Below are positions 1 to 64,000 of a DNA stretch of 64,000 bases, piece after piece. Every line of letters begins with the position of its first letter. The stretch's first letter is position 1. Origin of the DNA: an uncultured Colwellia sp. Lineage in GTDB: Bacteria; Pseudomonadota; Gammaproteobacteria; Enterobacterales; Alteromonadaceae. Under the pieces are notes generated by a model. It searched no databases. It was not told the origin of the DNA and worked only from the letters and a program-made list of their open reading frames with translations. The stretch spans positions 186,001-250,000 of the forward strand of contig CAJXQI010000001.1 of assembly GCA_913058395.1 (NCBI GenBank). The letters run 5' to 3'. Made by a program: the position numbers and the translations under genes.

Positions 1-2
1 CG

Positions 3-455
3 GAACAAGTCAGTTTGCCTGTTGATATTGTGCTTATGGAAGGTTGGTGCTGGGGCGTTGATTCGCAAAGTGCGCAGCAACTCAGTGTTGATGCTAATGC
101 CTTAGAAAAAGCAGCAGACCCAAATAAAGCGTGGCGTGAGTATGTAAATCAGCAATTAAAACTCAACTATCAACCACTTTACGAGATGATGAATTTTTGG
201 GTGTTTTTGCAGGCTCCTTCCTTTGACTGTGTTTTTCAATGGCGATTAGAGCAAGAAAATAAGCTGCTTAAGGCAAATAAGAACAATACAAATAATGAGA
301 TGTTCAGTGCAGAGCAAGTGAAAAACTTTATTCAACTATTTCAAAGGTTAACTGAGCATGCATTGCAAACGATGGCGAGAAAGTCTGATGTAGTATTGCA
401 GTTGGATTCACAACGCAATATTGTGCAAGTTACTCCGACATTAAGTTTTCTATAA
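3..455 (+). CDS. D-glycerate 3-kinase-like P-loop kinase, C-terminal part
   Basis: This gene is cut by the left edge of the window; the reading frame is open from position 3, so no start codon is visible. The visible ~150 residues carry a hydrophobic strand ending in MEGWCWGV, then NALE...DPNKAWREYVNQQL and a later SFDCVFQWRLEQE segment. This pattern is typical of the glycerate 3-kinase/YggC group of P-loop kinases, which phosphorylate glycerate or related small molecules in the cytoplasm. The P-loop itself would lie upstream of the window. The gene ends 160 bp before the convergent protease gene, with a shared terminator hairpin between them. Substrate is inferred only from family resemblance; a related PanK/uridine-kinase-fold enzyme is the alternative. 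Confidence 0.72.
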   Translation, partial: EQVSLPVDIVLMEGWCWGVDSQSAQQLSVDANALEKAADPNKAWREYVNQQLKLNYQPLYEMMNFWVFLQAPSFDCVFQWRLEQENKLLKANKNNTNNEMFSAEQVKNFIQLFQRLTEHALQTMARKSDVVLQLDSQRNIVQVTPTLSFL

Positions 456-532
456 CGATTCTAATCATTGCTTAACCCTAACTTCCTTTTTAATTCTTAG
501 CTCTGATTGTTTTACAAATAGCAGACAAAATA

Positions 533-580
533 AAAGGCAAACAGTAGGGAAACTGTTTACCTTTGCTCTTTCTCGTCTTT
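533..580. terminator. bidirectional rho-independent terminator
   Basis: AAAGGCAAACAGT at 533-545 pairs with ACTGTTTACCTTT at 552-564 (one mismatch, loop AGGGAA). The plus strand is followed by a T-rich stretch and the minus strand by TTTTATTTT, so the hairpin can serve both the kinase-like gene and the convergent protease gene. Confidence 0.75.
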
Positions 581-614
581 TTTACGTAAACTACTTTACG
601 TTAATCGTATAGTG

Positions 615-3600
615 TTATGCGTTAACTTTAATTTTTCTACGTAAGCCAAAGCATGCTGCTAAACCTAACATTAACCAACCAAAAGAACCTGAAGATTTCT
701 TCTTCTCTTCTTCAAAAATACAACTTCCGTTGTCTTGGTTCGCTGCGGAATCAAAGTTTGTTGCTGAGCTATCAGTACAACCTAATTCAATGCCATCAGA
801 GTTAACGGTTAGCATGAAGCTAGTCATCGCTTTGTCTGAAACAACATCAACATCTGAAACAGTAACTGTTATTTTTGATTCACCGTGGTAATTTGCTTTA
901 GGTGTTACCGTTAAGGTTGCACCTGCAGCCGTACCTACTGAAGTGAAGCTAGCAATAGCATCACCAGAAACAGAAACAGTGTTAGCTGTGTTTAAGTCAT
1001 CAATAAATACAACATTAATGTCAAAGTCTGAATTTTCATCAACTTCCATATCATTCAATGTTGATACGGTGATGTTGCTGTTAATAGCAATGTTTTTACT
1101 CATGCTAATGTCAGCCATGCCTTCAATGCTAGAAACTGCAGAAAATTCAAGGTTACGACCTGAAAAGTCATTGGTAACATCAAAATTCAAAGTAACATTA
1201 AATTGTGAAGATTCAGGCCCAACATAGTCATAACAAACAATTAGGTCATCTTTAAGGACTTCATCTAAGTTGTTCAATGCAAATTGTTCACCTTTGTAAC
1301 CTGTAAGTGGACCGTAAGCATCAAACTTGTCAGAGTAGCCTTTAATACCTATTGAACCGCGACCATCAGTGCTGCCAAAGTCGATATTATCATAAGCCAT
1401 GATTAATTCGTATTCACCATCATTATGGCGAACGTTAGCGTTGATAAGTACTTCAAAATCTAAGCTATTGTCACGACGTTCCCAAAGTGTTTTACCTGCT
1501 GGCAAGTCTTGACCCGCATAGGCGTAATCGCTAGCATTATCCCATTCAATAATTGCCCAACCGTTATTAGTGAAGGCCATTGAAACACCAGAGTCCCAAG
1601 CTAATTCAGTGTTAAATGATTCTCTGTTGGTGATCGGGTTAGCTGAACGCCAAAGTGGTGCAATAACTTCATCTGGGAATCCGTCAAATGGTAATGGGAA
1701 GTAGAAATCCCAAAACATTGGACGTTGGCCAAACATAATTGCACCATTGCCGCCAATTTTTAATATGTCAGGTGCGTAGCTTTCTTGGTTGTTATACAGG
1801 TGGAAAGAATCTGTATATCCCCCGAAAAGAACTGATGTTTCAAATACGTTTGTATTTGCCCATTTAAAACTAACATTGGTGTTGTTACCATTTTCGTCAA
1901 AGCCACCAAATAGAGGGTTAATACCAAAATCTTTCATGTCAATGTAGCCACCCGGATTTGAGTTACCGACATTAGGAGTCATACACATAGCATTAGTAGC
2001 ATTAGTGGTGATATCGTAATGAGGAACAACAGCACTAGTGTCTGGTTGAGTACCCGAAATAGTAAAGATGTTGCCATCAACACTCAATGTTGCAGCATCA
2101 GCATTCGATTTAGCTAGATCATTATCAGTTAATACTACACCTTCAGGTAATGTTGTTGTAATGGTGAAATCACGGTCTGCGCCTGATTTGTTTGCTAATA
2201 TGTTGAAGCTAACAGCAATATTATCACCCGATTTACCAGCGCTTTGTGTACTTGTCATACTAACATCATTAACACCACGATTTAGCATGAAGCCGATAAC
2301 ACCTAATTTACCAGCATTTGCTGCTGATGTACCAACATCGATAGCTGTGTAGTACATGTCACCTTCAGTCATTGCCATGTTCCAGTTAACATCTAAGTCA
2401 ACGGTGTCATTACCATCACTTGCCGGTAATTCTGCAGTCATATTGTCGGCAATATCATTTAAAATGACCGCTGTAGCTAAGGTGAATGTTTCTGGAATTA
2501 ATGGAAATTCACCATATTGGTTGATTGGGTTGTGAAGTACTGCCCAATACGTACCTGGCTCAGGATCATTTAAGTTACAGAAGTTATCGTGACTTGGTGA
2601 GTTTGATAAACAAAGAATTTCGGTTGCCGGCTCAATTTTGCCATTACCGTTATAATCTTTACCCATGTAAAGTTGAACATTACCTTGTTCAAACGTGCCT
2701 TTTGCTGCTGATTCGGTAAGACCTAATATTTCAATCACTAAGCGTTTGGTATTTGCAGGAACTTCAATAAATTTGCTAAATGTAGCATCTTCATCAAGTG
2801 CAAATTCTGTTAAATCTTCAGGATCAGGTCTATTGATCATCCATGGCTCGATTTTGTCATCATCTTTGTGTAGAACAACATGATCAATTTCTGCTTTAAC
2901 AGGCGTATAAACACGACCTACCGGATTGTCAGATTTTGGTACGCGAATACCGTTGATACGATAAGAGCTTTCATCACGATGAGCCGTTGCTGAAATGCGT
3001 GATGGTAATTCATCAGCGTCGTAGCTAAATGCCATTGGCCAGCGCGAATCAGGAATGTTTTCATCTTCGGCAGTTAGTACCAGTGCTGAATGAAGTTCAC
3101 CTTCACCGTTGCCCCAAATCCCTTGTGCAGCAGCAATAGATGCTTTAACAACAATTGTTTGAGTTTCACCGGCTTTTAAAGTGAATGTTGATGGTGATGT
3201 CTCAATAGTGATGCCTTGTTCTTCCGTTTGGATGCTCATATCGAACGCCCAGCTACGAACGGCTTCATTTGAAACGGTCCAAGTACCGTCACGTGTTGCT
3301 TTAACGGTTCTTACCCAAGAACACTCTGGTGTACAGCTAAAGTCAACAAGGTTAGGCATGTTAAGTTTATGTGGTGTACCGCCATTATATGGGTCTGCTG
3401 CTCTAAAGTTTTCAGCAGTTTCATTCATTATTAAGCCTGCTCGTACTGCATTAGCAACATTAATTCGACCCGAGCCTGCGCGGTAAATTTCTGCTTTACC
3501 TACAACATCATTCTCATTATTTAAACGATGATATTGCACAACATTGTCGGCTGTCATCGCTAATGCTGATTGTACTTCTGAAGCGGTCCATGTTGGGTTT

Positions 3601-5804
3601 GCTTGACGAATTAATGCCATTGAACCTGCAACATGCGGTGATGCCATAGATGTACCACTAATGGCGATATAATCAGTACCAAAAGAATTGGTTAGGAATG
3701 GGTTTTCATCAGAATAGGCTGCATAAACGTCAACTCCTGGTGCCGCTAATGTAGGTGCTAATATTTCTATATTGCGATAGGAAGGGCCACGAGATGAGAA
3801 TGTCGCTAACCAGTCGCCATTTCCTTCATCAACTCTACGTTCAATAATGGTTGATTTAATGGTGATTTGATGACCCATTTCGTTGTATGAATCTATCCAG
3901 TCGGCAATGCCGTCAGTGTTATCAGGGTGTTGCCAACCCAAATCTTTACCGTGAAACTGCTCATAGGTAAAGTGAACTGAAGGTACAACATAACTATCTG
4001 CAACTGTGCCTTGTGTTGGGTCGGCATTGAACATAATAAAGCCGTCTGCACCACCTGCTTGTACATTTTCTGCTTTTACAGTACGTGCGTTCGCTTCAGG
4101 ATCATTTGGTCTATGACGCTGACAAACAACTATGACGTTGGTTGAGCCGCCGGCCGCACCTGGAATTGCGGTACCATCTTTAAAGAAGTCAAAAGTACCG
4201 GCAGGATAGTTGTCAACACAGTAACCATTCCAATCCTTTGAACCACTGCTATCTTCATAGTCTTTTGCCCAAACCACAACACCGCTTAATTCAGCTGCAT
4301 TGATTGAACCACCTAATACAGGGTGATCAATGCCTGGAGGAACTTCACTACCTAAAGCAGGGTCAATAAAACCATTGTACTCTACAGCAGTTTCAATAAC
4401 GATTTCTCGATCATGTGTGGTGGCTGCAACTTGTGCTAACCAAGGTGAAGAGTTATCAACACCGCCCATACATTCTAGACTACCACATGATTGACCACCG
4501 TTACCGGCTGCAGCAGCTACGTTAATACCCGATTCACGAGCAGATAAGAAAGCAAGTTGTACATCATCAGCCCAAACGTTTTTGTCTTGACCACCGATGG
4601 AAAAGTTAATTACGTCTACGCCATCAGTAATTGCGTCTTCAATACTAGAAACTAGCGCTTCACCCGGACAACCTTGTTTATTTTCATCGTTGTTACCAAC
4701 ACATACTTGATAAGCAATAATGTTTGCATGTGGAGCTACACCAGAAATAACAGGAAATAAATCGGCTTTAACTAAATCACCGTCAGCTTTACCGTCAGGA
4801 CCGGCGATTTGTGTTTTTACAAAGTCAACATCGTGCAACACGTTACCTGCAGCAGTAGATGCCGTGTGAGAGCCGTGACCTTGGTAATCTTCACCAATGG
4901 CTGGCCAGTCTGCGCGAAATTCTTTATGGATATCAGTTACCGATTGGTAAGTACGGATACCGATTAACTTATCATTACAGCTAATAAAGTCTTTTAGTTC
5001 ATCATCAGCACAGTTACCTACGTAGTTCCCAGTACCCCATGGGTTAGTATGGTCGTAACCGTCATCGCCCACATCAGCAAAAGAAGGGTGATCACTGTTT
5101 ACACCAGTGTCAATTACCGCAATGATTTGGCCTTCACCTTTGTATTCCATTTGGTCAACAGTTGCAGTGCCTGTCCAAACTTGGTCAGCGCCAATTTGTT
5201 TCGGGCCTTGATCTGATAATAGATCATAAAACTTTGAACGTTGAACGTTAGCAACATTACCCATGCTAGCAACTTGTTTAGCTTGCTCTTGAGTCATGGT
5301 CATTGAGAAACCATTGAGTGCTTTAGTGAATTGTTCTCTAACTTTGCTGCTACCCGCAACTTTCTGAACTTCACTAATAACATTGTGTTGGGTTGCTAAT
5401 AGTTGTTGTTCATATTCTTTTGCAGCGCTAATGCTAGTTTTGCCATTGTCATATAACTTGCTAATGCCTTTGCTTTGCATCTCTTGTGCGATGGCTGAGT
5501 TAAGGTCATTAGCAACAATAGCAACCGGTTGGTCAACTAAACGAATAATGTAAGTATGTTCGCCCGTAATATCAGCTTCTTCAACAAACTTGCCATTTTG
5601 TCTATTGATATGAACATTAAGACCGTCGTTTCGTAGCATATTTTGCTCAGACGATAATTTTGCTTGTTGTCGCTGTTTTATTTGTTCAGTGGTAACCTTC
5701 ACAGGTTGTAGTTTATGCACAGCCGTATGTGGTGTTGCAGCATAGGCTGCACCAGCACTATAGGCGGCAACACTAATAGCTAAAGCTATTTTTTTAAGTT
5801 TCAT
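615..5804 (-). CDS. secreted subtilisin-like serine protease (S8) with inhibitor I9, PA insert and GlyGly-CTERM-like tail
   Basis: A 1729-residue exported protease. It has a signal peptide (about 1-22, ending AYA) and an I9-type propeptide (about 80-195). The S8 catalytic domain has Asp232 in AVIDTGVNSDHP, His310 in GHGSHTAS and Ser719 in SGTSMASPHVAG. Between His and Ser lies an insert of PA-domain type (about 490-640). The C-terminal half is beta-rich, with Fn3/cadherin-like stretches and an Asp/Asn-rich segment (GCTDSSATNFDSAANQDNGS). The last 26 residues are a Ser/Gly-rich linker, a short hydrophobic helix and RRK, as in GlyGly-CTERM sorting signals processed by rhombosortase and associated with type II secretion. 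It probably degrades environmental protein outside the cell. Monocistronic, with the bidirectional terminator after its stop. Confidence 0.93.
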   Translation of the reverse strand: MKLKKIALAISVAAYSAGAAYAATPHTAVHKLQPVKVTTEQIKQRQQAKLSSEQNMLRNDGLNVHINRQNGKFVEEADITGEHTYIIRLVDQPVAIVANDLNSAIAQEMQSKGISKLYDNGKTSISAAKEYEQQLLATQHNVISEVQKVAGSSKVREQFTKALNGFSMTMTQEQAKQVASMGNVANVQRSKFYDLLSDQGPKQIGADQVWTGTATVDQMEYKGEGQIIAVIDTGVNSDHPSFADVGDDGYDHTNPWGTGNYVGNCADDELKDFISCNDKLIGIRTYQSVTDIHKEFRADWPAIGEDYQGHGSHTASTAAGNVLHDVDFVKTQIAGPDGKADGDLVKADLFPVISGVAPHANIIAYQVCVGNNDENKQGCPGEALVSSIEDAITDGVDVINFSIGGQDKNVWADDVQLAFLSARESGINVAAAAGNGGQSCGSLECMGGVDNSSPWLAQVAATTHDREIVIETAVEYNGFIDPALGSEVPPGIDHPVLGGSINAAELSGVVVWAKDYEDSSGSKDWNGYCVDNYPAGTFDFFKDGTAIPGAAGGSTNVIVVCQRHRPNDPEANARTVKAENVQAGGADGFIMFNADPTQGTVADSYVVPSVHFTYEQFHGKDLGWQHPDNTDGIADWIDSYNEMGHQITIKSTIIERRVDEGNGDWLATFSSRGPSYRNIEILAPTLAAPGVDVYAAYSDENPFLTNSFGTDYIAISGTSMASPHVAGSMALIRQANPTWTASEVQSALAMTADNVVQYHRLNNENDVVGKAEIYRAGSGRINVANAVRAGLIMNETAENFRAADPYNGGTPHKLNMPNLVDFSCTPECSWVRTVKATRDGTWTVSNEAVRSWAFDMSIQTEEQGITIETSPSTFTLKAGETQTIVVKASIAAAQGIWGNGEGELHSALVLTAEDENIPDSRWPMAFSYDADELPSRISATAHRDESSYRINGIRVPKSDNPVGRVYTPVKAEIDHVVLHKDDDKIEPWMINRPDPEDLTEFALDEDATFSKFIEVPANTKRLVIEILGLTESAAKGTFEQGNVQLYMGKDYNGNGKIEPATEILCLSNSPSHDNFCNLNDPEPGTYWAVLHNPINQYGEFPLIPETFTLATAVILNDIADNMTAELPASDGNDTVDLDVNWNMAMTEGDMYYTAIDVGTSAANAGKLGVIGFMLNRGVNDVSMTSTQSAGKSGDNIAVSFNILANKSGADRDFTITTTLPEGVVLTDNDLAKSNADAATLSVDGNIFTISGTQPDTSAVVPHYDITTNATNAMCMTPNVGNSNPGGYIDMKDFGINPLFGGFDENGNNTNVSFKWANTNVFETSVLFGGYTDSFHLYNNQESYAPDILKIGGNGAIMFGQRPMFWDFYFPLPFDGFPDEVIAPLWRSANPITNRESFNTELAWDSGVSMAFTNNGWAIIEWDNASDYAYAGQDLPAGKTLWERRDNSLDFEVLINANVRHNDGEYELIMAYDNIDFGSTDGRGSIGIKGYSDKFDAYGPLTGYKGEQFALNNLDEVLKDDLIVCYDYVGPESSQFNVTLNFDVTNDFSGRNLEFSAVSSIEGMADISMSKNIAINSNITVSTLNDMEVDENSDFDINVVFIDDLNTANTVSVSGDAIASFTSVGTAAGATLTVTPKANYHGESKITVTVSDVDVVSDKAMTSFMLTVNSDGIELGCTDSSATNFDSAANQDNGSCIFEEEKKKSSGSFGWLMLGLAACFGLRRKIKVNA

Positions 5805-6262
5805 TTTGTTCTCTCTCTTGTTTTATTCTTTGCGTTTAAATACGCAATTCGCTTGAAAGTAACGCATAAAATGAAGGCTTAAAATGTACAACTTTGTATC
5901 GTTTTAAATTAATTTATTGAATGGGGTGAGCTCGACTTTTTTGCTTTCTCATCGCAGTGGTAAGCCAGTTATACGTTTGCACTTTTTTTAAGTTAAATTT
6001 GAAAAGGATTAGTTACAATTGTACAAAAGTGTAGCATTTGTAGAAAATTGTAACGAATATTCTATTGGTTTTTACTTTTGTTTTTCTTGTATGTCTTTGT
6101 TATTGAGTGTTTATTTTTTTTGTCGTTCGTAATGTGTTAAACCATGATAAAAATGTGTAACTAGACTTGTTTGTAATTACTTATGCATGTTGTTACATTG
6201 TCGACACCTTAAATTTGACTTGTTTAGTCATTTTAACTCGATATTTTTAGCAAATTGAATTC
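5805..6262. promoter_or_regulatory. divergent intergenic region, protease / MipA module
   Basis: This 458-bp AT-rich gap lies between two divergent genes and must hold both promoters. No gene or RNA is evident. TGTAAC/GTTACA hexamers recur (near 6013, 6050, 6156 and 6191), which may be binding half-sites for the OmpR-type regulator encoded downstream. That role is inference only. Confidence 0.35.
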
Positions 6263-7117
6263 ATGAAGTTTTTTTGGATATGCATATTTTTCCTGCAAAT
6301 TATAATGTCATTTTCTTATGCAGATGACACGGTTAATACAACTCAATTGGTTGAAGCCAATGAGTGGCAATTAGGGGTGACTTTAGGCTACGGTCAGCTT
6401 AGGCAGCCGGTTGCTCAACAAAAGAATATTAAGTTATTTCTTATCCCTGATATTCGTTATTACGGAGAAAATTTTTCAGTAGAAAATTTAAATTTTTCTT
6501 ATGCTTTATTTCAGCAGCCTAATTTTGTTGTTGAGTTAGTTGGTAAACAAAATTTTGATGGCATTTATTTTCCTGGCGATCATCGTGATGCTTTTGCTGC
6601 GGTCGCAGCTAGTGGCACTTTTATTCGAACCCCGACCTTTAATAGTAAACTGTTGGAAGATGCTATTGCGGCAGAAGAGGTTCTTCCACAACATAAATCA
6701 ATGTCTTATATGGCAGGGGCAGAAATTCGCTGGTACGGAAAAATAGATTATTTTCTGACGACATTATTTGATGTTAGTAATGTCCATAACGGTTATGAAG
6801 TAGATTTTAGTTTACATTTTCAGCATGAATTAGGAAAAGTTAATGCTGATTTCGAAATGGGAATTATTCATAAAAGTGATAAAATGAGTAATTACTACTA
6901 CGGCGTTGATTATGCTCAATTTGAACAAAATAACCATAGTTTAGAAAGTAGTAATAATTATTACCTGCAATATACCACCGCGTATTCATTGTCAGAACAC
7001 TGGTTTACTTTAGCTGTTGTAAAGCAGCAATGGTTAGATTCCAATATCCGTCGTAGCCCAGTCATCAAGCGTTCTAATATATTGTCATATTTCATTGGCA
7101 TTAAGTATATGTACTAA
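6263..7117 (+). CDS. MipA/OmpV family outer-membrane protein
   Basis: A 284-residue predicted outer-membrane beta-barrel. An N-terminal signal peptide (about 1-20, ending SYA) is followed by alternating amphipathic strands, a YYGVDYAQFE segment typical of MipA/OmpV proteins, and a C-terminal strand ending GIKYMY with an aromatic last residue, as expected for BAM-assembled barrels. The family was named for a scaffold protein binding the murein hydrolase MltA, but many members are regulated porin-like proteins of unknown cargo. It opens a four-gene unit with a DUF3019 protein and a two-component system. A paralogue (44129-44974) heads an equivalent unit. Confidence 0.85.
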   Translation: MKFFWICIFFLQIIMSFSYADDTVNTTQLVEANEWQLGVTLGYGQLRQPVAQQKNIKLFLIPDIRYYGENFSVENLNFSYALFQQPNFVVELVGKQNFDGIYFPGDHRDAFAAVAASGTFIRTPTFNSKLLEDAIAAEEVLPQHKSMSYMAGAEIRWYGKIDYFLTTLFDVSNVHNGYEVDFSLHFQHELGKVNADFEMGIIHKSDKMSNYYYGVDYAQFEQNNHSLESSNNYYLQYTTAYSLSEHWFTLAVVKQQWLDSNIRRSPVIKRSNILSYFIGIKYMY

Positions 7118-7124
7118 TTCTACG

Positions 7125-7517
7125 ATGAAGATACTTATTCAGTCATTCAGCCTAAGTTTGCTGCAACTATCAACAATGATACAAGCAGCGAATAACCCTA
7201 TGATTGAATCTTTTAGCATTTTGCCAAGTATTTGTGTTGTTGCCCGAGAGAATAGTTGCGAGCAAGATATCCGTTTTCAATGGCGATTGAGCCATGCTAG
7301 TAATAGCTGTTTGTTTCTTGTTGGTGAAGAAAAAGCGTTATATTGCAGCGATATGCAACAGCTAACCTCGATTGTTCTCACGTTAAATGTTCAGAAAGAA
7401 AATGAATTCATTTTACGGTTAGGAGCATCAAATAAAGAAATGCGACGTCAACTTAAAGTACGAGAATTGGGTAAAGATGTTCGACAATCTCGTCGACATT
7501 TATGGAGTGTATTTTAA
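7125..7517 (+). CDS. DUF3019-type exported protein
   Basis: A 130-residue small protein; the ATG at 7125 is preferred over an upstream TTG because it starts directly with a signal-peptide-like MKILIQSFSLSLLQL. The mature part has four cysteines spaced C-x7-C-x16-C-x11-C and a basic tail ending RRHLWSVF. Its paralogue at 43696-44139 shares nearly the same cysteine spacing and tail, so two disulfides in a small periplasmic beta-sandwich are likely. I recognise this as the DUF3019 family; its function is unknown. Its stop codon overlaps the next start (TAATG), so translation is coupled to the response regulator. That suggests an accessory role in the sensory circuit. Confidence 0.75.
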   Translation: MKILIQSFSLSLLQLSTMIQAANNPMIESFSILPSICVVARENSCEQDIRFQWRLSHASNSCLFLVGEEKALYCSDMQQLTSIVLTLNVQKENEFILRLGASNKEMRRQLKVRELGKDVRQSRRHLWSVF

Positions 7518-8236
7518 TGTCAGCGTTATTAAAAGAAAGCCCGAATAATGAACGTAAAACCAAAATATTATTAATTGAAGATGATCAGCGCTTAGCGCAA
7601 TCAATCACCTTGTTTTTTACCTCTCAAGGTTTTGATGTTAAACACTTTATTAATGATGAGTGTTTGAGCTCGTTAATTGAGCATGAGCAAATTGATATTA
7701 TCATTTGCGATATCATGCTGCCGGGGAATGATGGTTTTCGTATTATTAAAAAGGTACGTGCTTTTTATCATGGCCCGTATATTTTTTTGAGTGCATTAAA
7801 TGATTTAAAAAATCAACTTAAGGGTTTTGAGTTAGGAGCAGATGACTATATTTGCAAGCCTGTTGACCCACAGTTATTACTGGCAAAAGTTAGAGCGTGC
7901 TTGCAGCGCACCGCAAAAGTAGAACAAAGCGATGTGCTAACCATAGGTAATTTAACCATAGATAAAAACAATCGCTGGGCGCGCTTTGAGCAACAAGATA
8001 TATCACTGTCTCGTCATGAGTTTGATTTACTTTGGCTACTGGCGGCAAATTATGGCAAGCAAATCACACGTGAATATTTATTCGTAAATACCCTTAAACG
8101 CTCATACGATGGCCTGGATCGTACTATTGATGGACGTGTGAGCCGGTTACGTAAAAAGCTGCTGACTTATGAAGGCTTAACTTGCCGTATCAATACGATG
8201 TGGGGCCAAGGCTATATGTTAACGGTTAATGAGTAA
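7517..8236 (+). CDS. OmpR-family response regulator
   Basis: A cytoplasmic DNA-binding response regulator of 239 residues. An N-terminal receiver domain (about 15-130) has ILLIEDD acidic residues, the phospho-acceptor Asp in IIICDIMLPGNDG, and Lys in the YICKPVDP motif. A C-terminal winged helix (about 145-239) has the LSRHEFDLLWLLA start and RTIDGRVSRLRKKL recognition region. The ATG at 7517 overlaps the stop of the DUF3019 gene; an in-frame ATG 15 bp upstream (7502) is possible but less economical. The partner kinase follows 3 bp later. Probable targets are the MipA gene upstream and its own operon. Confidence 0.92.
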   Translation: MSALLKESPNNERKTKILLIEDDQRLAQSITLFFTSQGFDVKHFINDECLSSLIEHEQIDIIICDIMLPGNDGFRIIKKVRAFYHGPYIFLSALNDLKNQLKGFELGADDYICKPVDPQLLLAKVRACLQRTAKVEQSDVLTIGNLTIDKNNRWARFEQQDISLSRHEFDLLWLLAANYGKQITREYLFVNTLKRSYDGLDRTIDGRVSRLRKKLLTYEGLTCRINTMWGQGYMLTVNE

Positions 8237-8239
8237 CCC

Positions 8240-9526
8240 TTGTTTAAAGCTTTCATTAAACATTATTTACTGATTGTTATTGGTATTGTTTCGAGCATTC
8301 TAATTGCAGATTATTGGTATAACAAAAGTAATGCCGTACAAGCTCCTCAGCCATTAACTGTCAACCATATTATACCGTTAGTGAAACAATACTGCTTACT
8401 ACAAGATTGTATAAGTAAGAAAATTCCATTAACGATACCTAGTGTGTTAGTCGAAAAACAGCACATCATGTTTCCCACTGAGCAAAAGCAAAAGCTGATA
8501 TCGGGAGCTGTTATTTCCGTTCATGATGTAGATGATGGTAATTATTTTTATGTCAATTATGATGAAAAATATTACCTACAACTTGGACCAAGTAAACTTG
8601 AGCCGCAACAAAATGGTGGCTTTTATACCACGCTATTTTACGTATTATTAGCGGCAGCATTATTTTTAGGTTTCTATCCATTATTTAGAGATATGGGACG
8701 GCTAAGTGACGTAGTAAGAAAGTTCGAATTAAAGCAAAACCTTAACGCCAGTGACTTTCCTGATTCTGCCTATTTTCAGCAAATATTTTCTGCCATTAGA
8801 GAAATGCTTGAAAAAATTGGCCGACTTGTCGCTTTGCAAAAAGAATTATCGAATACCTTATCGCACGAAGTTAGGACTAGTTTGTCGAGTGCTAAGTTTA
8901 CCTTGTCGGCGCTAAATGATGAAAATTATCAGCAAATGAAACCATTACTTGATGGTGATATTTGTGATATTGAACGACTAGTACAAGAGTACTTAAGTTT
9001 TTCAAAACAAGAACATCAATGTCCCTCTTTAGCATTGTCAGCACAATCACCTATTGCCATTATTGATGAGTATGTTGAAAAGTTGCTAAGATTTTCCGAT
9101 AAGAAAGTTACCCTGACTAAGCAAACTAATGCCACAGCCCTGATTGACTATCGTTACTTTTCACGAGTGATGAAAAATTTAATTGATAATGCACTTAAAC
9201 ATGCCGACAGCGAAATAGTTATTACGGTACGGGAAGAGCGAGAGTCGTTAATTTTACAAATTGAAGATGATGGTCGTGGCTTAAAAAGCGAAAAACTTGA
9301 AGATTTATTCTTACCATTTAACCGTGAACATGATGAAGTCGCGGGCTATGGTTTGGGTTTAGCTATTGCTAAAAAAATTGTTGATTGGCATCACGGAGAA
9401 ATTACGGCGGCTAACAGCACTCAACTTTCAGGGGCAAAATTTACCGTTAAGTTACCATGTTGTGACCCTGATAATGACAAAGTTTATAACCAATCAATTG
9501 ACCAACTTAGTCATGCTAAAAAATAA
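8240..9526 (+). CDS. membrane sensor histidine kinase
   Basis: A 428-residue inner-membrane kinase starting at TTG, 3 bp after the regulator gene. One membrane segment near residues 8-25 and a second near 130-150 (TLFYVLLAAALFLGFYPLF) enclose a ~100-residue periplasmic sensor containing two Cys (YCLLQDC). The H-box is SHEVRTSLSSAKF, with Ser where most EnvZ-like kinases have Pro. ATP-binding motifs follow (NLIDNALKHA, EDDGRG, GYGLGLAIAKKIV). It is expected to phosphorylate the adjacent OmpR-type regulator. The Cys pair in the sensor and the Cys-rich DUF3019 neighbour make a thiol, metal or envelope signal conceivable, but the ligand is unknown. Confidence 0.9.
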   Translation: MFKAFIKHYLLIVIGIVSSILIADYWYNKSNAVQAPQPLTVNHIIPLVKQYCLLQDCISKKIPLTIPSVLVEKQHIMFPTEQKQKLISGAVISVHDVDDGNYFYVNYDEKYYLQLGPSKLEPQQNGGFYTTLFYVLLAAALFLGFYPLFRDMGRLSDVVRKFELKQNLNASDFPDSAYFQQIFSAIREMLEKIGRLVALQKELSNTLSHEVRTSLSSAKFTLSALNDENYQQMKPLLDGDICDIERLVQEYLSFSKQEHQCPSLALSAQSPIAIIDEYVEKLLRFSDKKVTLTKQTNATALIDYRYFSRVMKNLIDNALKHADSEIVITVREERESLILQIEDDGRGLKSEKLEDLFLPFNREHDEVAGYGLGLAIAKKIVDWHHGEITAANSTQLSGAKFTVKLPCCDPDNDKVYNQSIDQLSHAKK

Positions 9527-9639
9527 TATCTTTATCTGAGCTGGGCGTTATAGCGACGACATCATTTCAGGTGCAATTATTGTTGGTAAAGTATGGTAAA
9601 ATTGCATTATCTTAATGTCGTTATTTTTATCAATATTTT

Positions 9640-11322
9640 ATGTCCTTGAATAGCCTTTGTTTTACTCCCTTCGAACGAGATACATGCCAAGTTAATTTAC
9701 CGGAAAAATTTACGTTTCCATTTTATTATCAGCCACACATCCTAGCGAATATGGCGGCAGAACAATTACAAGGTTATTTAAATAACCAAGCACAATGGCA
9801 ATACGATATTGAATCTACAACCGAAAAAACGGCGTTAGAAGGCAAGATGTTTGGTGTGCTAGTGGTTAAAAACTCAGCCGAAGAACTTGGCTACTTAGCC
9901 GCATATTCAGGGCAAATAATTAGTTTATCTACAAATAACTTATTTGTTCCACCAGTATCTTCTATGCAATTAAACGATGATGCATACCTGACAGAGCAGG
10001 CATTGATTAATCGCATAAATGATGAAGTAACAGCAAAAGAAACTAGCTCGCAGTTACGACAATATATTGATGAAATAGCCGTTGCTACAAACGATTATCA
10101 AAGCCGTTTACTTAGGCTACAAGCAACGATGACAGATGCCAGAAAGCAGCGTAAACAGCAACGTGAAGCGGCGAAAACATCTGTAAGCGAAGATGAATAT
10201 CAACAACTAGAACGCGAACTTGCTGGCGAAAGTATTGAACAGAAAAAACAGTTACAAGCATTGAAGAAGTTTTGGCAAGAGAAAATTTCTGCATTGCAAA
10301 GCCATTTGGATGAGCTCAATAGTGAAATTGCTGGCTTGAAAAAGCTCAGACGTGCTAAATCTAAGGCTTTACAGAAAAAGCTATTTGCTCAATACGAATT
10401 TTTAAATGCCGATGGTGAAGTAAAAGATCTGAATCGTATCTTTGCTGACTTACCTGAGCAAACGCCACCATCGGGCGCAGGTGATTGCGCTGCTCCTAAA
10501 TTATTGCAGTACGCTTATCAGCATAACTTAACGCCCGTTGCCATGGCTGAGTTTTGGTGGGGGCCAGCACCAAAATCGGCGATTAGACAACATAAGAATT
10601 ATTATCCATCTTGTTATAGTAAATGCCAGCCAATATTAGGGCATATGTTGCAAGGGTTAGTGGTTGATGAAAATCCACTGTTAGTTAATCCCGCCCAAGG
10701 TAAAGATTTAACCATAGTTCATCAAGATGACGATATTTTAGTGGTAAATAAGCCTGCAGAGTTTTTGTCTGTACCAGGAAAAAATATTGAAGATTCAGTA
10801 TATTTGCGTATTAAAACGCAATTTCCGCAGGCTTCAGGGCCGCTTATTGTTCATCGCTTAGATATGTCGACATCTGGCTTATTGGTTATCGCGTTAAATA
10901 AACGAGCTCATAAAGCGCTGCAAAAACAGTTTATTGAACGCACGGTAGAGAAGCGTTATGTCGCATTGGTTACTGGTAATGTTGAAGCTGAAAGTGGCAC
11001 AATTGAATTACCACTACGCTTAGATTTAGACGATAAGCCTCGTCAATTAGTGTGTTATCAACATGGTAAAGCGTCGACCACTTATTGGAAAGTGTTGGCG
11101 AGAGAAAATAATATCACTCGGCTACATTTGTATCCGAAAACAGGTCGTACTCATCAACTTCGCGTACATTGTGCACATAAATTAGGTCTAAATATGCCGA
11201 TTGTTGGTGATGATCATTATGGTGATAAGGCTGAACGCTTACATTTACATGCCGAATATTTAGCATTGCGACACCCAATTAGTCGCGAAGAAATGACGTT
11301 TGAAGTGCCAGCAGAATTTTAA
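9640..11322 (+). CDS. RluA-family pseudouridine synthase with N-terminal extension
   Basis: A 560-residue enzyme isomerising uridine to pseudouridine in rRNA or tRNA. The C-terminal ~220 residues form the RluA catalytic domain, with LIVHRLDMSTSGLLVIAL carrying the catalytic Asp and KTGRTHQLRVHCAH near the end. The N-terminal ~340 residues are not found in E. coli RluA: a leading domain, a charged coiled coil (about 150-245), then PPSGAGDCAAPKLLQYA and YPSCYSKCQPILGHML, which look like an additional nucleic-acid or metal-binding module. This long architecture is known in marine gammaproteobacteria. Target nucleotide not inferable. Monocistronic. Confidence 0.88.
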   Translation: MSLNSLCFTPFERDTCQVNLPEKFTFPFYYQPHILANMAAEQLQGYLNNQAQWQYDIESTTEKTALEGKMFGVLVVKNSAEELGYLAAYSGQIISLSTNNLFVPPVSSMQLNDDAYLTEQALINRINDEVTAKETSSQLRQYIDEIAVATNDYQSRLLRLQATMTDARKQRKQQREAAKTSVSEDEYQQLERELAGESIEQKKQLQALKKFWQEKISALQSHLDELNSEIAGLKKLRRAKSKALQKKLFAQYEFLNADGEVKDLNRIFADLPEQTPPSGAGDCAAPKLLQYAYQHNLTPVAMAEFWWGPAPKSAIRQHKNYYPSCYSKCQPILGHMLQGLVVDENPLLVNPAQGKDLTIVHQDDDILVVNKPAEFLSVPGKNIEDSVYLRIKTQFPQASGPLIVHRLDMSTSGLLVIALNKRAHKALQKQFIERTVEKRYVALVTGNVEAESGTIELPLRLDLDDKPRQLVCYQHGKASTTYWKVLARENNITRLHLYPKTGRTHQLRVHCAHKLGLNMPIVGDDHYGDKAERLHLHAEYLALRHPISREEMTFEVPAEF

Positions 11323-11362
11323 CTAAATCCTCTTTGCTTTAGTGTGACATTGTGCAAATTGA

Positions 11363-11397
11363 AACCGTTATAAATAGTTAATTAACTTATAACGGTT
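11363..11397. repeat. 11-bp inverted repeat downstream of pseudouridine synthase gene
   Basis: AACCGTTATAA (11363-11373) and TTATAACGGTT (11387-11397) are perfectly complementary. The 13-nt loop contains its own palindrome, GTTAATTAAC. No U-tract follows, so this may be an operator or weak terminator between two convergent genes. Confidence 0.5.
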
Positions 11398-11447
11398 ATA
11401 CTCTCAGAGTGGCTATCGCAATGTATTAGCTAGGCTTTTACAGCAGT

Positions 11448-11915
11448 TTAGAGTTTTTTACCTAACCTTTTTTCTATTTGTTTCTTTTCCCAATCAGCCC
11501 CAAAAAAGCTATAAACTTCAAAAACACTAATGCCGTGAGAAATTAGCCCTATACCCCAGCCTAAAGCAGCCCACCAAGCCCAATAATACCCAGGGCTGGT
11601 TAAAAAATTGATGAGGAATAATCCCATTACTACTACCGTATAATTAATAAGGTGACTGTAAAATCCTTTAATGTCTTTAACATGTTCTATAACACGGTTT
11701 TCTTCTTCACTAAATTTATCTGAATTACTCATGTTTTCCTCCGGCACTAGTTCATTTAATTCAACTTCAAATACAGCTGCAAGAGATTTTAATGATTCCA
11801 GACCTGCTTTTTGGCCTCGCTCAATACGTTGAATGGTCCTAATATTTAAACCACTGAATTGGGCTAGTTGCTCTTGAGACCAAGCTCGTTTAAGTCTTAA
11901 TTTTCGAACGATCAT
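11448..11915 (-). CDS. XRE-type HTH regulator with 2TM membrane domain
   Basis: A 155-residue protein. Residues 1-58 form a Cro/C1-type helix-turn-helix (SQEQLAQFSGLNIRTIQRIE). An acidic linker follows, and residues about 80-150 contain two hydrophobic helices (NYTVVVMGLFLINFL and WAALGWGIGLISHGISVF) flanked by charged segments, matching the 2TM domain. The product should be a membrane-tethered DNA-binding protein. A good ribosome-binding site (AAGGAAAAG) precedes the ATG at 11915. It stands alone between convergent and divergent neighbours, so targets cannot be deduced; autoregulation is plausible. Confidence 0.85.
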   Translation of the reverse strand: MIVRKLRLKRAWSQEQLAQFSGLNIRTIQRIERGQKAGLESLKSLAAVFEVELNELVPEENMSNSDKFSEEENRVIEHVKDIKGFYSHLINYTVVVMGLFLINFLTSPGYYWAWWAALGWGIGLISHGISVFEVYSFFGADWEKKQIEKRLGKKL

Positions 11916-12040
11916 TTACTTTTCCTTGTTGCTGTTCGTTTTGAATTATTCACTGTGAGATGATTTTTTGCTACGACTTTTGTCCGACATTCATATGACA
12001 GTTCTTTAATTTCAATGGGTTATGTGTTTTAAGTTTCTTA

Positions 12041-15000
12041 TTAAATATTAATGTCTTTAAGTAATTCGGCAGCATCGTCAAACTCATAAACCTCAACTTT
12101 AGCCATAATGTTTTTAAGCTTCTGGTTGTAGGTTTGCTGCATGGTCATTGGTAGCAATGCTTGAATGGTATCAACAGCGGCAACATCATAATTTTCAACA
12201 TCGGTTTTTAATTGTGCAAGGAGTGTTTTGCACGCTGAAATATTAAAGCCTTCATTTGCTAGTGCTGGCGCTTGTAATTGTTTTAGCGCCACTTGTATGC
12301 GTGCCAATTCATCTTTGCTTTGCGATAGGGCTATTGAACTTATTTGTTGCTGATTTGCATTGCTCTCTATTGTTTGACACAGGCTATAAAGCTGCTTTGC
12401 ACCAATATTGCCTGCTACGCCTCTCAATGTATGTGCAAGACGTTCAACTAATGCAAAGTTATTTTGGCTTTCAGCTTCAACCATTGGTGTAATTGCATCT
12501 GTATAGTTACTTTTAAATTTAAGTAATAAGCGCTGATAAAGCTGATGGTTATTTTGTGAAATAGCTAAGCCCGCTGTGGTGTCTATACCATCGAGCGTTG
12601 GAATAACAATCGACTCGTCTAATTTGATGTGTGGCATAGCAACACCTTTACCAATGCCACTAGGTTTCACCCAATGTGCTAATTTGGTGAATAATTCATT
12701 GGTATTAATTGGCTTTCCTATGTGTTCATTCATACCCGATTGCAAAGCTTTTTCTCTATCTCCTGTCATAACATTGGCTGTCATAGCGATAATAGGTAAT
12801 GTGGTAAACTTTGGATTTTGGCGTATTTCTCTGGTTGCCGTATAGCCGTCTTTTACTGGCATTTGGCAATCCATGAGTACACCATCAAATGCCTGGCTAT
12901 TTAAGCAGTCAATTGCTTCTTGGCCATTGTTCGCCACAATAACCTCAATGCCGTGATGACTTAATAATTCTGTAGCAAGCTCTTGGTTAATTTCGTTATC
13001 TTCAACTAGTAATATTTTTGCACCCAGCAAGGTGTCTATCGCAAGTTGTTCGTCTTGCGGCAATAAATTAAATTTCATTCGTCGTAAGCTTTCATGCCCT
13101 AATGTGATTAATAAACTATCAAGTAAGTTGGATGAAGTTATTGGCTTACAAGTAATATAATAGTTTTCATCGCCATCCAAGGCTTGCATCGTTACCTCAC
13201 GTCGATTAGGCAAAATATGTAATATCGGTAGTTTTTTGCAACTATCACGCAAGGTAGAAATATCTTGATAACTTTGCTCATCGCTAACTTTAGATACGTC
13301 AAATATTAAGGCATCGAAAGAGCTCTCTTGTTGTGATAATTCAGGTAGCGCTTCTGCAACTGAAGAGTAAACTTCCAATACAAAACCGAAAGAGTTAATG
13401 ATTCTTTGCAAGATAGATTTATAAGTGTCGTTATCTTCTATCAAAGCTAATTTCAGCCCTTGAATTGAAGATAAGTAGGGTTTAGTTGACTGTATTTGTT
13501 CTTGTGTTTGAACTTGGTAGCTCACGGTGAAATGAAATTGGCTGCCAACATGCTCTTGGCTTTCTACCCATATTTCACCACCAAGTAATTCAACCAATCG
13601 TTTACAAATGGCAAGTCCTAAGCCGCTACCGCCATATTTTCGCGTAGTAGATGCGTCGGCCTGGTTAAATGACTGGAATAACTTCCCTTGTTGTTCTTCC
13701 GTCATACCGATGCCAGTATCGCAAATTGAGAATTTTAAGGTCACAGTGTTATCGTGCTTACTGACGCAAGATATATAAATTTTTATCTCGCCATGATCGG
13801 TGAACTTAGTGGCGTTGCTGCCTAAGTTTGTTAAAACTTGTCCTAACCGTAAAGGATCGCCGATCAAATCAATCGGAACATTTTGTGCTACGTCGAATAT
13901 TAACTCGGTTTGTTTTTCGCTCAGTTTATCAATAAGCATATTGCTTAAGTTATCTAAAATGTCATCTAAGCAAAAAGGAATTGACTCAATATCAAGTTTG
14001 TTAGCCTCGATTTTAGAAAAATCTAAAATATCATTAATAATACCAAGCAGTGATTCTGCCGCTTGATTGACCTTAAAAATGTAGTTTTCTTGCTTTGGCA
14101 ATAGTTCGGTTTTTAATGCCAATGCCGACATACCAATAATGGCATTCATTGGTGTACGAATTTCATGAGACATATTGGCTAAAAAGTGTGATTTTGCTTT
14201 GGCTGCATCTTCGGCCAACGATTTTGCGTGTGCTAGGGCTTGCTCTGCCATTTTCTGTTCGTTTATATCGACAAAAGTACCTAATAGCCCGCCAATGCTG
14301 CCATCTGACTTTTCAAAACCTCGTACCCAGTACATGGTGGAATGATCTAACCCATCAGCATATTGCATCGAAATTTCTTTCTTGATCATGCCTGTTGAAG
14401 CAATCACGTCGATATCTTCTTTTTGATAATTTTCGCGATCGGCTAAAGGTATATATTCCAGCTCAAGTACTGTTTTGCCAATAATATCTTCTCGCTTAAC
14501 ATTAAAGGTTTGCTCATAGGCGGTATTTACGTTGATAAACTTGGTATCGGGTCCTTTGACAAATACCGGGTAAGGAATAGTGTCAGCCAATGCTTGTTGA
14601 AATAGTATTTGTTCTGCCAGCGCAGCATCATTTATTTTACGCTGTGTTATATCGCGAACAACGGCAACAATAAAACGATCGTTATGAATATCAACTGCGT
14701 TTACGGTTACTTCTGCGGAAAACTCATCGCCTGACTTTCGTCGCCCGGTTAATTCTAGTAGCTGCTTTTCTGGATTTTCTTGATGAATTAACTTGTCAAA
14801 TAAGTGCAAGCTGGCTTCTTCCGGTAGCAGTCGCTCTATTTTCTGGCCAATAAGCTCTGACTTTTCATAGCCAAACATGGTTAATACTTGTGAGTTTACA
14901 ATACTATGCTCACGGTACTTATCTAGCATTAAAATAGCGTCAGGCGCTGACTCCATTAAAGCGGCAAATTGTGCTTTTGCTGCATTTCTTTGGGTGACAT

Positions 15001-17647
15001 CAATTAAGGTTAAACGTATCTCAGTTAATTGTTCTTTGTCATCATATACTGGCAACGCCGACATCATGGTTTCTATGGTTTGGTTAGCACTAATAGCAAC
15101 GGGAATTTCACACTCTAATAAATGTGATTTCGATTGAAATATTTGATGCACATAATGCTCTGGCGCAACAAAGTCCTGCCAGTTCAAAGAAGGAAATATT
15201 TCACGTTGGCGTTTAAATAAATGAGCAAAGGCACAGTTGTGCTTAATAAACACACCTGACGTATTCAGTGTCGCATAAGCAACGGGTGCATGTTCGTATA
15301 GCTCCCACATAGCACGCTCACGTTGATGTAATTCAGCAGTGCGTAGTTCAACAACTCTTTCTAGTTCCTCTTTTGAGCGGCGCATGTATTTAGTCGAACG
15401 TTGGCCAACAGTAACGGTGAATATATTTGATGTTAAAATTAATAGTAAGGTGACAATGGAAATTAGCATCAACTTATTGCGTAGTGAGCTTACCCCCAGC
15501 ATGGCTTCAGTAACGTCTATTTCTGTGGCAATACCAAAGCCGTAATTATTGTCCCACAGCCAAGCGCCATAAACTTTTACGCCACGATAATCATTGTAAC
15601 CAATAACATTGGAGCCAATTTTTTTATTGGTAACTACGAATGGGTCAGCAGAGCGCACGCTACTTAGTAATTCAATAGCTAAATGAGTGAAGGCTAATGA
15701 CTCAGATTGTATTGATTCGTTAGGTGTTTTTGTGAGGTTAATTACTGGATCTTTTAGTAATATTAATTGGTTGTTTTCGTTTCTATCACTGAAGTATTTA
15801 AGTGATGAAATTTCTGATTCAAATCGACTCTTAGATATCATTTCACCTTGGTTGTTAACTAAGTAACTTTCACCAGAGGCGCCAATACGGCCTTGTTGCA
15901 TAATGTCAGAAATCCGTCCACTTGCTTGAACCCTTAAGGTTAATGCAGCAATGACCTGATTTTCATTGTTTCTAATTGGAGTAACAATAAACATACTATA
16001 TTTGTCTATAGGGTTACTAACATTGCCAAATAGCAAACTAATATCTGATTTAATTGGTGAGACAAAACGTGTTTCCCCAGCAAATACCGCCGAAAGTATT
16101 TCAGGTTGCTGTTGAGCAATTAGGTTGATTTGACCTAAGTTTTCATTGCGACTAGAGCCGATATTTATGTAATCGCTATTGATAACAAAAAAACCTTGGC
16201 CTTCAATACTACTTTGACGGAAATATTGGCGAATCTCTTGTAATGGTGATGAAATAATTAACTTTTCTTGTTGGGGGGATTGCAGCAGTAGTTTCTCTGT
16301 TATCTTTACAACCTTATCATCAGTACTAATTTGTTTTAATAAATTCTCTTGATCCGCTATCCAGTCGTTTATTCGGGTTTTGGTTGCTTCAACAACAAAT
16401 TTAAGGTTTTTCTTTGTGTTCGCTTGCGTACTTTCTTCATTCTCTTGTAGTGTTAGGTAAATTACACTGAATATAATGGCAATGTTTAATAGTGAAATTG
16501 AATGCACAATTAATGAAAATTTTCTGGAAGCCATGAATATAGCCATACGTTTTGGCGTGATCAACTTCGGTAAAAATAAGGTGATTGCAATGAGCATTAG
16601 TGAAATCGCGACCATAGTAATAATTAACGACGTACTGTTATCAGCGGCAATAACTTTTGGTGCAAAGCTTTCTAATGCTTGATCAAGCAAAATGTTTTCT
16701 GGTAAAAATGGTGAACCTACCATGCCAAGCTGATGATAAGTTTCAGTAATCTTTTCCATTCTAGTTTGAGCAATGGAACCGATAGGAATGAACTTTGCTA
16801 ACACTATTTTACTAATTTCACTGGCTTCGAAAGTTAAGTGCTCAATAGATTTATTTTGGCTGTTGTACTTTTTAGCAATTAACTCAATCATTTCTGTTTG
16901 ATGACTTAGTGCATATTTCCAACCTTTTATAGTTGCTTGACGGATTGCTTGTACACGTTGCGGATTATTTTTAACCTCAGTCTCGCTAGTAAAAAGATTA
17001 TCACCATAGAAATCAATGCCATAATCTCTAGGATCAATAATAAATATATCAATGTTTTCTTCGTTGAACTTAAATGGCTCGTCGGTGCTGTATATTAGTA
17101 CTGCATCAGTACCACCGTTCTTTAAGGTGGAAAGCTGATAATTTTCTTTTAGCCAGGTATATTCTGATATATCAATTCCTGCCTGTTTTAGCATGGCGAT
17201 GATAGGTGCATTATTCTCACTGACTGAATCAGCTAATATACGTTTCCCTAATAATTCAAAAGGAGTCGAAATTCCTGACGAACGCAGCGTTGCAAGGGTT
17301 GCTGGTGAGTGTTGAAAGATTTGCGTGACTATAACAACCGGTTTTCCCTTGCTTTTTGCAACAATCAAACTCGAATCACTGATACCATATTGCGCTCGAC
17401 CATCAATGACATAATCTTCTATTGCACCTTTGCCATTAAATTCACGTAATTCTACTTCTAAACCAAGTTCTTGATAAAAGCCTTGTTCGATAGCTGCGTA
17501 GTAACCGGCGAATTGAAATTGATGAAACCAGTTCAGTTGTATAGAAACTTTCTCTAGCGTTTGCCCCCAACTTTGATTGCTCAACACTAAGCACAATGTA
17601 ACCATTAAACTGGTAATTATATTTTTCAAACGAGAATTTTTTTGCAT
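12041..17647 (-). CDS. hybrid sensor histidine kinase with NMT1/THI5-like periplasmic domain, Cache, PAS, receiver and Hpt domains
   Basis: An 1868-residue multidomain kinase. Domains in order: signal peptide (1-28); a periplasmic NMT1/THI5-type substrate-binding domain (about 30-320, starting [19 protein letters not shown]); membrane helices near 345-365 and 380-405; a dCache-like sensor (about 410-700); a further helix near 715-740; three PAS domains; HisKA with [18 protein letters not shown]; HATPase_c ([23 protein letters not shown]); a degenerate receiver; a second receiver with [15 protein letters not shown]; and an Hpt domain with [14 protein letters not shown]. It probably senses a small heterocyclic or sulfonate-like ligand through the binding domain and relays phosphate internally. 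It lies 26 bp downstream of the HD-GYP gene, its likely output partner. Confidence 0.9.
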
Positions 17648-17673
17648 GTGTTTTACTACTCAGTGGTGATCTA

Positions 17674-18708
17674 TCATTCTGAAAATTGCGCTTTAATCGC
17701 AAGAATTTCATCCAAATTATTTACAAAGCAATCAACTAATTCTGGATCAAAGTGCTTACCCGATTCGCTTTTTATAAGTTCTACGCTGCGTTCGATTGTC
17801 CACGCAGGTTTATATGGACGCGCGGATGTTAATGCATCAAACACGTCAGCAATGGCAATAATTCTGCCGGTTAATGGAATTTCTTGCGCCTTTAAGCCTT
17901 TGGGGTAACCACTACCATCCCATTTTTCATGATGTGTTATTGCAACCGTTTTTGCCATTTCCATTAATGGTGATGGATTTTTTTCATCAAGTATTTTACC
18001 GCCAAAAGCAGCATGTTCTTTCATTACTTGCCATTCATCCTCGTTAAGCCGACCGGCTTTTTTAAGAATATGATCGGGCACACCAATTTTGCCGATATCA
18101 TGCATAGGAGCAGCATTCATTAGCATATCAGCTGCGGCTTCATCCATACCAAAGGCTGTAGCAAGAACAAAGGCGTATTTACTCATGCGTTGAACATGAT
18201 CTCCCGTTTCATTGTCTTTAAACTCAGCAGCACGGCCAAGTTTTTGAATGATATTGTTACGAGTACTAATTAACTCTTTAGTTTGCAATTTTACTTGTTG
18301 ATAAAGCGCGCGCTTTTGGTTGCTTAAAGATAAATGGGTTTTGACTCGTTGCATTACAATTGCAGGGTTGACGGGTTTGGCAATATAGTCGACAGCGCCT
18401 AAGGAAAGCCCCTTAGCTTCATCATCAACAGAAATTTTTGCGGTTATAAATATAATGGGAATGTCGCGAGTAGCGATATCTAACTTTAGGCGTTTACATG
18501 TTTCATAGCCATCGATACCTGGCATCATAATATCGAGTAAAATTAAGTTAGGGCGGGGCCTAATATTGGCAATTTTTATCGCCATTTCACCGTCCCGCGC
18601 CACCTTAATTTGGTAACTAGGCTTCAGTATGCCAACTAAAACATCAATGTTTTCAGGGGCGTCATCAACTACTAATATGGTTGCAGTATCTTTCATGCCA
18701 AAGTCCAT
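17674..18708 (-). CDS. response regulator with HD-GYP phosphodiesterase domain
   Basis: A 344-residue two-domain protein. The receiver (about 8-125) has Asp59 in LILLDIMMPGIDGYE and Lys in DYIAKPVNP. The C-terminal HD-GYP domain carries HDIGKIGVPD, a downstream HHEKWDGSGYPKGL motif and IADVFDALTS, all the residues expected of an active c-di-GMP phosphodiesterase. It is first in an operon with the giant hybrid kinase, so kinase signalling should lower c-di-GMP and so affect motility or biofilm. The start may alternatively be the internal ATG four codons later. Confidence 0.92.
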   Translation of the reverse strand: MDFGMKDTATILVVDDAPENIDVLVGILKPSYQIKVARDGEMAIKIANIRPRPNLILLDIMMPGIDGYETCKRLKLDIATRDIPIIFITAKISVDDEAKGLSLGAVDYIAKPVNPAIVMQRVKTHLSLSNQKRALYQQVKLQTKELISTRNNIIQKLGRAAEFKDNETGDHVQRMSKYAFVLATAFGMDEAAADMLMNAAPMHDIGKIGVPDHILKKAGRLNEDEWQVMKEHAAFGGKILDEKNPSPLMEMAKTVAITHHEKWDGSGYPKGLKAQEIPLTGRIIAIADVFDALTSARPYKPAWTIERSVELIKSESGKHFDPELVDCFVNNLDEILAIKAQFSE

Positions 18709-18822
18709 TATTAAGCCTTTAATATTCTATAATTAAAACATAGCAGTAAGGCGTACTACAGACAATAAATAGTGACCAAATAATTGATTAATATTAATGG
18801 CTAATAACGATAAAACGTAACA

Positions 18823-19650
18823 CTAGTTACTTTGCTTTTTGTTACGCTCAGCCCATTGTGAAATTATATTTGCTAACTGGGCTACACCATCAGTTAATGC
18901 CGCAGGACCAGGCTGTAAAATATCGGTTGAGTTTACTTCATAAATATCGTCATTTTTTATTGCTGGAATTTCTTGCCAGCCATCTCGTGATATCACTTTT
19001 TCTTTATCGAATTTTCGACCACACCATGAGGCAATATAAATATCGGGCTGTTTGGCAATAACATCACTAGCGTCTGCAACAATGCGATTTTTTGCTAAAG
19101 ACTGTTTAGCAAATTCTTGATAACAATCGATACCACCTGCAATTTCAATTAGTTCACTTACCCAACCGATACCAGTAATAATGGGATCAAACCATTCTTC
19201 AAAATATACTTTAGGGCGAACAGGTAATTTAGTTGCTTGTTGTTGAATATTAGCCAAATTACTTTGCAATTGAGTAACCAGCTTTTCACCTTTTTCAGGC
19301 TGACCAATTAAGCCTGATAGTGTGCGGATCATTTGCAGGGTTTCGCTAATACTTCGGTGATTAAAGCAATGTACTTGCACGCCTTCTTTTATTAAATCAG
19401 CAACGATATCAGCCTGCATATCAGAAAAAGCTAATACTAAGTCAGGCTTTAACTCCAATATTTTCTCGGTTCGAGCGGTGATGTAAGCACTAACTTTAGT
19501 TTTTTCTCTACGCGCTCGTTCAGGGCGCATGGTATAGGCTGATATCCCAATAATACGATGATCTTCTTCCATCAAATAGAGTGCCTCGGTCGTTTCTTCT
19601 GTTAAACAGATAATACGTTCTGGCCATTTAGGTTGTGGGAGCTGGTTCAT
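18823..19650 (-). CDS. BtuF-like cobalamin-binding protein without signal peptide
   Basis: A 275-residue protein of the periplasmic-binding-protein fold (BtuF/COG0614), with an RIICLTEETTEALYLM opening, a KPDLVLAFSDMQ segment, and GWQEIPAIKNDDIYEVNS near the end. BtuF normally feeds corrinoids to BtuCD from the periplasm. No signal peptide is present: the ATG has a close ribosome-binding site (AAGGAAAG) and the protein begins MNQLPQPKWPERI. Either it acts in the cytoplasm, as a corrinoid carrier or chaperone, or an unusual export route exists. It sits at the edge of the cobalamin island and is not preceded by a riboswitch. btuC and btuD are not in the window. Confidence 0.82.
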   Translation of the reverse strand: MNQLPQPKWPERIICLTEETTEALYLMEEDHRIIGISAYTMRPERARREKTKVSAYITARTEKILELKPDLVLAFSDMQADIVADLIKEGVQVHCFNHRSISETLQMIRTLSGLIGQPEKGEKLVTQLQSNLANIQQQATKLPVRPKVYFEEWFDPIITGIGWVSELIEIAGGIDCYQEFAKQSLAKNRIVADASDVIAKQPDIYIASWCGRKFDKEKVISRDGWQEIPAIKNDDIYEVNSTDILQPGPAALTDGVAQLANIISQWAERNKKQSN

Positions 19651-19839
19651 GTACTTTCCTTGGGATAAATTATTCTTTTAGTGTGGTTGTTTTTACATTA
19701 TTCACTGTTGAGACACAATGCTTTATTCTTTATTCACGGTAAAGGAGGTAGGAGCTAATTCGAAATATTTAACTCGTTAATGTTACTCACTTATTTGTTA
19801 CACTGCTCTAGAAGTTATCAGTAGAATTAGGAATAAAAC

Positions 19840-20481
19840 TTGTCAGAATTTAATGTTTATTTACTGCGCCATGGTGAGCTGGTGCAAAAAGGTATTCTGT
19901 GTGGAAGAACGGATATAGCACTTTCTGATTTTGGTAAACAGCAATTAATTGAAGCGACAAATAAGCTACCTACTATTTCACATTGCTTTAGTTCCCCGCT
20001 AATTCGTTGTCGAGACTTTTCTGAACAGTTCTGCCAAAAAAATGGACTCACGCTGCAAGTATCTGAACAGTTACAAGAAATGAATTTTGGCGACTGGGAT
20101 GGAGCAAGCTATCAAGCACTTTGGCAAAAGCAATCAAGTTTAAATGAGCAAATACCGACATTAGGAAAGTTTTGGCAAAACCCTTGGCAATGCTTACCAC
20201 CGAACGGCGAATCTATGGCAAGCTTTACTGAGCGTGTTGATGATTTCTGGCAAAGTTTAATTTCGCAGCTAAGCCAAGCTAATATTGATAAAAGTGACTC
20301 ATCAAATACTTTAGTGTTTAGTCATGGTGGGGTTATTCGATACTTGCTGGCGAAAGTTTTAGGCCTTGCTATTCCCGGTACTAACCATATGACTAATATC
20401 GATGTGCCTTATGGCGCGCTTATTCATATTCAAATTTTCATCGATAGTGACGGTAAATCTTGGCCCAAATTAATGCTTTAA
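19840..20481 (+). CDS. cobC: histidine phosphatase, probable alpha-ribazole phosphatase
   Basis: A 213-residue member of the histidine phosphatase superfamily. The catalytic signature is YLLRHGEL, with further conserved parts SSPLIRCRDFSEQF, MNFGDWDGASY and VFSHGGVIRYLL. In cobalamin assembly CobC removes the 5'-phosphate of alpha-ribazole phosphate or adenosylcobalamin phosphate in the cytoplasm. It uses a TTG start with an AGGA ribosome-binding site 7 nt upstream. It lies just upstream of the first cobalamin riboswitch and the cobTSUQ operon, but is itself outside the riboswitch transcript. A second phosphatase of the same superfamily is at 29514-30116, so which one is the dedicated CobC is not settled. 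Confidence 0.8.
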   Translation: MSEFNVYLLRHGELVQKGILCGRTDIALSDFGKQQLIEATNKLPTISHCFSSPLIRCRDFSEQFCQKNGLTLQVSEQLQEMNFGDWDGASYQALWQKQSSLNEQIPTLGKFWQNPWQCLPPNGESMASFTERVDDFWQSLISQLSQANIDKSDSSNTLVFSHGGVIRYLLAKVLGLAIPGTNHMTNIDVPYGALIHIQIFIDSDGKSWPKLML

Positions 20482-21020
20482 TTTGTCGGTTATAAAGGGT
20501 GATTATTTTAGTCCTTTAGTATGACGACAATTTATCAGTTTATAGCAATCGATTGATTCAAATAGTTTTTATGACATTGCGTTATATGCGAGATAAAAAT
20601 AAACCTTGCTATTTTGCCCTAGCTGTCGATAATCGCGCCAATAATTAAATAATGTCATATTCAAATACACTTTTTTAGCATGCTTTAAAGTCGCTAAATT
20701 AGTGAGGCTGGGAATGTGGTGAAAATCCACAACTGTACCCGCAACTGTAAACAGAGCGATATATTAACCACTAAGTTTTGCGCCAAAATAACTTGGGAAG
20801 GGATATATCTAGACGCTGTAAGTCAGGATACCAGATGAATATAGTCATTAATTGCGACGTCGAGCGGGTTACTCGAGCATTGATTACTGTAATTAAATTT
20901 GTGGTGAAGTCACAGATGAAAACAGTTTTGCTTCCCTAAAAACCTCAATATTATCGACGTTAATCATAATAGTTTGACCCACTAATTGTTTAATTAGCGT
21001 GGTCTTGTTTAGGTGATGTC
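20482..21020 (+). promoter_or_regulatory. leader region of the cobT operon
   Basis: This 539-bp gap between cobC and cobT contains the riboswitch aptamer, its presumed promoter upstream of 20657, and an expression platform (20843-21020) with short GC-rich inverted segments (CGAGCGGGTTACTCGAG). No coding region is seen. Confidence 0.6.
20657..20842 (+). ncRNA. cobalamin riboswitch 1 (cobT operon)
   Basis: The B12-box core is present: GGGAATG, the TGTGG/CCACA stem, ACTGTACCCGCAACTGTAA, then GGGAAGG and the terminal AGTCAGGATACC. ATATTCA (20657-20663) and TGAATAT (20836-20842) form the closing P1 helix. It lies 178 bp before cobT and should repress the cobT-cobS-cobU-cobQ operon when adenosylcobalamin binds, by transcription termination or by blocking translation. 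No clear terminator hairpin with a U-tract is seen between it and cobT, so translational control is more likely. Confidence 0.93.
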
Positions 21021-22088
21021 ATGTTCGATATTCAAGCGCTTAGTTGTCAACATTCTGCAGAAATTCAAGCCAAAATTGATGGCAAAACTAAACCTTTGGG
21101 CGCATTGGGTGATCTTGAACAGCTAGCGAAGAAAATTGCGCAAATTCAGTTAGCGAATAACAAAGCTAACTCCTTCGAATTATCTCAACAAAAACTTTCA
21201 ATCAAAACTCCTCATTTAACCGTATTTGCTGGCGACCATGGTATTGCAAGCGAAGGTGTCTCTATCGCGCCAAGTGATGTTACAAGTCAAATGGTGGCTA
21301 ATTTTGCTAATGGTGGTGCGGCTATCAATGTATTTTGCCGACAATTCGGTTGGCAACTCAGTGTTGTTGATGCTGGAATTTTGCATGCTCCAGCCGCTTC
21401 ATTACCTGTGATTAATCAGCGCTTAGGCAGTATCACCAAACCAATAAACCAACAAGCCGCGATGACTGAAGCGCAAGTCGAACAAGGTTTCGAATTTGCT
21501 AAGCAGCATATAACTAACATTAGCCAAACGGGCTGCAATGTTGTCGCTTTTGGTGAAATGGGCATAGGCAATACCACGATTGCATCCGCCATTATGGCAG
21601 CGTTGATGAAAGTACCAGCGAGCGAAGTTGTTGGCCGTGGTACAGGTGTTTCTGATGACGTGGTTAAGAAGAAGCAACAAGTTATTGAACAAGCTTTGGC
21701 ATTGCACAGTGAAAGCTTAGTTGATGCGAAAGCCGTTTTACGCTGCTTAGGCGGTTTTGAATTGGTACAAATTACTGCTGCTATGCTAGCGGCCGCAGAA
21801 AACAACATGGTTATTATTGTTGATGGCTTTATTTGTACTGCAGCTGCGATGTTAGCAATTGAATTAAACGCTAATGTAAAAGGTTACATGGTGTTTGCTC
21901 ACTGTTCAGGCGAGCAAGGTCATCAAAAAATGTTGCAGTGGTTGAATGTTAAACCTTTATTAAACTTAGGGTTGCGTTTAGGTGAAGGAACCGGCGCTGC
22001 GTTAGCATTGCCAATCATACAAGCCGCTGTTGGGTTTTATAATGACATGGCAAGCTTTGCAGATGCCGAGGTAACCGATGTTACTTAA
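21021..22088 (+). CDS. cobT: nicotinate-nucleotide--dimethylbenzimidazole phosphoribosyltransferase
   Basis: A 355-residue cytoplasmic enzyme that transfers phosphoribose from nicotinate mononucleotide to the lower-ligand base, giving alpha-ribazole phosphate. Typical features: KIDGKTKPLGALGDLEQLA at the N-terminus, FAGDHGIASEGVS, FGEMGIGNTTIASAI, and a C-terminal LRLGEGTGAALALPIIQAA containing the catalytic Glu. Length is standard. First gene after cobalamin riboswitch 1; its end overlaps cobS by 11 bp. This CobT is the E. coli-type phosphoribosyltransferase, not the chelatase subunit of the same name. Confidence 0.97.
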   Translation: MFDIQALSCQHSAEIQAKIDGKTKPLGALGDLEQLAKKIAQIQLANNKANSFELSQQKLSIKTPHLTVFAGDHGIASEGVSIAPSDVTSQMVANFANGGAAINVFCRQFGWQLSVVDAGILHAPAASLPVINQRLGSITKPINQQAAMTEAQVEQGFEFAKQHITNISQTGCNVVAFGEMGIGNTTIASAIMAALMKVPASEVVGRGTGVSDDVVKKKQQVIEQALALHSESLVDAKAVLRCLGGFELVQITAAMLAAAENNMVIIVDGFICTAAAMLAIELNANVKGYMVFAHCSGEQGHQKMLQWLNVKPLLNLGLRLGEGTGAALALPIIQAAVGFYNDMASFADAEVTDVT

Positions 22089-22932
22089 GCACAGCATGCT
22101 GCGCGAGCAATGGCATTTAATGCTATTAGCAATAAGCTTTTTCACTCGAATACCGGTGAAGCTAAAAGTTGATGTTACTGCTAGTATGCTTAATCAAGCT
22201 AGTCGATATTTCGCTTTAGTTGGCGTGTTAATTGGCAGTTGTTCAGCCGTAGCTTTTTACCTTAGCGCAACGTTATTACCTGTTGAGATCGCGCTTTTAA
22301 TCTCGATGTTTTGCAGTGTGTTGCTTACTGGCGCTTTTCATGAAGATGGCTGGGCTGATGTTTGGGATGGTTTCGGCGGCGGTTGGACGGTCGAAAACAA
22401 ACTCAACATTATGAAAGACAGTCGTTTAGGCACATATGGCGCTGCGGCATTATTTTTTATATTGATGATCAAATATCAAGCATTACTAGCTTTGATTAAC
22501 GGTTCTATTAATAACAGTACTGTCAACAACGGCTCTATCAACAGTGAATTTCTATCTACAGATGCATTGAGCATACTAGCTATTTTATTGTTAGGGCATT
22601 GTTTAAGTCGAGTGTTAGCCACAAGCCTGATTGCTGATATGCCGTATGTCAGCGAAGATGCCACATCAAAAGTTAAACCACTTGCGCAAGAGCTATCAAG
22701 CAACAGCTATTTAACCTTATTGGCGACAGGGGCTGTGATTATTGTTTTTACTTTATCATTTAGCATCGCTTGGAAATTGATCGCTATATTGTTGATTACG
22801 CGTTGGTGTTTAAAGCGTTGGTTTACCAAACAACTAGGTGGTTACACGGGCGATTGTTTGGGCGCTGCACAACAGCTTTCTGAAGTGGTTATTTATCTCT
22901 CCTTATTATCACTTTCTGTGGCGGGTTTATGA
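22078..22932 (+). CDS. cobS: adenosylcobinamide-GDP ribazoletransferase (cobalamin synthase)
   Basis: A 284-residue integral membrane enzyme joining adenosylcobinamide-GDP with alpha-ribazole(-phosphate) to complete cobalamin. It shows the FFTRIPV opening, the acidic GAFHEDGWADVWDGFGGGW motif, DSRLGTYGA, and several hydrophobic helices, ending with GGYTGDCLGAAQQLSEV, all characteristic. Residues 140-165 contain an Asn/Ser-rich insertion (NGSINNSTVNNGSIN) that looks like a small in-frame repeat expansion. It overlaps both cobT (11 bp) and cobU (ATGA, 4 bp), so the operon is tightly coupled. Confidence 0.96.
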   Translation: MLLKHSMLREQWHLMLLAISFFTRIPVKLKVDVTASMLNQASRYFALVGVLIGSCSAVAFYLSATLLPVEIALLISMFCSVLLTGAFHEDGWADVWDGFGGGWTVENKLNIMKDSRLGTYGAAALFFILMIKYQALLALINGSINNSTVNNGSINSEFLSTDALSILAILLLGHCLSRVLATSLIADMPYVSEDATSKVKPLAQELSSNSYLTLLATGAVIIVFTLSFSIAWKLIAILLITRWCLKRWFTKQLGGYTGDCLGAAQQLSEVVIYLSLLSLSVAGL

Positions 22933-23552
22933 GTCAGCAAATGTTGAATAAAGTTCACTTAATTATTGGCGGCGCTCGCTCTGGTAAAAGTTCGTTGGCT
23001 GAACGTTATGCCAAATCATCAAATTTACCGGTGACTTATATCGCAACGGCACAAGCATTTGATAGTGAAATGCAGCAACGCATTGCTCAGCATCAAGCTG
23101 AACGTCCTGAGCACTGGCAACTAGTAGAGTCGCCATTATTGCTAGGCAAAACCATAGCATCAGTGATTGAAAATAGTCAGCAAGATATCTGCATATTGGT
23201 TGATTGTTTAACACTGTGGCTCAGTAATAGTTTATGTAAGCCCAATGTTGAAGCGGGACATACCTCAGAATGTAATCTCGATTATTGGCAACAAGAAAAA
23301 CAGCAATTTTTAGCACAATTAGAAAGCATAAAACTGCGTTTGAGTGATAAAAAACAGCGAGTTGAAATTATCTTAGTCAGTAATGAAGTGGGTCACGGCA
23401 TTGTGCCGATGGGCGAACTGTCGCGCCAGTTTGTTGATCAGGCCGGTTGGCTACATCAAGCCATTGCCAAAGTTGCTGACAATGTTGAGTTTGTTATGGC
23501 TGGTTTGCCCTTATCATTAAAATCGCCTGAAGCCACTAAGGAAAAATTGTGA
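22929..23552 (+). CDS. cobU: bifunctional adenosylcobinamide kinase / adenosylcobinamide-phosphate guanylyltransferase
   Basis: A 207-residue cytoplasmic enzyme that phosphorylates adenosylcobinamide and then transfers GMP from GTP. The P-loop is [17 protein letters not shown]; the [13 protein letters not shown] region contains the candidate guanylylated His; [12 protein letters not shown] and [19 protein letters not shown] are family hallmarks. Its start overlaps the cobS stop (ATGA) and its stop overlaps the cobQ GTG start, consistent with one co-translated message under riboswitch 1. Confidence 0.96.
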
Positions 23553-25057
23553 AAACATTGATGGTGCAAGGCACCACTTCTGATGCAGGAAAAAGCACCT
23601 TAGTTGCTGGATTATGTCGAGTATTAGTTAATGCTGGCGTTAACGTAGCACCATTCAAGCCACAAAATATGGCACTAAATAGTGCGGTAACGAAAGACGG
23701 CGGTGAAATTGGCCGTGCCCAAGCATTACAAGCGATTGCGGCGAAAGTTGAAGCTCGAGTCGACTTTAACCCGATTTTACTAAAGCCGAATAGCGACACT
23801 GGTGCGCAAGTGATTGTTCACGGCAAAGCACTATCGAACATGGAAGCGGGTAAATACCACGACTATAAAAAAGTGGCGATGCAAGCGGTTGTTGAATCTC
23901 ATCAGCGCTTGGCTAATGACCATGACGTATTGCTAGTGGAAGGGGCAGGCAGCCCAGCAGAAATTAACTTACGTGCACATGATATTGCCAATATGGGTTA
24001 TGCTGAAAAAGTAGATTGCCCGGTTTTATTGGTTGCAGATATTGACCGCGGTGGCGTTTTTGCGCACTTAGTAGGAACGCTTGAATTATTGTCAGAGTCA
24101 GAACAAGCAAGAGTCAAAGGTTTCATCATCAACCGTTTTCGCGGTGACATTAAGTTACTTGAATCAGGTTTAGATTGGCTTGAAGAGCGCACAGGAAAGC
24201 CTGTGCTTGGTGTATTGCCTTATTTACATGACTTAGCGTTAGACGCTGAAGATGCCGTCGCGCTTGATAACAAAGTCACGCAAGCAAAAGTTAAAATTTT
24301 TGTTCCGCTACTGCCACACATGAGCAACCATACTGATTTTGACCCTTTGCGCTTACAACCCAATATTGATTTGCAATACATTCGCATTGGTCAGTCGCTA
24401 CAAGGGGCTGATTTAATTATTATTCCAGGTAGTAAGAATGTCACCGCTGACTTAACCTTTTTAAAACAACAAGGTTGGCAGCAAGAAATTGAACAACATC
24501 TTCGTTATGGCGGCAAGGTCATGGGGATTTGTGGCGGCTATCAAATGTTGGGTAAACAAATATTTGATCCCGAACATATTGAATCTCATGTTGAGCAAAT
24601 ATCAGGGTTAGGCTTATTGGATTTCACTACCACGTTAACGCAGGATAAGACGTTAACTCAGGTTGATGCTCGAATGAATTTTAACGGTGAAACTTGTCAG
24701 TTATCAGGCTATGAAATTCACTGTGGTGTTTCAACAGGGCCAGCGTTAGCCAAGCCATTATTGCATATTGAAAGTGATGGTGTCGGTACAAAGCAAAACA
24801 CACCTGACGGCTGTATCTCTGAAGACAATCAAATTATCGCCACATACTTACATGGCTTTTTCGACTGCCCAGAGCCAACACAAGCGGTGCTGAATTGGTT
24901 AGGCATAAAAGATATGGAACAACCCGTTATCGATATAAATCAGCATCGAGAAGTGCAGTTAGAACGCTTGGCGGATATTTGCGAGCAGCATTTAGATATG
25001 GAAAAAATTCAAAGCATTATTGCTGAAGGTGTCGAGACGCCAAGCAATAATCGTTAA
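23549..25057 (+). CDS. cobQ: cobyric acid synthase (glutamine-hydrolysing)
   Basis: A 502-residue cytoplasmic amidotransferase that amidates four carboxylates of adenosylcobyrinic acid a,c-diamide. The N-terminal synthetase domain has [18 protein letters not shown] and later [17 protein letters not shown]. The C-terminal class I glutaminase-like domain has [12 protein letters not shown] with the nucleophilic Cys and TYLHGFF with the His. GTG start, overlapping cobU by 4 bp. Last gene of the operon controlled by riboswitch 1. Confidence 0.96.
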
Positions 25058-25156
25058 GTGACTAATGGAAATACGAATCAAATATTCTATTAGCAGTATC
25101 AAGATAAAAAGAATCTAAACTAGCGACAGTAATTACAAATTTTAATTACTGTTTTA

Positions 25157-25275
25157 TACAGTAAGTTCGAGGGAAGAAGATGAGATTTCTTCACTGCCCC
25201 CGCAACGGTAATCATTGTTATGCATGTCATAACAATGTCAGTCCGAGCACTTGAGCTTGCTTAATTCACACTGTA
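25157..25275 (+). ncRNA. cobalamin riboswitch 2 (btuB)
   Basis: The core is GGGAAGAAGATG followed by the canonical ACTGCCCCCGCAACGGTAA (25192-25210) and CAGTCCGAGCAC. TACAGT (25157-25162) and ACTGTA (25270-25275) form a P1 helix. The usual GGTG...CC element is GATG...TC here, but GAAGA (25176-25180) still pairs with TCTTC (25188-25192), so the helix is kept by compensating changes. It precedes btuB by 48 bp. The GAGGT ribosome-binding site (25315-25319) lies in the expression platform, suggesting translational control. Confidence 0.9.
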
Positions 25276-25323
25276 TTTGTGCAGTTATAAATATGGTGCG
25301 GTGGGCATCATTAATGAGGTCAT

Positions 25324-27147
25324 ATGAACATTAAGCAAAATAACTTTTTCAAAAAATCATTTTTATCATTGGCAATTGCCGGTGCTATGTCGACATCTTT
25401 TATCGCTTCAGCAAATGCTGAAAAAAGTATGGAAGATATTGAAGTATTAACAGTAACGGCTACTCGTTCAAGTTTGAACATTGATGATGCGTTAACTAGC
25501 CAAGTGGTTATCACTCGAGCTGATATCGAGTTAGCAAACCCAGTATCAATTTTGGATTTATTATCGTCAGTACCAAGTATTGATGTCGCCTCGAATGGCG
25601 GTAAAGGGCAAACTGGTTCTATATTTATGCGTGGCACAGGCTCAGATCATACCTTAGTGCTTATTGATGGTGTTCGTGTCAGCTCTGCTACTTCTGGTGG
25701 TACTAGCTTTAGTACTATTTCTCCTGAAATGATAGAGCGTATTGAAATTGTTCAAGGCCCACGCGCTGCGCTTTGGGGCTCTGATGCTATTGGTGGTGTT
25801 ATTCAAATATTTACTCGTCAATTGTCTGATGGTGAATTTTTTGCTGGTGCTAGCTTTGGTACTGATAGCTATAAGAAATATAAAGCTGGTGTAGGCATTA
25901 GCCATGGTGATGGTCAAACAACTATTACTGTAAGTAAGGAAGAGAGTGATGGCTATGATGTCACTGAAGCTGACGGTGATGATGCTGACGATGATGGTTA
26001 TGACTTTACTTCTGTCGCCATTCGCGGCCAACAGAAAGTAACGGATGATTTTTCATTACAGTGGCTATTAACTAGTGATAGTGGCGATAATGAGTTTGAT
26101 GGCTACTATAATGGCTCAGACATTAAAAACCATGCTTGGTTAGTACGTGCAAATTACCAAACTGATATTAACGGTATTGCTAACCGAACTGCATTTTCAG
26201 TAGGTCAAAATCGCGATAGCGCTGACAGCTTGAGAGATGGCGAATCACAGGGGGTTTTCGAAACCCGTCGTAATCAGTATTCTCTAGTTAATAACAGTGA
26301 ACTTTCAGATAACTTACAGTTAAACCTTGGTGTTGACCATTATCAAGATGATGTTTCTAAAAGTACGACAATGTATGATATTGAAGAACGCGATACTACA
26401 GGTGTATTTGTTCATACGTTATATACAAAAAATGCGTGGACTTATGAAGCAACCTTACGCCATGACAATGTTGAAGATATAGAGTCAGAAAACACTTATA
26501 ACTTAGGTTTAGGTTATGCTTTTAATAGTGATAGTCGCATTGTTGTGAACCATGGAACTGGTTTTAAAGCGCCTACATTTAACGATTTATATTACCCATG
26601 GGGCGGGAATGATGACTTAGTTTCTGAGTTTTCTAAATCATCAGAGATATTTTTCGAAACAACGCTTGAAGACATCAATGTTAGCTGGAACTTCTATCAT
26701 TCAAATGTTGATAACTTAATTGTTTGGGATGGTAGTAAAGCTGATAACATTGAAGAAACTGAGATTAATGGTCTTGAGTTTGCTTTGAACTTCGACAAGT
26801 TAGGTGGCACTCATGACTTTAATATGTCGTACACTGATGCTGAAGATAAACAGACTAAGAAACAATTGGTTCGCCGTGCAAAAGAGAAGTTTAACTATAA
26901 GTTTACAACCTCAATTAGTGCTGCTGACCTTTACGTAGAGTATCAATTTGTTGGTTCTCGTTTAGATAGAGGCGATGTCGAACTAAGTAGTTACCAACTA
27001 GTAAACTTAGGTTTGAATTATGATATTTCGGATAACTTAAGTTTATCGTCACGCGTGACAAACTTATTAGATAAAGAATATCAAACAGCTAATACTTACA
27101 ATACTCAAGAACGTGCATTTTATGTTGGTATTACTTACCAAAACTAA
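25324..27147 (+). CDS. btuB: TonB-dependent cobalamin receptor
   Basis: A 607-residue outer-membrane receptor that takes up cobalamin or other corrinoids with energy from TonB. It has a signal peptide (about 1-32, ending ANA), a TonB box (IEVLTVTATR, about 39-48), a plug domain with GGKGQTGSIFMRG and GPRAALWGSDAIGGVI, and a 22-strand-type barrel. An Asp-rich loop (DADGDD-like, about 218-228) may bind calcium, as in E. coli BtuB. The chain ends FYVGITYQN, lacking the usual terminal aromatic residue. Assignment to B12 rests on the directly upstream cobalamin riboswitch and plug similarity. Followed by a strong terminator. Confidence 0.93.
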   Translation: MNIKQNNFFKKSFLSLAIAGAMSTSFIASANAEKSMEDIEVLTVTATRSSLNIDDALTSQVVITRADIELANPVSILDLLSSVPSIDVASNGGKGQTGSIFMRGTGSDHTLVLIDGVRVSSATSGGTSFSTISPEMIERIEIVQGPRAALWGSDAIGGVIQIFTRQLSDGEFFAGASFGTDSYKKYKAGVGISHGDGQTTITVSKEESDGYDVTEADGDDADDDGYDFTSVAIRGQQKVTDDFSLQWLLTSDSGDNEFDGYYNGSDIKNHAWLVRANYQTDINGIANRTAFSVGQNRDSADSLRDGESQGVFETRRNQYSLVNNSELSDNLQLNLGVDHYQDDVSKSTTMYDIEERDTTGVFVHTLYTKNAWTYEATLRHDNVEDIESENTYNLGLGYAFNSDSRIVVNHGTGFKAPTFNDLYYPWGGNDDLVSEFSKSSEIFFETTLEDINVSWNFYHSNVDNLIVWDGSKADNIEETEINGLEFALNFDKLGGTHDFNMSYTDAEDKQTKKQLVRRAKEKFNYKFTTSISAADLYVEYQFVGSRLDRGDVELSSYQLVNLGLNYDISDNLSLSSRVTNLLDKEYQTANTYNTQERAFYVGITYQN

Positions 27148-27173
27148 GATATAAAGCTTAGTTTCTAATTTTA

Positions 27174-27199
27174 AAGGCACCTGACGAGGTGCCTTTTTT
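27174..27199 (+). terminator. rho-independent terminator after btuB
   Basis: AAGGCACCT (27174-27182) and AGGTGCCTT (27187-27195) form a perfect 9-bp stem with a GACG loop, followed by TTTTTT. It ends the btuB transcript. Confidence 0.92.
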
Positions 27200-27301
27200 A
27201 TGTACAGGATGTACGGTATGTCGCGATCACATGGATGTGAAAGAGCGTGTATGTACAGGATGTACGATATGTCGCGGTCACATGGATGTGAAAGAGCGTG
27301 T
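27200..27301. repeat. tandem pair of 51-bp hairpin repeats
   Basis: Two head-to-tail 51-bp units (27200-27250 and 27251-27301) differ at only two positions. Each can form two small hairpins: GTAC-aggat-GTAC and TCAC-atggat-GTGA. A diverged copy with compensating stem changes occurs at 51494-51544. This is an interspersed intergenic repeat family, not a gene. Confidence 0.85.
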
Positions 27302-27341
27302 ATGCCTTACCCGTTTTAAATAAGGTTGACGCTGACTTATT

Positions 27342-28382
27342 TTAAGCTAATTCGCTACAAGCTTGGCGGCAGGCACTTTCCAATCGCTTGAAACTTTCTT
27401 CTACGGCAATACCAAACCTAAGCGTATCTTGTTCATCTGAAAGTCGACAATAAACGCCTTGCTGACATAACAGATGATAGAGCTTTTTTGCATTATTTGT
27501 TTGATGAAAACTCAATGTGAGAAATAAATCACAACCTTCAATAGCACTAACTAATTTATCACTGAATGTTTGCCACAATAATGCTTCTTGTTGCACGCGT
27601 AGCGTATGCAATTTAACGCATTGCTTTTTATGCCATACAGTATCGCTTAACGCTTGTTCGGCGATAATTTGTGCTGGGCCATTCACTTGCCACGGGCCTA
27701 GTAATTCTTTAAATTTTTGACACCAATAATCACTGGCAATTAAAAAACCGATACGAATACCTGCTAAGCCAAAAAACTTGCCAAAAGAACGTAGCACTAT
27801 GATGTGATCTTCTTCAGTACCAACTTCGTTGCAGTAAGATTGGTGGTCAGGCATAACATCGATAAAGGCTTCATCAACAACCAACAAGCCATTAAACTGT
27901 TTTATTTTTTTATGGTATTGGCTGATGACGGTACGGTCAAAAAATTGCCCCGTCGGGTTATTTGGGTTAATAATCACCACAATACAATTCATTGGTAATT
28001 CATTTAATTCGGGTAATGATTTTTTATAAAAATGCAGTGTGTAGCCAGCTAATTTCCATGCTTGAGCATGCTCTTTATAACCCCGTTCTGGTAGGTAGAC
28101 ATCTTGACTGGCAATGTTTCTTTGACGAGTTAGCTCAGGTAAAGCTTTGATAATCGTTTGGCTGCCGTTAGTAACAATTAGCTGTGAACATTGATAGTAC
28201 TGCTTGGCTGCGGTTATTAGCTCAGGGCTTTGTTGTGGCAGTTGTTGCCATACACTTGGTGCTATATCGGGAATAGGGTAGCTAATGGGGGCAATACCCG
28301 TTGATAAGTCGAGCCAGTCAGCCACAGGAATTTTATATTGCTCTGCAACTTGTTGCAGCTGTCCACCATGAATTAACGCCAT
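27342..28382 (-). CDS. cobD: threonine-phosphate decarboxylase
   Basis: A 346-residue PLP enzyme of the aspartate aminotransferase fold, converting L-threonine phosphate to (R)-1-amino-2-propanol phosphate for the cobinamide side chain. Seen: MALIHGGQLQQVAEQY opening, DWLDLSTGIAP, NPNNPTGQFFDR, VVDEAFIDV, and the PLP-lysine motif LRSFGKFFGLAGIRIGF. It is the last gene of a minus-strand operon with cbiB and a histidine phosphatase. It is not preceded by a riboswitch on its strand. A threonine kinase (PduX-type) for its substrate is not in the window. Confidence 0.95.
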   Translation of the reverse strand: MALIHGGQLQQVAEQYKIPVADWLDLSTGIAPISYPIPDIAPSVWQQLPQQSPELITAAKQYYQCSQLIVTNGSQTIIKALPELTRQRNIASQDVYLPERGYKEHAQAWKLAGYTLHFYKKSLPELNELPMNCIVVIINPNNPTGQFFDRTVISQYHKKIKQFNGLLVVDEAFIDVMPDHQSYCNEVGTEEDHIIVLRSFGKFFGLAGIRIGFLIASDYWCQKFKELLGPWQVNGPAQIIAEQALSDTVWHKKQCVKLHTLRVQQEALLWQTFSDKLVSAIEGCDLFLTLSFHQTNNAKKLYHLLCQQGVYCRLSDEQDTLRFGIAVEESFKRLESACRQACSELA

Positions 28383-28430
28383 TTTGTTCCTATTATCACT
28401 ATGAAATTGGCTATGTAGAGTTATTGAAGA

Positions 28431-29459
28431 TTACTTCAAGTAAATCAATAATTGAAAAACGAATACCGCAATGAGTAGCAGTAAACTGGCACGGCTAACC
28501 AAAGTTAAACTGGCTGGAATATCATCACTGCTAACGTTATTTCCTTCACCTAAAGTGACAGAATGAACTTCTTTGCCATGATATTGGGCGCTACCGCCTA
28601 ATTTTCTGCGCATCACTGTTGCACCGGCGGCCATCACCCAACCACCGTTATGACTTTTATATTGTTTGCCTTGGCTGTAGGCATTGTAAAGTGCTTTGAC
28701 GAAAAGCCTTTGTGGTAGGCCTTGTATGGCATAAAGCACTGTGCAGCACTTTCCTGAAATAAAGCCCAGTACATCGTCTAGTCGAGCACTGGCATAGCCG
28801 AAATTAATAAAGCGTGAATTTTTATAGCCCCACATCGCATCTAAAGTGTTGGCAAACCGGTGTAGAATAACTAGTGGCGCTCCGCCAATAAGGTAATAAA
28901 TTAGTGATGCGATAACCGCGTCGTGACCATTTTCTAGCATAGATTCAATAGTGGCTCTCGACATTTCCTGCTCGGTAAGCGCTTTGGTTTCTCGGCTAAC
29001 AATATAACCGGTGAAGTGACGGGCAGCTTCTAAGTCTCCAGAATTAAGTGGCCGATAAATTTGCATCGCATGTTGATACAAACTATTTAGCCCTATCGCT
29101 AAATACAGTACTGTGGCATCAGCGGCTATTTGCCAATACCAAGTTAAGTTTTCAATAAATAGGAAATAAAACACAGGCAATGGCAATACCAATACACACC
29201 ACGCAATAGTGCCAAGCAGTTTAGTTTTTAAGGCTGATATTTTTGAGGTGTTTTCTGAAGGTAATGGGTTAAGTAATGCTGCTATTTTATTTGCTAACCA
29301 ACCAAAACCAACCAAGTAATGAAAGCGTTTTGCTTCACCTAAGTTTTTGTCTAATAAAAGTGCGACTAATAACGTTAATGCAATACTAAACTCAGGCAGT
29401 ATCGCTACAACTTGTTGAAATATGTGGTGCTGAAAAATATGTTCAAACAATGTTGGCAC
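28431..29459 (-). CDS. cbiB: adenosylcobinamide-phosphate synthase
   Basis: A 342-residue integral membrane protein attaching aminopropanol (phosphate) to adenosylcobyric acid. Characteristic segments: LVALLLDKNLGEAKRFHYLVGF, ARHFTGYIVSRET, MLENGHDAVIASLIYYLIGG (replacing the usual ...SENTSDGVIAP pattern but aligned with it), and HNGGWVMAAGATVMRRKLGG. There are four or five hydrophobic helices. It sits between the phosphatase gene and cobD, with 40-55 bp gaps, in an operon whose product steps are consecutive. Confidence 0.94.
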   Translation of the reverse strand: MPTLFEHIFQHHIFQQVVAILPEFSIALTLLVALLLDKNLGEAKRFHYLVGFGWLANKIAALLNPLPSENTSKISALKTKLLGTIAWCVLVLPLPVFYFLFIENLTWYWQIAADATVLYLAIGLNSLYQHAMQIYRPLNSGDLEAARHFTGYIVSRETKALTEQEMSRATIESMLENGHDAVIASLIYYLIGGAPLVILHRFANTLDAMWGYKNSRFINFGYASARLDDVLGFISGKCCTVLYAIQGLPQRLFVKALYNAYSQGKQYKSHNGGWVMAAGATVMRRKLGGSAQYHGKEVHSVTLGEGNNVSSDDIPASLTLVSRASLLLLIAVFVFQLLIYLK

Positions 29460-29513
29460 TGCCTTAGCTTTCTTTGTTGATGAAATTTCTTAATTTAACT
29501 AACTTAACGCAAG

Positions 29514-30116
29514 TTATTTTATTGTCTCAGCCATTTTATCAATTAATTGAAAACTATGGTTTTGGTGTTGATAAGTTAACGTTAACAAACAGCCGTTATC
29601 GAAAAGCTCATAGGCATTATCGGTAGAGCTCTCTCCAAGCTTTGCTAATAAGCAACGTAACGCTTCACCATGAAAAATAACCAGTATGCTTTTACTTGAA
29701 TTATTTTCTGCCAGCGATTGCAGTGTTTGATAAATGCGTGCGCCACATTGCACTGCACTTTCACCATCAACAGGTTTAAGTTCGGTAAATTGATGCAATA
29801 TTTCGTGATAGTTCTTATCGCTTTTAATGTCATCAACATGCTTCCCCTGCCAATGCCCTAAGTTTCGTTCAATCAAGCCATCTACATTGATAACCGGAAC
29901 ATTTAATTGCTGTTGGCATATGTTAGCACTTGCTATTGCCCGCCCAAGCGATGATGAAACGATTAAATCAATGTTTTTATCGGCAAGCTGCTGAGCAATA
30001 TTTTCTGATTGTTGCTTACCAACTGCAGTTAATTCACTGTCGAATTGGCCTTGAAAACGTTGTACTTTATTCCATAGAGTTTGTCCGTGACGCGCTAAAT
30101 ATAACTTTGTTTTCAT
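29514..30116 (-). CDS. histidine phosphatase family protein, second CobC-like
   Basis: A 200-residue cytoplasmic phosphatase with the YLARHGQTLWNKVQRFQG catalytic signature, SSSLGRAIASANIC, ERNLGHWQGK and VIFHGEALRCLLAKL. It opens the minus-strand operon with cbiB and cobD. The likely role is dephosphorylation of alpha-ribazole phosphate or of a phosphorylated corrinoid intermediate, but GpmB-like phosphatases look very similar and context is the main argument. A second phosphatase (19840-20481) lies beside the cobT operon. Confidence 0.8.
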   Translation of the reverse strand: MKTKLYLARHGQTLWNKVQRFQGQFDSELTAVGKQQSENIAQQLADKNIDLIVSSSLGRAIASANICQQQLNVPVINVDGLIERNLGHWQGKHVDDIKSDKNYHEILHQFTELKPVDGESAVQCGARIYQTLQSLAENNSSKSILVIFHGEALRCLLAKLGESSTDNAYELFDNGCLLTLTYQHQNHSFQLIDKMAETIK

Positions 30117-30735
30117 TGCTCAACTCTATAGGTTTTCAGGTATTAATTGGCTGTGGAGAATAACTAAATCGTTAACTTGATTCAATGCAAATTTACTTTC
30201 TATTGAGCATTGTCTTTTTAACAAAAAATATAATTAGTACTTTAGTTGTATATATTGTTAATTGTTGAATAACTCTCTTGCATGGCGTAACATCAACGCC
30301 GATTTAGGTGTCTTCAGCGGTCAATTTATGGTGATAAAATTTATCCGATAAATACCAACTAATGAAGATGAAACGTGAAACTGGTGAAATACCAGTACTG
30401 CCCCCGCAACGGTAACTGTGAGCAGCAACAAAACCACTGTATTGATAAATATGGGAAGGTGTTGCAAGTGCGATGATCAGGAGTCCGGAGACCGGCCTAA
30501 ATTATATTTATTGCTAGCAAGCTATTTAGCGCAATTATCAATAGGTATTACTCGACAACTGCGGTGGGCGGTAATTCAGAGAACAGTATACGGTCTGAGT
30601 TATATTTCCACGATCGCTTGATGTATTAAATGCGTTATTTTAACGCTTCAACTATTCATTTTGCGAGCACACCGTTTACCTACTTTGATTTCCTACACCG
30701 TTAATATTCTATCTATTTTAGACAGCGGAATCGTT
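30117..30735 (+). promoter_or_regulatory. divergent leader region, cbiB operon / btuM operon
   Basis: This 619-bp region lies between the divergent phosphatase and btuM genes. It contains cobalamin riboswitch 3 (30303-30503), presumed promoters for both directions in the AT-rich stretch 30120-30290, and about 230 bp of expression platform after the aptamer. A short open stretch from 30661 in frame with btuM lacks an ATG before 30736 and is not taken as coding. No riboswitch is seen on the minus strand. Confidence 0.6.
30303..30503 (+). ncRNA. cobalamin riboswitch 3 (btuM-cbiA-cobN operon)
   Basis: Canonical features: the ACTGGT/ACCAGT helix followed by ACTGCCCCCGCAACGGTAA, then GGGAAGGTG, GATGATCAGGAGTCCGGAGAC. 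TTTAGG (30303-30308) pairs with CCTAAA (30496-30501) and CGGTC with GACCG, closing the aptamer. It lies upstream of a six-gene operon ending with btuR. No U-rich terminator is evident between it and btuM. Confidence 0.94.
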
Positions 30736-31341
30736 ATGAAATCAGTCAATCAAAAGTCACCTATCAGTTTGCTTGCTGCAGTATTTGCAATATTAAGCTT
30801 TCTTATGCTTGCTACACGCACGCATCATTTTGCCAGCTTAAATCACTTACCTAGCGCTTCAATCGCAATATTTTTCTTAGCCGGTATGTATTTACGCAAT
30901 ATGAAAGCGTTTTGGTTTTTCTATACCTTAACTTTAGTGATTGATCTTGCTTCATCGTATTTTCGTGGACAATTCGGCGACTGCATAACTACCTCGTATC
31001 CTGCACTAGTCTTGAGCTATGCCGCTATGTTTACTGCAGGCTACTATACTCGCCCTAATTGGCAGCAAAGCGCCTGGCAAAACAATATTATTAAAGTTGC
31101 TTTAGGCTTGTTTGTTGCTAGCTCAATTGCCTTTTTCATTTCCAATGGCAGTTATTATGCTTTGTCAGGAAAATTCCCAGAATTATCATGGGCTGAATAT
31201 GCAACGCGTGTTGATAAGTATTATTTCCGCTCTATTTCTAATCCGGTATTTTATGTGATTTCTGCGATAGTTATTGATTTCACTATTAGTCGTTTCTTGA
31301 CTGATAAAGGCTTAGCAAAATCGCCACAAGATAAGGTGTAA
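30736..31341 (+). CDS. btuM: probable BtuM-type solitary B12 transporter
   Basis: A 201-residue membrane protein with about six hydrophobic helices (near 10-27, 37-54, 57-76, 88-106, 118-138, 168-186). The ATG at 30736 is chosen over an upstream TTG. It resembles BtuM, an ECF S-component-like protein of Gram-negative bacteria that moves cobalamin across the inner membrane without an ECF ATPase module. Cys83, in GDCITTSYPALVLSYAAM, lies where BtuM has its cobalt-liganding Cys (Cys80 in the studied protein). The preceding riboswitch supports a B12 role, and no btuCD is seen here. The alternative is a riboswitch-controlled cobalt transporter. Confidence 0.72.
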   Translation: MKSVNQKSPISLLAAVFAILSFLMLATRTHHFASLNHLPSASIAIFFLAGMYLRNMKAFWFFYTLTLVIDLASSYFRGQFGDCITTSYPALVLSYAAMFTAGYYTRPNWQQSAWQNNIIKVALGLFVASSIAFFISNGSYYALSGKFPELSWAEYATRVDKYYFRSISNPVFYVISAIVIDFTISRFLTDKGLAKSPQDKV

Positions 31342-32783
31342 TGACAATGAGTCAGTCAGAAACAGCAAAAGCGACAGCCGCTTTTCAGCACAAGCCTGAA
31401 CAAGAAAGTGGCAGCGGCACTATGTGTTCTGCATTAATTGTTGCTGCACCGCATTCAGGCTCTGGGAAAACAACAGTAACGGCATCGCTTGCGCGTTATC
31501 ACCGCAATCAAGGACGAAAGGTAACTGTATTTAAAGTCGGACCTGACTTCATTGATCCTATGATCTTACGAAAAGCCAGTGGTGAATTGGTTTATCAGCT
31601 TGATTTATGGCTGGTTGGCGAACAAGGCTGCCAAGCGCTATTGCATCGTGCAGCTATGGAATCTGATCTTATCTTGATTGAAGGTGTGATGGGCTTGTTC
31701 GATGGCACACCAAGTAGTGCTGATTTAGCGCAATATTTTAATATTCCTGTACTTGGTGTTATTGATGCAAAAGCCATGGCACAAACCTTTGCTGCGGTGA
31801 CTTTTGGTTTAGCGAAGTTTCGTGAAAACTTACCGTTTTCTGGTGTTATGGCTAATCGTGTTAATACCGAGCGCCATGCAGAATTACTTAGTAGTAGCTT
31901 GCCTGAAGAGTTCTGTTTTTATGGCCGAATACCAAAAGATGACAGCATCACCTTGCCTGAACGTCATTTAGGTTTGGTTCAAGCGCAAGAGCTAGCTGAT
32001 ATTGATACTCAACTTGACCAAGCTGCTAGCCATATCGCCAATACCGGCTTGGTTGATTTACCTGAAAAAGTAGAGTTTTTCGCTGTTGAAGCCAACGCTA
32101 ATGAATATGAAGATCAAAAAAGCTTTATTGATCGTGCCTTAGTGGGTACCAGAGTCATCATTGTTCGTGATAATGCTTTTAGTTTTATTTATGCCGCTAA
32201 TATTGCCTTTTTAGAGCAAGCTGGCGCCGAAATAACTTATTGCTCAGCGCTTAATGACGCTCATTTGCCTGAAGGCGATATTCTATATATTCCTGGTGGT
32301 TATCCAGAATTATATGCGGAGCAGTTAATGAGCAATATTACTTTCTTAAGTGACGTTAAAGACTTTGCTGCTAGTAATAAACCTATCATTGCTGAATGTG
32401 GCGGTATGTTGTATTTACTTGAGCAACTGACTGATATGTCGGGGAAAAAGTTACCTATGCTTGGCCTTATGCCTGGTCAAGCGACAATGCAGAAAAAGCT
32501 GGCTTCAATAGGTTCACAATGGGTTGATTTGTCACCATTTGAGCAAAACATCTCGAGTAATAATGATGACGCGTGTGAAAATATTATGCGTGGTCATAGT
32601 TTTCATTACTCGCGTGCGGAAATTGCGCTTGAACCCATTTGCCAAACTACACATCACCCAAGCGAAAGAGCAGGCGAATTTGTTTATCAACATAACAATA
32701 TTCTAGCCTCATACATGCACTGGTATTTTCCGAGTAATCCAGGTTTAACATTACGTATTTTTAATAAGGCGCGTTGCTTCTAA
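31341..32783 (+). CDS. cbiA: cobyrinate a,c-diamide synthase
   Basis: A 480-residue cytoplasmic amidotransferase amidating the a and c carboxylates of cobyrinic (or hydrogenobyrinic) acid. The N-terminal domain has IVAAPHSGSGKTTVTASLAR and VFKVGPDFIDP; EGVMGLFDG follows. The C-terminal glutaminase domain has YIPGGYPELYAEQL, IIAECGGMLYL with the nucleophilic Cys, and RGHSFHYSR. The first ~30 residues are a non-conserved tail. The ATG overlaps the btuM stop (TAATG). Its presence without corrin-ring genes in the window implies use of scavenged incompletely amidated corrinoids, or ring genes elsewhere. Also called cobB. Confidence 0.94.
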   Translation: MTMSQSETAKATAAFQHKPEQESGSGTMCSALIVAAPHSGSGKTTVTASLARYHRNQGRKVTVFKVGPDFIDPMILRKASGELVYQLDLWLVGEQGCQALLHRAAMESDLILIEGVMGLFDGTPSSADLAQYFNIPVLGVIDAKAMAQTFAAVTFGLAKFRENLPFSGVMANRVNTERHAELLSSSLPEEFCFYGRIPKDDSITLPERHLGLVQAQELADIDTQLDQAASHIANTGLVDLPEKVEFFAVEANANEYEDQKSFIDRALVGTRVIIVRDNAFSFIYAANIAFLEQAGAEITYCSALNDAHLPEGDILYIPGGYPELYAEQLMSNITFLSDVKDFAASNKPIIAECGGMLYLLEQLTDMSGKKLPMLGLMPGQATMQKKLASIGSQWVDLSPFEQNISSNNDDACENIMRGHSFHYSRAEIALEPICQTTHHPSERAGEFVYQHNNILASYMHWYFPSNPGLTLRIFNKARCF

Positions 32784-32853
32784 CGTGCCGAAAAACTGTG
32801 CTTAGCACCTTTTTATTAACACATTTACTAATACTGCTTTTCCACACAGTTTT

Positions 32854-35800
32854 ATGAGAGTTTTCATGACAAGTTTTATTTGTAGCAATCAAGCTATAAA
32901 GCCTTTTATCAGCGTATCGAAAGGTCGTAGTAACACCTATCTTGCTTTAACATTATTTATTGCGTTTTTTATTAGTAGCTTTACGCTAAATGCAGCAGAA
33001 ACTAAGATGTTAGCCTTAGTGTCAGACCGTTCCGCCGCGAGTATGGTAGCAGGCGCACATCAGTTTTTAGCAACACATGAAACAGCTAAAAGCAGTATTA
33101 CTATTCGTAGTGTTAGCCAACTCAATCAATTAACTAACAATCAAATACAGCAACTCATTAATCAACATCAAGCATTGGTCATTGCCGGAGTTTTTGGTGA
33201 ATCTGTCGAGCGTTTACTTACCTTAAAATATCAAGCTCAACAAACGCGGCTAATATTGAATGCCGATAGGCGCTTAATGGTTTTACACCATGATAAACAA
33301 GGCGGGCGAATTGCTGATTTATCTAAAGAACAATTATTAGACTTGATGTCAGCACTCGATAAAAACAATTACTTATCTGCATTATCGAATAAGCAGCAAC
33401 AATGGCGACAATTTTCTTATTGGCTACAAGCCCGTGCTTATTGGCAAAACAGAGGTAAGGAAAATTTGGGGCATTTGTTTGAGTGGTTGCAACAAATATC
33501 AAGCCCTCAACTTAGTAACGACAGTAATATTTTATTAGCCCAAGCACCGAAAATTTTACCACTCCAACCAATACGTTTTTATTGGCAAGAGCAACTGATC
33601 AGTCAGGCTGATTTAGCGAGTAATATTGCTAAAAACATAGCTAAGCCAGTGGTATTTATTGTCGATCACGATACCGGCGACCAACCGGGACAATGGCAAT
33701 TACATCAGCAATTATGTCAGCGCCAATGGCAATGCGTTTCTGTGCTTGCAGGTTGGGGAAAACCCAGTGAGCAAGCAATTGAGATCATTCGCAGTCTCAA
33801 CGTTACCCAGCCATTAGCCATTATCGCTTTACAAGACTTTGTGATTGGTGGCGGTGAAGGGCGCGAGCCGGTTACGCAGAAGTTTCAGCAATTGAACGTG
33901 CCGGTATTTAAAGGCATTCGAGTAACCGAAATGAGTGCGTTGGAATATCAACTTTCACCAACAGGTTTACCGAGTGATAGTGTGCATTACCGTGTTGCTA
34001 TGCCTGAGTTACAAGGTGTTTCACAGCCGCATGTATTGGCGTTAGCCTCAGCAGCTAAGCTAGACTCATTAACCGGTGCAAGCTTATCGATTAGTGAAGT
34101 ATTAACAAAAGAAGTTGAACGACTACAAGTGCGAGTAACTGCTTGGTTAGCGCTGCGCACCACTGAAAACGCGAAGAAAAAAGTCGCTATTGTTTATTAT
34201 AATCATCCTCCGGGTCGCCATAATATCGGAGCCGATAACCTCGATGTTCAACAATCGCTTTGGCAAATATTAGAGCAATTAAAAGCGCAAGGTTATAACC
34301 TTGGTGCTGAAGCTGACTTCCCTAATTCTGCTGAAGAACTGCTGGATATATTACAACTGAAAGCGGTGAACTTGCCGCAAGATGCCGCAGCGCTCAATAA
34401 AATGTCGCCGCTGATCAATAAAATGTCGGTAAGTGACTACCAAGCGTATTTCGACACCTTACCTGATGTTGTAAAGGCTGAAATGATTGAAGGGCCGTTA
34501 GGGCATTTACATGCTCAAGTTAACATTTACCTATTTGCTCAAGGTCAAACGGAATTAGCGCAACTTTCAACGGTTGAGCGCAATAAGGTTTTACAAGCAC
34601 TGCTGGCCAATGTTGAAAGTACCTCGGTTGATTTACATCACGCCCTTGATGGTATTCGACACAAAGGGCGCGCCCGCGCGTTAGATTTACTTGAACAGCT
34701 AACCGAGCAATATCGCCATTTAATTGCCTTAAAACAGGCAAATAGCGAGATTGCAGTTACACAATGGCAGTCAGCAGAAAAACTGAAAAATGCGCTAATT
34801 GCCATGCAAATTGAAGGCATTCGAGGTTGGGGCAATGTGCCGGGGAAAACCATGGTTTGGAATAATGAAATTCTATTACCCGGTGTTCAGTTCGGAAATG
34901 TATTTTTAGGGCCGCAGCCACCGAGAGGTTGGGAGCTAAATGAAGAGCTATTGCATGCCAATATGACCTTTCCGCCGCCGCATCAATACTTAGCGTTTTA
35001 CTATCATTTACGTGACGTTTTTAAAGCCAACGCCATAGTGCATTTAGGCCGACATTCAACCTATGAGTTTTTACCTAAACGAGCAGTGGGTTTATCAGCA
35101 AGTGATTACCCGTCGCTAATTATTGAAAGCATTCCAAGTATTTACCCCTACATTGTTGATGGCGTAGGTGAAGGTATTCAAGCTAAGCGCCGTGGTATTT
35201 CGGTGATGCTAGATCATTTAACGCCACCGTTGGCCACAACGGAGCTATATGACGGTTTATTGCAGTTACGTCAGCTCATTGAAAGTGCTGAAGCAGCATC
35301 GAATGACGATACCAAGAAAAAAGCGATTAAAGCCTTACGTCATAAAATCCAAGTGTTGAATTTAACTGATGAACTGGTTGCCAGTATGGATGAAGAACTG
35401 CAAGTTCGAGGCATTGGTTTTGGTGAAGTAGATGATGACTTTTTATTGCATGAAGTCGGGCATTATCTAACGAAACTGCAAGAAGACTTTATGCCGTTAG
35501 GTTTGCATGTTTATGGTAAAGATTGGCAACAAGATGCCATTGAAACCATGATGGTATCGATTGAAAAAGGCGAGTTAGACTTTGATGATGCGAAACGTCA
35601 TGAAATTCAACAGAACCTGATCAAATCACCGAAAAGTGAAATGTCAGCGTTTTTAAATGCTTTAAATGGCGGTTTTGTAGCGCCGGGCAAAGGTAATGAT
35701 CCGATTAGAACACCTGATGCCTTGCCAACGGGACGAAATTTTTACGCACTTGATAGTGGTTTAATACCGTCGCAGTTAGGTTTTAATACCGGTCAGCAAT

Positions 35801-37443
35801 TGGCAACTAAAGCGCGAGCAGAAAACCCCGTTGTTGATAAAACTCATAAAGAAGCCGTTATTTTATGGGCTTCTGATGCGGTGCGTGATGAAGGCGCTAT
35901 GATCGCCTTTGGTATGGATATGCTCGGCGTGCAGCCGGTGTGGAATCGACGTGGTATTTTAAAATCGCTGAAACTTATCGAGCTTGATAAAACACGTAAA
36001 GAGCGTCGAGATATTGTTTTTACCACCTCGGGCTTGTTCCGTGATTTATATGCTCAACAATTGGCGTGGTTAGATCGCTCAGTATTGCTGGCATTAGCAG
36101 CCAGTAAAAATGTTATTGAGCGTGACCATCCAGCACTTATTAGTGCTTTACATGCGGCATTAGCACCGGTTGAACATATGCTTTCGCAGCAGAGCCATCA
36201 CTTCAATGAAAACATTGAAAACAATATGGTTGCCAGTAATTGGCTACGTGAAGCGCAAGCACTTTTACGAGCAAATAGCAGCATCAGTGCTGAGCTATTA
36301 GGTCGTCAGGCAAGTTATCGAATTTTCGGTACTGCGCCTGGTGCCTATGGCGCGGGTATCAACCGTTTAGCAGAGCGCTCTGGCGCATGGCAAGAACGTA
36401 AGCAATTAGGCGAAGCGTATATCAAACGCATGAGTCATGCCTATGGTGTGCCAAATGAAAATACAGCGATGGGCAGCAATGTACAAAGCTTATTTCGTCA
36501 ACAACTTGCTAACGTAAATAACACCTATTTAGGACGCGCAAGTAATCTTTATGGCTTGATTGATAACAATGACGCTTATGATTATTTGGGTGGGTTAAAT
36601 TTAGCGATTGAAACCATTGCTGGAGAGCAACCTAATAGCTTTGTTATATCGCATGCGAACAATCAACAGTTGTCGATAGACCCTTTGCAAACCGCGTTAT
36701 TGTCAGAGTTACGCGGGCGCTTTTTAAATCGACAATGGATACAACCGCTAATGAAGCAAGGTTATGCGGGCGCAAGAACCATAGGCAGTGAGTTCATTGA
36801 AAACCTATGGGGTTGGCAAGCAACAAGCCCAGAAATTATTAAGTCTTGGGTTTGGCAGGATCTAAAAGCCATTTATATTGATGATAGTTTAGAACTTGGC
36901 CTTGATGAATTTTTACAAGAAAAGCATAACGTGCATGTGCAAAGTAATATTTTGGCGGTGATGCTTGTGGCTATTGAAAAAGGCTTTTGGCAAGCCAGCC
37001 AACAAACGCAAACCGAACTTGCTGAGCAATTTGCGAAAAATATTGTTGAACATGGCATTCCGGGCAGTGGTCATACCCATGCAAACCATCCTATTTATCC
37101 ATTCATTAAACCTATGTTGTCTGCGTCGTTGCAAAAGCAACTTGCTCAGGTGCTTGCTGCGGCAAACCACACACCTATTGGGGAACAGGGCTCTGGTGTT
37201 CAGCATATTCAAGAAATAACTGCGGCAACTAAATCGTTAAAAGCTAATGAAGTTGTACCGAACGATAGTGCGACCGCGACTGAAAAAAATAATGCGAGTC
37301 AGGATAACGAACAAGCTCAGTTATTTGAGCAGAAAATTTTAATGCTTGGGTTAATTAGTGTCGTGTTGTTGTTAATACTGTTTGGTTATATTCGAGCGCA
37401 ACGTCAGTTACCTAAATTATCGGTTGTTGAGGAGGAAAGTTAG
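32854..37443 (+). CDS. cobN: CobN-like metallochelatase, predicted periplasmic and membrane-anchored
   Basis: A 1529-residue protein of the CobN/ChlH family of large chelatase subunits, which handle metal insertion into (or removal from) tetrapyrroles. Family signatures include HLGRHSTYEFLPKRAVGLS (from His730), VMLDHLTPPL, and APGAYGAGINRLAERSG (around 1163). Unlike cytoplasmic CobN it has an N-terminal signal sequence (h-region about 29-46, cleavage near LNA-AE) and one C-terminal helix (about 1494-1513, ILMLGLISVVLLLILFGYI) followed by a basic tail, so the catalytic part should face the periplasm. No CobS/CobT-type chelatase ATPases are nearby; TolQ-like and DUF2149 genes follow instead. 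Function in B12 metabolism is inferred from riboswitch 3 and flanking cbiA/btuR. An ATG at 32866 is an alternative start. Confidence 0.88.
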   Translation: MRVFMTSFICSNQAIKPFISVSKGRSNTYLALTLFIAFFISSFTLNAAETKMLALVSDRSAASMVAGAHQFLATHETAKSSITIRSVSQLNQLTNNQIQQLINQHQALVIAGVFGESVERLLTLKYQAQQTRLILNADRRLMVLHHDKQGGRIADLSKEQLLDLMSALDKNNYLSALSNKQQQWRQFSYWLQARAYWQNRGKENLGHLFEWLQQISSPQLSNDSNILLAQAPKILPLQPIRFYWQEQLISQADLASNIAKNIAKPVVFIVDHDTGDQPGQWQLHQQLCQRQWQCVSVLAGWGKPSEQAIEIIRSLNVTQPLAIIALQDFVIGGGEGREPVTQKFQQLNVPVFKGIRVTEMSALEYQLSPTGLPSDSVHYRVAMPELQGVSQPHVLALASAAKLDSLTGASLSISEVLTKEVERLQVRVTAWLALRTTENAKKKVAIVYYNHPPGRHNIGADNLDVQQSLWQILEQLKAQGYNLGAEADFPNSAEELLDILQLKAVNLPQDAAALNKMSPLINKMSVSDYQAYFDTLPDVVKAEMIEGPLGHLHAQVNIYLFAQGQTELAQLSTVERNKVLQALLANVESTSVDLHHALDGIRHKGRARALDLLEQLTEQYRHLIALKQANSEIAVTQWQSAEKLKNALIAMQIEGIRGWGNVPGKTMVWNNEILLPGVQFGNVFLGPQPPRGWELNEELLHANMTFPPPHQYLAFYYHLRDVFKANAIVHLGRHSTYEFLPKRAVGLSASDYPSLIIESIPSIYPYIVDGVGEGIQAKRRGISVMLDHLTPPLATTELYDGLLQLRQLIESAEAASNDDTKKKAIKALRHKIQVLNLTDELVASMDEELQVRGIGFGEVDDDFLLHEVGHYLTKLQEDFMPLGLHVYGKDWQQDAIETMMVSIEKGELDFDDAKRHEIQQNLIKSPKSEMSAFLNALNGGFVAPGKGNDPIRTPDALPTGRNFYALDSGLIPSQLGFNTGQQLATKARAENPVVDKTHKEAVILWASDAVRDEGAMIAFGMDMLGVQPVWNRRGILKSLKLIELDKTRKERRDIVFTTSGLFRDLYAQQLAWLDRSVLLALAASKNVIERDHPALISALHAALAPVEHMLSQQSHHFNENIENNMVASNWLREAQALLRANSSISAELLGRQASYRIFGTAPGAYGAGINRLAERSGAWQERKQLGEAYIKRMSHAYGVPNENTAMGSNVQSLFRQQLANVNNTYLGRASNLYGLIDNNDAYDYLGGLNLAIETIAGEQPNSFVISHANNQQLSIDPLQTALLSELRGRFLNRQWIQPLMKQGYAGARTIGSEFIENLWGWQATSPEIIKSWVWQDLKAIYIDDSLELGLDEFLQEKHNVHVQSNILAVMLVAIEKGFWQASQQTQTELAEQFAKNIVEHGIPGSGHTHANHPIYPFIKPMLSASLQKQLAQVLAAANHTPIGEQGSGVQHIQEITAATKSLKANEVVPNDSATATEKNNASQDNEQAQLFEQKILMLGLISVVLLLILFGYIRAQRQLPKLSVVEEES

Positions 37444-37444
37444 T

Positions 37445-37954
37445 ATGTTATATAGTTTTTCATTAGATATTATGCATTTAATTACCTCTTGGTTGCTTCA
37501 ACCTGTGGTATGGGGCTTATTGTTTTTTACTGGCTTGGCAATTTATGAATTTGGCTTAGCGTTAGGTGAACGGCTTTCGGTGATACCTGCTTTACAAGCA
37601 GCAAAGCAAAAGCAAGCCTTGATCAGCCAAGGTAAAAAACGCATTGAAAGAGCGGATTTTATTACCCGCATTGCGCCTATGTTAGGTTTAATGGGCACGC
37701 TTATTCCGTTAGGTCCTGGCCTTTCTGCGCTTGGCTCGGGTGATATCAGTATTTTGACAACTGCGATGACAGTGGCATTTGATACCACCATTATTGGCTT
37801 ATTCGCCGGTGTTATTGGTTTCGTATTGGGACGAATGCGCAGACGTTGGTACGACAATGCGATTGGTGAATTAGAGCGATTAGAAATTGCAGAATCTGTT
37901 ACCGATACTGCTAAACTAACGCCAGTTGTTGATACCTCAATCAAAACGGCATAA
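37445..37954 (+). CDS. MotA/TolQ/ExbB-like proton channel subunit
   Basis: A 169-residue inner-membrane protein with three hydrophobic segments (about 18-40, 73-95, 103-129). The FITRIAPMLGLMGTLIPLGPG and TTAMTVAFDTTIIGLFAGVIG segments are the conserved TolQ/ExbB/MotA helices that form the proton path. It starts at the ATG at 37445, one base after the cobN stop, behind a strong GAGGAGG site. TolQ/ExbB proteins form pentamers around a TolR/ExbD dimer and convert proton flow to movement. Together with the next gene it could energise the CobN-like protein. It is shorter than TolQ, lacking a long C-terminal cytoplasmic region. Confidence 0.85.
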   Translation: MLYSFSLDIMHLITSWLLQPVVWGLLFFTGLAIYEFGLALGERLSVIPALQAAKQKQALISQGKKRIERADFITRIAPMLGLMGTLIPLGPGLSALGSGDISILTTAMTVAFDTTIIGLFAGVIGFVLGRMRRRWYDNAIGELERLEIAESVTDTAKLTPVVDTSIKTA

Positions 37955-37963
37955 GGAAAGCTG

Positions 37964-38293
37964 ATGAGTGATGCATGGAGAAGTAGCCAGTTTGACAATC
38001 AAGAACAAGAGCCGTTAGGGCCGCTTGCTAACTTAATTGACATTATGCTGGTGTTTGCCTGTGGTTTAATTGCCGCTTTGGTGGCGGTAAGCCCAGATTT
38101 AGAGCAACACTTTCAAATGAAAAAAGTGGATAATAAAGCCATGATTCAGCCCATTGACTCGGTGGGCAAAGAAATGACCTCGCCACCAGAAACATTGCAA
38201 AACAAATTACAGAGCGAAGAAGGTTATCAAGCCATGGGACAGGTTTATCGCGACCCAGAAACAGGTAAACTGATCTTAATTAGTAACGAATAA
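37964..38293 (+). CDS. DUF2149 membrane protein, ExbD/TolR-like
   Basis: A 109-residue protein with one hydrophobic helix (about 21-42, LANLIDIMLVFACGLIAALV) and a C-terminal portion predicted outside the membrane, including QVYRDPETGKLILI. The helix contains Asp26 in NLIDIMLV, matching the position of the essential Asp in ExbD/TolR helices (typically PLVDVMLVLL). I assign it to DUF2149, a family often linked to CobN-like genes and TolQ-like genes. It begins 9 bp after the TolQ-like gene. Probable role: the proton-binding stator partner of that protein. No TonB-like protein is encoded next to it. Confidence 0.75.
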   Translation: MSDAWRSSQFDNQEQEPLGPLANLIDIMLVFACGLIAALVAVSPDLEQHFQMKKVDNKAMIQPIDSVGKEMTSPPETLQNKLQSEEGYQAMGQVYRDPETGKLILISNE

Positions 38294-38305
38294 TAAGAGT
38301 AAAGT

Positions 38306-38923
38306 ATGAATAACGAAGAGAAATTGGCAAATAAAGAACAAAAACATGTTGAGCGCCAAAAAAGAATTAAAGCTGAGGTTGCCGAACGTGTCGCTCAAGC
38401 GACTGAAGAACGTGGTGTATTAGTGGTAATAACAGGTAACGGTAAGGGCAAAAGTACCTCTGGTTTTGGTACGGTTTTACGCGCCATTGGTCACGGCCAA
38501 CAAGCGGGTATTGTGCAGTTTATCAAAGGCTCTAAATGGGAATGTGGCGAAATGAACATTCTTAAGCAATTTCCGGTTAAACATCATGTCATGGGTACAG
38601 GTTTTACATGGGAAACCCAAAGCACCGAAACCGACAAAGCCGCAGCAAAAGTTGCTTGGCAAAAGAGTAAAGAAATGCTCAGCGATGAAACGCTTGATAT
38701 TGTGCTACTCGACGAAATGACCTACATGGTTAAGTATGGCTACATTGAATTAGACGAAATTATTGAAGCGTTGAATAATCGCCCTAAAATGCAGCATGTA
38801 CTGATCACAGGGCGCGCTTGTCATCGTCGATTGATTGAGTTGGCAGATACAGTTTCAGAAGTGCAGCCGATAAAGCATGCCTTTAAAGCAGGTGTAAAAG
38901 CACAAAAAGGCTTGGATTGGTAA
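38306..38923 (+). CDS. btuR: corrinoid adenosyltransferase (CobA/CobO/BtuR type)
   Basis: A 205-residue cytoplasmic enzyme adding the 5'-deoxyadenosyl group to Co(I) corrinoids using ATP. Characteristic motifs: VVITGNGKGKSTSGFGTVLR (P-loop), VQFIKGSKWECGE, LLDEMTYMVKYGY and LITGRACHRRLIELADTVSE. Last gene of the operon under riboswitch 3, starting 12 bp after the DUF2149 gene. Its position supports a corrinoid rather than haem role for the preceding CobN-like unit. Confidence 0.96.
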   Translation: MNNEEKLANKEQKHVERQKRIKAEVAERVAQATEERGVLVVITGNGKGKSTSGFGTVLRAIGHGQQAGIVQFIKGSKWECGEMNILKQFPVKHHVMGTGFTWETQSTETDKAAAKVAWQKSKEMLSDETLDIVLLDEMTYMVKYGYIELDEIIEALNNRPKMQHVLITGRACHRRLIELADTVSEVQPIKHAFKAGVKAQKGLDW

Positions 38924-38978
38924 GTTCAAATAAACAAGTTAATTAGTGCTAATGTTACACCGTTTAACGAGCGAATGA

Positions 38979-39010
38979 TGCATATTACGGAGACTTGTAA
39001 GTAATATGCA
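38979..39010. repeat. 10-bp inverted repeat downstream of btuR
   Basis: TGCATATTAC (38979-38988) and GTAATATGCA (39001-39010) are perfectly complementary, with a 12-nt loop. There is no U-tract. It may stabilise the 3' end of the operon transcript or be a protein-binding site at the border of the cassette region. Confidence 0.5.
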
Positions 39011-39128
39011 CAATCCTCTATAAATAGAACAAAAAATAACACAATAAGTCTTTGAAAATAAAAGGTGTTGAGTTATTTTTGTTAAAATTTAATAGATGGT
39101 GATTACTGAGGCCTCTATATTTAAGCTG

Positions 39129-39707
39129 TTAGTTGCTCATAGTGATATGTAGAACTTTAAAGGGGATAAATGAAAGAGTTTAATGATTGTTCTACATCGA
39201 GTTTACTATTGTCTTGTCAAATGTATAACGTAGTTAAGAATGAATGTAGTGAAGCTAATAAAAACCTAAAGTTATCATTTGCCATACTTGTTGTATCTAT
39301 TTTCATTATTGTAACGAAGATATTTAGTTTCCCCCCAGGTTCAGGTTTAATGCAAAGTAATATAGTTGCAGGAATGATTTTCTTGTCTTTCCTTGGCGGC
39401 CTGCTCACCTCTCTTTGGAATTATAAAGAGTTCAGATTAAAGAACAGATTAGAAAAATCCCATCGAAACCGTATTTATACAGATTACCGTATTTATATGA
39501 TAGAAAATGACAAAGTGTGGTTTGATATTGATGGGAAAATAAAATCAGTTAAAGTAGCTGAAATTGATGATGATTTTGTTAAAGCACTATTAAGTTGTTA
39601 TGGTAAAAATAGTAACTAACAAGTCACTAAAAAGAAAAGGAATAGTTGGCTTTTCACTCCATTGTAACTAATTTTAGCCAACAACTTTATTGCCTCTTAA
39701 CGAGGCG
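39129..39707 (+). mobile_element. putative integron gene cassette
   Basis: The segment runs from TTAGTTGC just after a G (39128) to the G at 39707 inside a VCR-like attC 3' half (GCCTCTTAACGAGGCGTTA, 39692-39710). The cassette's own first bases, with the G, give GTTAGTT, which is exactly complementary to the R'' core AACTAAC at 39614-39620. That is expected of an excised circular cassette. It carries one small gene in the usual orientation. No integrase is present, so it is an orphan cassette or a secondary-site insertion. Confidence 0.65.
39170..39619 (+). CDS. small two-helix membrane protein, cassette-borne
   Basis: A 149-residue protein not recognised as a known family. It has two hydrophobic helices (about 34-53, LSFAILVVSIFIIVTKIFSF, and about 62-84), a basic segment (KNRLEKSHRNR) and a C-terminal acidic soluble domain of ~60 residues. 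A clear AAGGGG ribosome-binding site precedes the ATG. Its stop lies at the start of the attC site, the normal arrangement in integron cassettes. Function unknown. Confidence 0.75.
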   Translation: MKEFNDCSTSSLLLSCQMYNVVKNECSEANKNLKLSFAILVVSIFIIVTKIFSFPPGSGLMQSNIVAGMIFLSFLGGLLTSLWNYKEFRLKNRLEKSHRNRIYTDYRIYMIENDKVWFDIDGKIKSVKVAEIDDDFVKALLSCYGKNSN

Positions 39708-39713
39708 TTAGCT
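39614..39713 (+). other. attC recombination site
   Basis: R'' core AACTAAC (39614-39620) and R' core GTTAGCT (39707-39713) flank a region with an internal imperfect palindrome (GTTGGCT / AGCCAAC). The end GCCTCTTAACGAGGCGTTA matches the Vibrio VCR end GCCCCTTAGGCGGGCGTTA at 14 of 19 positions. AAAAGG near 39636 and CCTCTT near 39693 could be L''/L'. The cut point is expected between G39707 and T39708. Confidence 0.65.
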
Positions 39714-39731
39714 GCTTCTAGAGGTAATATT

Positions 39732-40286
39732 ATGGATCAAATTATCTATTTTGATGAATACAGTGATGCAGCTTCGTCTATTGAGTTGGCGAGTTATCTA
39801 TCTGAATCTGTAGATACTCATCCCCATAATTGGAAGTGGTTAATGATTTCAATTCATAATTCATTACAAGCGTTTATGGTTTTATCTCTCATGGAATCTG
39901 GTAAGGGGGTGTTAAGAAGTAAAAATCAAAGACATCTTGAAAATGGAAACTTAGATTCTATTAAGTGGCTATACCAGCGACTAAAAAATCCGGATATCTG
40001 TTGTTATATGGATTCTGTGACTCTCCCTGACTGTAAGAAAACCAGTGACTCGATAGGTAGAATTATTGATATTAGAAATCAATTCATTCATTTTATGCCC
40101 CGTTTGCAAGGTGAAAGTTTATTAGAATATTATGAAGTTACAATAAATTGTTCGGAAGTCTTATTATTCTTGTTTTTTGAATCTAGGCGTATGCATATGC
40201 CTAATGAAAAAAAGAAATTGATAGAATATGCGTTAATCAAACTAAACGAAAATTTAAAGAACCAATATGAAAGCATAAGTAGTTAA
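39732..40286 (+). CDS. HEPN-like hypothetical protein
   Basis: A 184-residue soluble, largely helical protein; the ATG at 39732 is chosen over an upstream in-frame codon because GAGG precedes it. The region HNWKWLMISIHNSLQAFMVL and a later DIRNQFIHFMPR recur in a family of small bacterial proteins. R115-x4-H120 matches the Rx4-6H motif of HEPN ribonucleases or nucleic-acid-binding toxins. It follows the attC site directly, beginning TTAGCTGC like a second cassette, but its own downstream attC is not intact. No antitoxin partner (for example a MNT nucleotidyltransferase) is adjacent. Function uncertain. Confidence 0.7.
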   Translation: MDQIIYFDEYSDAASSIELASYLSESVDTHPHNWKWLMISIHNSLQAFMVLSLMESGKGVLRSKNQRHLENGNLDSIKWLYQRLKNPDICCYMDSVTLPDCKKTSDSIGRIIDIRNQFIHFMPRLQGESLLEYYEVTINCSEVLLFLFFESRRMHMPNEKKKLIEYALIKLNENLKNQYESISS

Positions 40287-40385
40287 CAAATATTTAAATA
40301 GGGGGCAAAGCACAGTTAACTTTCCTTCTAGTTATCATGTAAACTCGTTTTTCTAATGACTATATTCAACCTGAGCTAGCACAAC

Positions 40386-41543
40386 CTAAGCAATAGCATT
40401 AAGCGCAGGTTTACGCAGAATAATCTCAGCCAATTGCTTATGGTGCTTGCAAAAAAGTTTGTAAAGTTGCATTTGGTTTTTTGCTCGCACCAGATTGTGC
40501 TCGGGGTACTGAGTTTTAAAGTACTGATCGCCATTTAAAAAGTCAGTTAAAAAGCGAATGCTGAGCATAAAAGGCATTAACTTTACGCCAGTAATTAAAC
40601 TGTGCTGCTCAATTTCAGATAAGGTTTCTGAAAAACCATCAAGATATGCTTCAGTAAGTGCTGTTAGGGTATTGAAGTTTATCGACATGCTCGCTATTTC
40701 AGCACTGTCTTCAGCAATTGACGAACAGCAGCTACGTATCATATCGCCAAAATCATGCATCAAATAGCCTGCCATGCAGGTATCTAAGTCGATTACTGCT
40801 TTAGGTTTGTGGTTGCTATGACTAAATAACAGGTTATTTATTTTCGTATCGTTATGGGTAACTCGTAGTGGTAAAACGCTATTAAGATTGTTAACTTCCG
40901 TGCAAAATTCTTGCTGAGATTGAATATAACCGATGATTGATGCAGCTTGTTGCTGACGCTCAACGCTGGCTTGTTTTAAGGCACTTTCGAATTGGGTTAA
41001 GCGAGCCGACAAGTTGTGAAAATCAGGAATAATATCAACCAGTAGCTTGCTATCAAAATCAGTCAATGCAGAGGTAAATTGTGCAAATGCATTGGCTACT
41101 AACTTTGCTTGTTCATTGTTTTCGATTGTTTCTATGGTGTAACAGTTCTCAATACAATGCAGGCTGCGCCAATATTCGCCATTTATATTCACGTGATTTT
41201 GCATACTTTTGGTTTGATGCTGCCAAATAGGTTGCAGGGCGTACTGGTTTTTATCGTGTTTTGCTTTTAGGTGCTGGCTAATATAGTCGGCGTTGTTGGT
41301 CACTTGCTCAGGTGATTTAAAAACGTGTTTATTTAAGTGCTGTAAAACAAAGCTTTCGTTATTAACTTTTACTAGATAAGTACTATTGATTAATCCGTTG
41401 CCAAGTGGCATTACACTGCAATTTTTGGGGCTGTAACCAAACTCTTCTAAAACTACTGATAGTGCTTCTTTTTCTTGGGCTGGGATCATACTTAGCGTGA
41501 AAACTCTTAACGTTGAAGGCAACATATGCCTATATTTAAGCAT
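40386..41543 (-). CDS. phosphotransferase (APH/choline kinase fold), NahK-like
   Basis: A 385-residue cytoplasmic kinase of the aminoglycoside phosphotransferase fold. The catalytic loop is LRVTHNDTKINNLLF and the metal-binding Asp lies in AVIDLDTCMAGYLMHDFGD. These closely follow the pattern of N-acetylhexosamine 1-kinases (NahK: NDTKINN...VIDLDT...DFGD). It probably phosphorylates a sugar or amino sugar at the 1-position; resistance to antibiotics is not implied. It is a single gene, bordering the cassette region on one side and the sensor kinase on the other. The start could be the internal ATG six codons later. Confidence 0.75.
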   Translation of the reverse strand: MLKYRHMLPSTLRVFTLSMIPAQEKEALSVVLEEFGYSPKNCSVMPLGNGLINSTYLVKVNNESFVLQHLNKHVFKSPEQVTNNADYISQHLKAKHDKNQYALQPIWQHQTKSMQNHVNINGEYWRSLHCIENCYTIETIENNEQAKLVANAFAQFTSALTDFDSKLLVDIIPDFHNLSARLTQFESALKQASVERQQQAASIIGYIQSQQEFCTEVNNLNSVLPLRVTHNDTKINNLLFSHSNHKPKAVIDLDTCMAGYLMHDFGDMIRSCCSSIAEDSAEIASMSINFNTLTALTEAYLDGFSETLSEIEQHSLITGVKLMPFMLSIRFLTDFLNGDQYFKTQYPEHNLVRAKNQMQLYKLFCKHHKQLAEIILRKPALNAIA

Positions 41544-41600
41544 ATGTTAAGGCATCGTTGACCAGATGGAAAGGTATACAATTTGCCTGCCGATAGCAGG

Positions 41601-42962
41601 CTAAGCTTCACCTCCTGTTATCGGCAAGCTAATAATAAAGCAAGCGCCTGATGTTTCAGAGGTTGTTTGCTCTGATGCATTTTCTGTTGATGGGGTAGGC
41701 TGCCTGTTTCTTGCGTGAATAGAACCATTGTGCCAATGAATGATTTTGGCGGTTATTGCTAAGCCTAAACCAAAATGTCCTAGTTCGCGTGACCGATCTA
41801 CGTCGAGTTTTACGAAAGGGTCGAAAATACTATCGATACTTTCTTCTGGAATACCTTTGCCGTCATCTTCAACGGTGATGTAAAGGTGGTTATTTTTTTG
41901 ATAAGTAGAAATAGTGACTTGGCTTTGTGCATATTGCACGGCGTTGCCTAACAAGTTTTGAATAGCTCGGTAGCACCAATGAAAATCAAGCGACAATTTA
42001 ACCTGTTGTTTAACAAATTCAGCACTGGCTTGGTACTTCAGTTCAACGTTATGCTGCTCAGCAAGAGATTGAAAATCAGCGTTGATGCTAGTGAAGAAGT
42101 CATTAATATTAACTAATTCACGTTTTAAGCGAAAACCTTGACGTTCCATACCTGCATATTCTAAAAACGCTGTTGTCATGTCTTCCATGCGGGTTAACTC
42201 TGTTTCCATACGTTCAAGGTAATGATTTTTTTTGTCGATATTTTGGGTGTCGATAGCGGCTTCTACGCCAAAGCGTAAGCATGACATTGGCGTGCGAATG
42301 TCATGCGACATACTACGGGCAAGAATTTTGTTATCAGCGACGAGTTTTTCAATTTGTGTTGCCATGCGGTTAAAGCTGTTTTCCAACAAACTAATATATG
42401 AAAAACGGCTCATTGGCATACGCGCAGTTAAGTTGCCTGCACCTATTTTTGCTGCGGTATTTGTCAGTAAAAATAATCGACGAGTTAATGGAAATAACCA
42501 TGCTAACAAAATGGCGCAAACGCCCATGTAGAGTGTTGCAGTTAATATCATATTAATATTTTGGTTATCAACAACTGGCAGTGGTAGAGAAAGTTGAATG
42601 ATATATTCAGGGTGTGCTGAAAGTTGTTTTAATAAGTAAGGTTGCGTTTCTGAAGCCAGTAATAAGCCACCAATTTGTGTTAGTTGGCTGGTTAATTCTT
42701 GCGGTAGGGCAATATTTTCACTTTTATCTAACTGCAATGAAATTTGAAACTGCTGGTTAAGTGCTTGGCTTGCTTTGGTTAATGCGGCAACAGGTAGTTC
42801 GGATAGCTGATGATCAAAGCCTTCAATTAGCTGATGATAAACCGCATATTCATTTTGTTCATCGACAGGGGCTTGTTTTGCAACAATTTTATCGAGCCCC
42901 CAAGTAATAATAAATAGCGAGCCGATGACGGTTAAAATGATACTAATATATAAACGGCGCAT
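41601..42962 (-). CDS. membrane sensor histidine kinase (second module)
   Basis: A 453-residue kinase with two membrane helices (about 7-27 and 135-158) enclosing a ~105-residue periplasmic domain, then HAMP (about 160-210), an H-box ARSMSHDIRTPMSCLRF, an N-box IQNLLGNAVQYA and ATP-lid motifs EDDGKGIPEE and GHFGLGLAITAKII. It is 2 bp downstream of the regulator gene. It is similar in layout to RstB/EnvZ-like kinases and has an intact Pro in the H-box, unlike its counterpart at 8240-9526. Expected to control the linked OmpR-type regulator and the MipA/DUF3019 genes. Confidence 0.92.
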   Translation of the reverse strand: MRRLYISIILTVIGSLFIITWGLDKIVAKQAPVDEQNEYAVYHQLIEGFDHQLSELPVAALTKASQALNQQFQISLQLDKSENIALPQELTSQLTQIGGLLLASETQPYLLKQLSAHPEYIIQLSLPLPVVDNQNINMILTATLYMGVCAILLAWLFPLTRRLFLLTNTAAKIGAGNLTARMPMSRFSYISLLENSFNRMATQIEKLVADNKILARSMSHDIRTPMSCLRFGVEAAIDTQNIDKKNHYLERMETELTRMEDMTTAFLEYAGMERQGFRLKRELVNINDFFTSINADFQSLAEQHNVELKYQASAEFVKQQVKLSLDFHWCYRAIQNLLGNAVQYAQSQVTISTYQKNNHLYITVEDDGKGIPEESIDSIFDPFVKLDVDRSRELGHFGLGLAITAKIIHWHNGSIHARNRQPTPSTENASEQTTSETSGACFIISLPITGGEA

Positions 42963-42964
42963 GG

Positions 42965-43684
42965 CTAAGAACTAGGCTGCTCGTCATTGTTCCAAGCATC
43001 GGCAACAAATAGGTAACCTTTACCCCAAACGGTTTTAAATTTTCGAGGTTTTTGCGGGTCGTCGTTAAATATTTTTCGTAAGGTTGAAAGCATAACGTCA
43101 AAGCGGCGATCTTGGCCATCATATTCACGATTTTTCAGTGCTTTAAATACCGTATCTCGGTCAATAACTTCACCAGCATGACTTGCTAAGAAACATAAGA
43201 AGGCGAATAAACTGGTTGATAATTCAACTTCTTTGCCTTGATAAGTAACACGGTTGGCTTCGATATTAATTAATAAATCGCCATGTAGAATATCAGATGA
43301 CACTGCAACCGCTGGTGTGGTTTGTTTTAAAGCGCCTGCTATTCTGGCTAGTAAAGCACGCGGACGTACAGGTTTAATAACATAGTCGTTTGCACCTGCT
43401 TCTAAGCCGATTACTTCGTCGAATTCATCAGCACGAGCGGTTAACATTATGATTGGCGTTTGTAGTTTTTGGCGAATTTGTCGACATACTTCAATGCCAT
43501 TTAAGCCCGGTAGCATTACGTCAAGCAATACAATGTCGGCAGCAAATGAATCTAACGTTGCCATAACTTCGTCGCCGCGAGTGCAATGCTTAACGTTAAA
43601 GCCTTGCTCTGTTAAATATTCACAGACCCAATCACCTAAGGTTAAGTCGTCTTCCACGAGTAAAATTTGTTTTGCTTCAGTCAT
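42965..43684 (-). CDS. OmpR-family response regulator (second module)
   Basis: A 239-residue receiver plus winged-helix regulator. Phospho-acceptor Asp is in ADIVLLDVMLPGLNGIEVC, Lys in NDYVIKPVRP; the effector domain contains LSTSLFAFLCFLASHAGEVI and DRRFDVMLSTLRKIF. The ATG at 43684 (MTEAKQILLVEDD) is used rather than an upstream in-frame codon; it has an AGAGAA site and avoids overlap with the DUF3019 gene. It is third in the order mipA-DUF3019-RR-HK. Confidence 0.92.
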   Translation of the reverse strand: MTEAKQILLVEDDLTLGDWVCEYLTEQGFNVKHCTRGDEVMATLDSFAADIVLLDVMLPGLNGIEVCRQIRQKLQTPIIMLTARADEFDEVIGLEAGANDYVIKPVRPRALLARIAGALKQTTPAVAVSSDILHGDLLINIEANRVTYQGKEVELSTSLFAFLCFLASHAGEVIDRDTVFKALKNREYDGQDRRFDVMLSTLRKIFNDDPQKPRKFKTVWGKGYLFVADAWNNDEQPSS

Positions 43685-43695
43685 AAAATATTCTC

Positions 43696-44139
43696 TTAAA
43701 ATATGCGCCAGCGACGTTTTCTTGGCGATGCTTTGTGTACCCAACTTACTTCGATGCTAGTTTCTGCTATCACTTTATCAAAGTCATAGGCAATAAGCTG
43801 ATATTGCATGGTTTTATTTGATTCGAATTCAAAGCTGATGCTGTTTTGCTTTTGATTGAACCAGCAGTCTAAGGCTTCTTTTTTACCAACTTGATAAATA
43901 CAATAATTGCCTTGAATAGGAGCTTGCCAAGTAAATGTAACTGTTGCAAAACATTGTCGGCCTTGCGTTAAGGTAATGCATTTTGCAGGTAAAACAGAGA
44001 ATGCTGAATTAACAGTAAGTTCTGCTGGTGTAGCATTGGTGTTTTCATTAAGCACAGAAACTTGCTGCGCAGAAGCGCTAGCTAAGTTACCGAAATAACA
44101 GGCTAATAAGACAATTCCCTTGTCCCATTTAGAAAACAT
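43696..44139 (-). CDS. DUF3019-type exported protein (second module)
   Basis: A 147-residue protein with a signal peptide (about 1-24, ending ASA). Four cysteines are spaced C-x8-C-x16-C-x11-C, against C-x7-C-x16-C-x11-C in the paralogue at 7125-7517, and both have an F-x-W motif before the third Cys and a basic C-terminus (here RKRRWRIF). The conserved pattern points to a small disulfide-bonded beta-fold in the periplasm. Function unknown. It overlaps the MipA gene by 11 bp, implying co-translation. Confidence 0.78.
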   Translation of the reverse strand: MFSKWDKGIVLLACYFGNLASASAQQVSVLNENTNATPAELTVNSAFSVLPAKCITLTQGRQCFATVTFTWQAPIQGNYCIYQVGKKEALDCWFNQKQNSISFEFESNKTMQYQLIAYDFDKVIAETSIEVSWVHKASPRKRRWRIF

Positions 44140-44974
44140 AGATCACTCCAAGCATCACTTTCGCTAAATCTTGGGTGTCAACCAATGGGCTGTCTTTGGT
44201 GCTGTCAGAGTAGTGGCTGTAAGTTACGCCTCCGGCAAAAGACCAACTGGTTGAAATAGGGTGCTGTGCAAATAATTCTAGTTGTACCCGATAACCTGCA
44301 TTTGCTTCGTAATATGCTCTATCAGGTGTTACTTCAGAAGAGTTAACACCATAAAAGTAATCCATTACTTTTTCAGAATAATGGGTATAGCCGCCGCTTA
44401 AATAAATATCCCAATTTCGATAGGGCAGCATATACGTATATAAAACATCAACTACCCAACCATTTGAGTCACTTAATGGCGCTAAGGTTGCAAAATCAAC
44501 TGAAAGCGAAGAGTTAGAATGGTAACGGGTATAGCGCAAACCAACACCTTCACCTGCGTTTCTGTCACTAAGGCCTGCTAATGTTGGAATTGACTTATCG
44601 GCATCATCAATAATATCTTCAGGCTGATAACCAAAAATATAAGTTTTACTGATGATGTCTAATTCCCATTTGGGGGTAACGACTAACTGGTAACCAAGCT
44701 CAGCGCCCTGTAGTGAAGCTCGTTTGTGGTTAGATTGAATAAAAAAGCCTTTATAGTAAACATCTAACAGTATGCCTGCACCAAAGTAATCGAAAACTTC
44801 TTCTTGGTCATGTCCAGCCAATAATGACGGGTTATAGGTAACAAAAATATTGCCCATTGCTTGCCAGCTGAAAGTTTCATTAAAAACAGTGGTTTCGTTT
44901 TCAGGAATTTTTTCATTCGAAAAGCTTGGCAAAGCTGTAATGAGTAGCAAACTGCACAATAGATACTTGAGCAT
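44129..44974 (-). CDS. MipA/OmpV family outer-membrane protein (second module)
   Basis: A 281-residue outer-membrane beta-barrel with a signal peptide (about 1-19, ending SFS) and MipA/OmpV features: GAGILLDVYYKGFF, GLRYTRYHSN, DYFYGVNSSEVTPDRAYY and a C-terminal strand ending VMLGVIYVF with terminal Phe. First gene of the second four-gene module. Sequence identity with the copy at 6263-7117 is only moderate, so the duplication is old or the modules were acquired separately. Confidence 0.87.
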   Translation of the reverse strand: MLKYLLCSLLLITALPSFSNEKIPENETTVFNETFSWQAMGNIFVTYNPSLLAGHDQEEVFDYFGAGILLDVYYKGFFIQSNHKRASLQGAELGYQLVVTPKWELDIISKTYIFGYQPEDIIDDADKSIPTLAGLSDRNAGEGVGLRYTRYHSNSSLSVDFATLAPLSDSNGWVVDVLYTYMLPYRNWDIYLSGGYTHYSEKVMDYFYGVNSSEVTPDRAYYEANAGYRVQLELFAQHPISTSWSFAGGVTYSHYSDSTKDSPLVDTQDLAKVMLGVIYVF

Positions 44975-45328
44975 TATTGATTTCCCATCGCTTTAAGTTG
45001 AGATCTTGAATATTTGTTTTTCATGCTTAATGTATTTTTTATTGTTCGCATATTATTTTTATTTTTAATTCATGATTATGAAAATATTTATCGTAAACTT
45101 AGTTACTTACTTTGCTGCTATTAAGCTTAGCCAAATAATTCCTAAATAAACATCTTAGTGTCATATCACTAAACTTGATAGTGGTGAGTATGTTATCAAA
45201 TGTAACTATCAGGCGTTAGTTGCCTTGATGGATAAAGTGTTTAAAAAATGTAAGAAAGCCTAATCTAATGAAACGTTTCTTTGGTTTTATTGTCGTGATT
45301 TTATTGTCGTGATTTTATTGTCGTGGGT
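44975..45328. promoter_or_regulatory. intergenic region upstream of second MipA module
   Basis: This 354-bp AT-rich gap holds the promoter of the minus-strand MipA operon (near 44980-45120) and, close to the LysR gene, a triplicated 14-bp repeat. A 14-codon reading frame (MKRFFGFIVVILLS, from 45268) runs into the repeat and stops. No convincing gene is present. Confidence 0.4.
45285..45326. repeat. three tandem 14-bp repeats
   Basis: TTTTATTGTCGTGA occurs at 45285-45298 and 45299-45312, and with one change (final G) at 45313-45326. The array ends 3 bp before the stop codon of the LysR gene on the opposite strand. It is probably a slippage product. Confidence 0.85.
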
Positions 45329-46159
45329 TTAATTCGCATGCTTATGAGCAAGGCGTTTTAAGGTATCAACAATATCGGATGAGTGTTTATATGCTAAGAC
45401 AATTTCTCGGGTTAATTGCAGACCATCAATTGGCCTAAATACCACATCACTTTGATTAATTATTTCTGCATGGGCAGGTAAAAATGCACAGCCAATGCCA
45501 GCATGCACTAAGCCTATCGCGTAATCTATGGTGGTGATTTTTGCGCGAATATCTAAGCTTATGCCTGTTAGCGCTAGTGTATCTTGTAAGTTATTCCATG
45601 CACTACACGGGGTACGCTGAATAAACGGCAAACCATCAAGTTGTTTTAGTGTTACTGCGTCATTAAGCGCAAATATGTGGTCATATGGCAAGGCGAGTAA
45701 GTAGTCTTCTTGCCACATGTCAATATAGTGTTCACCGTCTTTTAATTCATCTTTGAGAATAATGCGGGCGTCAACATTTTCTAAATGCGGTACTAAGGTT
45801 AATTCGACAAACGGTTGTGCGGCGGTAAAATCTTTCAGCAATAAGCTCATTCTTTCAACACCTAAACCCCGAGTAACTCCTAAGTTAAATGCTTGTTTAT
45901 TGGCCTTTTCAGTGAAAATAGTTTTTATTGCACCAGCTTGCCCAAGCAACTGTTTTGCTAATGGAAAAAGCTTATCACCATGTTCCGTTGGGGTTACACC
46001 ACGAGCATGTCGCTTAAATAGCTGTACGCTAAGTTGTTGTTCTAACTGTGCTATTGCTGATGATATTGAAGGCTGTGCAATGAAGCACGACTTTGCCGCA
46101 GCGCTGAAGCTTTTCAGTTCATAAACTGAAGTGAAATAATAAAGTGATTTTAAGTCCAT
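45329..46159 (-). CDS. LysR-family transcriptional regulator
   Basis: A 276-residue regulator. The N-terminal winged helix has LKSFSAAAKSCFIAQPSISSAIAQLEQQL; the C-terminal effector domain (about 90-270) has the CAFLPAHAEI pattern of small-molecule binding LysR proteins. It is divergent from the glutaryl-CoA dehydrogenase gene, with 130 bp between the starts, so it probably controls that gene or the lysine/tryptophan catabolic step it represents. The inducer is not determinable from the sequence. Confidence 0.92.
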   Translation of the reverse strand: MDLKSLYYFTSVYELKSFSAAAKSCFIAQPSISSAIAQLEQQLSVQLFKRHARGVTPTEHGDKLFPLAKQLLGQAGAIKTIFTEKANKQAFNLGVTRGLGVERMSLLLKDFTAAQPFVELTLVPHLENVDARIILKDELKDGEHYIDMWQEDYLLALPYDHIFALNDAVTLKQLDGLPFIQRTPCSAWNNLQDTLALTGISLDIRAKITTIDYAIGLVHAGIGCAFLPAHAEIINQSDVVFRPIDGLQLTREIVLAYKHSSDIVDTLKRLAHKHAN

Positions 46160-46289
46160 AGGGCAACTTGTTTACTTAGGTATAGATAAAAACTATATCA
46201 GATAAAGAAAAAGAATATTTTAACTTTGGCTATTATTTGCTTATTATTTTTGCACTTTATTATTCACCCGCTAAAAAATAGGTAAATAC

Positions 46290-47483
46290 ATGTCTAGTTC
46301 AAGCAGTGCTAACCGTCCGTCATTTAAATGGGAAGATCCACTTTTATTCGATTCTTTATTATCTGAAGAAGAGCGAATGATCCGTGATAGTGCCCACCAA
46401 TATTGCCAAGAAAAGTTGATGCCTCGTGTACTAGAAGCCAACCGCAATGAAGTATTTGACGTTGAAATTATGCGTGAACTTGGTGAACTAGGCCTGTTAG
46501 GCGCTACATTACCGGAAAAATACGGCTGTGCTGGTGTGAATTACGTAACTTATGGTTTAGTGGCGCGTGAAGTTGAACGTGTTGATAGTGGTTACCGTAG
46601 TGCAATGAGTGTGCAGTCATCATTAGTGATGCATCCAATTTATGCCTACGGTAGTGAAGAGCAGCGCATGAAGTATTTGCCGAAGCTTGCTACTGGTGAA
46701 CATATAGGTTGTTTCGGTTTAACTGAGCCAAATTCTGGTTCAGATCCAGCGAGTATGACGACTCACGCTACAGCTGTTGAAGGCGGTTACCGCATGACAG
46801 GTAATAAAATGTGGATCACTAATTCACCTGTTGCTGACATTTTTGTTGTTTGGGCAAAGCTTGATGGTGTTATCCGCGGTTTTGTTTTAGAAAAAGGTAT
46901 GGAAGGTTTAAGCGCGCCTAAAATTGAAGGTAAATTTTCATTACGTGCATCGATTACTGGTGAAATCGTCATGGACAACGTTTTCGTACCAAGCGAGAAC
47001 ATGCTTCCTAATGTTAAAGGTTTATCTGGTCCATTTGGTTGTTTGAACAAAGCGCGTTACGGCATTGCTTGGGGCGCGTTAGGTGCGGCAGAATTCTGTT
47101 GGCATGGTGCCCGTCAATATACCCTTGACCGCGAACAGTTTGGTCGTCCATTAGCGGCAACACAATTAGTACAAAAGAAATTGGCTGATATGCAAACGGA
47201 TATCACCACTGGACTATTTGCTTGTTTGCAAGTGGGTCGATTAATGGATTCAGGTCAATTAGCACCTGAAGCTATTTCACTGATTAAACGTAACTCTTGT
47301 GGCAAAGCATTAGAAATTGCCCGAATTGCCCGAGACATGCATGGTGGTAACGGTATTGCTGATGAGTTTCATATTATTCGCCATATGATGAACCTTGAAG
47401 CCGTTAATACTTACGAAGGTACGCATGATATTCATGCCCTGATATTAGGTCGAGCGCAAACCGGCTTACAGGCTTTCTTCTAA
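46290..47483 (+). CDS. gcdH: glutaryl-CoA dehydrogenase
   Basis: A 397-residue FAD acyl-CoA dehydrogenase that oxidises and decarboxylates glutaryl-CoA to crotonyl-CoA in lysine/tryptophan breakdown. It has [30 protein letters not shown], and the C-terminal [20 protein letters not shown] with the catalytic Glu in YEGT. The [15 protein letters not shown] segment is typical of GcdH. Length is standard. Followed by its own terminator, so separate from the downstream dehydrogenase operon. Electrons would pass to ETF. Confidence 0.95.
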
Positions 47484-47497
47484 AGTTAACCCAAATT

Positions 47498-47525
47498 AAA
47501 GGCGTATTAATCATACGCCTTTTGT
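47498..47525 (+). terminator. rho-independent terminator after gcdH
   Basis: AAAGGCGTAT (47498-47507) pairs perfectly with ATACGCCTTT (47513-47522), loop TAATC, followed by T-rich sequence. Confidence 0.9.
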
Positions 47526-47585
47526 TTATGAGCTTAACGAAATTCCCGCTAATAATATTCAAAAATCACAATTTCCACTGGAGAT

Positions 47586-49793
47586 ATGATGTCTGATCGT
47601 AATCAATTGGTGAAAGAAAATTTTATCAATTTTGTTCGTGCACAAACGCTACCGCAATCCTCGATTAATTTAACTCCAAGCGATGTCGGCTTATCTGCGA
47701 CAGATGTTATCGACTTGTTCGAAACTCAAGCTATGAGCCGGCACTTAGATTTACAGTCACGGGTAATGCAAAAGAAAGGGCAAAGCTTTTATACGATAGG
47801 CAGCTCAGGGCATGAAGGTAATGCGGCTTATGCGAAAGCTTTTCGTCCAACAGATATGGCATTTTTGCATTATCGCAGTGGTGCTTTTGTTATCCAACGT
47901 GGTAAACAAGTGCCAGGGCAAACTTCGCTATATGACATGTTGTTATCGTTTGCGGCTTCGAAAGACGATCCTATTTCCGGCGGACGCCATAAAGTATTAG
48001 GCAGTAAAGCGCTGTCTATTCCGCCACAAACCAGCACCATAGCGTCTCATTTACCGAAAGCGATGGGCGCGGCCTATAGTATTCCATTGGCCAAGCGCTT
48101 AGCACATCAAGGTGAAATTCCTGATGACGGTGTGATTATTTGTAACTTTGGTGATGCATCTTCAAATCACTCAACAACCCAAGGTGCGATTAACAGCACC
48201 GCATGGGCGGCGTATCAATCTATTCCTATGCCGATTGTGTTTGTTTGTGAAGATAATGGCATTGGTATTTCAACCTCAACACCTGATGGTTGGATTGCTG
48301 CTAATTACCAGAATAGAGCCGGGCTAACTTACCTGTATTGTGATGGTTTAAATATTTTAGACACTTATCAAACCGCAAAAGAAGCAGAGCGTATTGCACG
48401 TGAAATGCGTAAACCAGTATTCTTACATGTTCGAACGGTGCGTTTGTTAGGGCATGCGGGTTCTGATGCTGAGTTTGTTTATCGTGATATGGCAGATATT
48501 ACCGCCACTGAATTTCAAGACCCACTGTTACACACCGCGCGTATTATTTTAGAAAATAATATCTTAACGCCTGATGAGCTGATTAATATTTATCAGCAAG
48601 TAGAACAACGTATTGCCGTAGTTGCAGAAAATGCCGCAGGTAAAGAAAAACTAACGTCTGCTGACTCAGTTATGGCCAGTATTGTGCCGGATATTGCCAA
48701 AGCACGAAGTTCCGTTGTTGTCAGTGCAGAGCAGCGTGGCGAAATTTTTAGGCATGAAAAGCATAATCTTAAGAAAAAACAGCACTTAGCTAAATTGATT
48801 AACTGGGCATTAATGGACTTAATGGCTGAGTATCCAAACATTGTTATGTGTGGTGAAGATATTGGTAAAAAAGGTGGCGTTTATAATGTTACCGCTAAGC
48901 TTTGTGAGCGTTTCAGTAAGAATAGGGTGATTAATACCTTACTAGACGAACAAACTATTTTGGGCACCGCCATTGGTCTTGCCCATAATGGCTTTTTACC
49001 TATTCCTGAAATTCAATTTCTAGCTTATGTGCATAATGCCGAAGATCAAATTCGTGGTGAAGCAGCGACGTTGCCGTTTTTCTCTAATGGCCAATTTACT
49101 AACCCTATGGTTATTCGTATTGCTGGCTTAGCTTACCAAAAAGGTTTTGGTGGTCATTTTCATAATGATAATTCTTTTGCTGTTTTTCGTGATATTCCAG
49201 GATTAATTATTGCCTGCCCATCAAATGGTGCAGACGCCGTGGAAATGATGCGCAGCAGTGTGCGTTTAGCGCAAGAGCAACAACGTATGGTGGTGTTTTT
49301 AGAGCCGATTGCTTTATACATGACCAAAGATTTGCATCAAGAAGGCGATGGTTTGTGGACTCATGAATATCAGGCTCCAGCATTGTCAGATAACAATATT
49401 GATTTAGGTGTTAAGGTTGCTGGCTCAGGCAAGCAGTTATGTATTTTAACTTACGGCAATGGCTATTATTTATCACGCCAAGCGCAGGAACAACTTTCAG
49501 CTCAAGGTATTGATGTTCGTGTTGTTGATTTACGTTGGTTAGCACCGCTTGATGAAAAAGGTATTTTGGCACAGGTTAATGATTGTGAAAGTGTACTTAT
49601 TGTTGATGAATGTCGTCAAACCGGCTCAATCAGTGAAGCGCTAGTGACTTTGATTCATGAGCAAGCTGAAACGTTGCCTAAAATTAAGCGAGTTACCGCC
49701 AGTGATAGTTTTATTCCTTTAGGCGCGGCTGCTTATGAAGTGCTGCCATCGGTTGAAAATATAGTGACAGCGGCTACGGAGATTTGCCAATGA
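47586..49793 (+). CDS. fused alpha/beta E1-type 2-oxoacid dehydrogenase
   Basis: A 735-residue thiamine-diphosphate enzyme with E1-alpha (about 1-360) and E1-beta (about 390-735) in one chain. The TPP-binding motif is GDASSNHSTTQGAINS with VCEDNGIGIST; the beta half has CGEDIGKKGGVYNVT, PEIQFLAYVHNAEDQIRGEA and VDLRWLAPLD. It resembles branched-chain 2-oxoacid dehydrogenase E1 and would decarboxylate a 2-oxoacid, passing the acyl group to a lipoylated E2. No E2 or E3 gene lies beside it; the partner gene encodes a FabD-like acyltransferase, overlapping by 4 bp. Substrate unknown. Confidence 0.87.
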   Translation: MMSDRNQLVKENFINFVRAQTLPQSSINLTPSDVGLSATDVIDLFETQAMSRHLDLQSRVMQKKGQSFYTIGSSGHEGNAAYAKAFRPTDMAFLHYRSGAFVIQRGKQVPGQTSLYDMLLSFAASKDDPISGGRHKVLGSKALSIPPQTSTIASHLPKAMGAAYSIPLAKRLAHQGEIPDDGVIICNFGDASSNHSTTQGAINSTAWAAYQSIPMPIVFVCEDNGIGISTSTPDGWIAANYQNRAGLTYLYCDGLNILDTYQTAKEAERIAREMRKPVFLHVRTVRLLGHAGSDAEFVYRDMADITATEFQDPLLHTARIILENNILTPDELINIYQQVEQRIAVVAENAAGKEKLTSADSVMASIVPDIAKARSSVVVSAEQRGEIFRHEKHNLKKKQHLAKLINWALMDLMAEYPNIVMCGEDIGKKGGVYNVTAKLCERFSKNRVINTLLDEQTILGTAIGLAHNGFLPIPEIQFLAYVHNAEDQIRGEAATLPFFSNGQFTNPMVIRIAGLAYQKGFGGHFHNDNSFAVFRDIPGLIIACPSNGADAVEMMRSSVRLAQEQQRMVVFLEPIALYMTKDLHQEGDGLWTHEYQAPALSDNNIDLGVKVAGSGKQLCILTYGNGYYLSRQAQEQLSAQGIDVRVVDLRWLAPLDEKGILAQVNDCESVLIVDECRQTGSISEALVTLIHEQAETLPKIKRVTASDSFIPLGAAAYEVLPSVENIVTAATEICQ

Positions 49794-50857
49794 GTTCATC
49801 AGTAGAACAGTCAGTAAAAAAGAAGCAACGCGCAGTGGTTATTTGTCCTGGTCGCGGTACGTACAATAAAGAAGAGTTAGGTTACTTACAGCGCTTACAC
49901 AGCGATAAAACAGAAATTATTTCTTTGATAGATGATTATCGTGATAGTCAGGGACAAATGAAAGTTTCTGAACTTGATGGTATGGATAACTATAGTATGC
50001 GCGTGCATACCGCTGGAGAAAATGCCTCAGCACTTATTTATGCTTGCGCGCTATCAGATTACCAAACGATTAATAAAGAAGAGTTTGATGTTGTTGCCGT
50101 TACAGGTAACTCCATGGGCTGGTATATCGCCTTAGCGGTTGCTGGCGCATTAGCCCAGCCACAAGCAATAGAATTAATTAATACCATGGGTTCAATGATG
50201 ACTAATGGCTTGGTCGGCGGTCAGATGATTTATCCAATTATTAACGATGACTGGCAAATTGATGCTGAAAAAGAACAGCAAGTGATGCAATGGCTAGCCG
50301 AAGTAAATCAAGATAGTGCTTGTGATGTGCATGTTTCTATTAACTTAGGTGGCTACATTGTTTTTGGTGGTAATAAAGCAGGCTTGAAAGCGTTAGAAGC
50401 CGTATTGCCTGTTGTGCAAGACAGGTATCCGATGAACTTGTTTAACCATGCTGCTTTTCACACGCCATTGCTAAAAGATGTTTCTAAGCAAGCAATGGAG
50501 CAACTTTCAGCCGATATGTTTTCAACTCCGAAAGTGCCTCTTATCGACGGCTTAGGGCAAGTATGGCAACCTTACAGTTGCGATACCAAGCAACTTTATA
50601 ATTACACCCTAGATACGCAAGTGGTAGCGCCATATAACTTTTCGAAAGCAATTGAAGTAGCGATTAAAGAGTTTGCTCCCGATAAGTTAATTATTCTAGG
50701 ACCTGGGGCAACATTAGGCGGCGCTGTTGCGCAAAGTTTAATTGCTCATCAATGGCTAGACTTGCAAACCAAGGCTGATTTTATTGCCCAACAGAAACAA
50801 GATCCGTTTATTCTTGCGATGGGATTAAGTGAACAACGTAAGTTAGTTGTTGAATAA
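49790..50857 (+). CDS. FabD-like acyltransferase domain protein
   Basis: A 355-residue protein with the malonyl-CoA:ACP transacylase fold. The nucleophile elbow is VAVTGNSMGWYIALAVAGAL (GxSxG as GNSMG), a VHVSINLGGYIVFGG segment follows, and FNHAAFHTPLLKDV contains the likely catalytic His. The usual acyl-selective Arg region is not clear. Start is the ATG at 49790, overlapping the E1 stop (ATGA). It is shortened and diverged compared with housekeeping FabD and lies outside a fatty-acid cluster. It may transfer the acyl group generated by the fused E1 enzyme. Exact donor and acceptor unknown. Confidence 0.8.
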   Translation: MSSSVEQSVKKKQRAVVICPGRGTYNKEELGYLQRLHSDKTEIISLIDDYRDSQGQMKVSELDGMDNYSMRVHTAGENASALIYACALSDYQTINKEEFDVVAVTGNSMGWYIALAVAGALAQPQAIELINTMGSMMTNGLVGGQMIYPIINDDWQIDAEKEQQVMQWLAEVNQDSACDVHVSINLGGYIVFGGNKAGLKALEAVLPVVQDRYPMNLFNHAAFHTPLLKDVSKQAMEQLSADMFSTPKVPLIDGLGQVWQPYSCDTKQLYNYTLDTQVVAPYNFSKAIEVAIKEFAPDKLIILGPGATLGGAVAQSLIAHQWLDLQTKADFIAQQKQDPFILAMGLSEQRKLVVE

Positions 50858-50951
50858 AAGAAGATAAAACACTGGGTATAAAATAAAAAATGGCTGAATA
50901 TTTTTTTATTTTATACAATAGGCGTTAGATATTTCCGTTTTGAGCTAAATA

Positions 50952-51434
50952 ATGACAACAAGCCGTAAAAAAAATGAAGCAGAATTAATTTTAGCATTTA
51001 AAGCTTTGTTAAAAGAGCAATGCTATGGTTCGCAAAGCCAGTTGGCTGATGCGCTTGCTGAGCAAGGCTTTAAGAATATGTCGCAAGCGAAAATATCCCG
51101 TTTGTTATCTAAACTTGGCGCTGTAAAAATGCGTAATGCCAGTGAGCAAGTGGTTTACATTCTACCTGACGAACTTGCTGTGCCTAAATCAAAGCAAGCC
51201 ATTCAATCTGTCGTTATTAGTGTTAAACACAATAATATGCAGATTATTTTAAAAACAGGTATTGGTGGCGCACCGCTAATTTCAAGAATGTTAGACAGTT
51301 TAGGTGAGTCGACAGGCATTCTCGGCACATTAGCCGGCGATGACACGATATTTATCGCACCAACGGATGTAAATCGTATTGGTGAAATAACTAAAGAAAT
51401 TAGCTTATTGCTCGGTGTTTCAACACAAAGTTAG
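50952..51434 (+). CDS. argR: arginine repressor
   Basis: A 160-residue regulator. The N-terminal winged helix (about 1-75) has GSQSQLADALAEQGFKNMSQAKISRLL; the C-terminal hexamerisation and arginine-binding domain (about 85-155) has TGIGGAPLISRMLDSL and TLAGDDTIFIAP with the Asp pair contacting arginine. It represses arginine biosynthesis in response to arginine. A TGAATATTTT half-site resembling an ARG box lies 50-60 bp upstream, so autoregulation is plausible. Followed by a terminator. Confidence 0.95.
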   Translation: MTTSRKKNEAELILAFKALLKEQCYGSQSQLADALAEQGFKNMSQAKISRLLSKLGAVKMRNASEQVVYILPDELAVPKSKQAIQSVVISVKHNNMQIILKTGIGGAPLISRMLDSLGESTGILGTLAGDDTIFIAPTDVNRIGEITKEISLLLGVSTQS

Positions 51435-51461
51435 TTTTAGCTATTTAAAACATTATGACCG

Positions 51462-51493
51462 AAAAGGGTGAACAATGATTGTTTACCCTTTTT
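51462..51493 (+). terminator. rho-independent terminator after argR
   Basis: AAAAGGGTGAACA pairs with TGTTTACCCTTTT (one mismatch), followed by a short T-run. Confidence 0.85.
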
Positions 51494-51616
51494 ATGTTCA
51501 GGATGAACGGTATATCGCGGGTGCATGGATGCGCAAGAGCGTGTATGTTCAGGATGAACGGTCAGTTAAAAACTAAGTAGCTACATCCATGTAGGTAATA
51601 TCGCGGGCGCATGCTC
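51494..51616. repeat. hairpin repeat copies related to 27200-27301
   Basis: A full 51-bp unit at 51494-51544 is followed by a partial one from 51545 and a fragment with CTAC-atccat-GTAG (51581-51594), i.e. the second hairpin in the opposite orientation. Stem bases differ from the first locus but complementarity is kept (GTTC/GAAC for GTAC/GTAC, GTGC/GCGC for TCAC/GTGA). Confidence 0.8.
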
Positions 51617-51620
51617 GTTC

Positions 51621-52721
51621 TTAATCATCCGTGCTCGTATTATCAAAAATATATCGAGACTTACTATAAAAAGGCTGTTCAGGGCGTAAAATAGTATTCT
51701 TGATATCGGCAGCTGAATTCATATTTGCTAGTCTCAAAGGTTCAAAGCAAAAAGCATCATGTTTTTGATAGCAGTAATCATTTTTGCCCACTCGACTTCC
51801 ATCAATGTAATTTGCCGTGTATAGAATTAAGCAGGGTTGGTCTGAATATAGAGTTAAACGTCGGCCTGATTTGGGATCAACAGCTTGTGCGGTAAAGTTA
51901 TTACCTGAAATAGCATCATTAGTTGTTAGCCAATAATTGTCAAAACCTTTAGCGATTTTTACCTGTTCATCGTTACTGTCAATATTTTCACTTAACGCTG
52001 TTGAGTTGCTAAAGTCATGCGCAGTGTTGGCAACATTTCGTATTTCTCCCGTTGGATAAATACGCTCATCCATCGGCAAAAAGTGGTCAGCATTTAATTG
52101 CACTAAATGCTTAGATACATTGCCAGCGTTATGGCCAGCAAGGTTAAAATAACTATGTTGGGTAAGATTCACAACCGTAGTTTTGTCTGTACTAGCGAAA
52201 TACTCAACCGATAATTCATTGGTTTTATTTAAGCTATATTTAACCGTAAAAGTGACATTGCCGGGGAAGCCGTTGTCTCCATCAGGGCTAGTGTGCCTTA
52301 AGGTTAAATTAGCTTCCGCGTCGGAAAGCTCTGTTGTTGCTTGCCAAAGTTGCTTATTAAGAGCATTAACGCCGCCATGTAGTTGGTTGTCATTGTTGTT
52401 AATGCTGAGTTGATAAGTTGTATCTTCAATGACTAATTCACCTTTATCTATTCGTCCAGCATAACGGCCAATGACTGCACCTAAATAATATGGGTCTGCT
52501 TCATACGCTTTTACATTATCGTAACCAAGAACGATATCGGCAGAAACTTGGTTTTTATCTAAAGTTTCTAAAGCAACAATAATAGCACCGTAATTGCTGA
52601 TTTTAATGCAAAGTCCATCGGCATTCGACAATGTATAAAGTTGTGCATTTTCGCCAGAGCCTAGTGTGCCAAAACTGCTTTGAATAATAGATAAGTGCTT
52701 ATTTGAAGTTTCGCTAGGCAT
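51621..52721 (-). CDS. galM: aldose 1-epimerase (mutarotase)
   Basis: A 366-residue enzyme interconverting alpha and beta anomers of aldoses such as galactose. Family residues: NDNQLHGGVNALNK with the first His, VVNLTQHSYFNLAGH with the catalytic His, DGNNGFPG-like segment (present as DGDNGFPGNVTF), and CFEPLRLANMNS with the catalytic Glu. No signal peptide, so cytoplasmic. It stands alone between hairpin repeats and ispB on the minus strand, without other galactose genes nearby. Confidence 0.93.
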   Translation of the reverse strand: MPSETSNKHLSIIQSSFGTLGSGENAQLYTLSNADGLCIKISNYGAIIVALETLDKNQVSADIVLGYDNVKAYEADPYYLGAVIGRYAGRIDKGELVIEDTTYQLSINNNDNQLHGGVNALNKQLWQATTELSDAEANLTLRHTSPDGDNGFPGNVTFTVKYSLNKTNELSVEYFASTDKTTVVNLTQHSYFNLAGHNAGNVSKHLVQLNADHFLPMDERIYPTGEIRNVANTAHDFSNSTALSENIDSNDEQVKIAKGFDNYWLTTNDAISGNNFTAQAVDPKSGRRLTLYSDQPCLILYTANYIDGSRVGKNDYCYQKHDAFCFEPLRLANMNSAADIKNTILRPEQPFYSKSRYIFDNTSTDD

Positions 52722-52864
52722 ACATTTTTCATTTTAGGGTTCTTAAGTAAGAAGACTATAACAAATGCATTTATAAGATTACTAGCGCTTGAGAAATGAT
52801 TACCAGAATTATAAAGGGGGAAAAGCTAAGCAACAGCTAAAAAATTAACTATTGCTTGAATATG

Positions 52865-53836
52865 TTAGTGGCTGCGATTTGCTGCAATATGAGCGAGTGA
52901 AATAAGTGCTTGTTTATGCTCTGATTCAGGTAAGTTAGTTAAAGCATTAATCGCTTTGTCGGCTTCTTGCTCTGCTTTTTTCTGAGTATATACTAATGAG
53001 CCAGTTTGCTTCATTGCGGCAAGGATTTCTTCAAGGTGGTCCATACCATCGCCATTTTTAATTGCGCTATGAATCAAAGCGCTTTGTTGCTCATTACCAT
53101 GTCTCATTGCGTAAAGTAGCGGTAATGTCGGTTTCCCTTCAGCTAAGTCATCACCAACATTCTTACCCATTTCTTGCGCATCTGCGGTGTAATCCATAAT
53201 GTCGTCAACTAACTGAAATGCCGTACCTAAATGCTTGCCGTAATTAAGCATCGCCATTTCTGTTTCATTATCTTGATTAGCGATTACTGCAGCTAGGCGT
53301 GTTGCGGCTTCAAATAACTTAGCGGTTTTGCAGTAAATTACCTGCATGTAACTTTCTTCAGTGGTGTCGGGGTCATTACAGTTCATTAACTGCAATACTT
53401 CACCTTCGGCGATAATATTAGTCGCATCTGAAAGTATATTCATAACTTGTAAGTTATTAAGCTCGCTCATCATTTGAAATGAACGAGAATATAAAAAGTC
53501 ACCTACTAATACACTGGCACTATTGCCAAACATGGCATTTGCTGTTTCACGGCCTCGACGCATATTAGACTCATCTACTACATCATCATGAAGTAATGTA
53601 GAAGTATGAATAAATTCGATAATAGCGGCGAGTTGTAAATGTTCACTGCCTTCGTAACCCATCGCTCTTGAAGCTAGTACGGTTAGAAGAGGGCGCATGC
53701 GCTTGCCGCCGCCATTAACAATATAAATACCTAACTGATTGATTAAGGCAACGTCTGAATGGAGCTTCGAAAAGATAAGGTCGTTGACCGCTGTCATGTC
53801 TTGTTGAGTCAAAGATTGGATGTTTTTGATATTCAT
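52865..53836 (-). CDS. ispB: octaprenyl diphosphate synthase
   Basis: A 323-residue trans-prenyltransferase elongating farnesyl diphosphate to the octaprenyl side chain of ubiquinone and menaquinone. Both Asp-rich motifs are intact (LLHDDVVDES and QLVDDIMDYT), plus GGGKRMRPLL. The ATG at 53836 gives exactly the E. coli IspB length; upstream in-frame codons would extend into the promoter shared with rplU. The divergent ispB//rplU-rpmA-obgE arrangement is standard in gammaproteobacteria. Confidence 0.95.
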   Translation of the reverse strand: MNIKNIQSLTQQDMTAVNDLIFSKLHSDVALINQLGIYIVNGGGKRMRPLLTVLASRAMGYEGSEHLQLAAIIEFIHTSTLLHDDVVDESNMRRGRETANAMFGNSASVLVGDFLYSRSFQMMSELNNLQVMNILSDATNIIAEGEVLQLMNCNDPDTTEESYMQVIYCKTAKLFEAATRLAAVIANQDNETEMAMLNYGKHLGTAFQLVDDIMDYTADAQEMGKNVGDDLAEGKPTLPLLYAMRHGNEQQSALIHSAIKNGDGMDHLEEILAAMKQTGSLVYTQKKAEQEADKAINALTNLPESEHKQALISLAHIAANRSH

Positions 53837-54014
53837 AAAGCGTAACGAGCTGCCTTTCATGTTATAGTGTACAAAATATTTCAAAGCTAATTTTACACGA
53901 AATTCATAATGATAGAAGTTTTCTAAGTGATAAGTTTTCACTTAAGTAATTATTATAATAAATCATTACTTTTATGCTTGCCCTATCAGATATCTTCGCG
54001 TAGAATTCGCGCCC

Positions 54015-54020
54015 TATAAT
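54015..54020 (+). promoter_or_regulatory. candidate -10 element for rplU
   Basis: TATAAT lies 50 bp before the rplU ATG in the ispB/rplU divergent region. The -35 region is weak, so this is a candidate only. Confidence 0.4.
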
Positions 54021-54069
54021 TTTAAATTTAAGCGTCATCTCATAGATAGTGACGCAGTACGGAGTAGCT

Positions 54070-54381
54070 ATGTACGCGGTATTCCAAAGCGGTGGTAAAC
54101 AGCATCGTGTAACTGAAGGCCAAACAGTTCGTTTAGAGAAAATTGAACTTGAAATTGGTGCAGCAGTAGAATTCGAAAACGTTTTAATGATCGCCGATGG
54201 CGAGAACATCAATGTAGGTGCACCTTACATTGCTGGTGGTAAAGTTGTGGCAGAGGTTGTAACTCAAGGTCGCGCTGATAAAGTTAAAATTGTTAAATTT
54301 AAACGTCGTAAGCATTCACGTAAATCAGCTGGCCATCGTCAATGGTTTACTGAAGTGAAAATTACTGGCATTAACGGCTAA
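54070..54381 (+). CDS. rplU: 50S ribosomal protein L21
   Basis: A 103-residue ribosomal protein beginning [18 protein letters not shown], with [19 protein letters not shown] near the end, the standard length and sequence pattern. The ATG at 54070 (GGAG ribosome-binding site) is preferred over an upstream in-frame codon at 54049. Binds 23S rRNA in the large subunit. In operon with rpmA, 16 bp downstream. Confidence 0.97.
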
Positions 54382-54397
54382 TTAGGAGCGATTTACA

Positions 54398-54655
54398 ATG
54401 GCACATAAGAAAGCTGCAGGTAGTACACGTAACGGTCGTGATTCAGAAGCTAAACGCCTAGGTGTTAAGCGTTTTGGTGGCGAAGCTGTTTTAGCAGGTA
54501 ACATTATTGTTCGTCAACGTGGTACTAAATTCCACGCTGGTAACAACATGGGTATCGGTAAAGACCACACTTTATTTGCTTTATCTGACGGTAAAGTACA
54601 ATTTGAAGTTAAAGGTCCTAAAAACCGTAAGTTTGTAAGCATTATCGCTGAATAA
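54398..54655 (+). CDS. rpmA: 50S ribosomal protein L27
   Basis: An 85-residue protein starting [20 protein letters not shown], the conserved N-terminus that reaches the peptidyl-transferase centre. No N-terminal cleavage extension of the Firmicutes kind. Preceded by AGGAG, followed by a strong terminator that separates it from obgE. Confidence 0.97.
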
Positions 54656-54670
54656 TAGCTTTCAAACTTA

Positions 54671-54702
54671 AAAAACCCTGCTGTTATGCAGGGTTTTTTT
54701 TT
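54671..54702 (+). terminator. rho-independent terminator after rpmA
   Basis: AAAAACCCTGC (54671-54681) pairs with GCAGGGTTTTT (54688-54698), loop TGTTAT, with nine T residues in total. Confidence 0.94.
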
Positions 54703-54716
54703 GCACTGAAATAATT

Positions 54717-54878
54717 TATACCAATCAGATTAACTAAGTGCTCTTTTTAAATGGCCTAAATCTCCAATAACATCGTTGCTTTCATTCCCAATAGCCAGCT
54801 ATTGGTCAATCTAGCACCTTATTCTTGAAAATTTATCCTCATTAAAATCTGACCTATTAATTAATTTGATTGGTATTA
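54717..54878. mobile_element. MITE-like element with terminal inverted repeats
   Basis: A ~160-bp non-coding segment between rpmA and obgE bounded by TATACCAATCAGATTAA (54717-54733) and TTAATTTGATTGGTATTA (54861-54878), which are imperfect inverted repeats flanked by AT-rich sequence. ATACCAAT-ended elements of this size are common in Alteromonadales. It has no open reading frame. The rest of the 325-bp gap holds the rpmA terminator and the obgE promoter. Confidence 0.65.
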
Positions 54879-54935
54879 ATTGTTAATTTTTGTATAAAAA
54901 ATGACTTTGTTTAAACTTAATTAAGCAAAATCATT

Positions 54936-54941
54936 TATAAT
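54936..54941 (+). promoter_or_regulatory. candidate -10 element for obgE
   Basis: TATAAT lies 40 bp before the obgE ATG; the -35 box is unclear. The obgE message would thus start after the MITE-like element. Confidence 0.4.
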
Positions 54942-54965
54942 AGTTCGCAGAAATAAAGTTTTGGA

Positions 54966-56141
<1,176 letters not shown>

Positions 56142-56184
56142 TAAGAGTTTTTTATTCACCGACTTTTATTAAAGTCTTTGTTTT

Positions 56185-56222
56185 AAAGGTGCATTTGTAT
56201 AATTACATTTGCGCCTTTTTTG
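56185..56222 (+). terminator. rho-independent terminator after obgE
   Basis: AAAGGTGCA...TGCGCCTTT forms an imperfect long hairpin (56185-56217) ending in a run of Ts. Confidence 0.75.
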
Positions 56223-56283
56223 TTGCCTTTAATCACGTATAATATTTTTATATCGAGTTAATCTAAAAATAAAAAGAGTGATT

Positions 56284-56775
56284 ATGACCATACTATCTAT
56301 GATTGTGGCACATGCTGATAACAGAGTTATTGGCAAAGATAATGATATGCCATGGCATTTACCAGCAGATCTCGCCTATTTTAAAAGAACAACACTGGGT
56401 AAGCCGATTATTATGGGACGAAAAACCTATGAATCGATTGGTCGACCTTTGCCTGGTCGTAAAAATATTGTTATTTCGCGTGATGAGGAGTATCGAGCAG
56501 AAGGTGTTGAAGTTGTTGGCTCTGTGGAAGCTGCATTAGCATTAGTAAGTGATGTTGAAGAGGTAATGGTGATTGGTGGAGGTGCAATATATAAACATTG
56601 CTTACCAGCTGCACAACGCCTTTATATTACCCATATTGATGCTAATATTGCTGGCGACACTTATTTTCCTGAGTATGACCTTAATGATTGGCAGTTAGGA
56701 GTAAGTGAAGTTAAGGCTGCAGATGAGAAAAATAATTACCAATTACGTTTTAACGTTTACGAACGAAATTTTTAG
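56284..56775 (+). CDS. folA: dihydrofolate reductase
   Basis: A 163-residue enzyme reducing dihydrofolate to tetrahydrofolate with NADPH. Seen: MIVAHADNRVIGKDNDMPWHLPADL with the catalytic acid in the usual position, IIMGRKTYESIGRPLPGRKN, and VMVIGGGAIYKHCLP. The ATG at 56284 follows a GAG ribosome-binding site; a GTG two codons upstream is possible. TATAAT at 56238-56243 is a candidate -10. Monocistronic. Confidence 0.96.
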   Translation: MTILSMIVAHADNRVIGKDNDMPWHLPADLAYFKRTTLGKPIIMGRKTYESIGRPLPGRKNIVISRDEEYRAEGVEVVGSVEAALALVSDVEEVMVIGGGAIYKHCLPAAQRLYITHIDANIAGDTYFPEYDLNDWQLGVSEVKAADEKNNYQLRFNVYERNF

Positions 56776-56802
56776 TCAGTTATTTAATTATTTTTTGACA
56801 TA

Positions 56803-56829
56803 AAAAAGAGCGCTGATAGCGCTCTTTTT
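56803..56829. terminator. bidirectional terminator between folA and chemotaxis gene
   Basis: AAAAAGAGCGCT (56803-56814) and AGCGCTCTTTTT (56818-56829) form a perfect 12-bp stem with loop GAT; A- and T-runs on both sides make it usable on both strands. Confidence 0.93.
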
Positions 56830-56879
56830 ATTTTAGAAGAAAACTCATATTCAAATGAGCAATTAAGTTCTTAGAATAT

Positions 56880-58898
56880 TTACAGTTTGAACTCTTGTAC
56901 AGATTGCTGTAACTCTTCTGCTAAGCGAGCTACTTCACTACTCGATTCAGCTGTTTGTTGTGAACCTGCTGATGTTTGTTCAGCAATGGCAACAATTGAC
57001 TCCAGGTTTTCACTGATTTCATGTGCCACAACACTTTGCTCTTCAGCAGCGGTAGCAATTTGTGAACTACGGTCAAAGGCTTCATGAACTGCGTGAGTAA
57101 TAGTGTCGAGAGCTTGTTCTGCTTGTACACTTTGCTCAACACAATTTGATGCTTGCTTTTTACCGGTATCCATAACGGAAACGGCTTTTTCAGCACCACC
57201 TTGTAGCACTTCAATCATATTTTGAATTTCTTGTGTCGATTCCTGTGTGCGACTAGCAAGTGTTCTAACCTCATCAGCAACAACAGCAAAGCCTCGACCT
57301 TGCTCACCGGCACGAGCAGCTTCAATCGCAGCATTTAATGCTAATAAGTTCGTTTGCTCTGCAATTCCACGAATAACATCAAGAATACCACCGATAGAGG
57401 CGCTGTCCTGTTGTAATTTATTGATAACTTGAGATGCCGATTCAACTTCATTTGCTAGTAACTCGATAGTTTCACGGTTACGGCCAGAAATAACTTTCAC
57501 ACGCTCTGCTTCATCATCGGCTTGTTTAATTTCACCTAGGGCATCGTTGGCACTTGAAAGTACGCTTTGTGAAGTGCTGCTCATTTCAGTAGTCGCTGAT
57601 GCAGCTTGTTCTACTTGAGTGCGTTGCTCTTCAATCGCCGTTGTACTTTGTGCTGTTACTGCAGATGTTTGTTCTGCGGCAGTTGCTAGTTGCGTTGAAC
57701 GGCTAACAATACTTTGAATTAAGTTTCGTAAGCTATCTATTAGCAAGTTACAGTTACGTGATAATTGTGCAAATTCATCGTTACCACTTTCGTCTAATTT
57801 ACGTGACAAATCACCTGAAGCGACAACATTAAGCATTTCGTTAACACGGCTTAACGGGCGAGTGATACTGGTCAGTGTGATCCAAGCAATTACTATCGCT
57901 AGTACGATTGATATGAGTGTAATAACAAGTGTGTTTCGAGTGCCTTCGGATACTGAGTCTTCAACTAATATTCCGGTAGCAATCGTTGTTTTATTCGCGA
58001 GCTCTACTTGTGCTGCTAGAATTTTATTTGCGCTACTAATACCGTCTTCTGCTGCCTTTAGGCTAACAGTTGCTGCAGCTATTGCATTTAACTGGTTATC
58101 TTTATTGGCAAAGATTTTATCGTTACCTGTGATATAGCTTTCTAATTCAGAAAAACTGGATGTTAGTTCTTCTGCTACTTCAGACACTCCCTGCTGATTC
58201 AATTCACTTGTGACGTCATTAACCGAATTGATAATATCGTTAAAAGAATTTTTTACTTCGCCAGCAACTAAATTTGCAGATTGCTGTTCAATTATTTCAC
58301 GATATTCGAAGGCTGAACTTACCATTCCGTTTAGCAGAGTTTCTAAACGCTCGGCTAAGCCAACCGCTCGCTGTAGTTTTGTATCAGCTAAATCATGGTC
58401 GGCAAGATCGAGTAAGATAGTTGCTGTATCATCAGCTTTCTCTTCAATAATATCGATTTTATCGATAAGTGTTGTCTGCTGTTCAATCGCTAACCTACGG
58501 TTACTGATAACACTATCAATTTCGTTTTCTAAATTATTGTAGACCGAATCTAGTTTACGCAAATTTCCGATTAAGCTTGCTTCATCTTTAACGATATTTT
58601 TTAAACTCTTTAACTGAGTTCTAAAATCGGCTTTGTCGTTATTATATGCCGAACGGTTATTTGCAAGGGGCGCTAATTCGCTTTGGTAATAGGCACGTAG
58701 CGTTAAGTTGCCTATTTCTGTTAGATCGTTCGCGAGCCTATTACTTCCTTTTAACGTCGGTATCGCAAGTTCATTTTGCTGTTTCGTGGCATTGCCAATA
58801 GTATCTAAACTATTCCATGATATTACGCTGGTTAAAATGAGTAAAAGTGAAATAACGGTGAAGCCACCAATTATTTTCATTGCTACAGTTAATTTCAT
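56880..58898 (-). CDS. methyl-accepting chemotaxis protein
   Basis: A 672-residue chemoreceptor. The start is the ATG at 58898 ([13 protein letters not shown]), which has a GGTGGGA site; an upstream TTG would add four residues. A first membrane helix (about 7-28) precedes a long, mostly helical periplasmic sensor (~300 residues); a second helix ([18 protein letters not shown]) leads to HAMP and the signalling domain with [20 protein letters not shown] and [15 protein letters not shown]. No CheB/CheR-binding pentapeptide is seen at the C-terminus. Ligand unknown. Single gene. Confidence 0.93.
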
Positions 58899-59063
58899 AG
58901 ATCCCACCAATATATAAATTAAATTATGTACAGACTAATTAAAAAGCATGCTTTATTAACGTAATTAATCATTAATTATTATTAGACTACAAGGAAAACA
59001 TATAAGTCTTCACGCTAGTATAGCAAGCTAAGCAACATTTTAAACAGCAGACGTCAGCTATCT

Positions 59064-59876
59064 TTATGTTTTATGGGCTTGTTCAGTAAATAATACTTTA
59101 TCAGACCATCTTAAAATAGATAAGTGGTGACCCCAAACACAACCTGTGTCGAGAGCATAAATATTATTTGGTTGGCAGTTGCCCATTAACGCTGCCCAAT
59201 GACCAAATAGCCATTGGGTATTGTTTTTTATATGTTTAAATTCAAACCAGGGAGTTAATTCCTTTGGCGCTTGATTTAAGTTTTCTTTACATTCGAAATC
59301 TAAACTGCCGTCGTTATGGCAATAGCGCATACGTGTTAGGGCGTTAATAGTGAAGCGAAACTTCGATATTTCATCGTTAGCATTTTCCCAACTTATTGGC
59401 TGAGAACCGTACATATGCTTAAGCCAATACTTGAATTCAGGTGAAATTAGGTGCTGATGGGCAATATCAGCTTGTTTCAATGCTATTGTTGGCGTCCATT
59501 GTGGTGACAACCCCGCATGGCTCATATAAGTTTCTTCACCTGGCACTTTTTGAATAAGAGGTTGGCTAATTAACCAATGAAGTAACTCTTCTGCATCAGG
59601 CGCTGATAATAGTGTAGAAAGCTGATCTTGTGCTTTTACTTTTTTTAAGCCGTGAAAAACTGAGAGTAAATGTAGATCATGGTTGCCTAAGACTACTTTT
59701 GCATTGTCTTTCAATGATTTGATAAGTCGAAGGGTCGCTAATGAGTCGGGACCACGTGCGACTAGGTCTCCTGCAACATATAATTGATCATCAGTTGTGG
59801 AAAAGGCTATTTTACTCAGTAACGCATCGAGTTCGCTATAACAGCCTTGTATATCACCGACAAAATAATCTGTCAT
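59064..59876 (-). CDS. apaH: diadenosine tetraphosphatase (symmetrical)
   Basis: A 270-residue metallophosphatase splitting Ap4A into two ADP. Metal-binding motifs: YFVGDIQGCYSELDALL, VAGDLVARGPDS, VLGNHDLHLL. Last gene of the operon lptD-surA-pdxA-rsmA-apaG-apaH, 9 bp after apaG. Length and order are standard for gammaproteobacteria. Confidence 0.96.
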   Translation of the reverse strand: MTDYFVGDIQGCYSELDALLSKIAFSTTDDQLYVAGDLVARGPDSLATLRLIKSLKDNAKVVLGNHDLHLLSVFHGLKKVKAQDQLSTLLSAPDAEELLHWLISQPLIQKVPGEETYMSHAGLSPQWTPTIALKQADIAHQHLISPEFKYWLKHMYGSQPISWENANDEISKFRFTINALTRMRYCHNDGSLDFECKENLNQAPKELTPWFEFKHIKNNTQWLFGHWAALMGNCQPNNIYALDTGCVWGHHLSILRWSDKVLFTEQAHKT

Positions 59877-59885
59877 AGCGTCCTA

Positions 59886-60281
59886 CTAATTTAAAATATT
59901 AGGTTTCGCCAAGCGAAAAAGCGGAATATCAACTTGTATTAATTCACCATCACTTTGTTGCATTTGATAATGGCCTTGCATATTACCTAGTGGTGACTTT
60001 AAGACGCAACCACTAGTATAGGTAAAGCTTTCGTTAGGCTTAATATGTGGTTGTTGCCCAATAACGCCTTCACCAGATACGGTATTACTTTCTCCATTTG
60101 CGTCGGTAATCAGCCAGTATCGGTCAATAAGCTGTACTGTTTCATTACTTTGGTTGCTAATGGTGATGGTGTAGCTAAAAACAAATTGTTGCTCAGCTTC
60201 GATTGATTGCTGAGCAATATAGTTGCTTTGAACTTCAACACGTACGGCATGTGTAACTATATAATTGCTTTTAGTCATCAT
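59886..60281 (-). CDS. apaG: ApaG domain protein
   Basis: A 131-residue protein of the ApaG fold (an Fn3-like beta-sandwich), associated with divalent metal (Co/Mg) phenotypes in enterics; molecular function not firmly known. It has the [20 protein letters not shown] and [20 protein letters not shown] segments and [12 protein letters not shown]. Two adjacent ATG codons (60281, 60278); the gene overlaps the end of rsmA by about 10 bp. Confidence 0.94.
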
Positions 60282-61092
60282 TGGCTATTACAGGGTTATC
60301 AGTGATAAAATTAGCCAGTTTGATAAAATCATTTAAGCCCAAGTTCTCGGGACGCAAACTAGGATCAATATCTAATGATTGTAACTGTTCGACTGATATT
60401 AATTTTTTAAAGCTGTTGCGAATTGTTTTACGACGTTGGTTAAAAGCAGCTAAACAAACTTGGTTAAGCGCTTTTATATCCTTAACTGGATTCTTGATGA
60501 CTTTATGTGGCACAAGGCGAACAATAGCAGAATCAACTTTAGGCGCAGGTTTAAATGCTTCTGGGCCAATTTCCATTACCGGGATAACCTGACATTGGTA
60601 TTGTGTCATGATTGACAAACGACCGAATGATTTACAGTCAGGACCTGAAGCCATGCGCTGAACTACTTCTTTTTGTAGCATAAAGTGCATGTCTTTCACT
60701 TTATCTTTAAAAGTTAACAAGTGAAAGATAAGTGGTGTAGATATGTTATACGGCAAGTTGCCAAAAATACGTAATGGCTTGTCTTCACTTGCTAATTTTG
60801 AAAAATCAAACTTTAATGCATCTTCTTCATAAATGGTTAATTTAGGTGCTAAGAAAGGGTGATGACGTAATCTGTGTGCTAAATCACGATCTAATTCTAC
60901 TACGCTAAGCTCACCTGCTCGTTCGATTACAGGCTCAGTTAATGCGCCAAGGCCGGGACCGATTTCAATTAAATTTTCATTTGGCTCAGGGTTAATTGCA
61001 TCGACAATATCACTAATGACTGCATCATTATGCAGGAAGTTTTGTCCAAAGCGTTTTTTTGCTTGATGACCTAAATGGGAATTTTTACTCAT
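60271..61092 (-). CDS. rsmA: 16S rRNA (adenine1518-N6/adenine1519-N6)-dimethyltransferase
   Basis: A 273-residue SAM-dependent methyltransferase that dimethylates two adjacent adenines in helix 45 of 16S rRNA. Motifs: [29 protein letters not shown], the [15 protein letters not shown] catalytic motif, and [15 protein letters not shown]. Also called ksgA. Fourth gene of the lptD operon. Confidence 0.97.
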
Positions 61093-61116
61093 AATTTTCT
61101 ATTGCTCGAATTGAAG

Positions 61117-62100
61117 CTAAGTTTGGTTATTAGCCAAAGTGATTGCGGTGCGGATAGCTTCGTTGAAACTTCCGACATCGGCTTGATTACTACCAGCTAA
61201 ATCTAAGGCGGTGCCATGGTCAACTGATGTTCTAATAAAGGGTAAACCTAAGGTAATGTTTACTGAAGAGCCAAAACCTTTAAATTTTAGCACCGGCAAG
61301 CCTTGATCATGAAACATACTTAATACGGCGTCGGCCTCTGCGAGGTATTTTTCTTGAAAAATAGTATCTGCAGGCAATGGACCGATAAGGCTCATACCTT
61401 CCTGTCGGAGTTCATCTAAAGCAGGGATCATGACATCAATTTCTTCTCGACCCAAATGTCCATCTTCACCCGCATGCGGATTGATACCACAAACATAAAT
61501 TTTAGGGCTTGGAATACCGAATTTAGTGATCAAATCTTGATGTAAAATACGTGTTATTTTCTGTAGTCGTTCGTGAGTAACTGCTTTAGCTACATAAGCA
61601 AGAGGGATATGTGTGGTGACTAACGCTACTCTTAGTCCTTCTGTTGCCAACATCATGACTACGTCAGAGCAATTTGCTTGATGAGCAAAATACTCAGTGT
61701 GACCACTAAAAGGAATGCCAGCTTGATTAATTAGCCCTTTATGAACAGGGCCAGTAACTACGGCATCAAACTCACCTGAAATATTCCTCTCACTGGCGAT
61801 ACGCAATGTTTCAACAACATAGCGACCATTGTTAGCGTTAAGTTCACCGGGAATACAAACATCGTCTAATTCAACAGGAAGTACGATTAGCGTGCCTGCT
61901 TGATGAGCGGTGGGCTCATCATCAGCATTATATTCTTTAATAATTAATGGTAATTGAAGTAACTTAGCGCGCGCACGCAATAACTCGACCGAGGCAACTG
62001 CAACTATTTGTGCTGGCCATGACTGTTGAGCTATTGTTATGACTAAATCAGGTCCAACGCCCGCAGGCTCACCTGGTGTTATTGCTATGCGTTTTAACAC
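61117..62100 (-). CDS. pdxA: 4-hydroxythreonine-4-phosphate dehydrogenase
   Basis: A 327-residue metal- and NAD-dependent enzyme of pyridoxal phosphate synthesis. It starts [19 protein letters not shown]; metal-binding His residues lie in [24 protein letters not shown] and [11 protein letters not shown]. The start codon overlaps the surA stop region, indicating coupled translation. Confidence 0.96.
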
Positions 62101-63398
62101 TATTTTTCGTCCGACTCTATAATTTCAACATAAGCTTCATCACGTAGTTCTTTAATCCATCGAGCACCTTCCATGCCAAACTTTCGATTGTAAAGCATTT
62201 GATAAGCACGGTTTTCGTTCATCTGATTGGTTGTATCTAACGTACGACGACCTGTCAATTTAGCTATATGCCAACCAAACGATGAACGAAATGGTTTGTG
62301 GACTTCATCAACTTCTAAACTTGCTAAGGCTTCAGAAAAAATGGGGTCATATTTACTTGGCTCTTTCCAGCCTAAATCACCACCTCGAACAGAGGTAGGT
62401 CCATCTGAATGCTCTTTTGCTAATTCTGCAAAATCAGCACCAGTATTTAATTGTTCAATTAACTCTTGCAGCATTGCTTCAGCTTTTGCTTCACTAAGGA
62501 TAATTGACGGGGTAATTAAAATATGACTAGCTTTAACTTCTTCAATTTCGACTACTTGTCGGCCTCGAACATCAACAAGCTTTACAATGCTAAAACCTAA
62601 TCCTGTTCGAATAGGGCCAAAAACACTGCCCTTTTCTTTACCATCAACTATCTTTGAAAAAAGTGTTGGCATTTCATTGATGCTTTTCCAGCCTAAATCA
62701 CCACCTTCTAGTGCTTTACCGCCACCTGAAGAGGTCATGGCAATTTTAGTAAAATCACTACCGCTCTCTAAAAGCTCTAGAACTTTTTCAGCACGAGATT
62801 TCGCAGCGTTGATATCCTCTTGACTAGGGTCACTAGGAAATTCAATTAAGATATGACCTAAACGATATTCAACATCAGCAGATGTTTGTTCTTTCATTAC
62901 TTCCAGTAAATTAGCTACATCTTGTGGAGAAATGTAAATGCGGCGTCTGAGGCTTGCGCGACGAACTTCACCGGAAATTAGTTCTTTGCGAACATTTTCA
63001 CGATATTTCTCATAGCTTTCACCTTCAGAAAGTAGTGTTTCACGAAATGACTCAAGTGTTTGGCCATTATCCTTTGCCATATTTGAAAGTGTTTCATCAA
63101 GTTGTGCATCGCTTACTTGAATACCCATTCGCTCGCCCAGTTGCAAAATAATGGCATCATTAACTAACTTTTCCATTACTTGAATACGCAGGGCACGATC
63201 AGACGGTAAAGTTTGATTATTCTTTTTAGCTTGCAAGGTAATGGATGAGATTAGATCTTTGACTTCAGACTCTAATACCACACCATTGTTAACAATCGCT
63301 GTTACTCTATCTAGTTCAACTTCTTCGGCAAAACTATGCTTAATAGGGTTTAACATTAGCACTGAGCTAAGGAGTAATAATTTCAATGAATTTTTCAT
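62100..63398 (-). CDS. surA: periplasmic chaperone / peptidyl-prolyl isomerase SurA
   Basis: A 432-residue periplasmic chaperone for outer-membrane proteins, including LptD encoded just upstream. Signal peptide about 1-24 (ending SFA), an N-terminal SurA domain (about 28-150), and two parvulin domains, the first starting [13 protein letters not shown] and the second [24 protein letters not shown] and [17 protein letters not shown] are the conserved parvulin motifs. Standard length. Confidence 0.96.
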
Positions 63399-63418
63399 GT
63401 AACGTAAATTTCTTCTAA

Positions 63419-64000
63419 TTAATTATTAAGGAAGTAAGGGCGTTTATAGCCGAATATACTTGAATTTAGCATATCACTAACACTGTTAGATGACTGCTTA
63501 CTATTAACGCCATTATATACAAATTCAATCTTAAAACCGCTATCAAACGCATCACGGTTTTCATTTATATTGTTATCGTCTTCAATTTTAGAGTTAATAT
63601 TGCGGTGGTATGCAAATCGTATTCCCCAACAACAACTACTATACTCAAGACCTGCATAACTTTCGATACTGCGTCTACCTTTTAAGTCTTGTGTAAAACG
63701 GCCGACAAATTGCCAACGGTCAGCAATTTTTATACTAGTCGCCAATGACATTTGTTCTAATGACTCTCCTGAGACATCACTAGCGTAGCGATGGTTCAAT
63801 TGAATTGTTTGATTATTTGAAAATAAGTAATCTAATGATGTCTGACTTTTACTGGTGCTATTTGAATCTGTGTTGTATTGAATGTCGCTACTAAACTGCC
63901 AATTTCGGCTTAAATGAACGTATATATCAGCAGCTAACGCTGATTTATCAGCGATAACATCTTGTTCACTATTGTTAAAGTTACTTTCATTAAAGTAAAC
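63419..64000 (-). CDS. lptD: LPS-assembly outer-membrane protein LptD, C-terminal part
   Basis: The gene runs off the right edge; the visible 193 codons cover the last barrel strands. The segment includes LNHRYASDVSGESLEQ, WQFVGRFTQDLKGRRSIES, and GLEYSSCCWGIRFAYHRN, whose adjacent Cys pair is the conserved C-terminal cysteine pair forming disulfides in LptD. The chain ends YKRPYFLNN, slightly beyond the usual last strand. It opens the operon with surA, pdxA, rsmA, apaG and apaH. Confidence 0.93.
   Translation of the reverse strand, partial: VYFNESNFNNSEQDVIADKSALAADIYVHLSRNWQFSSDIQYNTDSNSTSKSQTSLDYLFSNNQTIQLNHRYASDVSGESLEQMSLATSIKIADRWQFVGRFTQDLKGRRSIESYAGLEYSSCCWGIRFAYHRNINSKIEDDNNINENRDAFDSGFKIEFVYNGVNSKQSSNSVSDMLNSSIFGYKRPYFLNN

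Follow-up and report, generated by a model that had tools for sequence, protein, structure and literature searches.

The window analysed here, a stretch of 64,000 nucleotides from an uncultured Colwellia species, contains a forward-strand operon in which the genes run btuM–cbiA–cobN-like–tolQ-like–DUF2149–btuR under a cobalamin riboswitch at its head (30301..30503, +; Rfam RF00174, 95.2 bits). The btuM gene (30736..31341, +) would encode a solitary S-component-type B12 importer of 201 residues counted from its ATG; phmmer matches it to PDB entry 8c7p (E 2.9e-18), and its single cysteine, Cys83, aligns with a cysteine of that chain. We take this entry, titled 'Cobalamin ABC transporter', to be BtuM from its title and length. 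The cbiA/cobB gene for cobyrinate (hydrogenobyrinate) a,c-diamide synthase follows at 31341..32783 (+; NCBIfam NF002204, 426.6 bits, cut-off 254), and btuR, for corrinoid adenosyltransferase, lies at 38306..38923 (+; NF004637, 279 bits, cut-off 185). Between them is a trio of genes for a CobN-like class I chelatase of 1529 residues (32854..37443, +; PF02514, 779 bits), a TolQ/ExbB-like proton-channel protein of 169 residues from its ATG (37445..37954, +; PF01618, 38.3 bits; a longer reading frame starts from TTG at 37382) and a DUF2149 protein of 109 residues with one membrane helix (37964..38293, +; PF09919, 48.4 bits). The ATG of the tolQ-like gene is one base past the stop codon of the CobN-like gene and has GAGGAGG upstream. 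Our profile searches recovered all three genes at the coordinates given in a preliminary description of this DNA, and together with RF00174 they agree with its placing of the trio between cbiA and btuR under a cobalamin riboswitch, and of the tolQ-like start (37445) one base after the CobN-like end (37443).

PF02514 extends over most of the CobN-like protein, which carries the histidine of the class I chelatase superfamily within the motif HLGRHST (residues 730–736, His734 being the second histidine) and a further motif, NNDAYDYLGG, at 1238–1247. Its best match among solved structures is HmuS (9d26, E 4e-103), with ChlH/CobN structures also matched, and its scores against the NCBIfam CobN/ChlH equivalog models are all under the cut-offs. 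In our tree it falls in a clade of its own, here called B12-type, apart from the CobN proteins of the other trio clade, and the equivalent of HmuS His538 (His734 in the window protein) is kept in 21/21 B12-type rows. The tree and motif table leave out G049/L044 (CobN frame interrupted), L060 (CobN and btuR split), L101 (contig starts inside CobN), the fragments L091 and L092, and five near-identical Colwellia copies (L054, L055, L056, L058, L059). By hydropathy, and unlike four classical controls of the soluble cytoplasmic CobN(ST) kind with neither signal nor membrane helix, the window protein has an N-terminal signal-like segment at about 28–47 (Kyte-Doolittle 1.90) and a C-terminal hydrophobic helix at about 1495–1513 (2.88) followed by a basic tail. 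An N-terminal hydrophobic segment and a C-terminal helix are found in 20/21 B12-type and 16/16 other trio-type CobN proteins, whereas the helix and a clear signal are missing from 4/4 classical CobN/ChlH controls; these calls rest on hydropathy rather than signal-peptide prediction, and the weakest B12-type N-terminal value (1.32) is near the top control (1.28). The signal peptide, tailed helix and envelope location that the preliminary description had proposed are thus supported, as is a catalytic body that probably faces the periplasm.

The two smaller proteins resemble a proton motor. The TolQ-like protein has Thr85 in TM3 and Thr114/Thr115 in TM4, and these threonines and its PF01618 score (38 bits, over 22.9) place it with the stator A proteins (TolQ/ExbB/MotA). 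The TM3 threonine is present in 34/34 aligned rows and that of TM4 in 20/20 B12-type rows (24/34 overall), the position being valine in the other 10/34, every one outside the B12-type. The DUF2149 protein has a short C-terminal part with a conserved VYRDPETGKLI stretch at its end, and its single helix holds Asp26, which alignment confirms to be at the ExbD/TolR position, as had been stated; the 34 aligned rows (one ExbD included) have 33 Asp and one Glu there. Alignment to three ExbD-like sequences with hhalign gave a weak match (probability 18.8%, E 0.0013) over 19 columns, confined to the helix. The suggestion of a proton-motor pair is further strengthened by the company these genes keep: in our class survey a TolQ-like gene stands beside 21/21 DUF2149 loci over the cut-off (separated from it by some 670 bases in L104), and a CobN-like gene or fragment lies within 5 kb of 21/21. 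These 21 include both loci of the window genome and leave out L108 (G439), an ordinary ExbB/ExbD pair under the DUF2149 cut-off. In the motor tree the 18 B12-type rows group as a single clade, and across them distances correlate with those of CobN (r 0.92 for TolQ, 0.88 for DUF2149). We note that plain vertical descent can also yield correlations of this kind. A CobN encoded on a Marinobacter plasmid has neither the C-terminal helix nor an adjoining motor; no motor was found in 28 kb around it, and no DUF2149 in a plasmid-wide search whose query, from the other clade, could miss the B12-type.

A trio of this sort does not by itself mean B12, since haem, zinc and perhaps nickel systems have similar ones and the window genome has a second (G000:C19), whose neighbours are genes for a TonB-dependent receptor and a member of the HmuY family. 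We therefore rejected the trio as such as a B12 marker; in Runella it lies in a hydrogenase hyp cluster. By the preliminary description's own standard, relatives that hold the trio but no B12 genes would speak against its reading, and the wider trio does so occur (the second set, the Runella hyp cluster, hmu operons and the Zur-regulated PA1922-25), but the B12-type clade keeps its riboswitches. A cobalamin riboswitch match lies upstream of the trio or its gene run in 18/18 B12-type loci scanned upstream, 13 over the Rfam cut-off and five below it (22-30 bits), all five within about 180 bases of CobN, against 0/10 C19-type (other-clade) loci, for which matches were sought solely above the gathering cut-off. 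The 18 do not count L101, which gave no match and whose CobN start is off the contig. The scan left aside L092 and took L041-L043 and L052-L059 at less than full length; for L012-L014 the flanks were short and the operon start was not reached. In six B12-type loci (G035, G084, G046, G100, G288, G401) the surrounding 10 kb or so held no B12 gene of our reference set, and each of the six has a riboswitch, or a match resembling one, immediately upstream. Within the family, CbiA is over the cut-off in 7/9 genomes with a B12-type trio (it was not found in G049 and G100) and in 13/138 others (Fisher 9e-6, uncorrected for kinship). Riboswitches and B12 genes together bear out the corrinoid role that had been suggested.

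Our search for the usual partners covered CobT, CbiX and ChlI/ChlD-type ATPases, with CobS, CbiK and CobW outside it. Neither in the whole window genome nor in the eight other B12-type genomes of its family did we find a match to CobT (TIGR01651), so that the reported absence of an AAA+ partner holds for CobT; nor did we find in these nine CbiX or the corrin-ring marker CbiC/CobH. Among 11 class genomes, the only CobT match was a sub-cut-off one in G288 (288 bits of 759), and three genomes with the trio and without CbiC have CbiX over the cut-off (G218, G285, G347).

Three further genomes (G235, G381, G267) bear on the direction of the reaction and give the strongest new evidence. All three have CbiC/CobH, and CobG scores over its curated cut-off (247, 323 and 269 bits, respectively); CobI, CobJ, CobM and CobL are found mainly in G381, with homologues in the other two. 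These genomes encode an aerobic, late-cobalt corrin pathway, and the B12-type CobN is their only PF02514 protein. CobT and CbiX were not found in them. PF17863 alone is too broad a test for ChlI/ChlD (it matches in 11/14 controls), and all five matches in these genomes were therefore examined individually, a check that was complete for these three genomes and not for the hits in the other eight; all five AAA_lid_2 proteins are AAA_3/MoxR-like, and no ChlD score, where tested, exceeds 48 bits (cut-off 500). An aerobic corrin route with a B12-type CobN as its only CobN points to cobalt insertion, and not to the cobalt removal or ring strain that the preliminary description had entertained besides insertion. 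The three genomes sit close together in the tree as one lineage, and the argument thus rests on approximately one evolutionary event. In 3/3 of them cbiD and cobG flank the genes of an ABC-2 permease/ATPase pair, and the permease had no match in nine other B12-type loci searched; that the pair exports corrin is a guess from its position, the transporter family being a common one.

The computation shows which genes are present, the fold family to which they belong, their topology signals, their shared inheritance, their control by a riboswitch and the absence of the searched-for partners; from these we infer a coupling of motor to chelatase, a direction of reaction, a substrate and an export step. 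We propose, with a probability of about 0.48, that the trio is a membrane-anchored periplasmic cobaltochelatase that is driven by TolQ/DUF2149 and inserts cobalt into metal-free corrin. The C-terminal membrane helix of CobN would dock on the TolQ-like/DUF2149 proton channel, and proton flow would take the place of the ATP with which CobS/CobT or ChlI/ChlD power conformational change in the classical enzymes. For the aerobic-route lineage this would be the late cobalt-insertion step, acting on metal-free corrin carried out by the ABC-2 transporter. The window species has no detected corrin-ring marker, and the substrate there would thus be scavenged corrinoid: the machine may act on incomplete or metal-free corrinoids entering via BtuB, and BtuM would afterwards bring the product in to CbiA, BtuR and other salvage enzymes. 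This salvage version assumes a natural supply of metal-free corrinoid. A periplasmic chelatase also sits awkwardly with CbiA, which is cytoplasmic and makes the compound on which classical CobN acts. A further point against the proposal is that purified HmuS is reported to be active alone, in an NADH-dependent manner (PMC12583661).

HmuS belongs to the HmuS-HmuT-HmuU-HmuV systems (Bacteroidota hmu operons), in which an anchored class I chelatase likewise has a periplasmic body and adjoining TolQ/ExbB-like and DUF2149 genes; the preliminary description had mentioned such trios from Bacteroidetes haem loci, and we find the same gene set in hmu operons. Given that HmuS, the nearest solved structure, is reported as a haem de-chelatase of the other trio clade (PMC12583661), the window trio might instead take the metal out of scavenged corrinoids or other tetrapyrroles, or set right a corrin that carries the wrong metal, before import, as would suit hosts in which no corrin-ring marker is found, but we consider this unlikely. 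The window CobN is in a separate clade, and its operon has a B12 riboswitch and B12 genes instead of a HmuY- or HmuT-like gene. The HmuS axial haem ligands Met79 and His254 were not found at the aligned sites, in a loose alignment anchored on the Prevotella protein and not on the numbered B. theta one; in place of the HmuS motif LSLDHxxEFMGG with His1209 the window protein has IDNNDAYDYLGG, with Asp1240 there; and the Met-rich insertion of HmuS is absent (at most 5 Met per 120 residues, compared with 30 in Prevotella HmuS). We reject membership of the haem de-chelatases (HmuS) on these residues, but they test membership more than direction, and residues alone do not distinguish insertion from removal. 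Asp at the His1209 position is common to classical CobN and most C19-type proteins, and the single ChlH row, an insertase, has His there, so this residue is no guide to direction; nor is the Met-rich insert universal, with only 9 Met in the Aureibacter hmu protein. What weighs against de-metalation is that cobalt is not known to leave a corrin undamaged, and that the aerobic genomes with a sole CobN need insertion.

The tight linkage of the trio to btuB and btuM in several loci is also consistent with a helper in transport, in which TolQ/DUF2149 would energise BtuB or pass corrinoid from BtuB to BtuM and CobN would be a non-catalytic corrinoid-binding scaffold; an EMBO J paper assigns to HmuU/HmuV the role of powering haem import through HmuR. 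We find this rather improbable, because the trio itself has no TonB-like protein, the trio of Trichlorobacter (Geobacter) lovleyi stands next to an ExbB-ExbD-TonB set distinct from it, the chelatase histidine is invariant in B12-type rows, and the sole-CobN aerobic genomes would be left without a known late cobaltochelatase. Other trios tied to zinc (the PA1922-25 Zur regulon) or lying in a hydrogenase hyp cluster raise the idea that this one works in the periplasm to free cobalt from organic chelates and so supply it, as those may do for zinc and nickel, and the T. lovleyi trio lies with two TonB-dependent receptors under tandem cobalamin riboswitches. However, with neither CbiC/CobH nor CbiX found in the window genome and the eight others of its family, there would be no evident use for free cobalt in corrins without a chelatase, and the window trio sits with BtuM, CbiA and BtuR, not with a cobalt transporter; we think cobalt scavenging quite improbable. 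Related plasmid genes are annotated as cobaltochelatase subunit CobN, yet a conventional cytoplasmic CobN whose AAA+ partners are encoded at another site of the genome is very hard to credit given the sub-cut-off equivalog scores, the signal-like segment and C-terminal helix, and the failure to find CobT in nine B12-type genomes of the family, and we rejected cytoplasmic CobNST on the last two grounds.

Should experiments bear it out, insertion of cobalt by a motor-driven periplasmic enzyme would give vitamin B12 its metal by a route that has not been described, with a proton motor replacing ATP. More tentatively, and with the odds in our estimate against it, TolQ/DUF2149 would be a fourth power source of class I chelatases, after CobS/CobT, ChlI/ChlD and frameshifted ChlD, and in at least one gammaproteobacterial lineage aerobic B12 synthesis would step outside the cytoplasm, the cell exporting metal-free corrin by ABC-2, metalating it with environmental cobalt and re-importing it. 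The need of class I chelatases for ATP has been called not fully understood (PMC7689651), and a CobN that is exported and coupled to a proton motor, without the searched-for AAA+ partners, offers a natural comparison by which the purpose of the energy could be examined. The proposal, if true, would fill a missing step in aerobic-route genomes without CobT- or ChlI/ChlD-type partners and alter the prediction of B12 auxotrophy or production from cobN annotations. It would also hint that envelope machines which use a motor to work on metal tetrapyrroles are widespread in kind, with branches for haem, zinc, nickel and cobalt.

Several known systems share parts of this arrangement. Classical CobN, with CobS/CobT or ChlI/ChlD, has a homologous body, keeps the HxGxH histidine and has Asp at the HmuS His1209 position, and the window gene, between cbiA and btuR, shares its neighbours in late cobalt insertion; unlike classical CobN, the window protein is apparently exported and anchored, has no CobT that we could find, has a motor pair attached and has GRHST in place of GxHG. 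The BtuS (CobN-like) family, which according to PMC6460266 was named by Rodionov in 2003, figures in that paper as a third kind of CobN-like protein with a predicted anchor and periplasmic location; the work itself concerned haem iron in B. fragilis, unlike the B12 setting here. PA1922-PA1925 of Pseudomonas aeruginosa, in the Zur regulon and thus under zinc control, combine CobN-like, proton-channel-like and DUF2149 genes beside a TonB-dependent receptor. The cobN cluster of T. lovleyi plasmid pSZ77 (pGLOV01) has the same type of trio, also beside a TonB-dependent receptor; its CobN was already noted to be without CobS/CobT in PMC3403914, where its role is left open, and despite the tandem cobalamin riboswitches of the T. 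lovleyi trio its CobN falls in the other clade.

The operon studied here opens with a cobalamin riboswitch on the forward strand of the window (30301-30503; Rfam match) and continues on that strand with btuM (30736-31341; match to PDB 8c7p), cbiA (31341-32783), a CobN-like gene (32854-37443; PF02514, 779 bits), a TolQ-like gene, a DUF2149 gene (37964-38293) and btuR (38306-38923), of which cbiA, the DUF2149 gene and btuR are identified by family-model matches. The preliminary description had placed the CobN-like, TolQ-like and DUF2149 genes (the trio) between cbiA and btuR under a cobalamin riboswitch, with the TolQ-like ORF one base after CobN, and both points are borne out, the TolQ-like ATG lying at 37445 and CobN ending at 37443. 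The surroundings hold further B12 salvage genes whose names were read from translations: cobD, cbiB and a phosphatase gene on the reverse strand beside the operon, and cobT, cobS, cobU and cobQ upstream of it. Also upstream is btuB (TIGR01779 match, under cut-off), and further cobalamin riboswitches precede cobT (20671-20853; Rfam) and btuB (25134-25271; 31.9 bits, barely above the 31.5 cut-off). We note that two divergent copies (25-33% identity) of a four-gene cassette, encoding an outer-membrane-like protein, a small secreted-like protein, a response regulator and a histidine kinase, flank the B12 region at 6263-9526 (+) and 41601-44974 (-).

The window CobN-like protein falls under cut-off for all NCBIfam CobN and ChlH equivalogs, and its closest solved structures are HmuS (the haem de-chelatase of hmu operons), ChlH and CobN. 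It groups, in a rapidly built tree of 41 CobN-like sequences, within a fully supported clade of 21 rows, here called B12-type; the haem, Runella and T. lovleyi trios, and the C19-type trios, named for a second set in the same genome (contig C19), all lie outside it, and the classical CobN/ChlH branch adjoins it (support 87; tree unrooted). A joined TolQ and DUF2149 tree gives the identical division, and within 18 B12-type rows the distance correlation to CobN is 0.92 for TolQ and 0.88 for DUF2149. At the level of sequence this shows that the three genes travel together; it does not imply physical contact, since shared descent by itself suffices for such correlations. Any CobN-like match occurs in 42/147 family genomes, B12-type in 9 of the 42. 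DUF2149 is found in 21/369 class genomes, above cut-off in 20, and at each of the 21 above-cut-off loci (the window's own genome contributing two) a TolQ-like gene lies alongside and a CobN-like gene, whole or fragmentary, is no more than 5 kb away, on the opposite strand in one locus (L094).

A signal-like N-terminal segment and a hydrophobic C-terminal helix followed by a basic tail, both proposed from the window sequence, are upheld by hydropathy. Of the B12-type CobN proteins, 20/21 carry the C-terminal helix (hydropathy >=1.37), as do 16/16 from other trios (>=1.51), against 0/4 classical CobN/ChlH controls (<=1.07). The N-terminal margin is narrow (B12-type rows 1.32-2.32 versus a top control of 1.28), and the N-terminal case therefore leans also on the signal-like pattern. 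By homology and the positive-inside rule, the body of the window CobN would then be periplasmic. The sole B12-type row without the C-terminal helix is a Marinobacter plasmid CobN, beside which no motor gene was found.

The preliminary description also proposed a survey of the trio's co-occurrence with B12 riboswitches, and the association held for the B12-type clade. A cobalamin riboswitch lies upstream of the B12-type trio or its gene run at 18/18 loci scanned: above the Rfam cut-off at 13 (the window, L044, L047, L060, L061, L099, L100 and L102-L107) and under it (22-30 bits), just upstream of CobN, at five (in genomes G035, G084, G100, G288 and G401). Scanned at cut-off, C19-type loci gave 0/10, the second trio of the window's own genome included. 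At the B12-type loci of G035, G084, G046, G100, G288 and G401 no reference-set B12 gene was found within ~10 kb, so that the riboswitch is their sole B12 link. The T. lovleyi trio has two tandem cobalamin riboswitches above it.

CbiC/CobH is required for ring building by either route, and it was found in 0/14 genomes, the window's own included, nine of which carry a B12-type trio. In those nine, neither the AAA+ chelatase partner CobT nor CbiX was found; CbiA is above cut-off in 7/9, versus 13/138 other genomes (Fisher 9e-6, kinship not corrected). On these gene contents, the hosts appear to live by salvage and would be capable of using early corrinoids, for instance cobyrinic acid. CbiC/CobH is present in 3/11 class genomes with a B12-type trio (G235, G381 and G267). 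These three also encode the aerobic-route precorrin-3B synthase CobG, above the curated cut-off (247, 323 and 269 bits, respectively), together with CobI, CobJ, CobM, CobL and CbiD; CobG and CbiD occur side by side in Pseudomonas genomes too. The trio CobN is the only PF02514 gene in each, searches for CobT and CbiX found neither, and their five AAA_lid_2 proteins are all MoxR-like. The simplest reading of these gene contents is that the trio acts as a late cobaltochelatase in these genomes, which count as a single lineage, as their CobN proteins form one subclade. Among the remaining eight class genomes, CbiX is above cut-off in three (G218, G285 and G347), and one (G288) has a CobT-like match under its cut-off.

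The CobN proteins of the three genomes carry signal-like segments, as in other rows. In all three aerobic cob operons, cbiD and cobG are separated by genes for an ABC-2 permease and an ATPase (L102:3789-5758; L099:3692-5382; L105:909-2584); a search of nine further B12-type loci gave no match to this permease. If CobN acts outside, the position of this pair would make it a candidate exporter bringing metal-free corrin to CobN.

Active-site residues bear on a possible HmuS-like role (HmuS residues from PMC12583661). The superfamily histidine, His538 in HmuS, is His734 in the window protein, and the GRHST variant around it occurs in 21/21 B12-type rows and in no other of the 41. Where HmuS has His1209, B12-type proteins have Asp, as do classical CobN and most C19-type proteins, and the insertase ChlH has His. 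This Asp argues against HmuS membership and is neutral on insertion, since C19-type proteins mostly have Asp and ChlH has His. Equivalents of the HmuS haem ligands Met79 and His254 were not seen in the alignment with the B12-type protein, nor was the HmuS Met-rich insert seen in the window CobN-like.

In the putative motor pair, the TolQ TM3 threonine is present in 34/34 rows and the TM4 threonine in 20/20 B12-type rows (24/34 overall, the remainder Val). An Asp at the ExbD position of DUF2149, as first proposed, is confirmed by alignment (Asp in 33/34 rows, Glu in 1/34), and the profile match of DUF2149 to ExbD is weak. No TonB-like protein is present in the trio. From the co-occurrence of the genes, the Marinobacter case that lacks helix and motor alike, and the lack of a TonB-like protein, we infer that the motor may drive CobN and not a receptor.

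Elements of this trio have been described before. Published work covers the trio-containing haem system HmuS-TUV (PMC12583661; PMC13227078), a trio type under Zur (PA1922-25; PMC4542158, PMC9431628), BtuS (PMC6460266), pSZ77 with CobN lacking CobS/CobT (PMC3403914), and CobN partner sets comprising CobS/CobT, ChlI/ChlD and a frameshifted ChlD (PMC9227772). Among the literature matches listed, with subscription papers and preprints mostly outside their scope, we found no proposal of a proton-driven or periplasmic cobaltochelatase.

The second trio of the window's own genome, which thus has two sets (contig C19, L007:8219-16713, reverse strand), lies with a TonB-dependent receptor-like gene and an HmuY-family protein (PF14064, 39.7 bits). 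On Runella slithyformis plasmid pRUNSL01 (L067, 1-11812) the trio sits within a hypF-hypCDE hydrogenase-maturation cluster, accompanied by genes for a TonB-dependent receptor and for a product annotated as urease accessory (NicO and DsbD_2 matches under cut-off), and may represent a nickel-related version of this machine. At L044:7428-11882 (G049) the B12-type CobN frame is broken into pieces of 947 and 532 aa, through decay, recoding or sequencing error, with motor genes and riboswitch present. Lastly, at L050:472-13418 (G085) a tandem pair of CobN-like genes follows a single TolQ/DUF2149 pair and a gene resembling a TonB-dependent receptor, and here two chelatases may be served by one motor.
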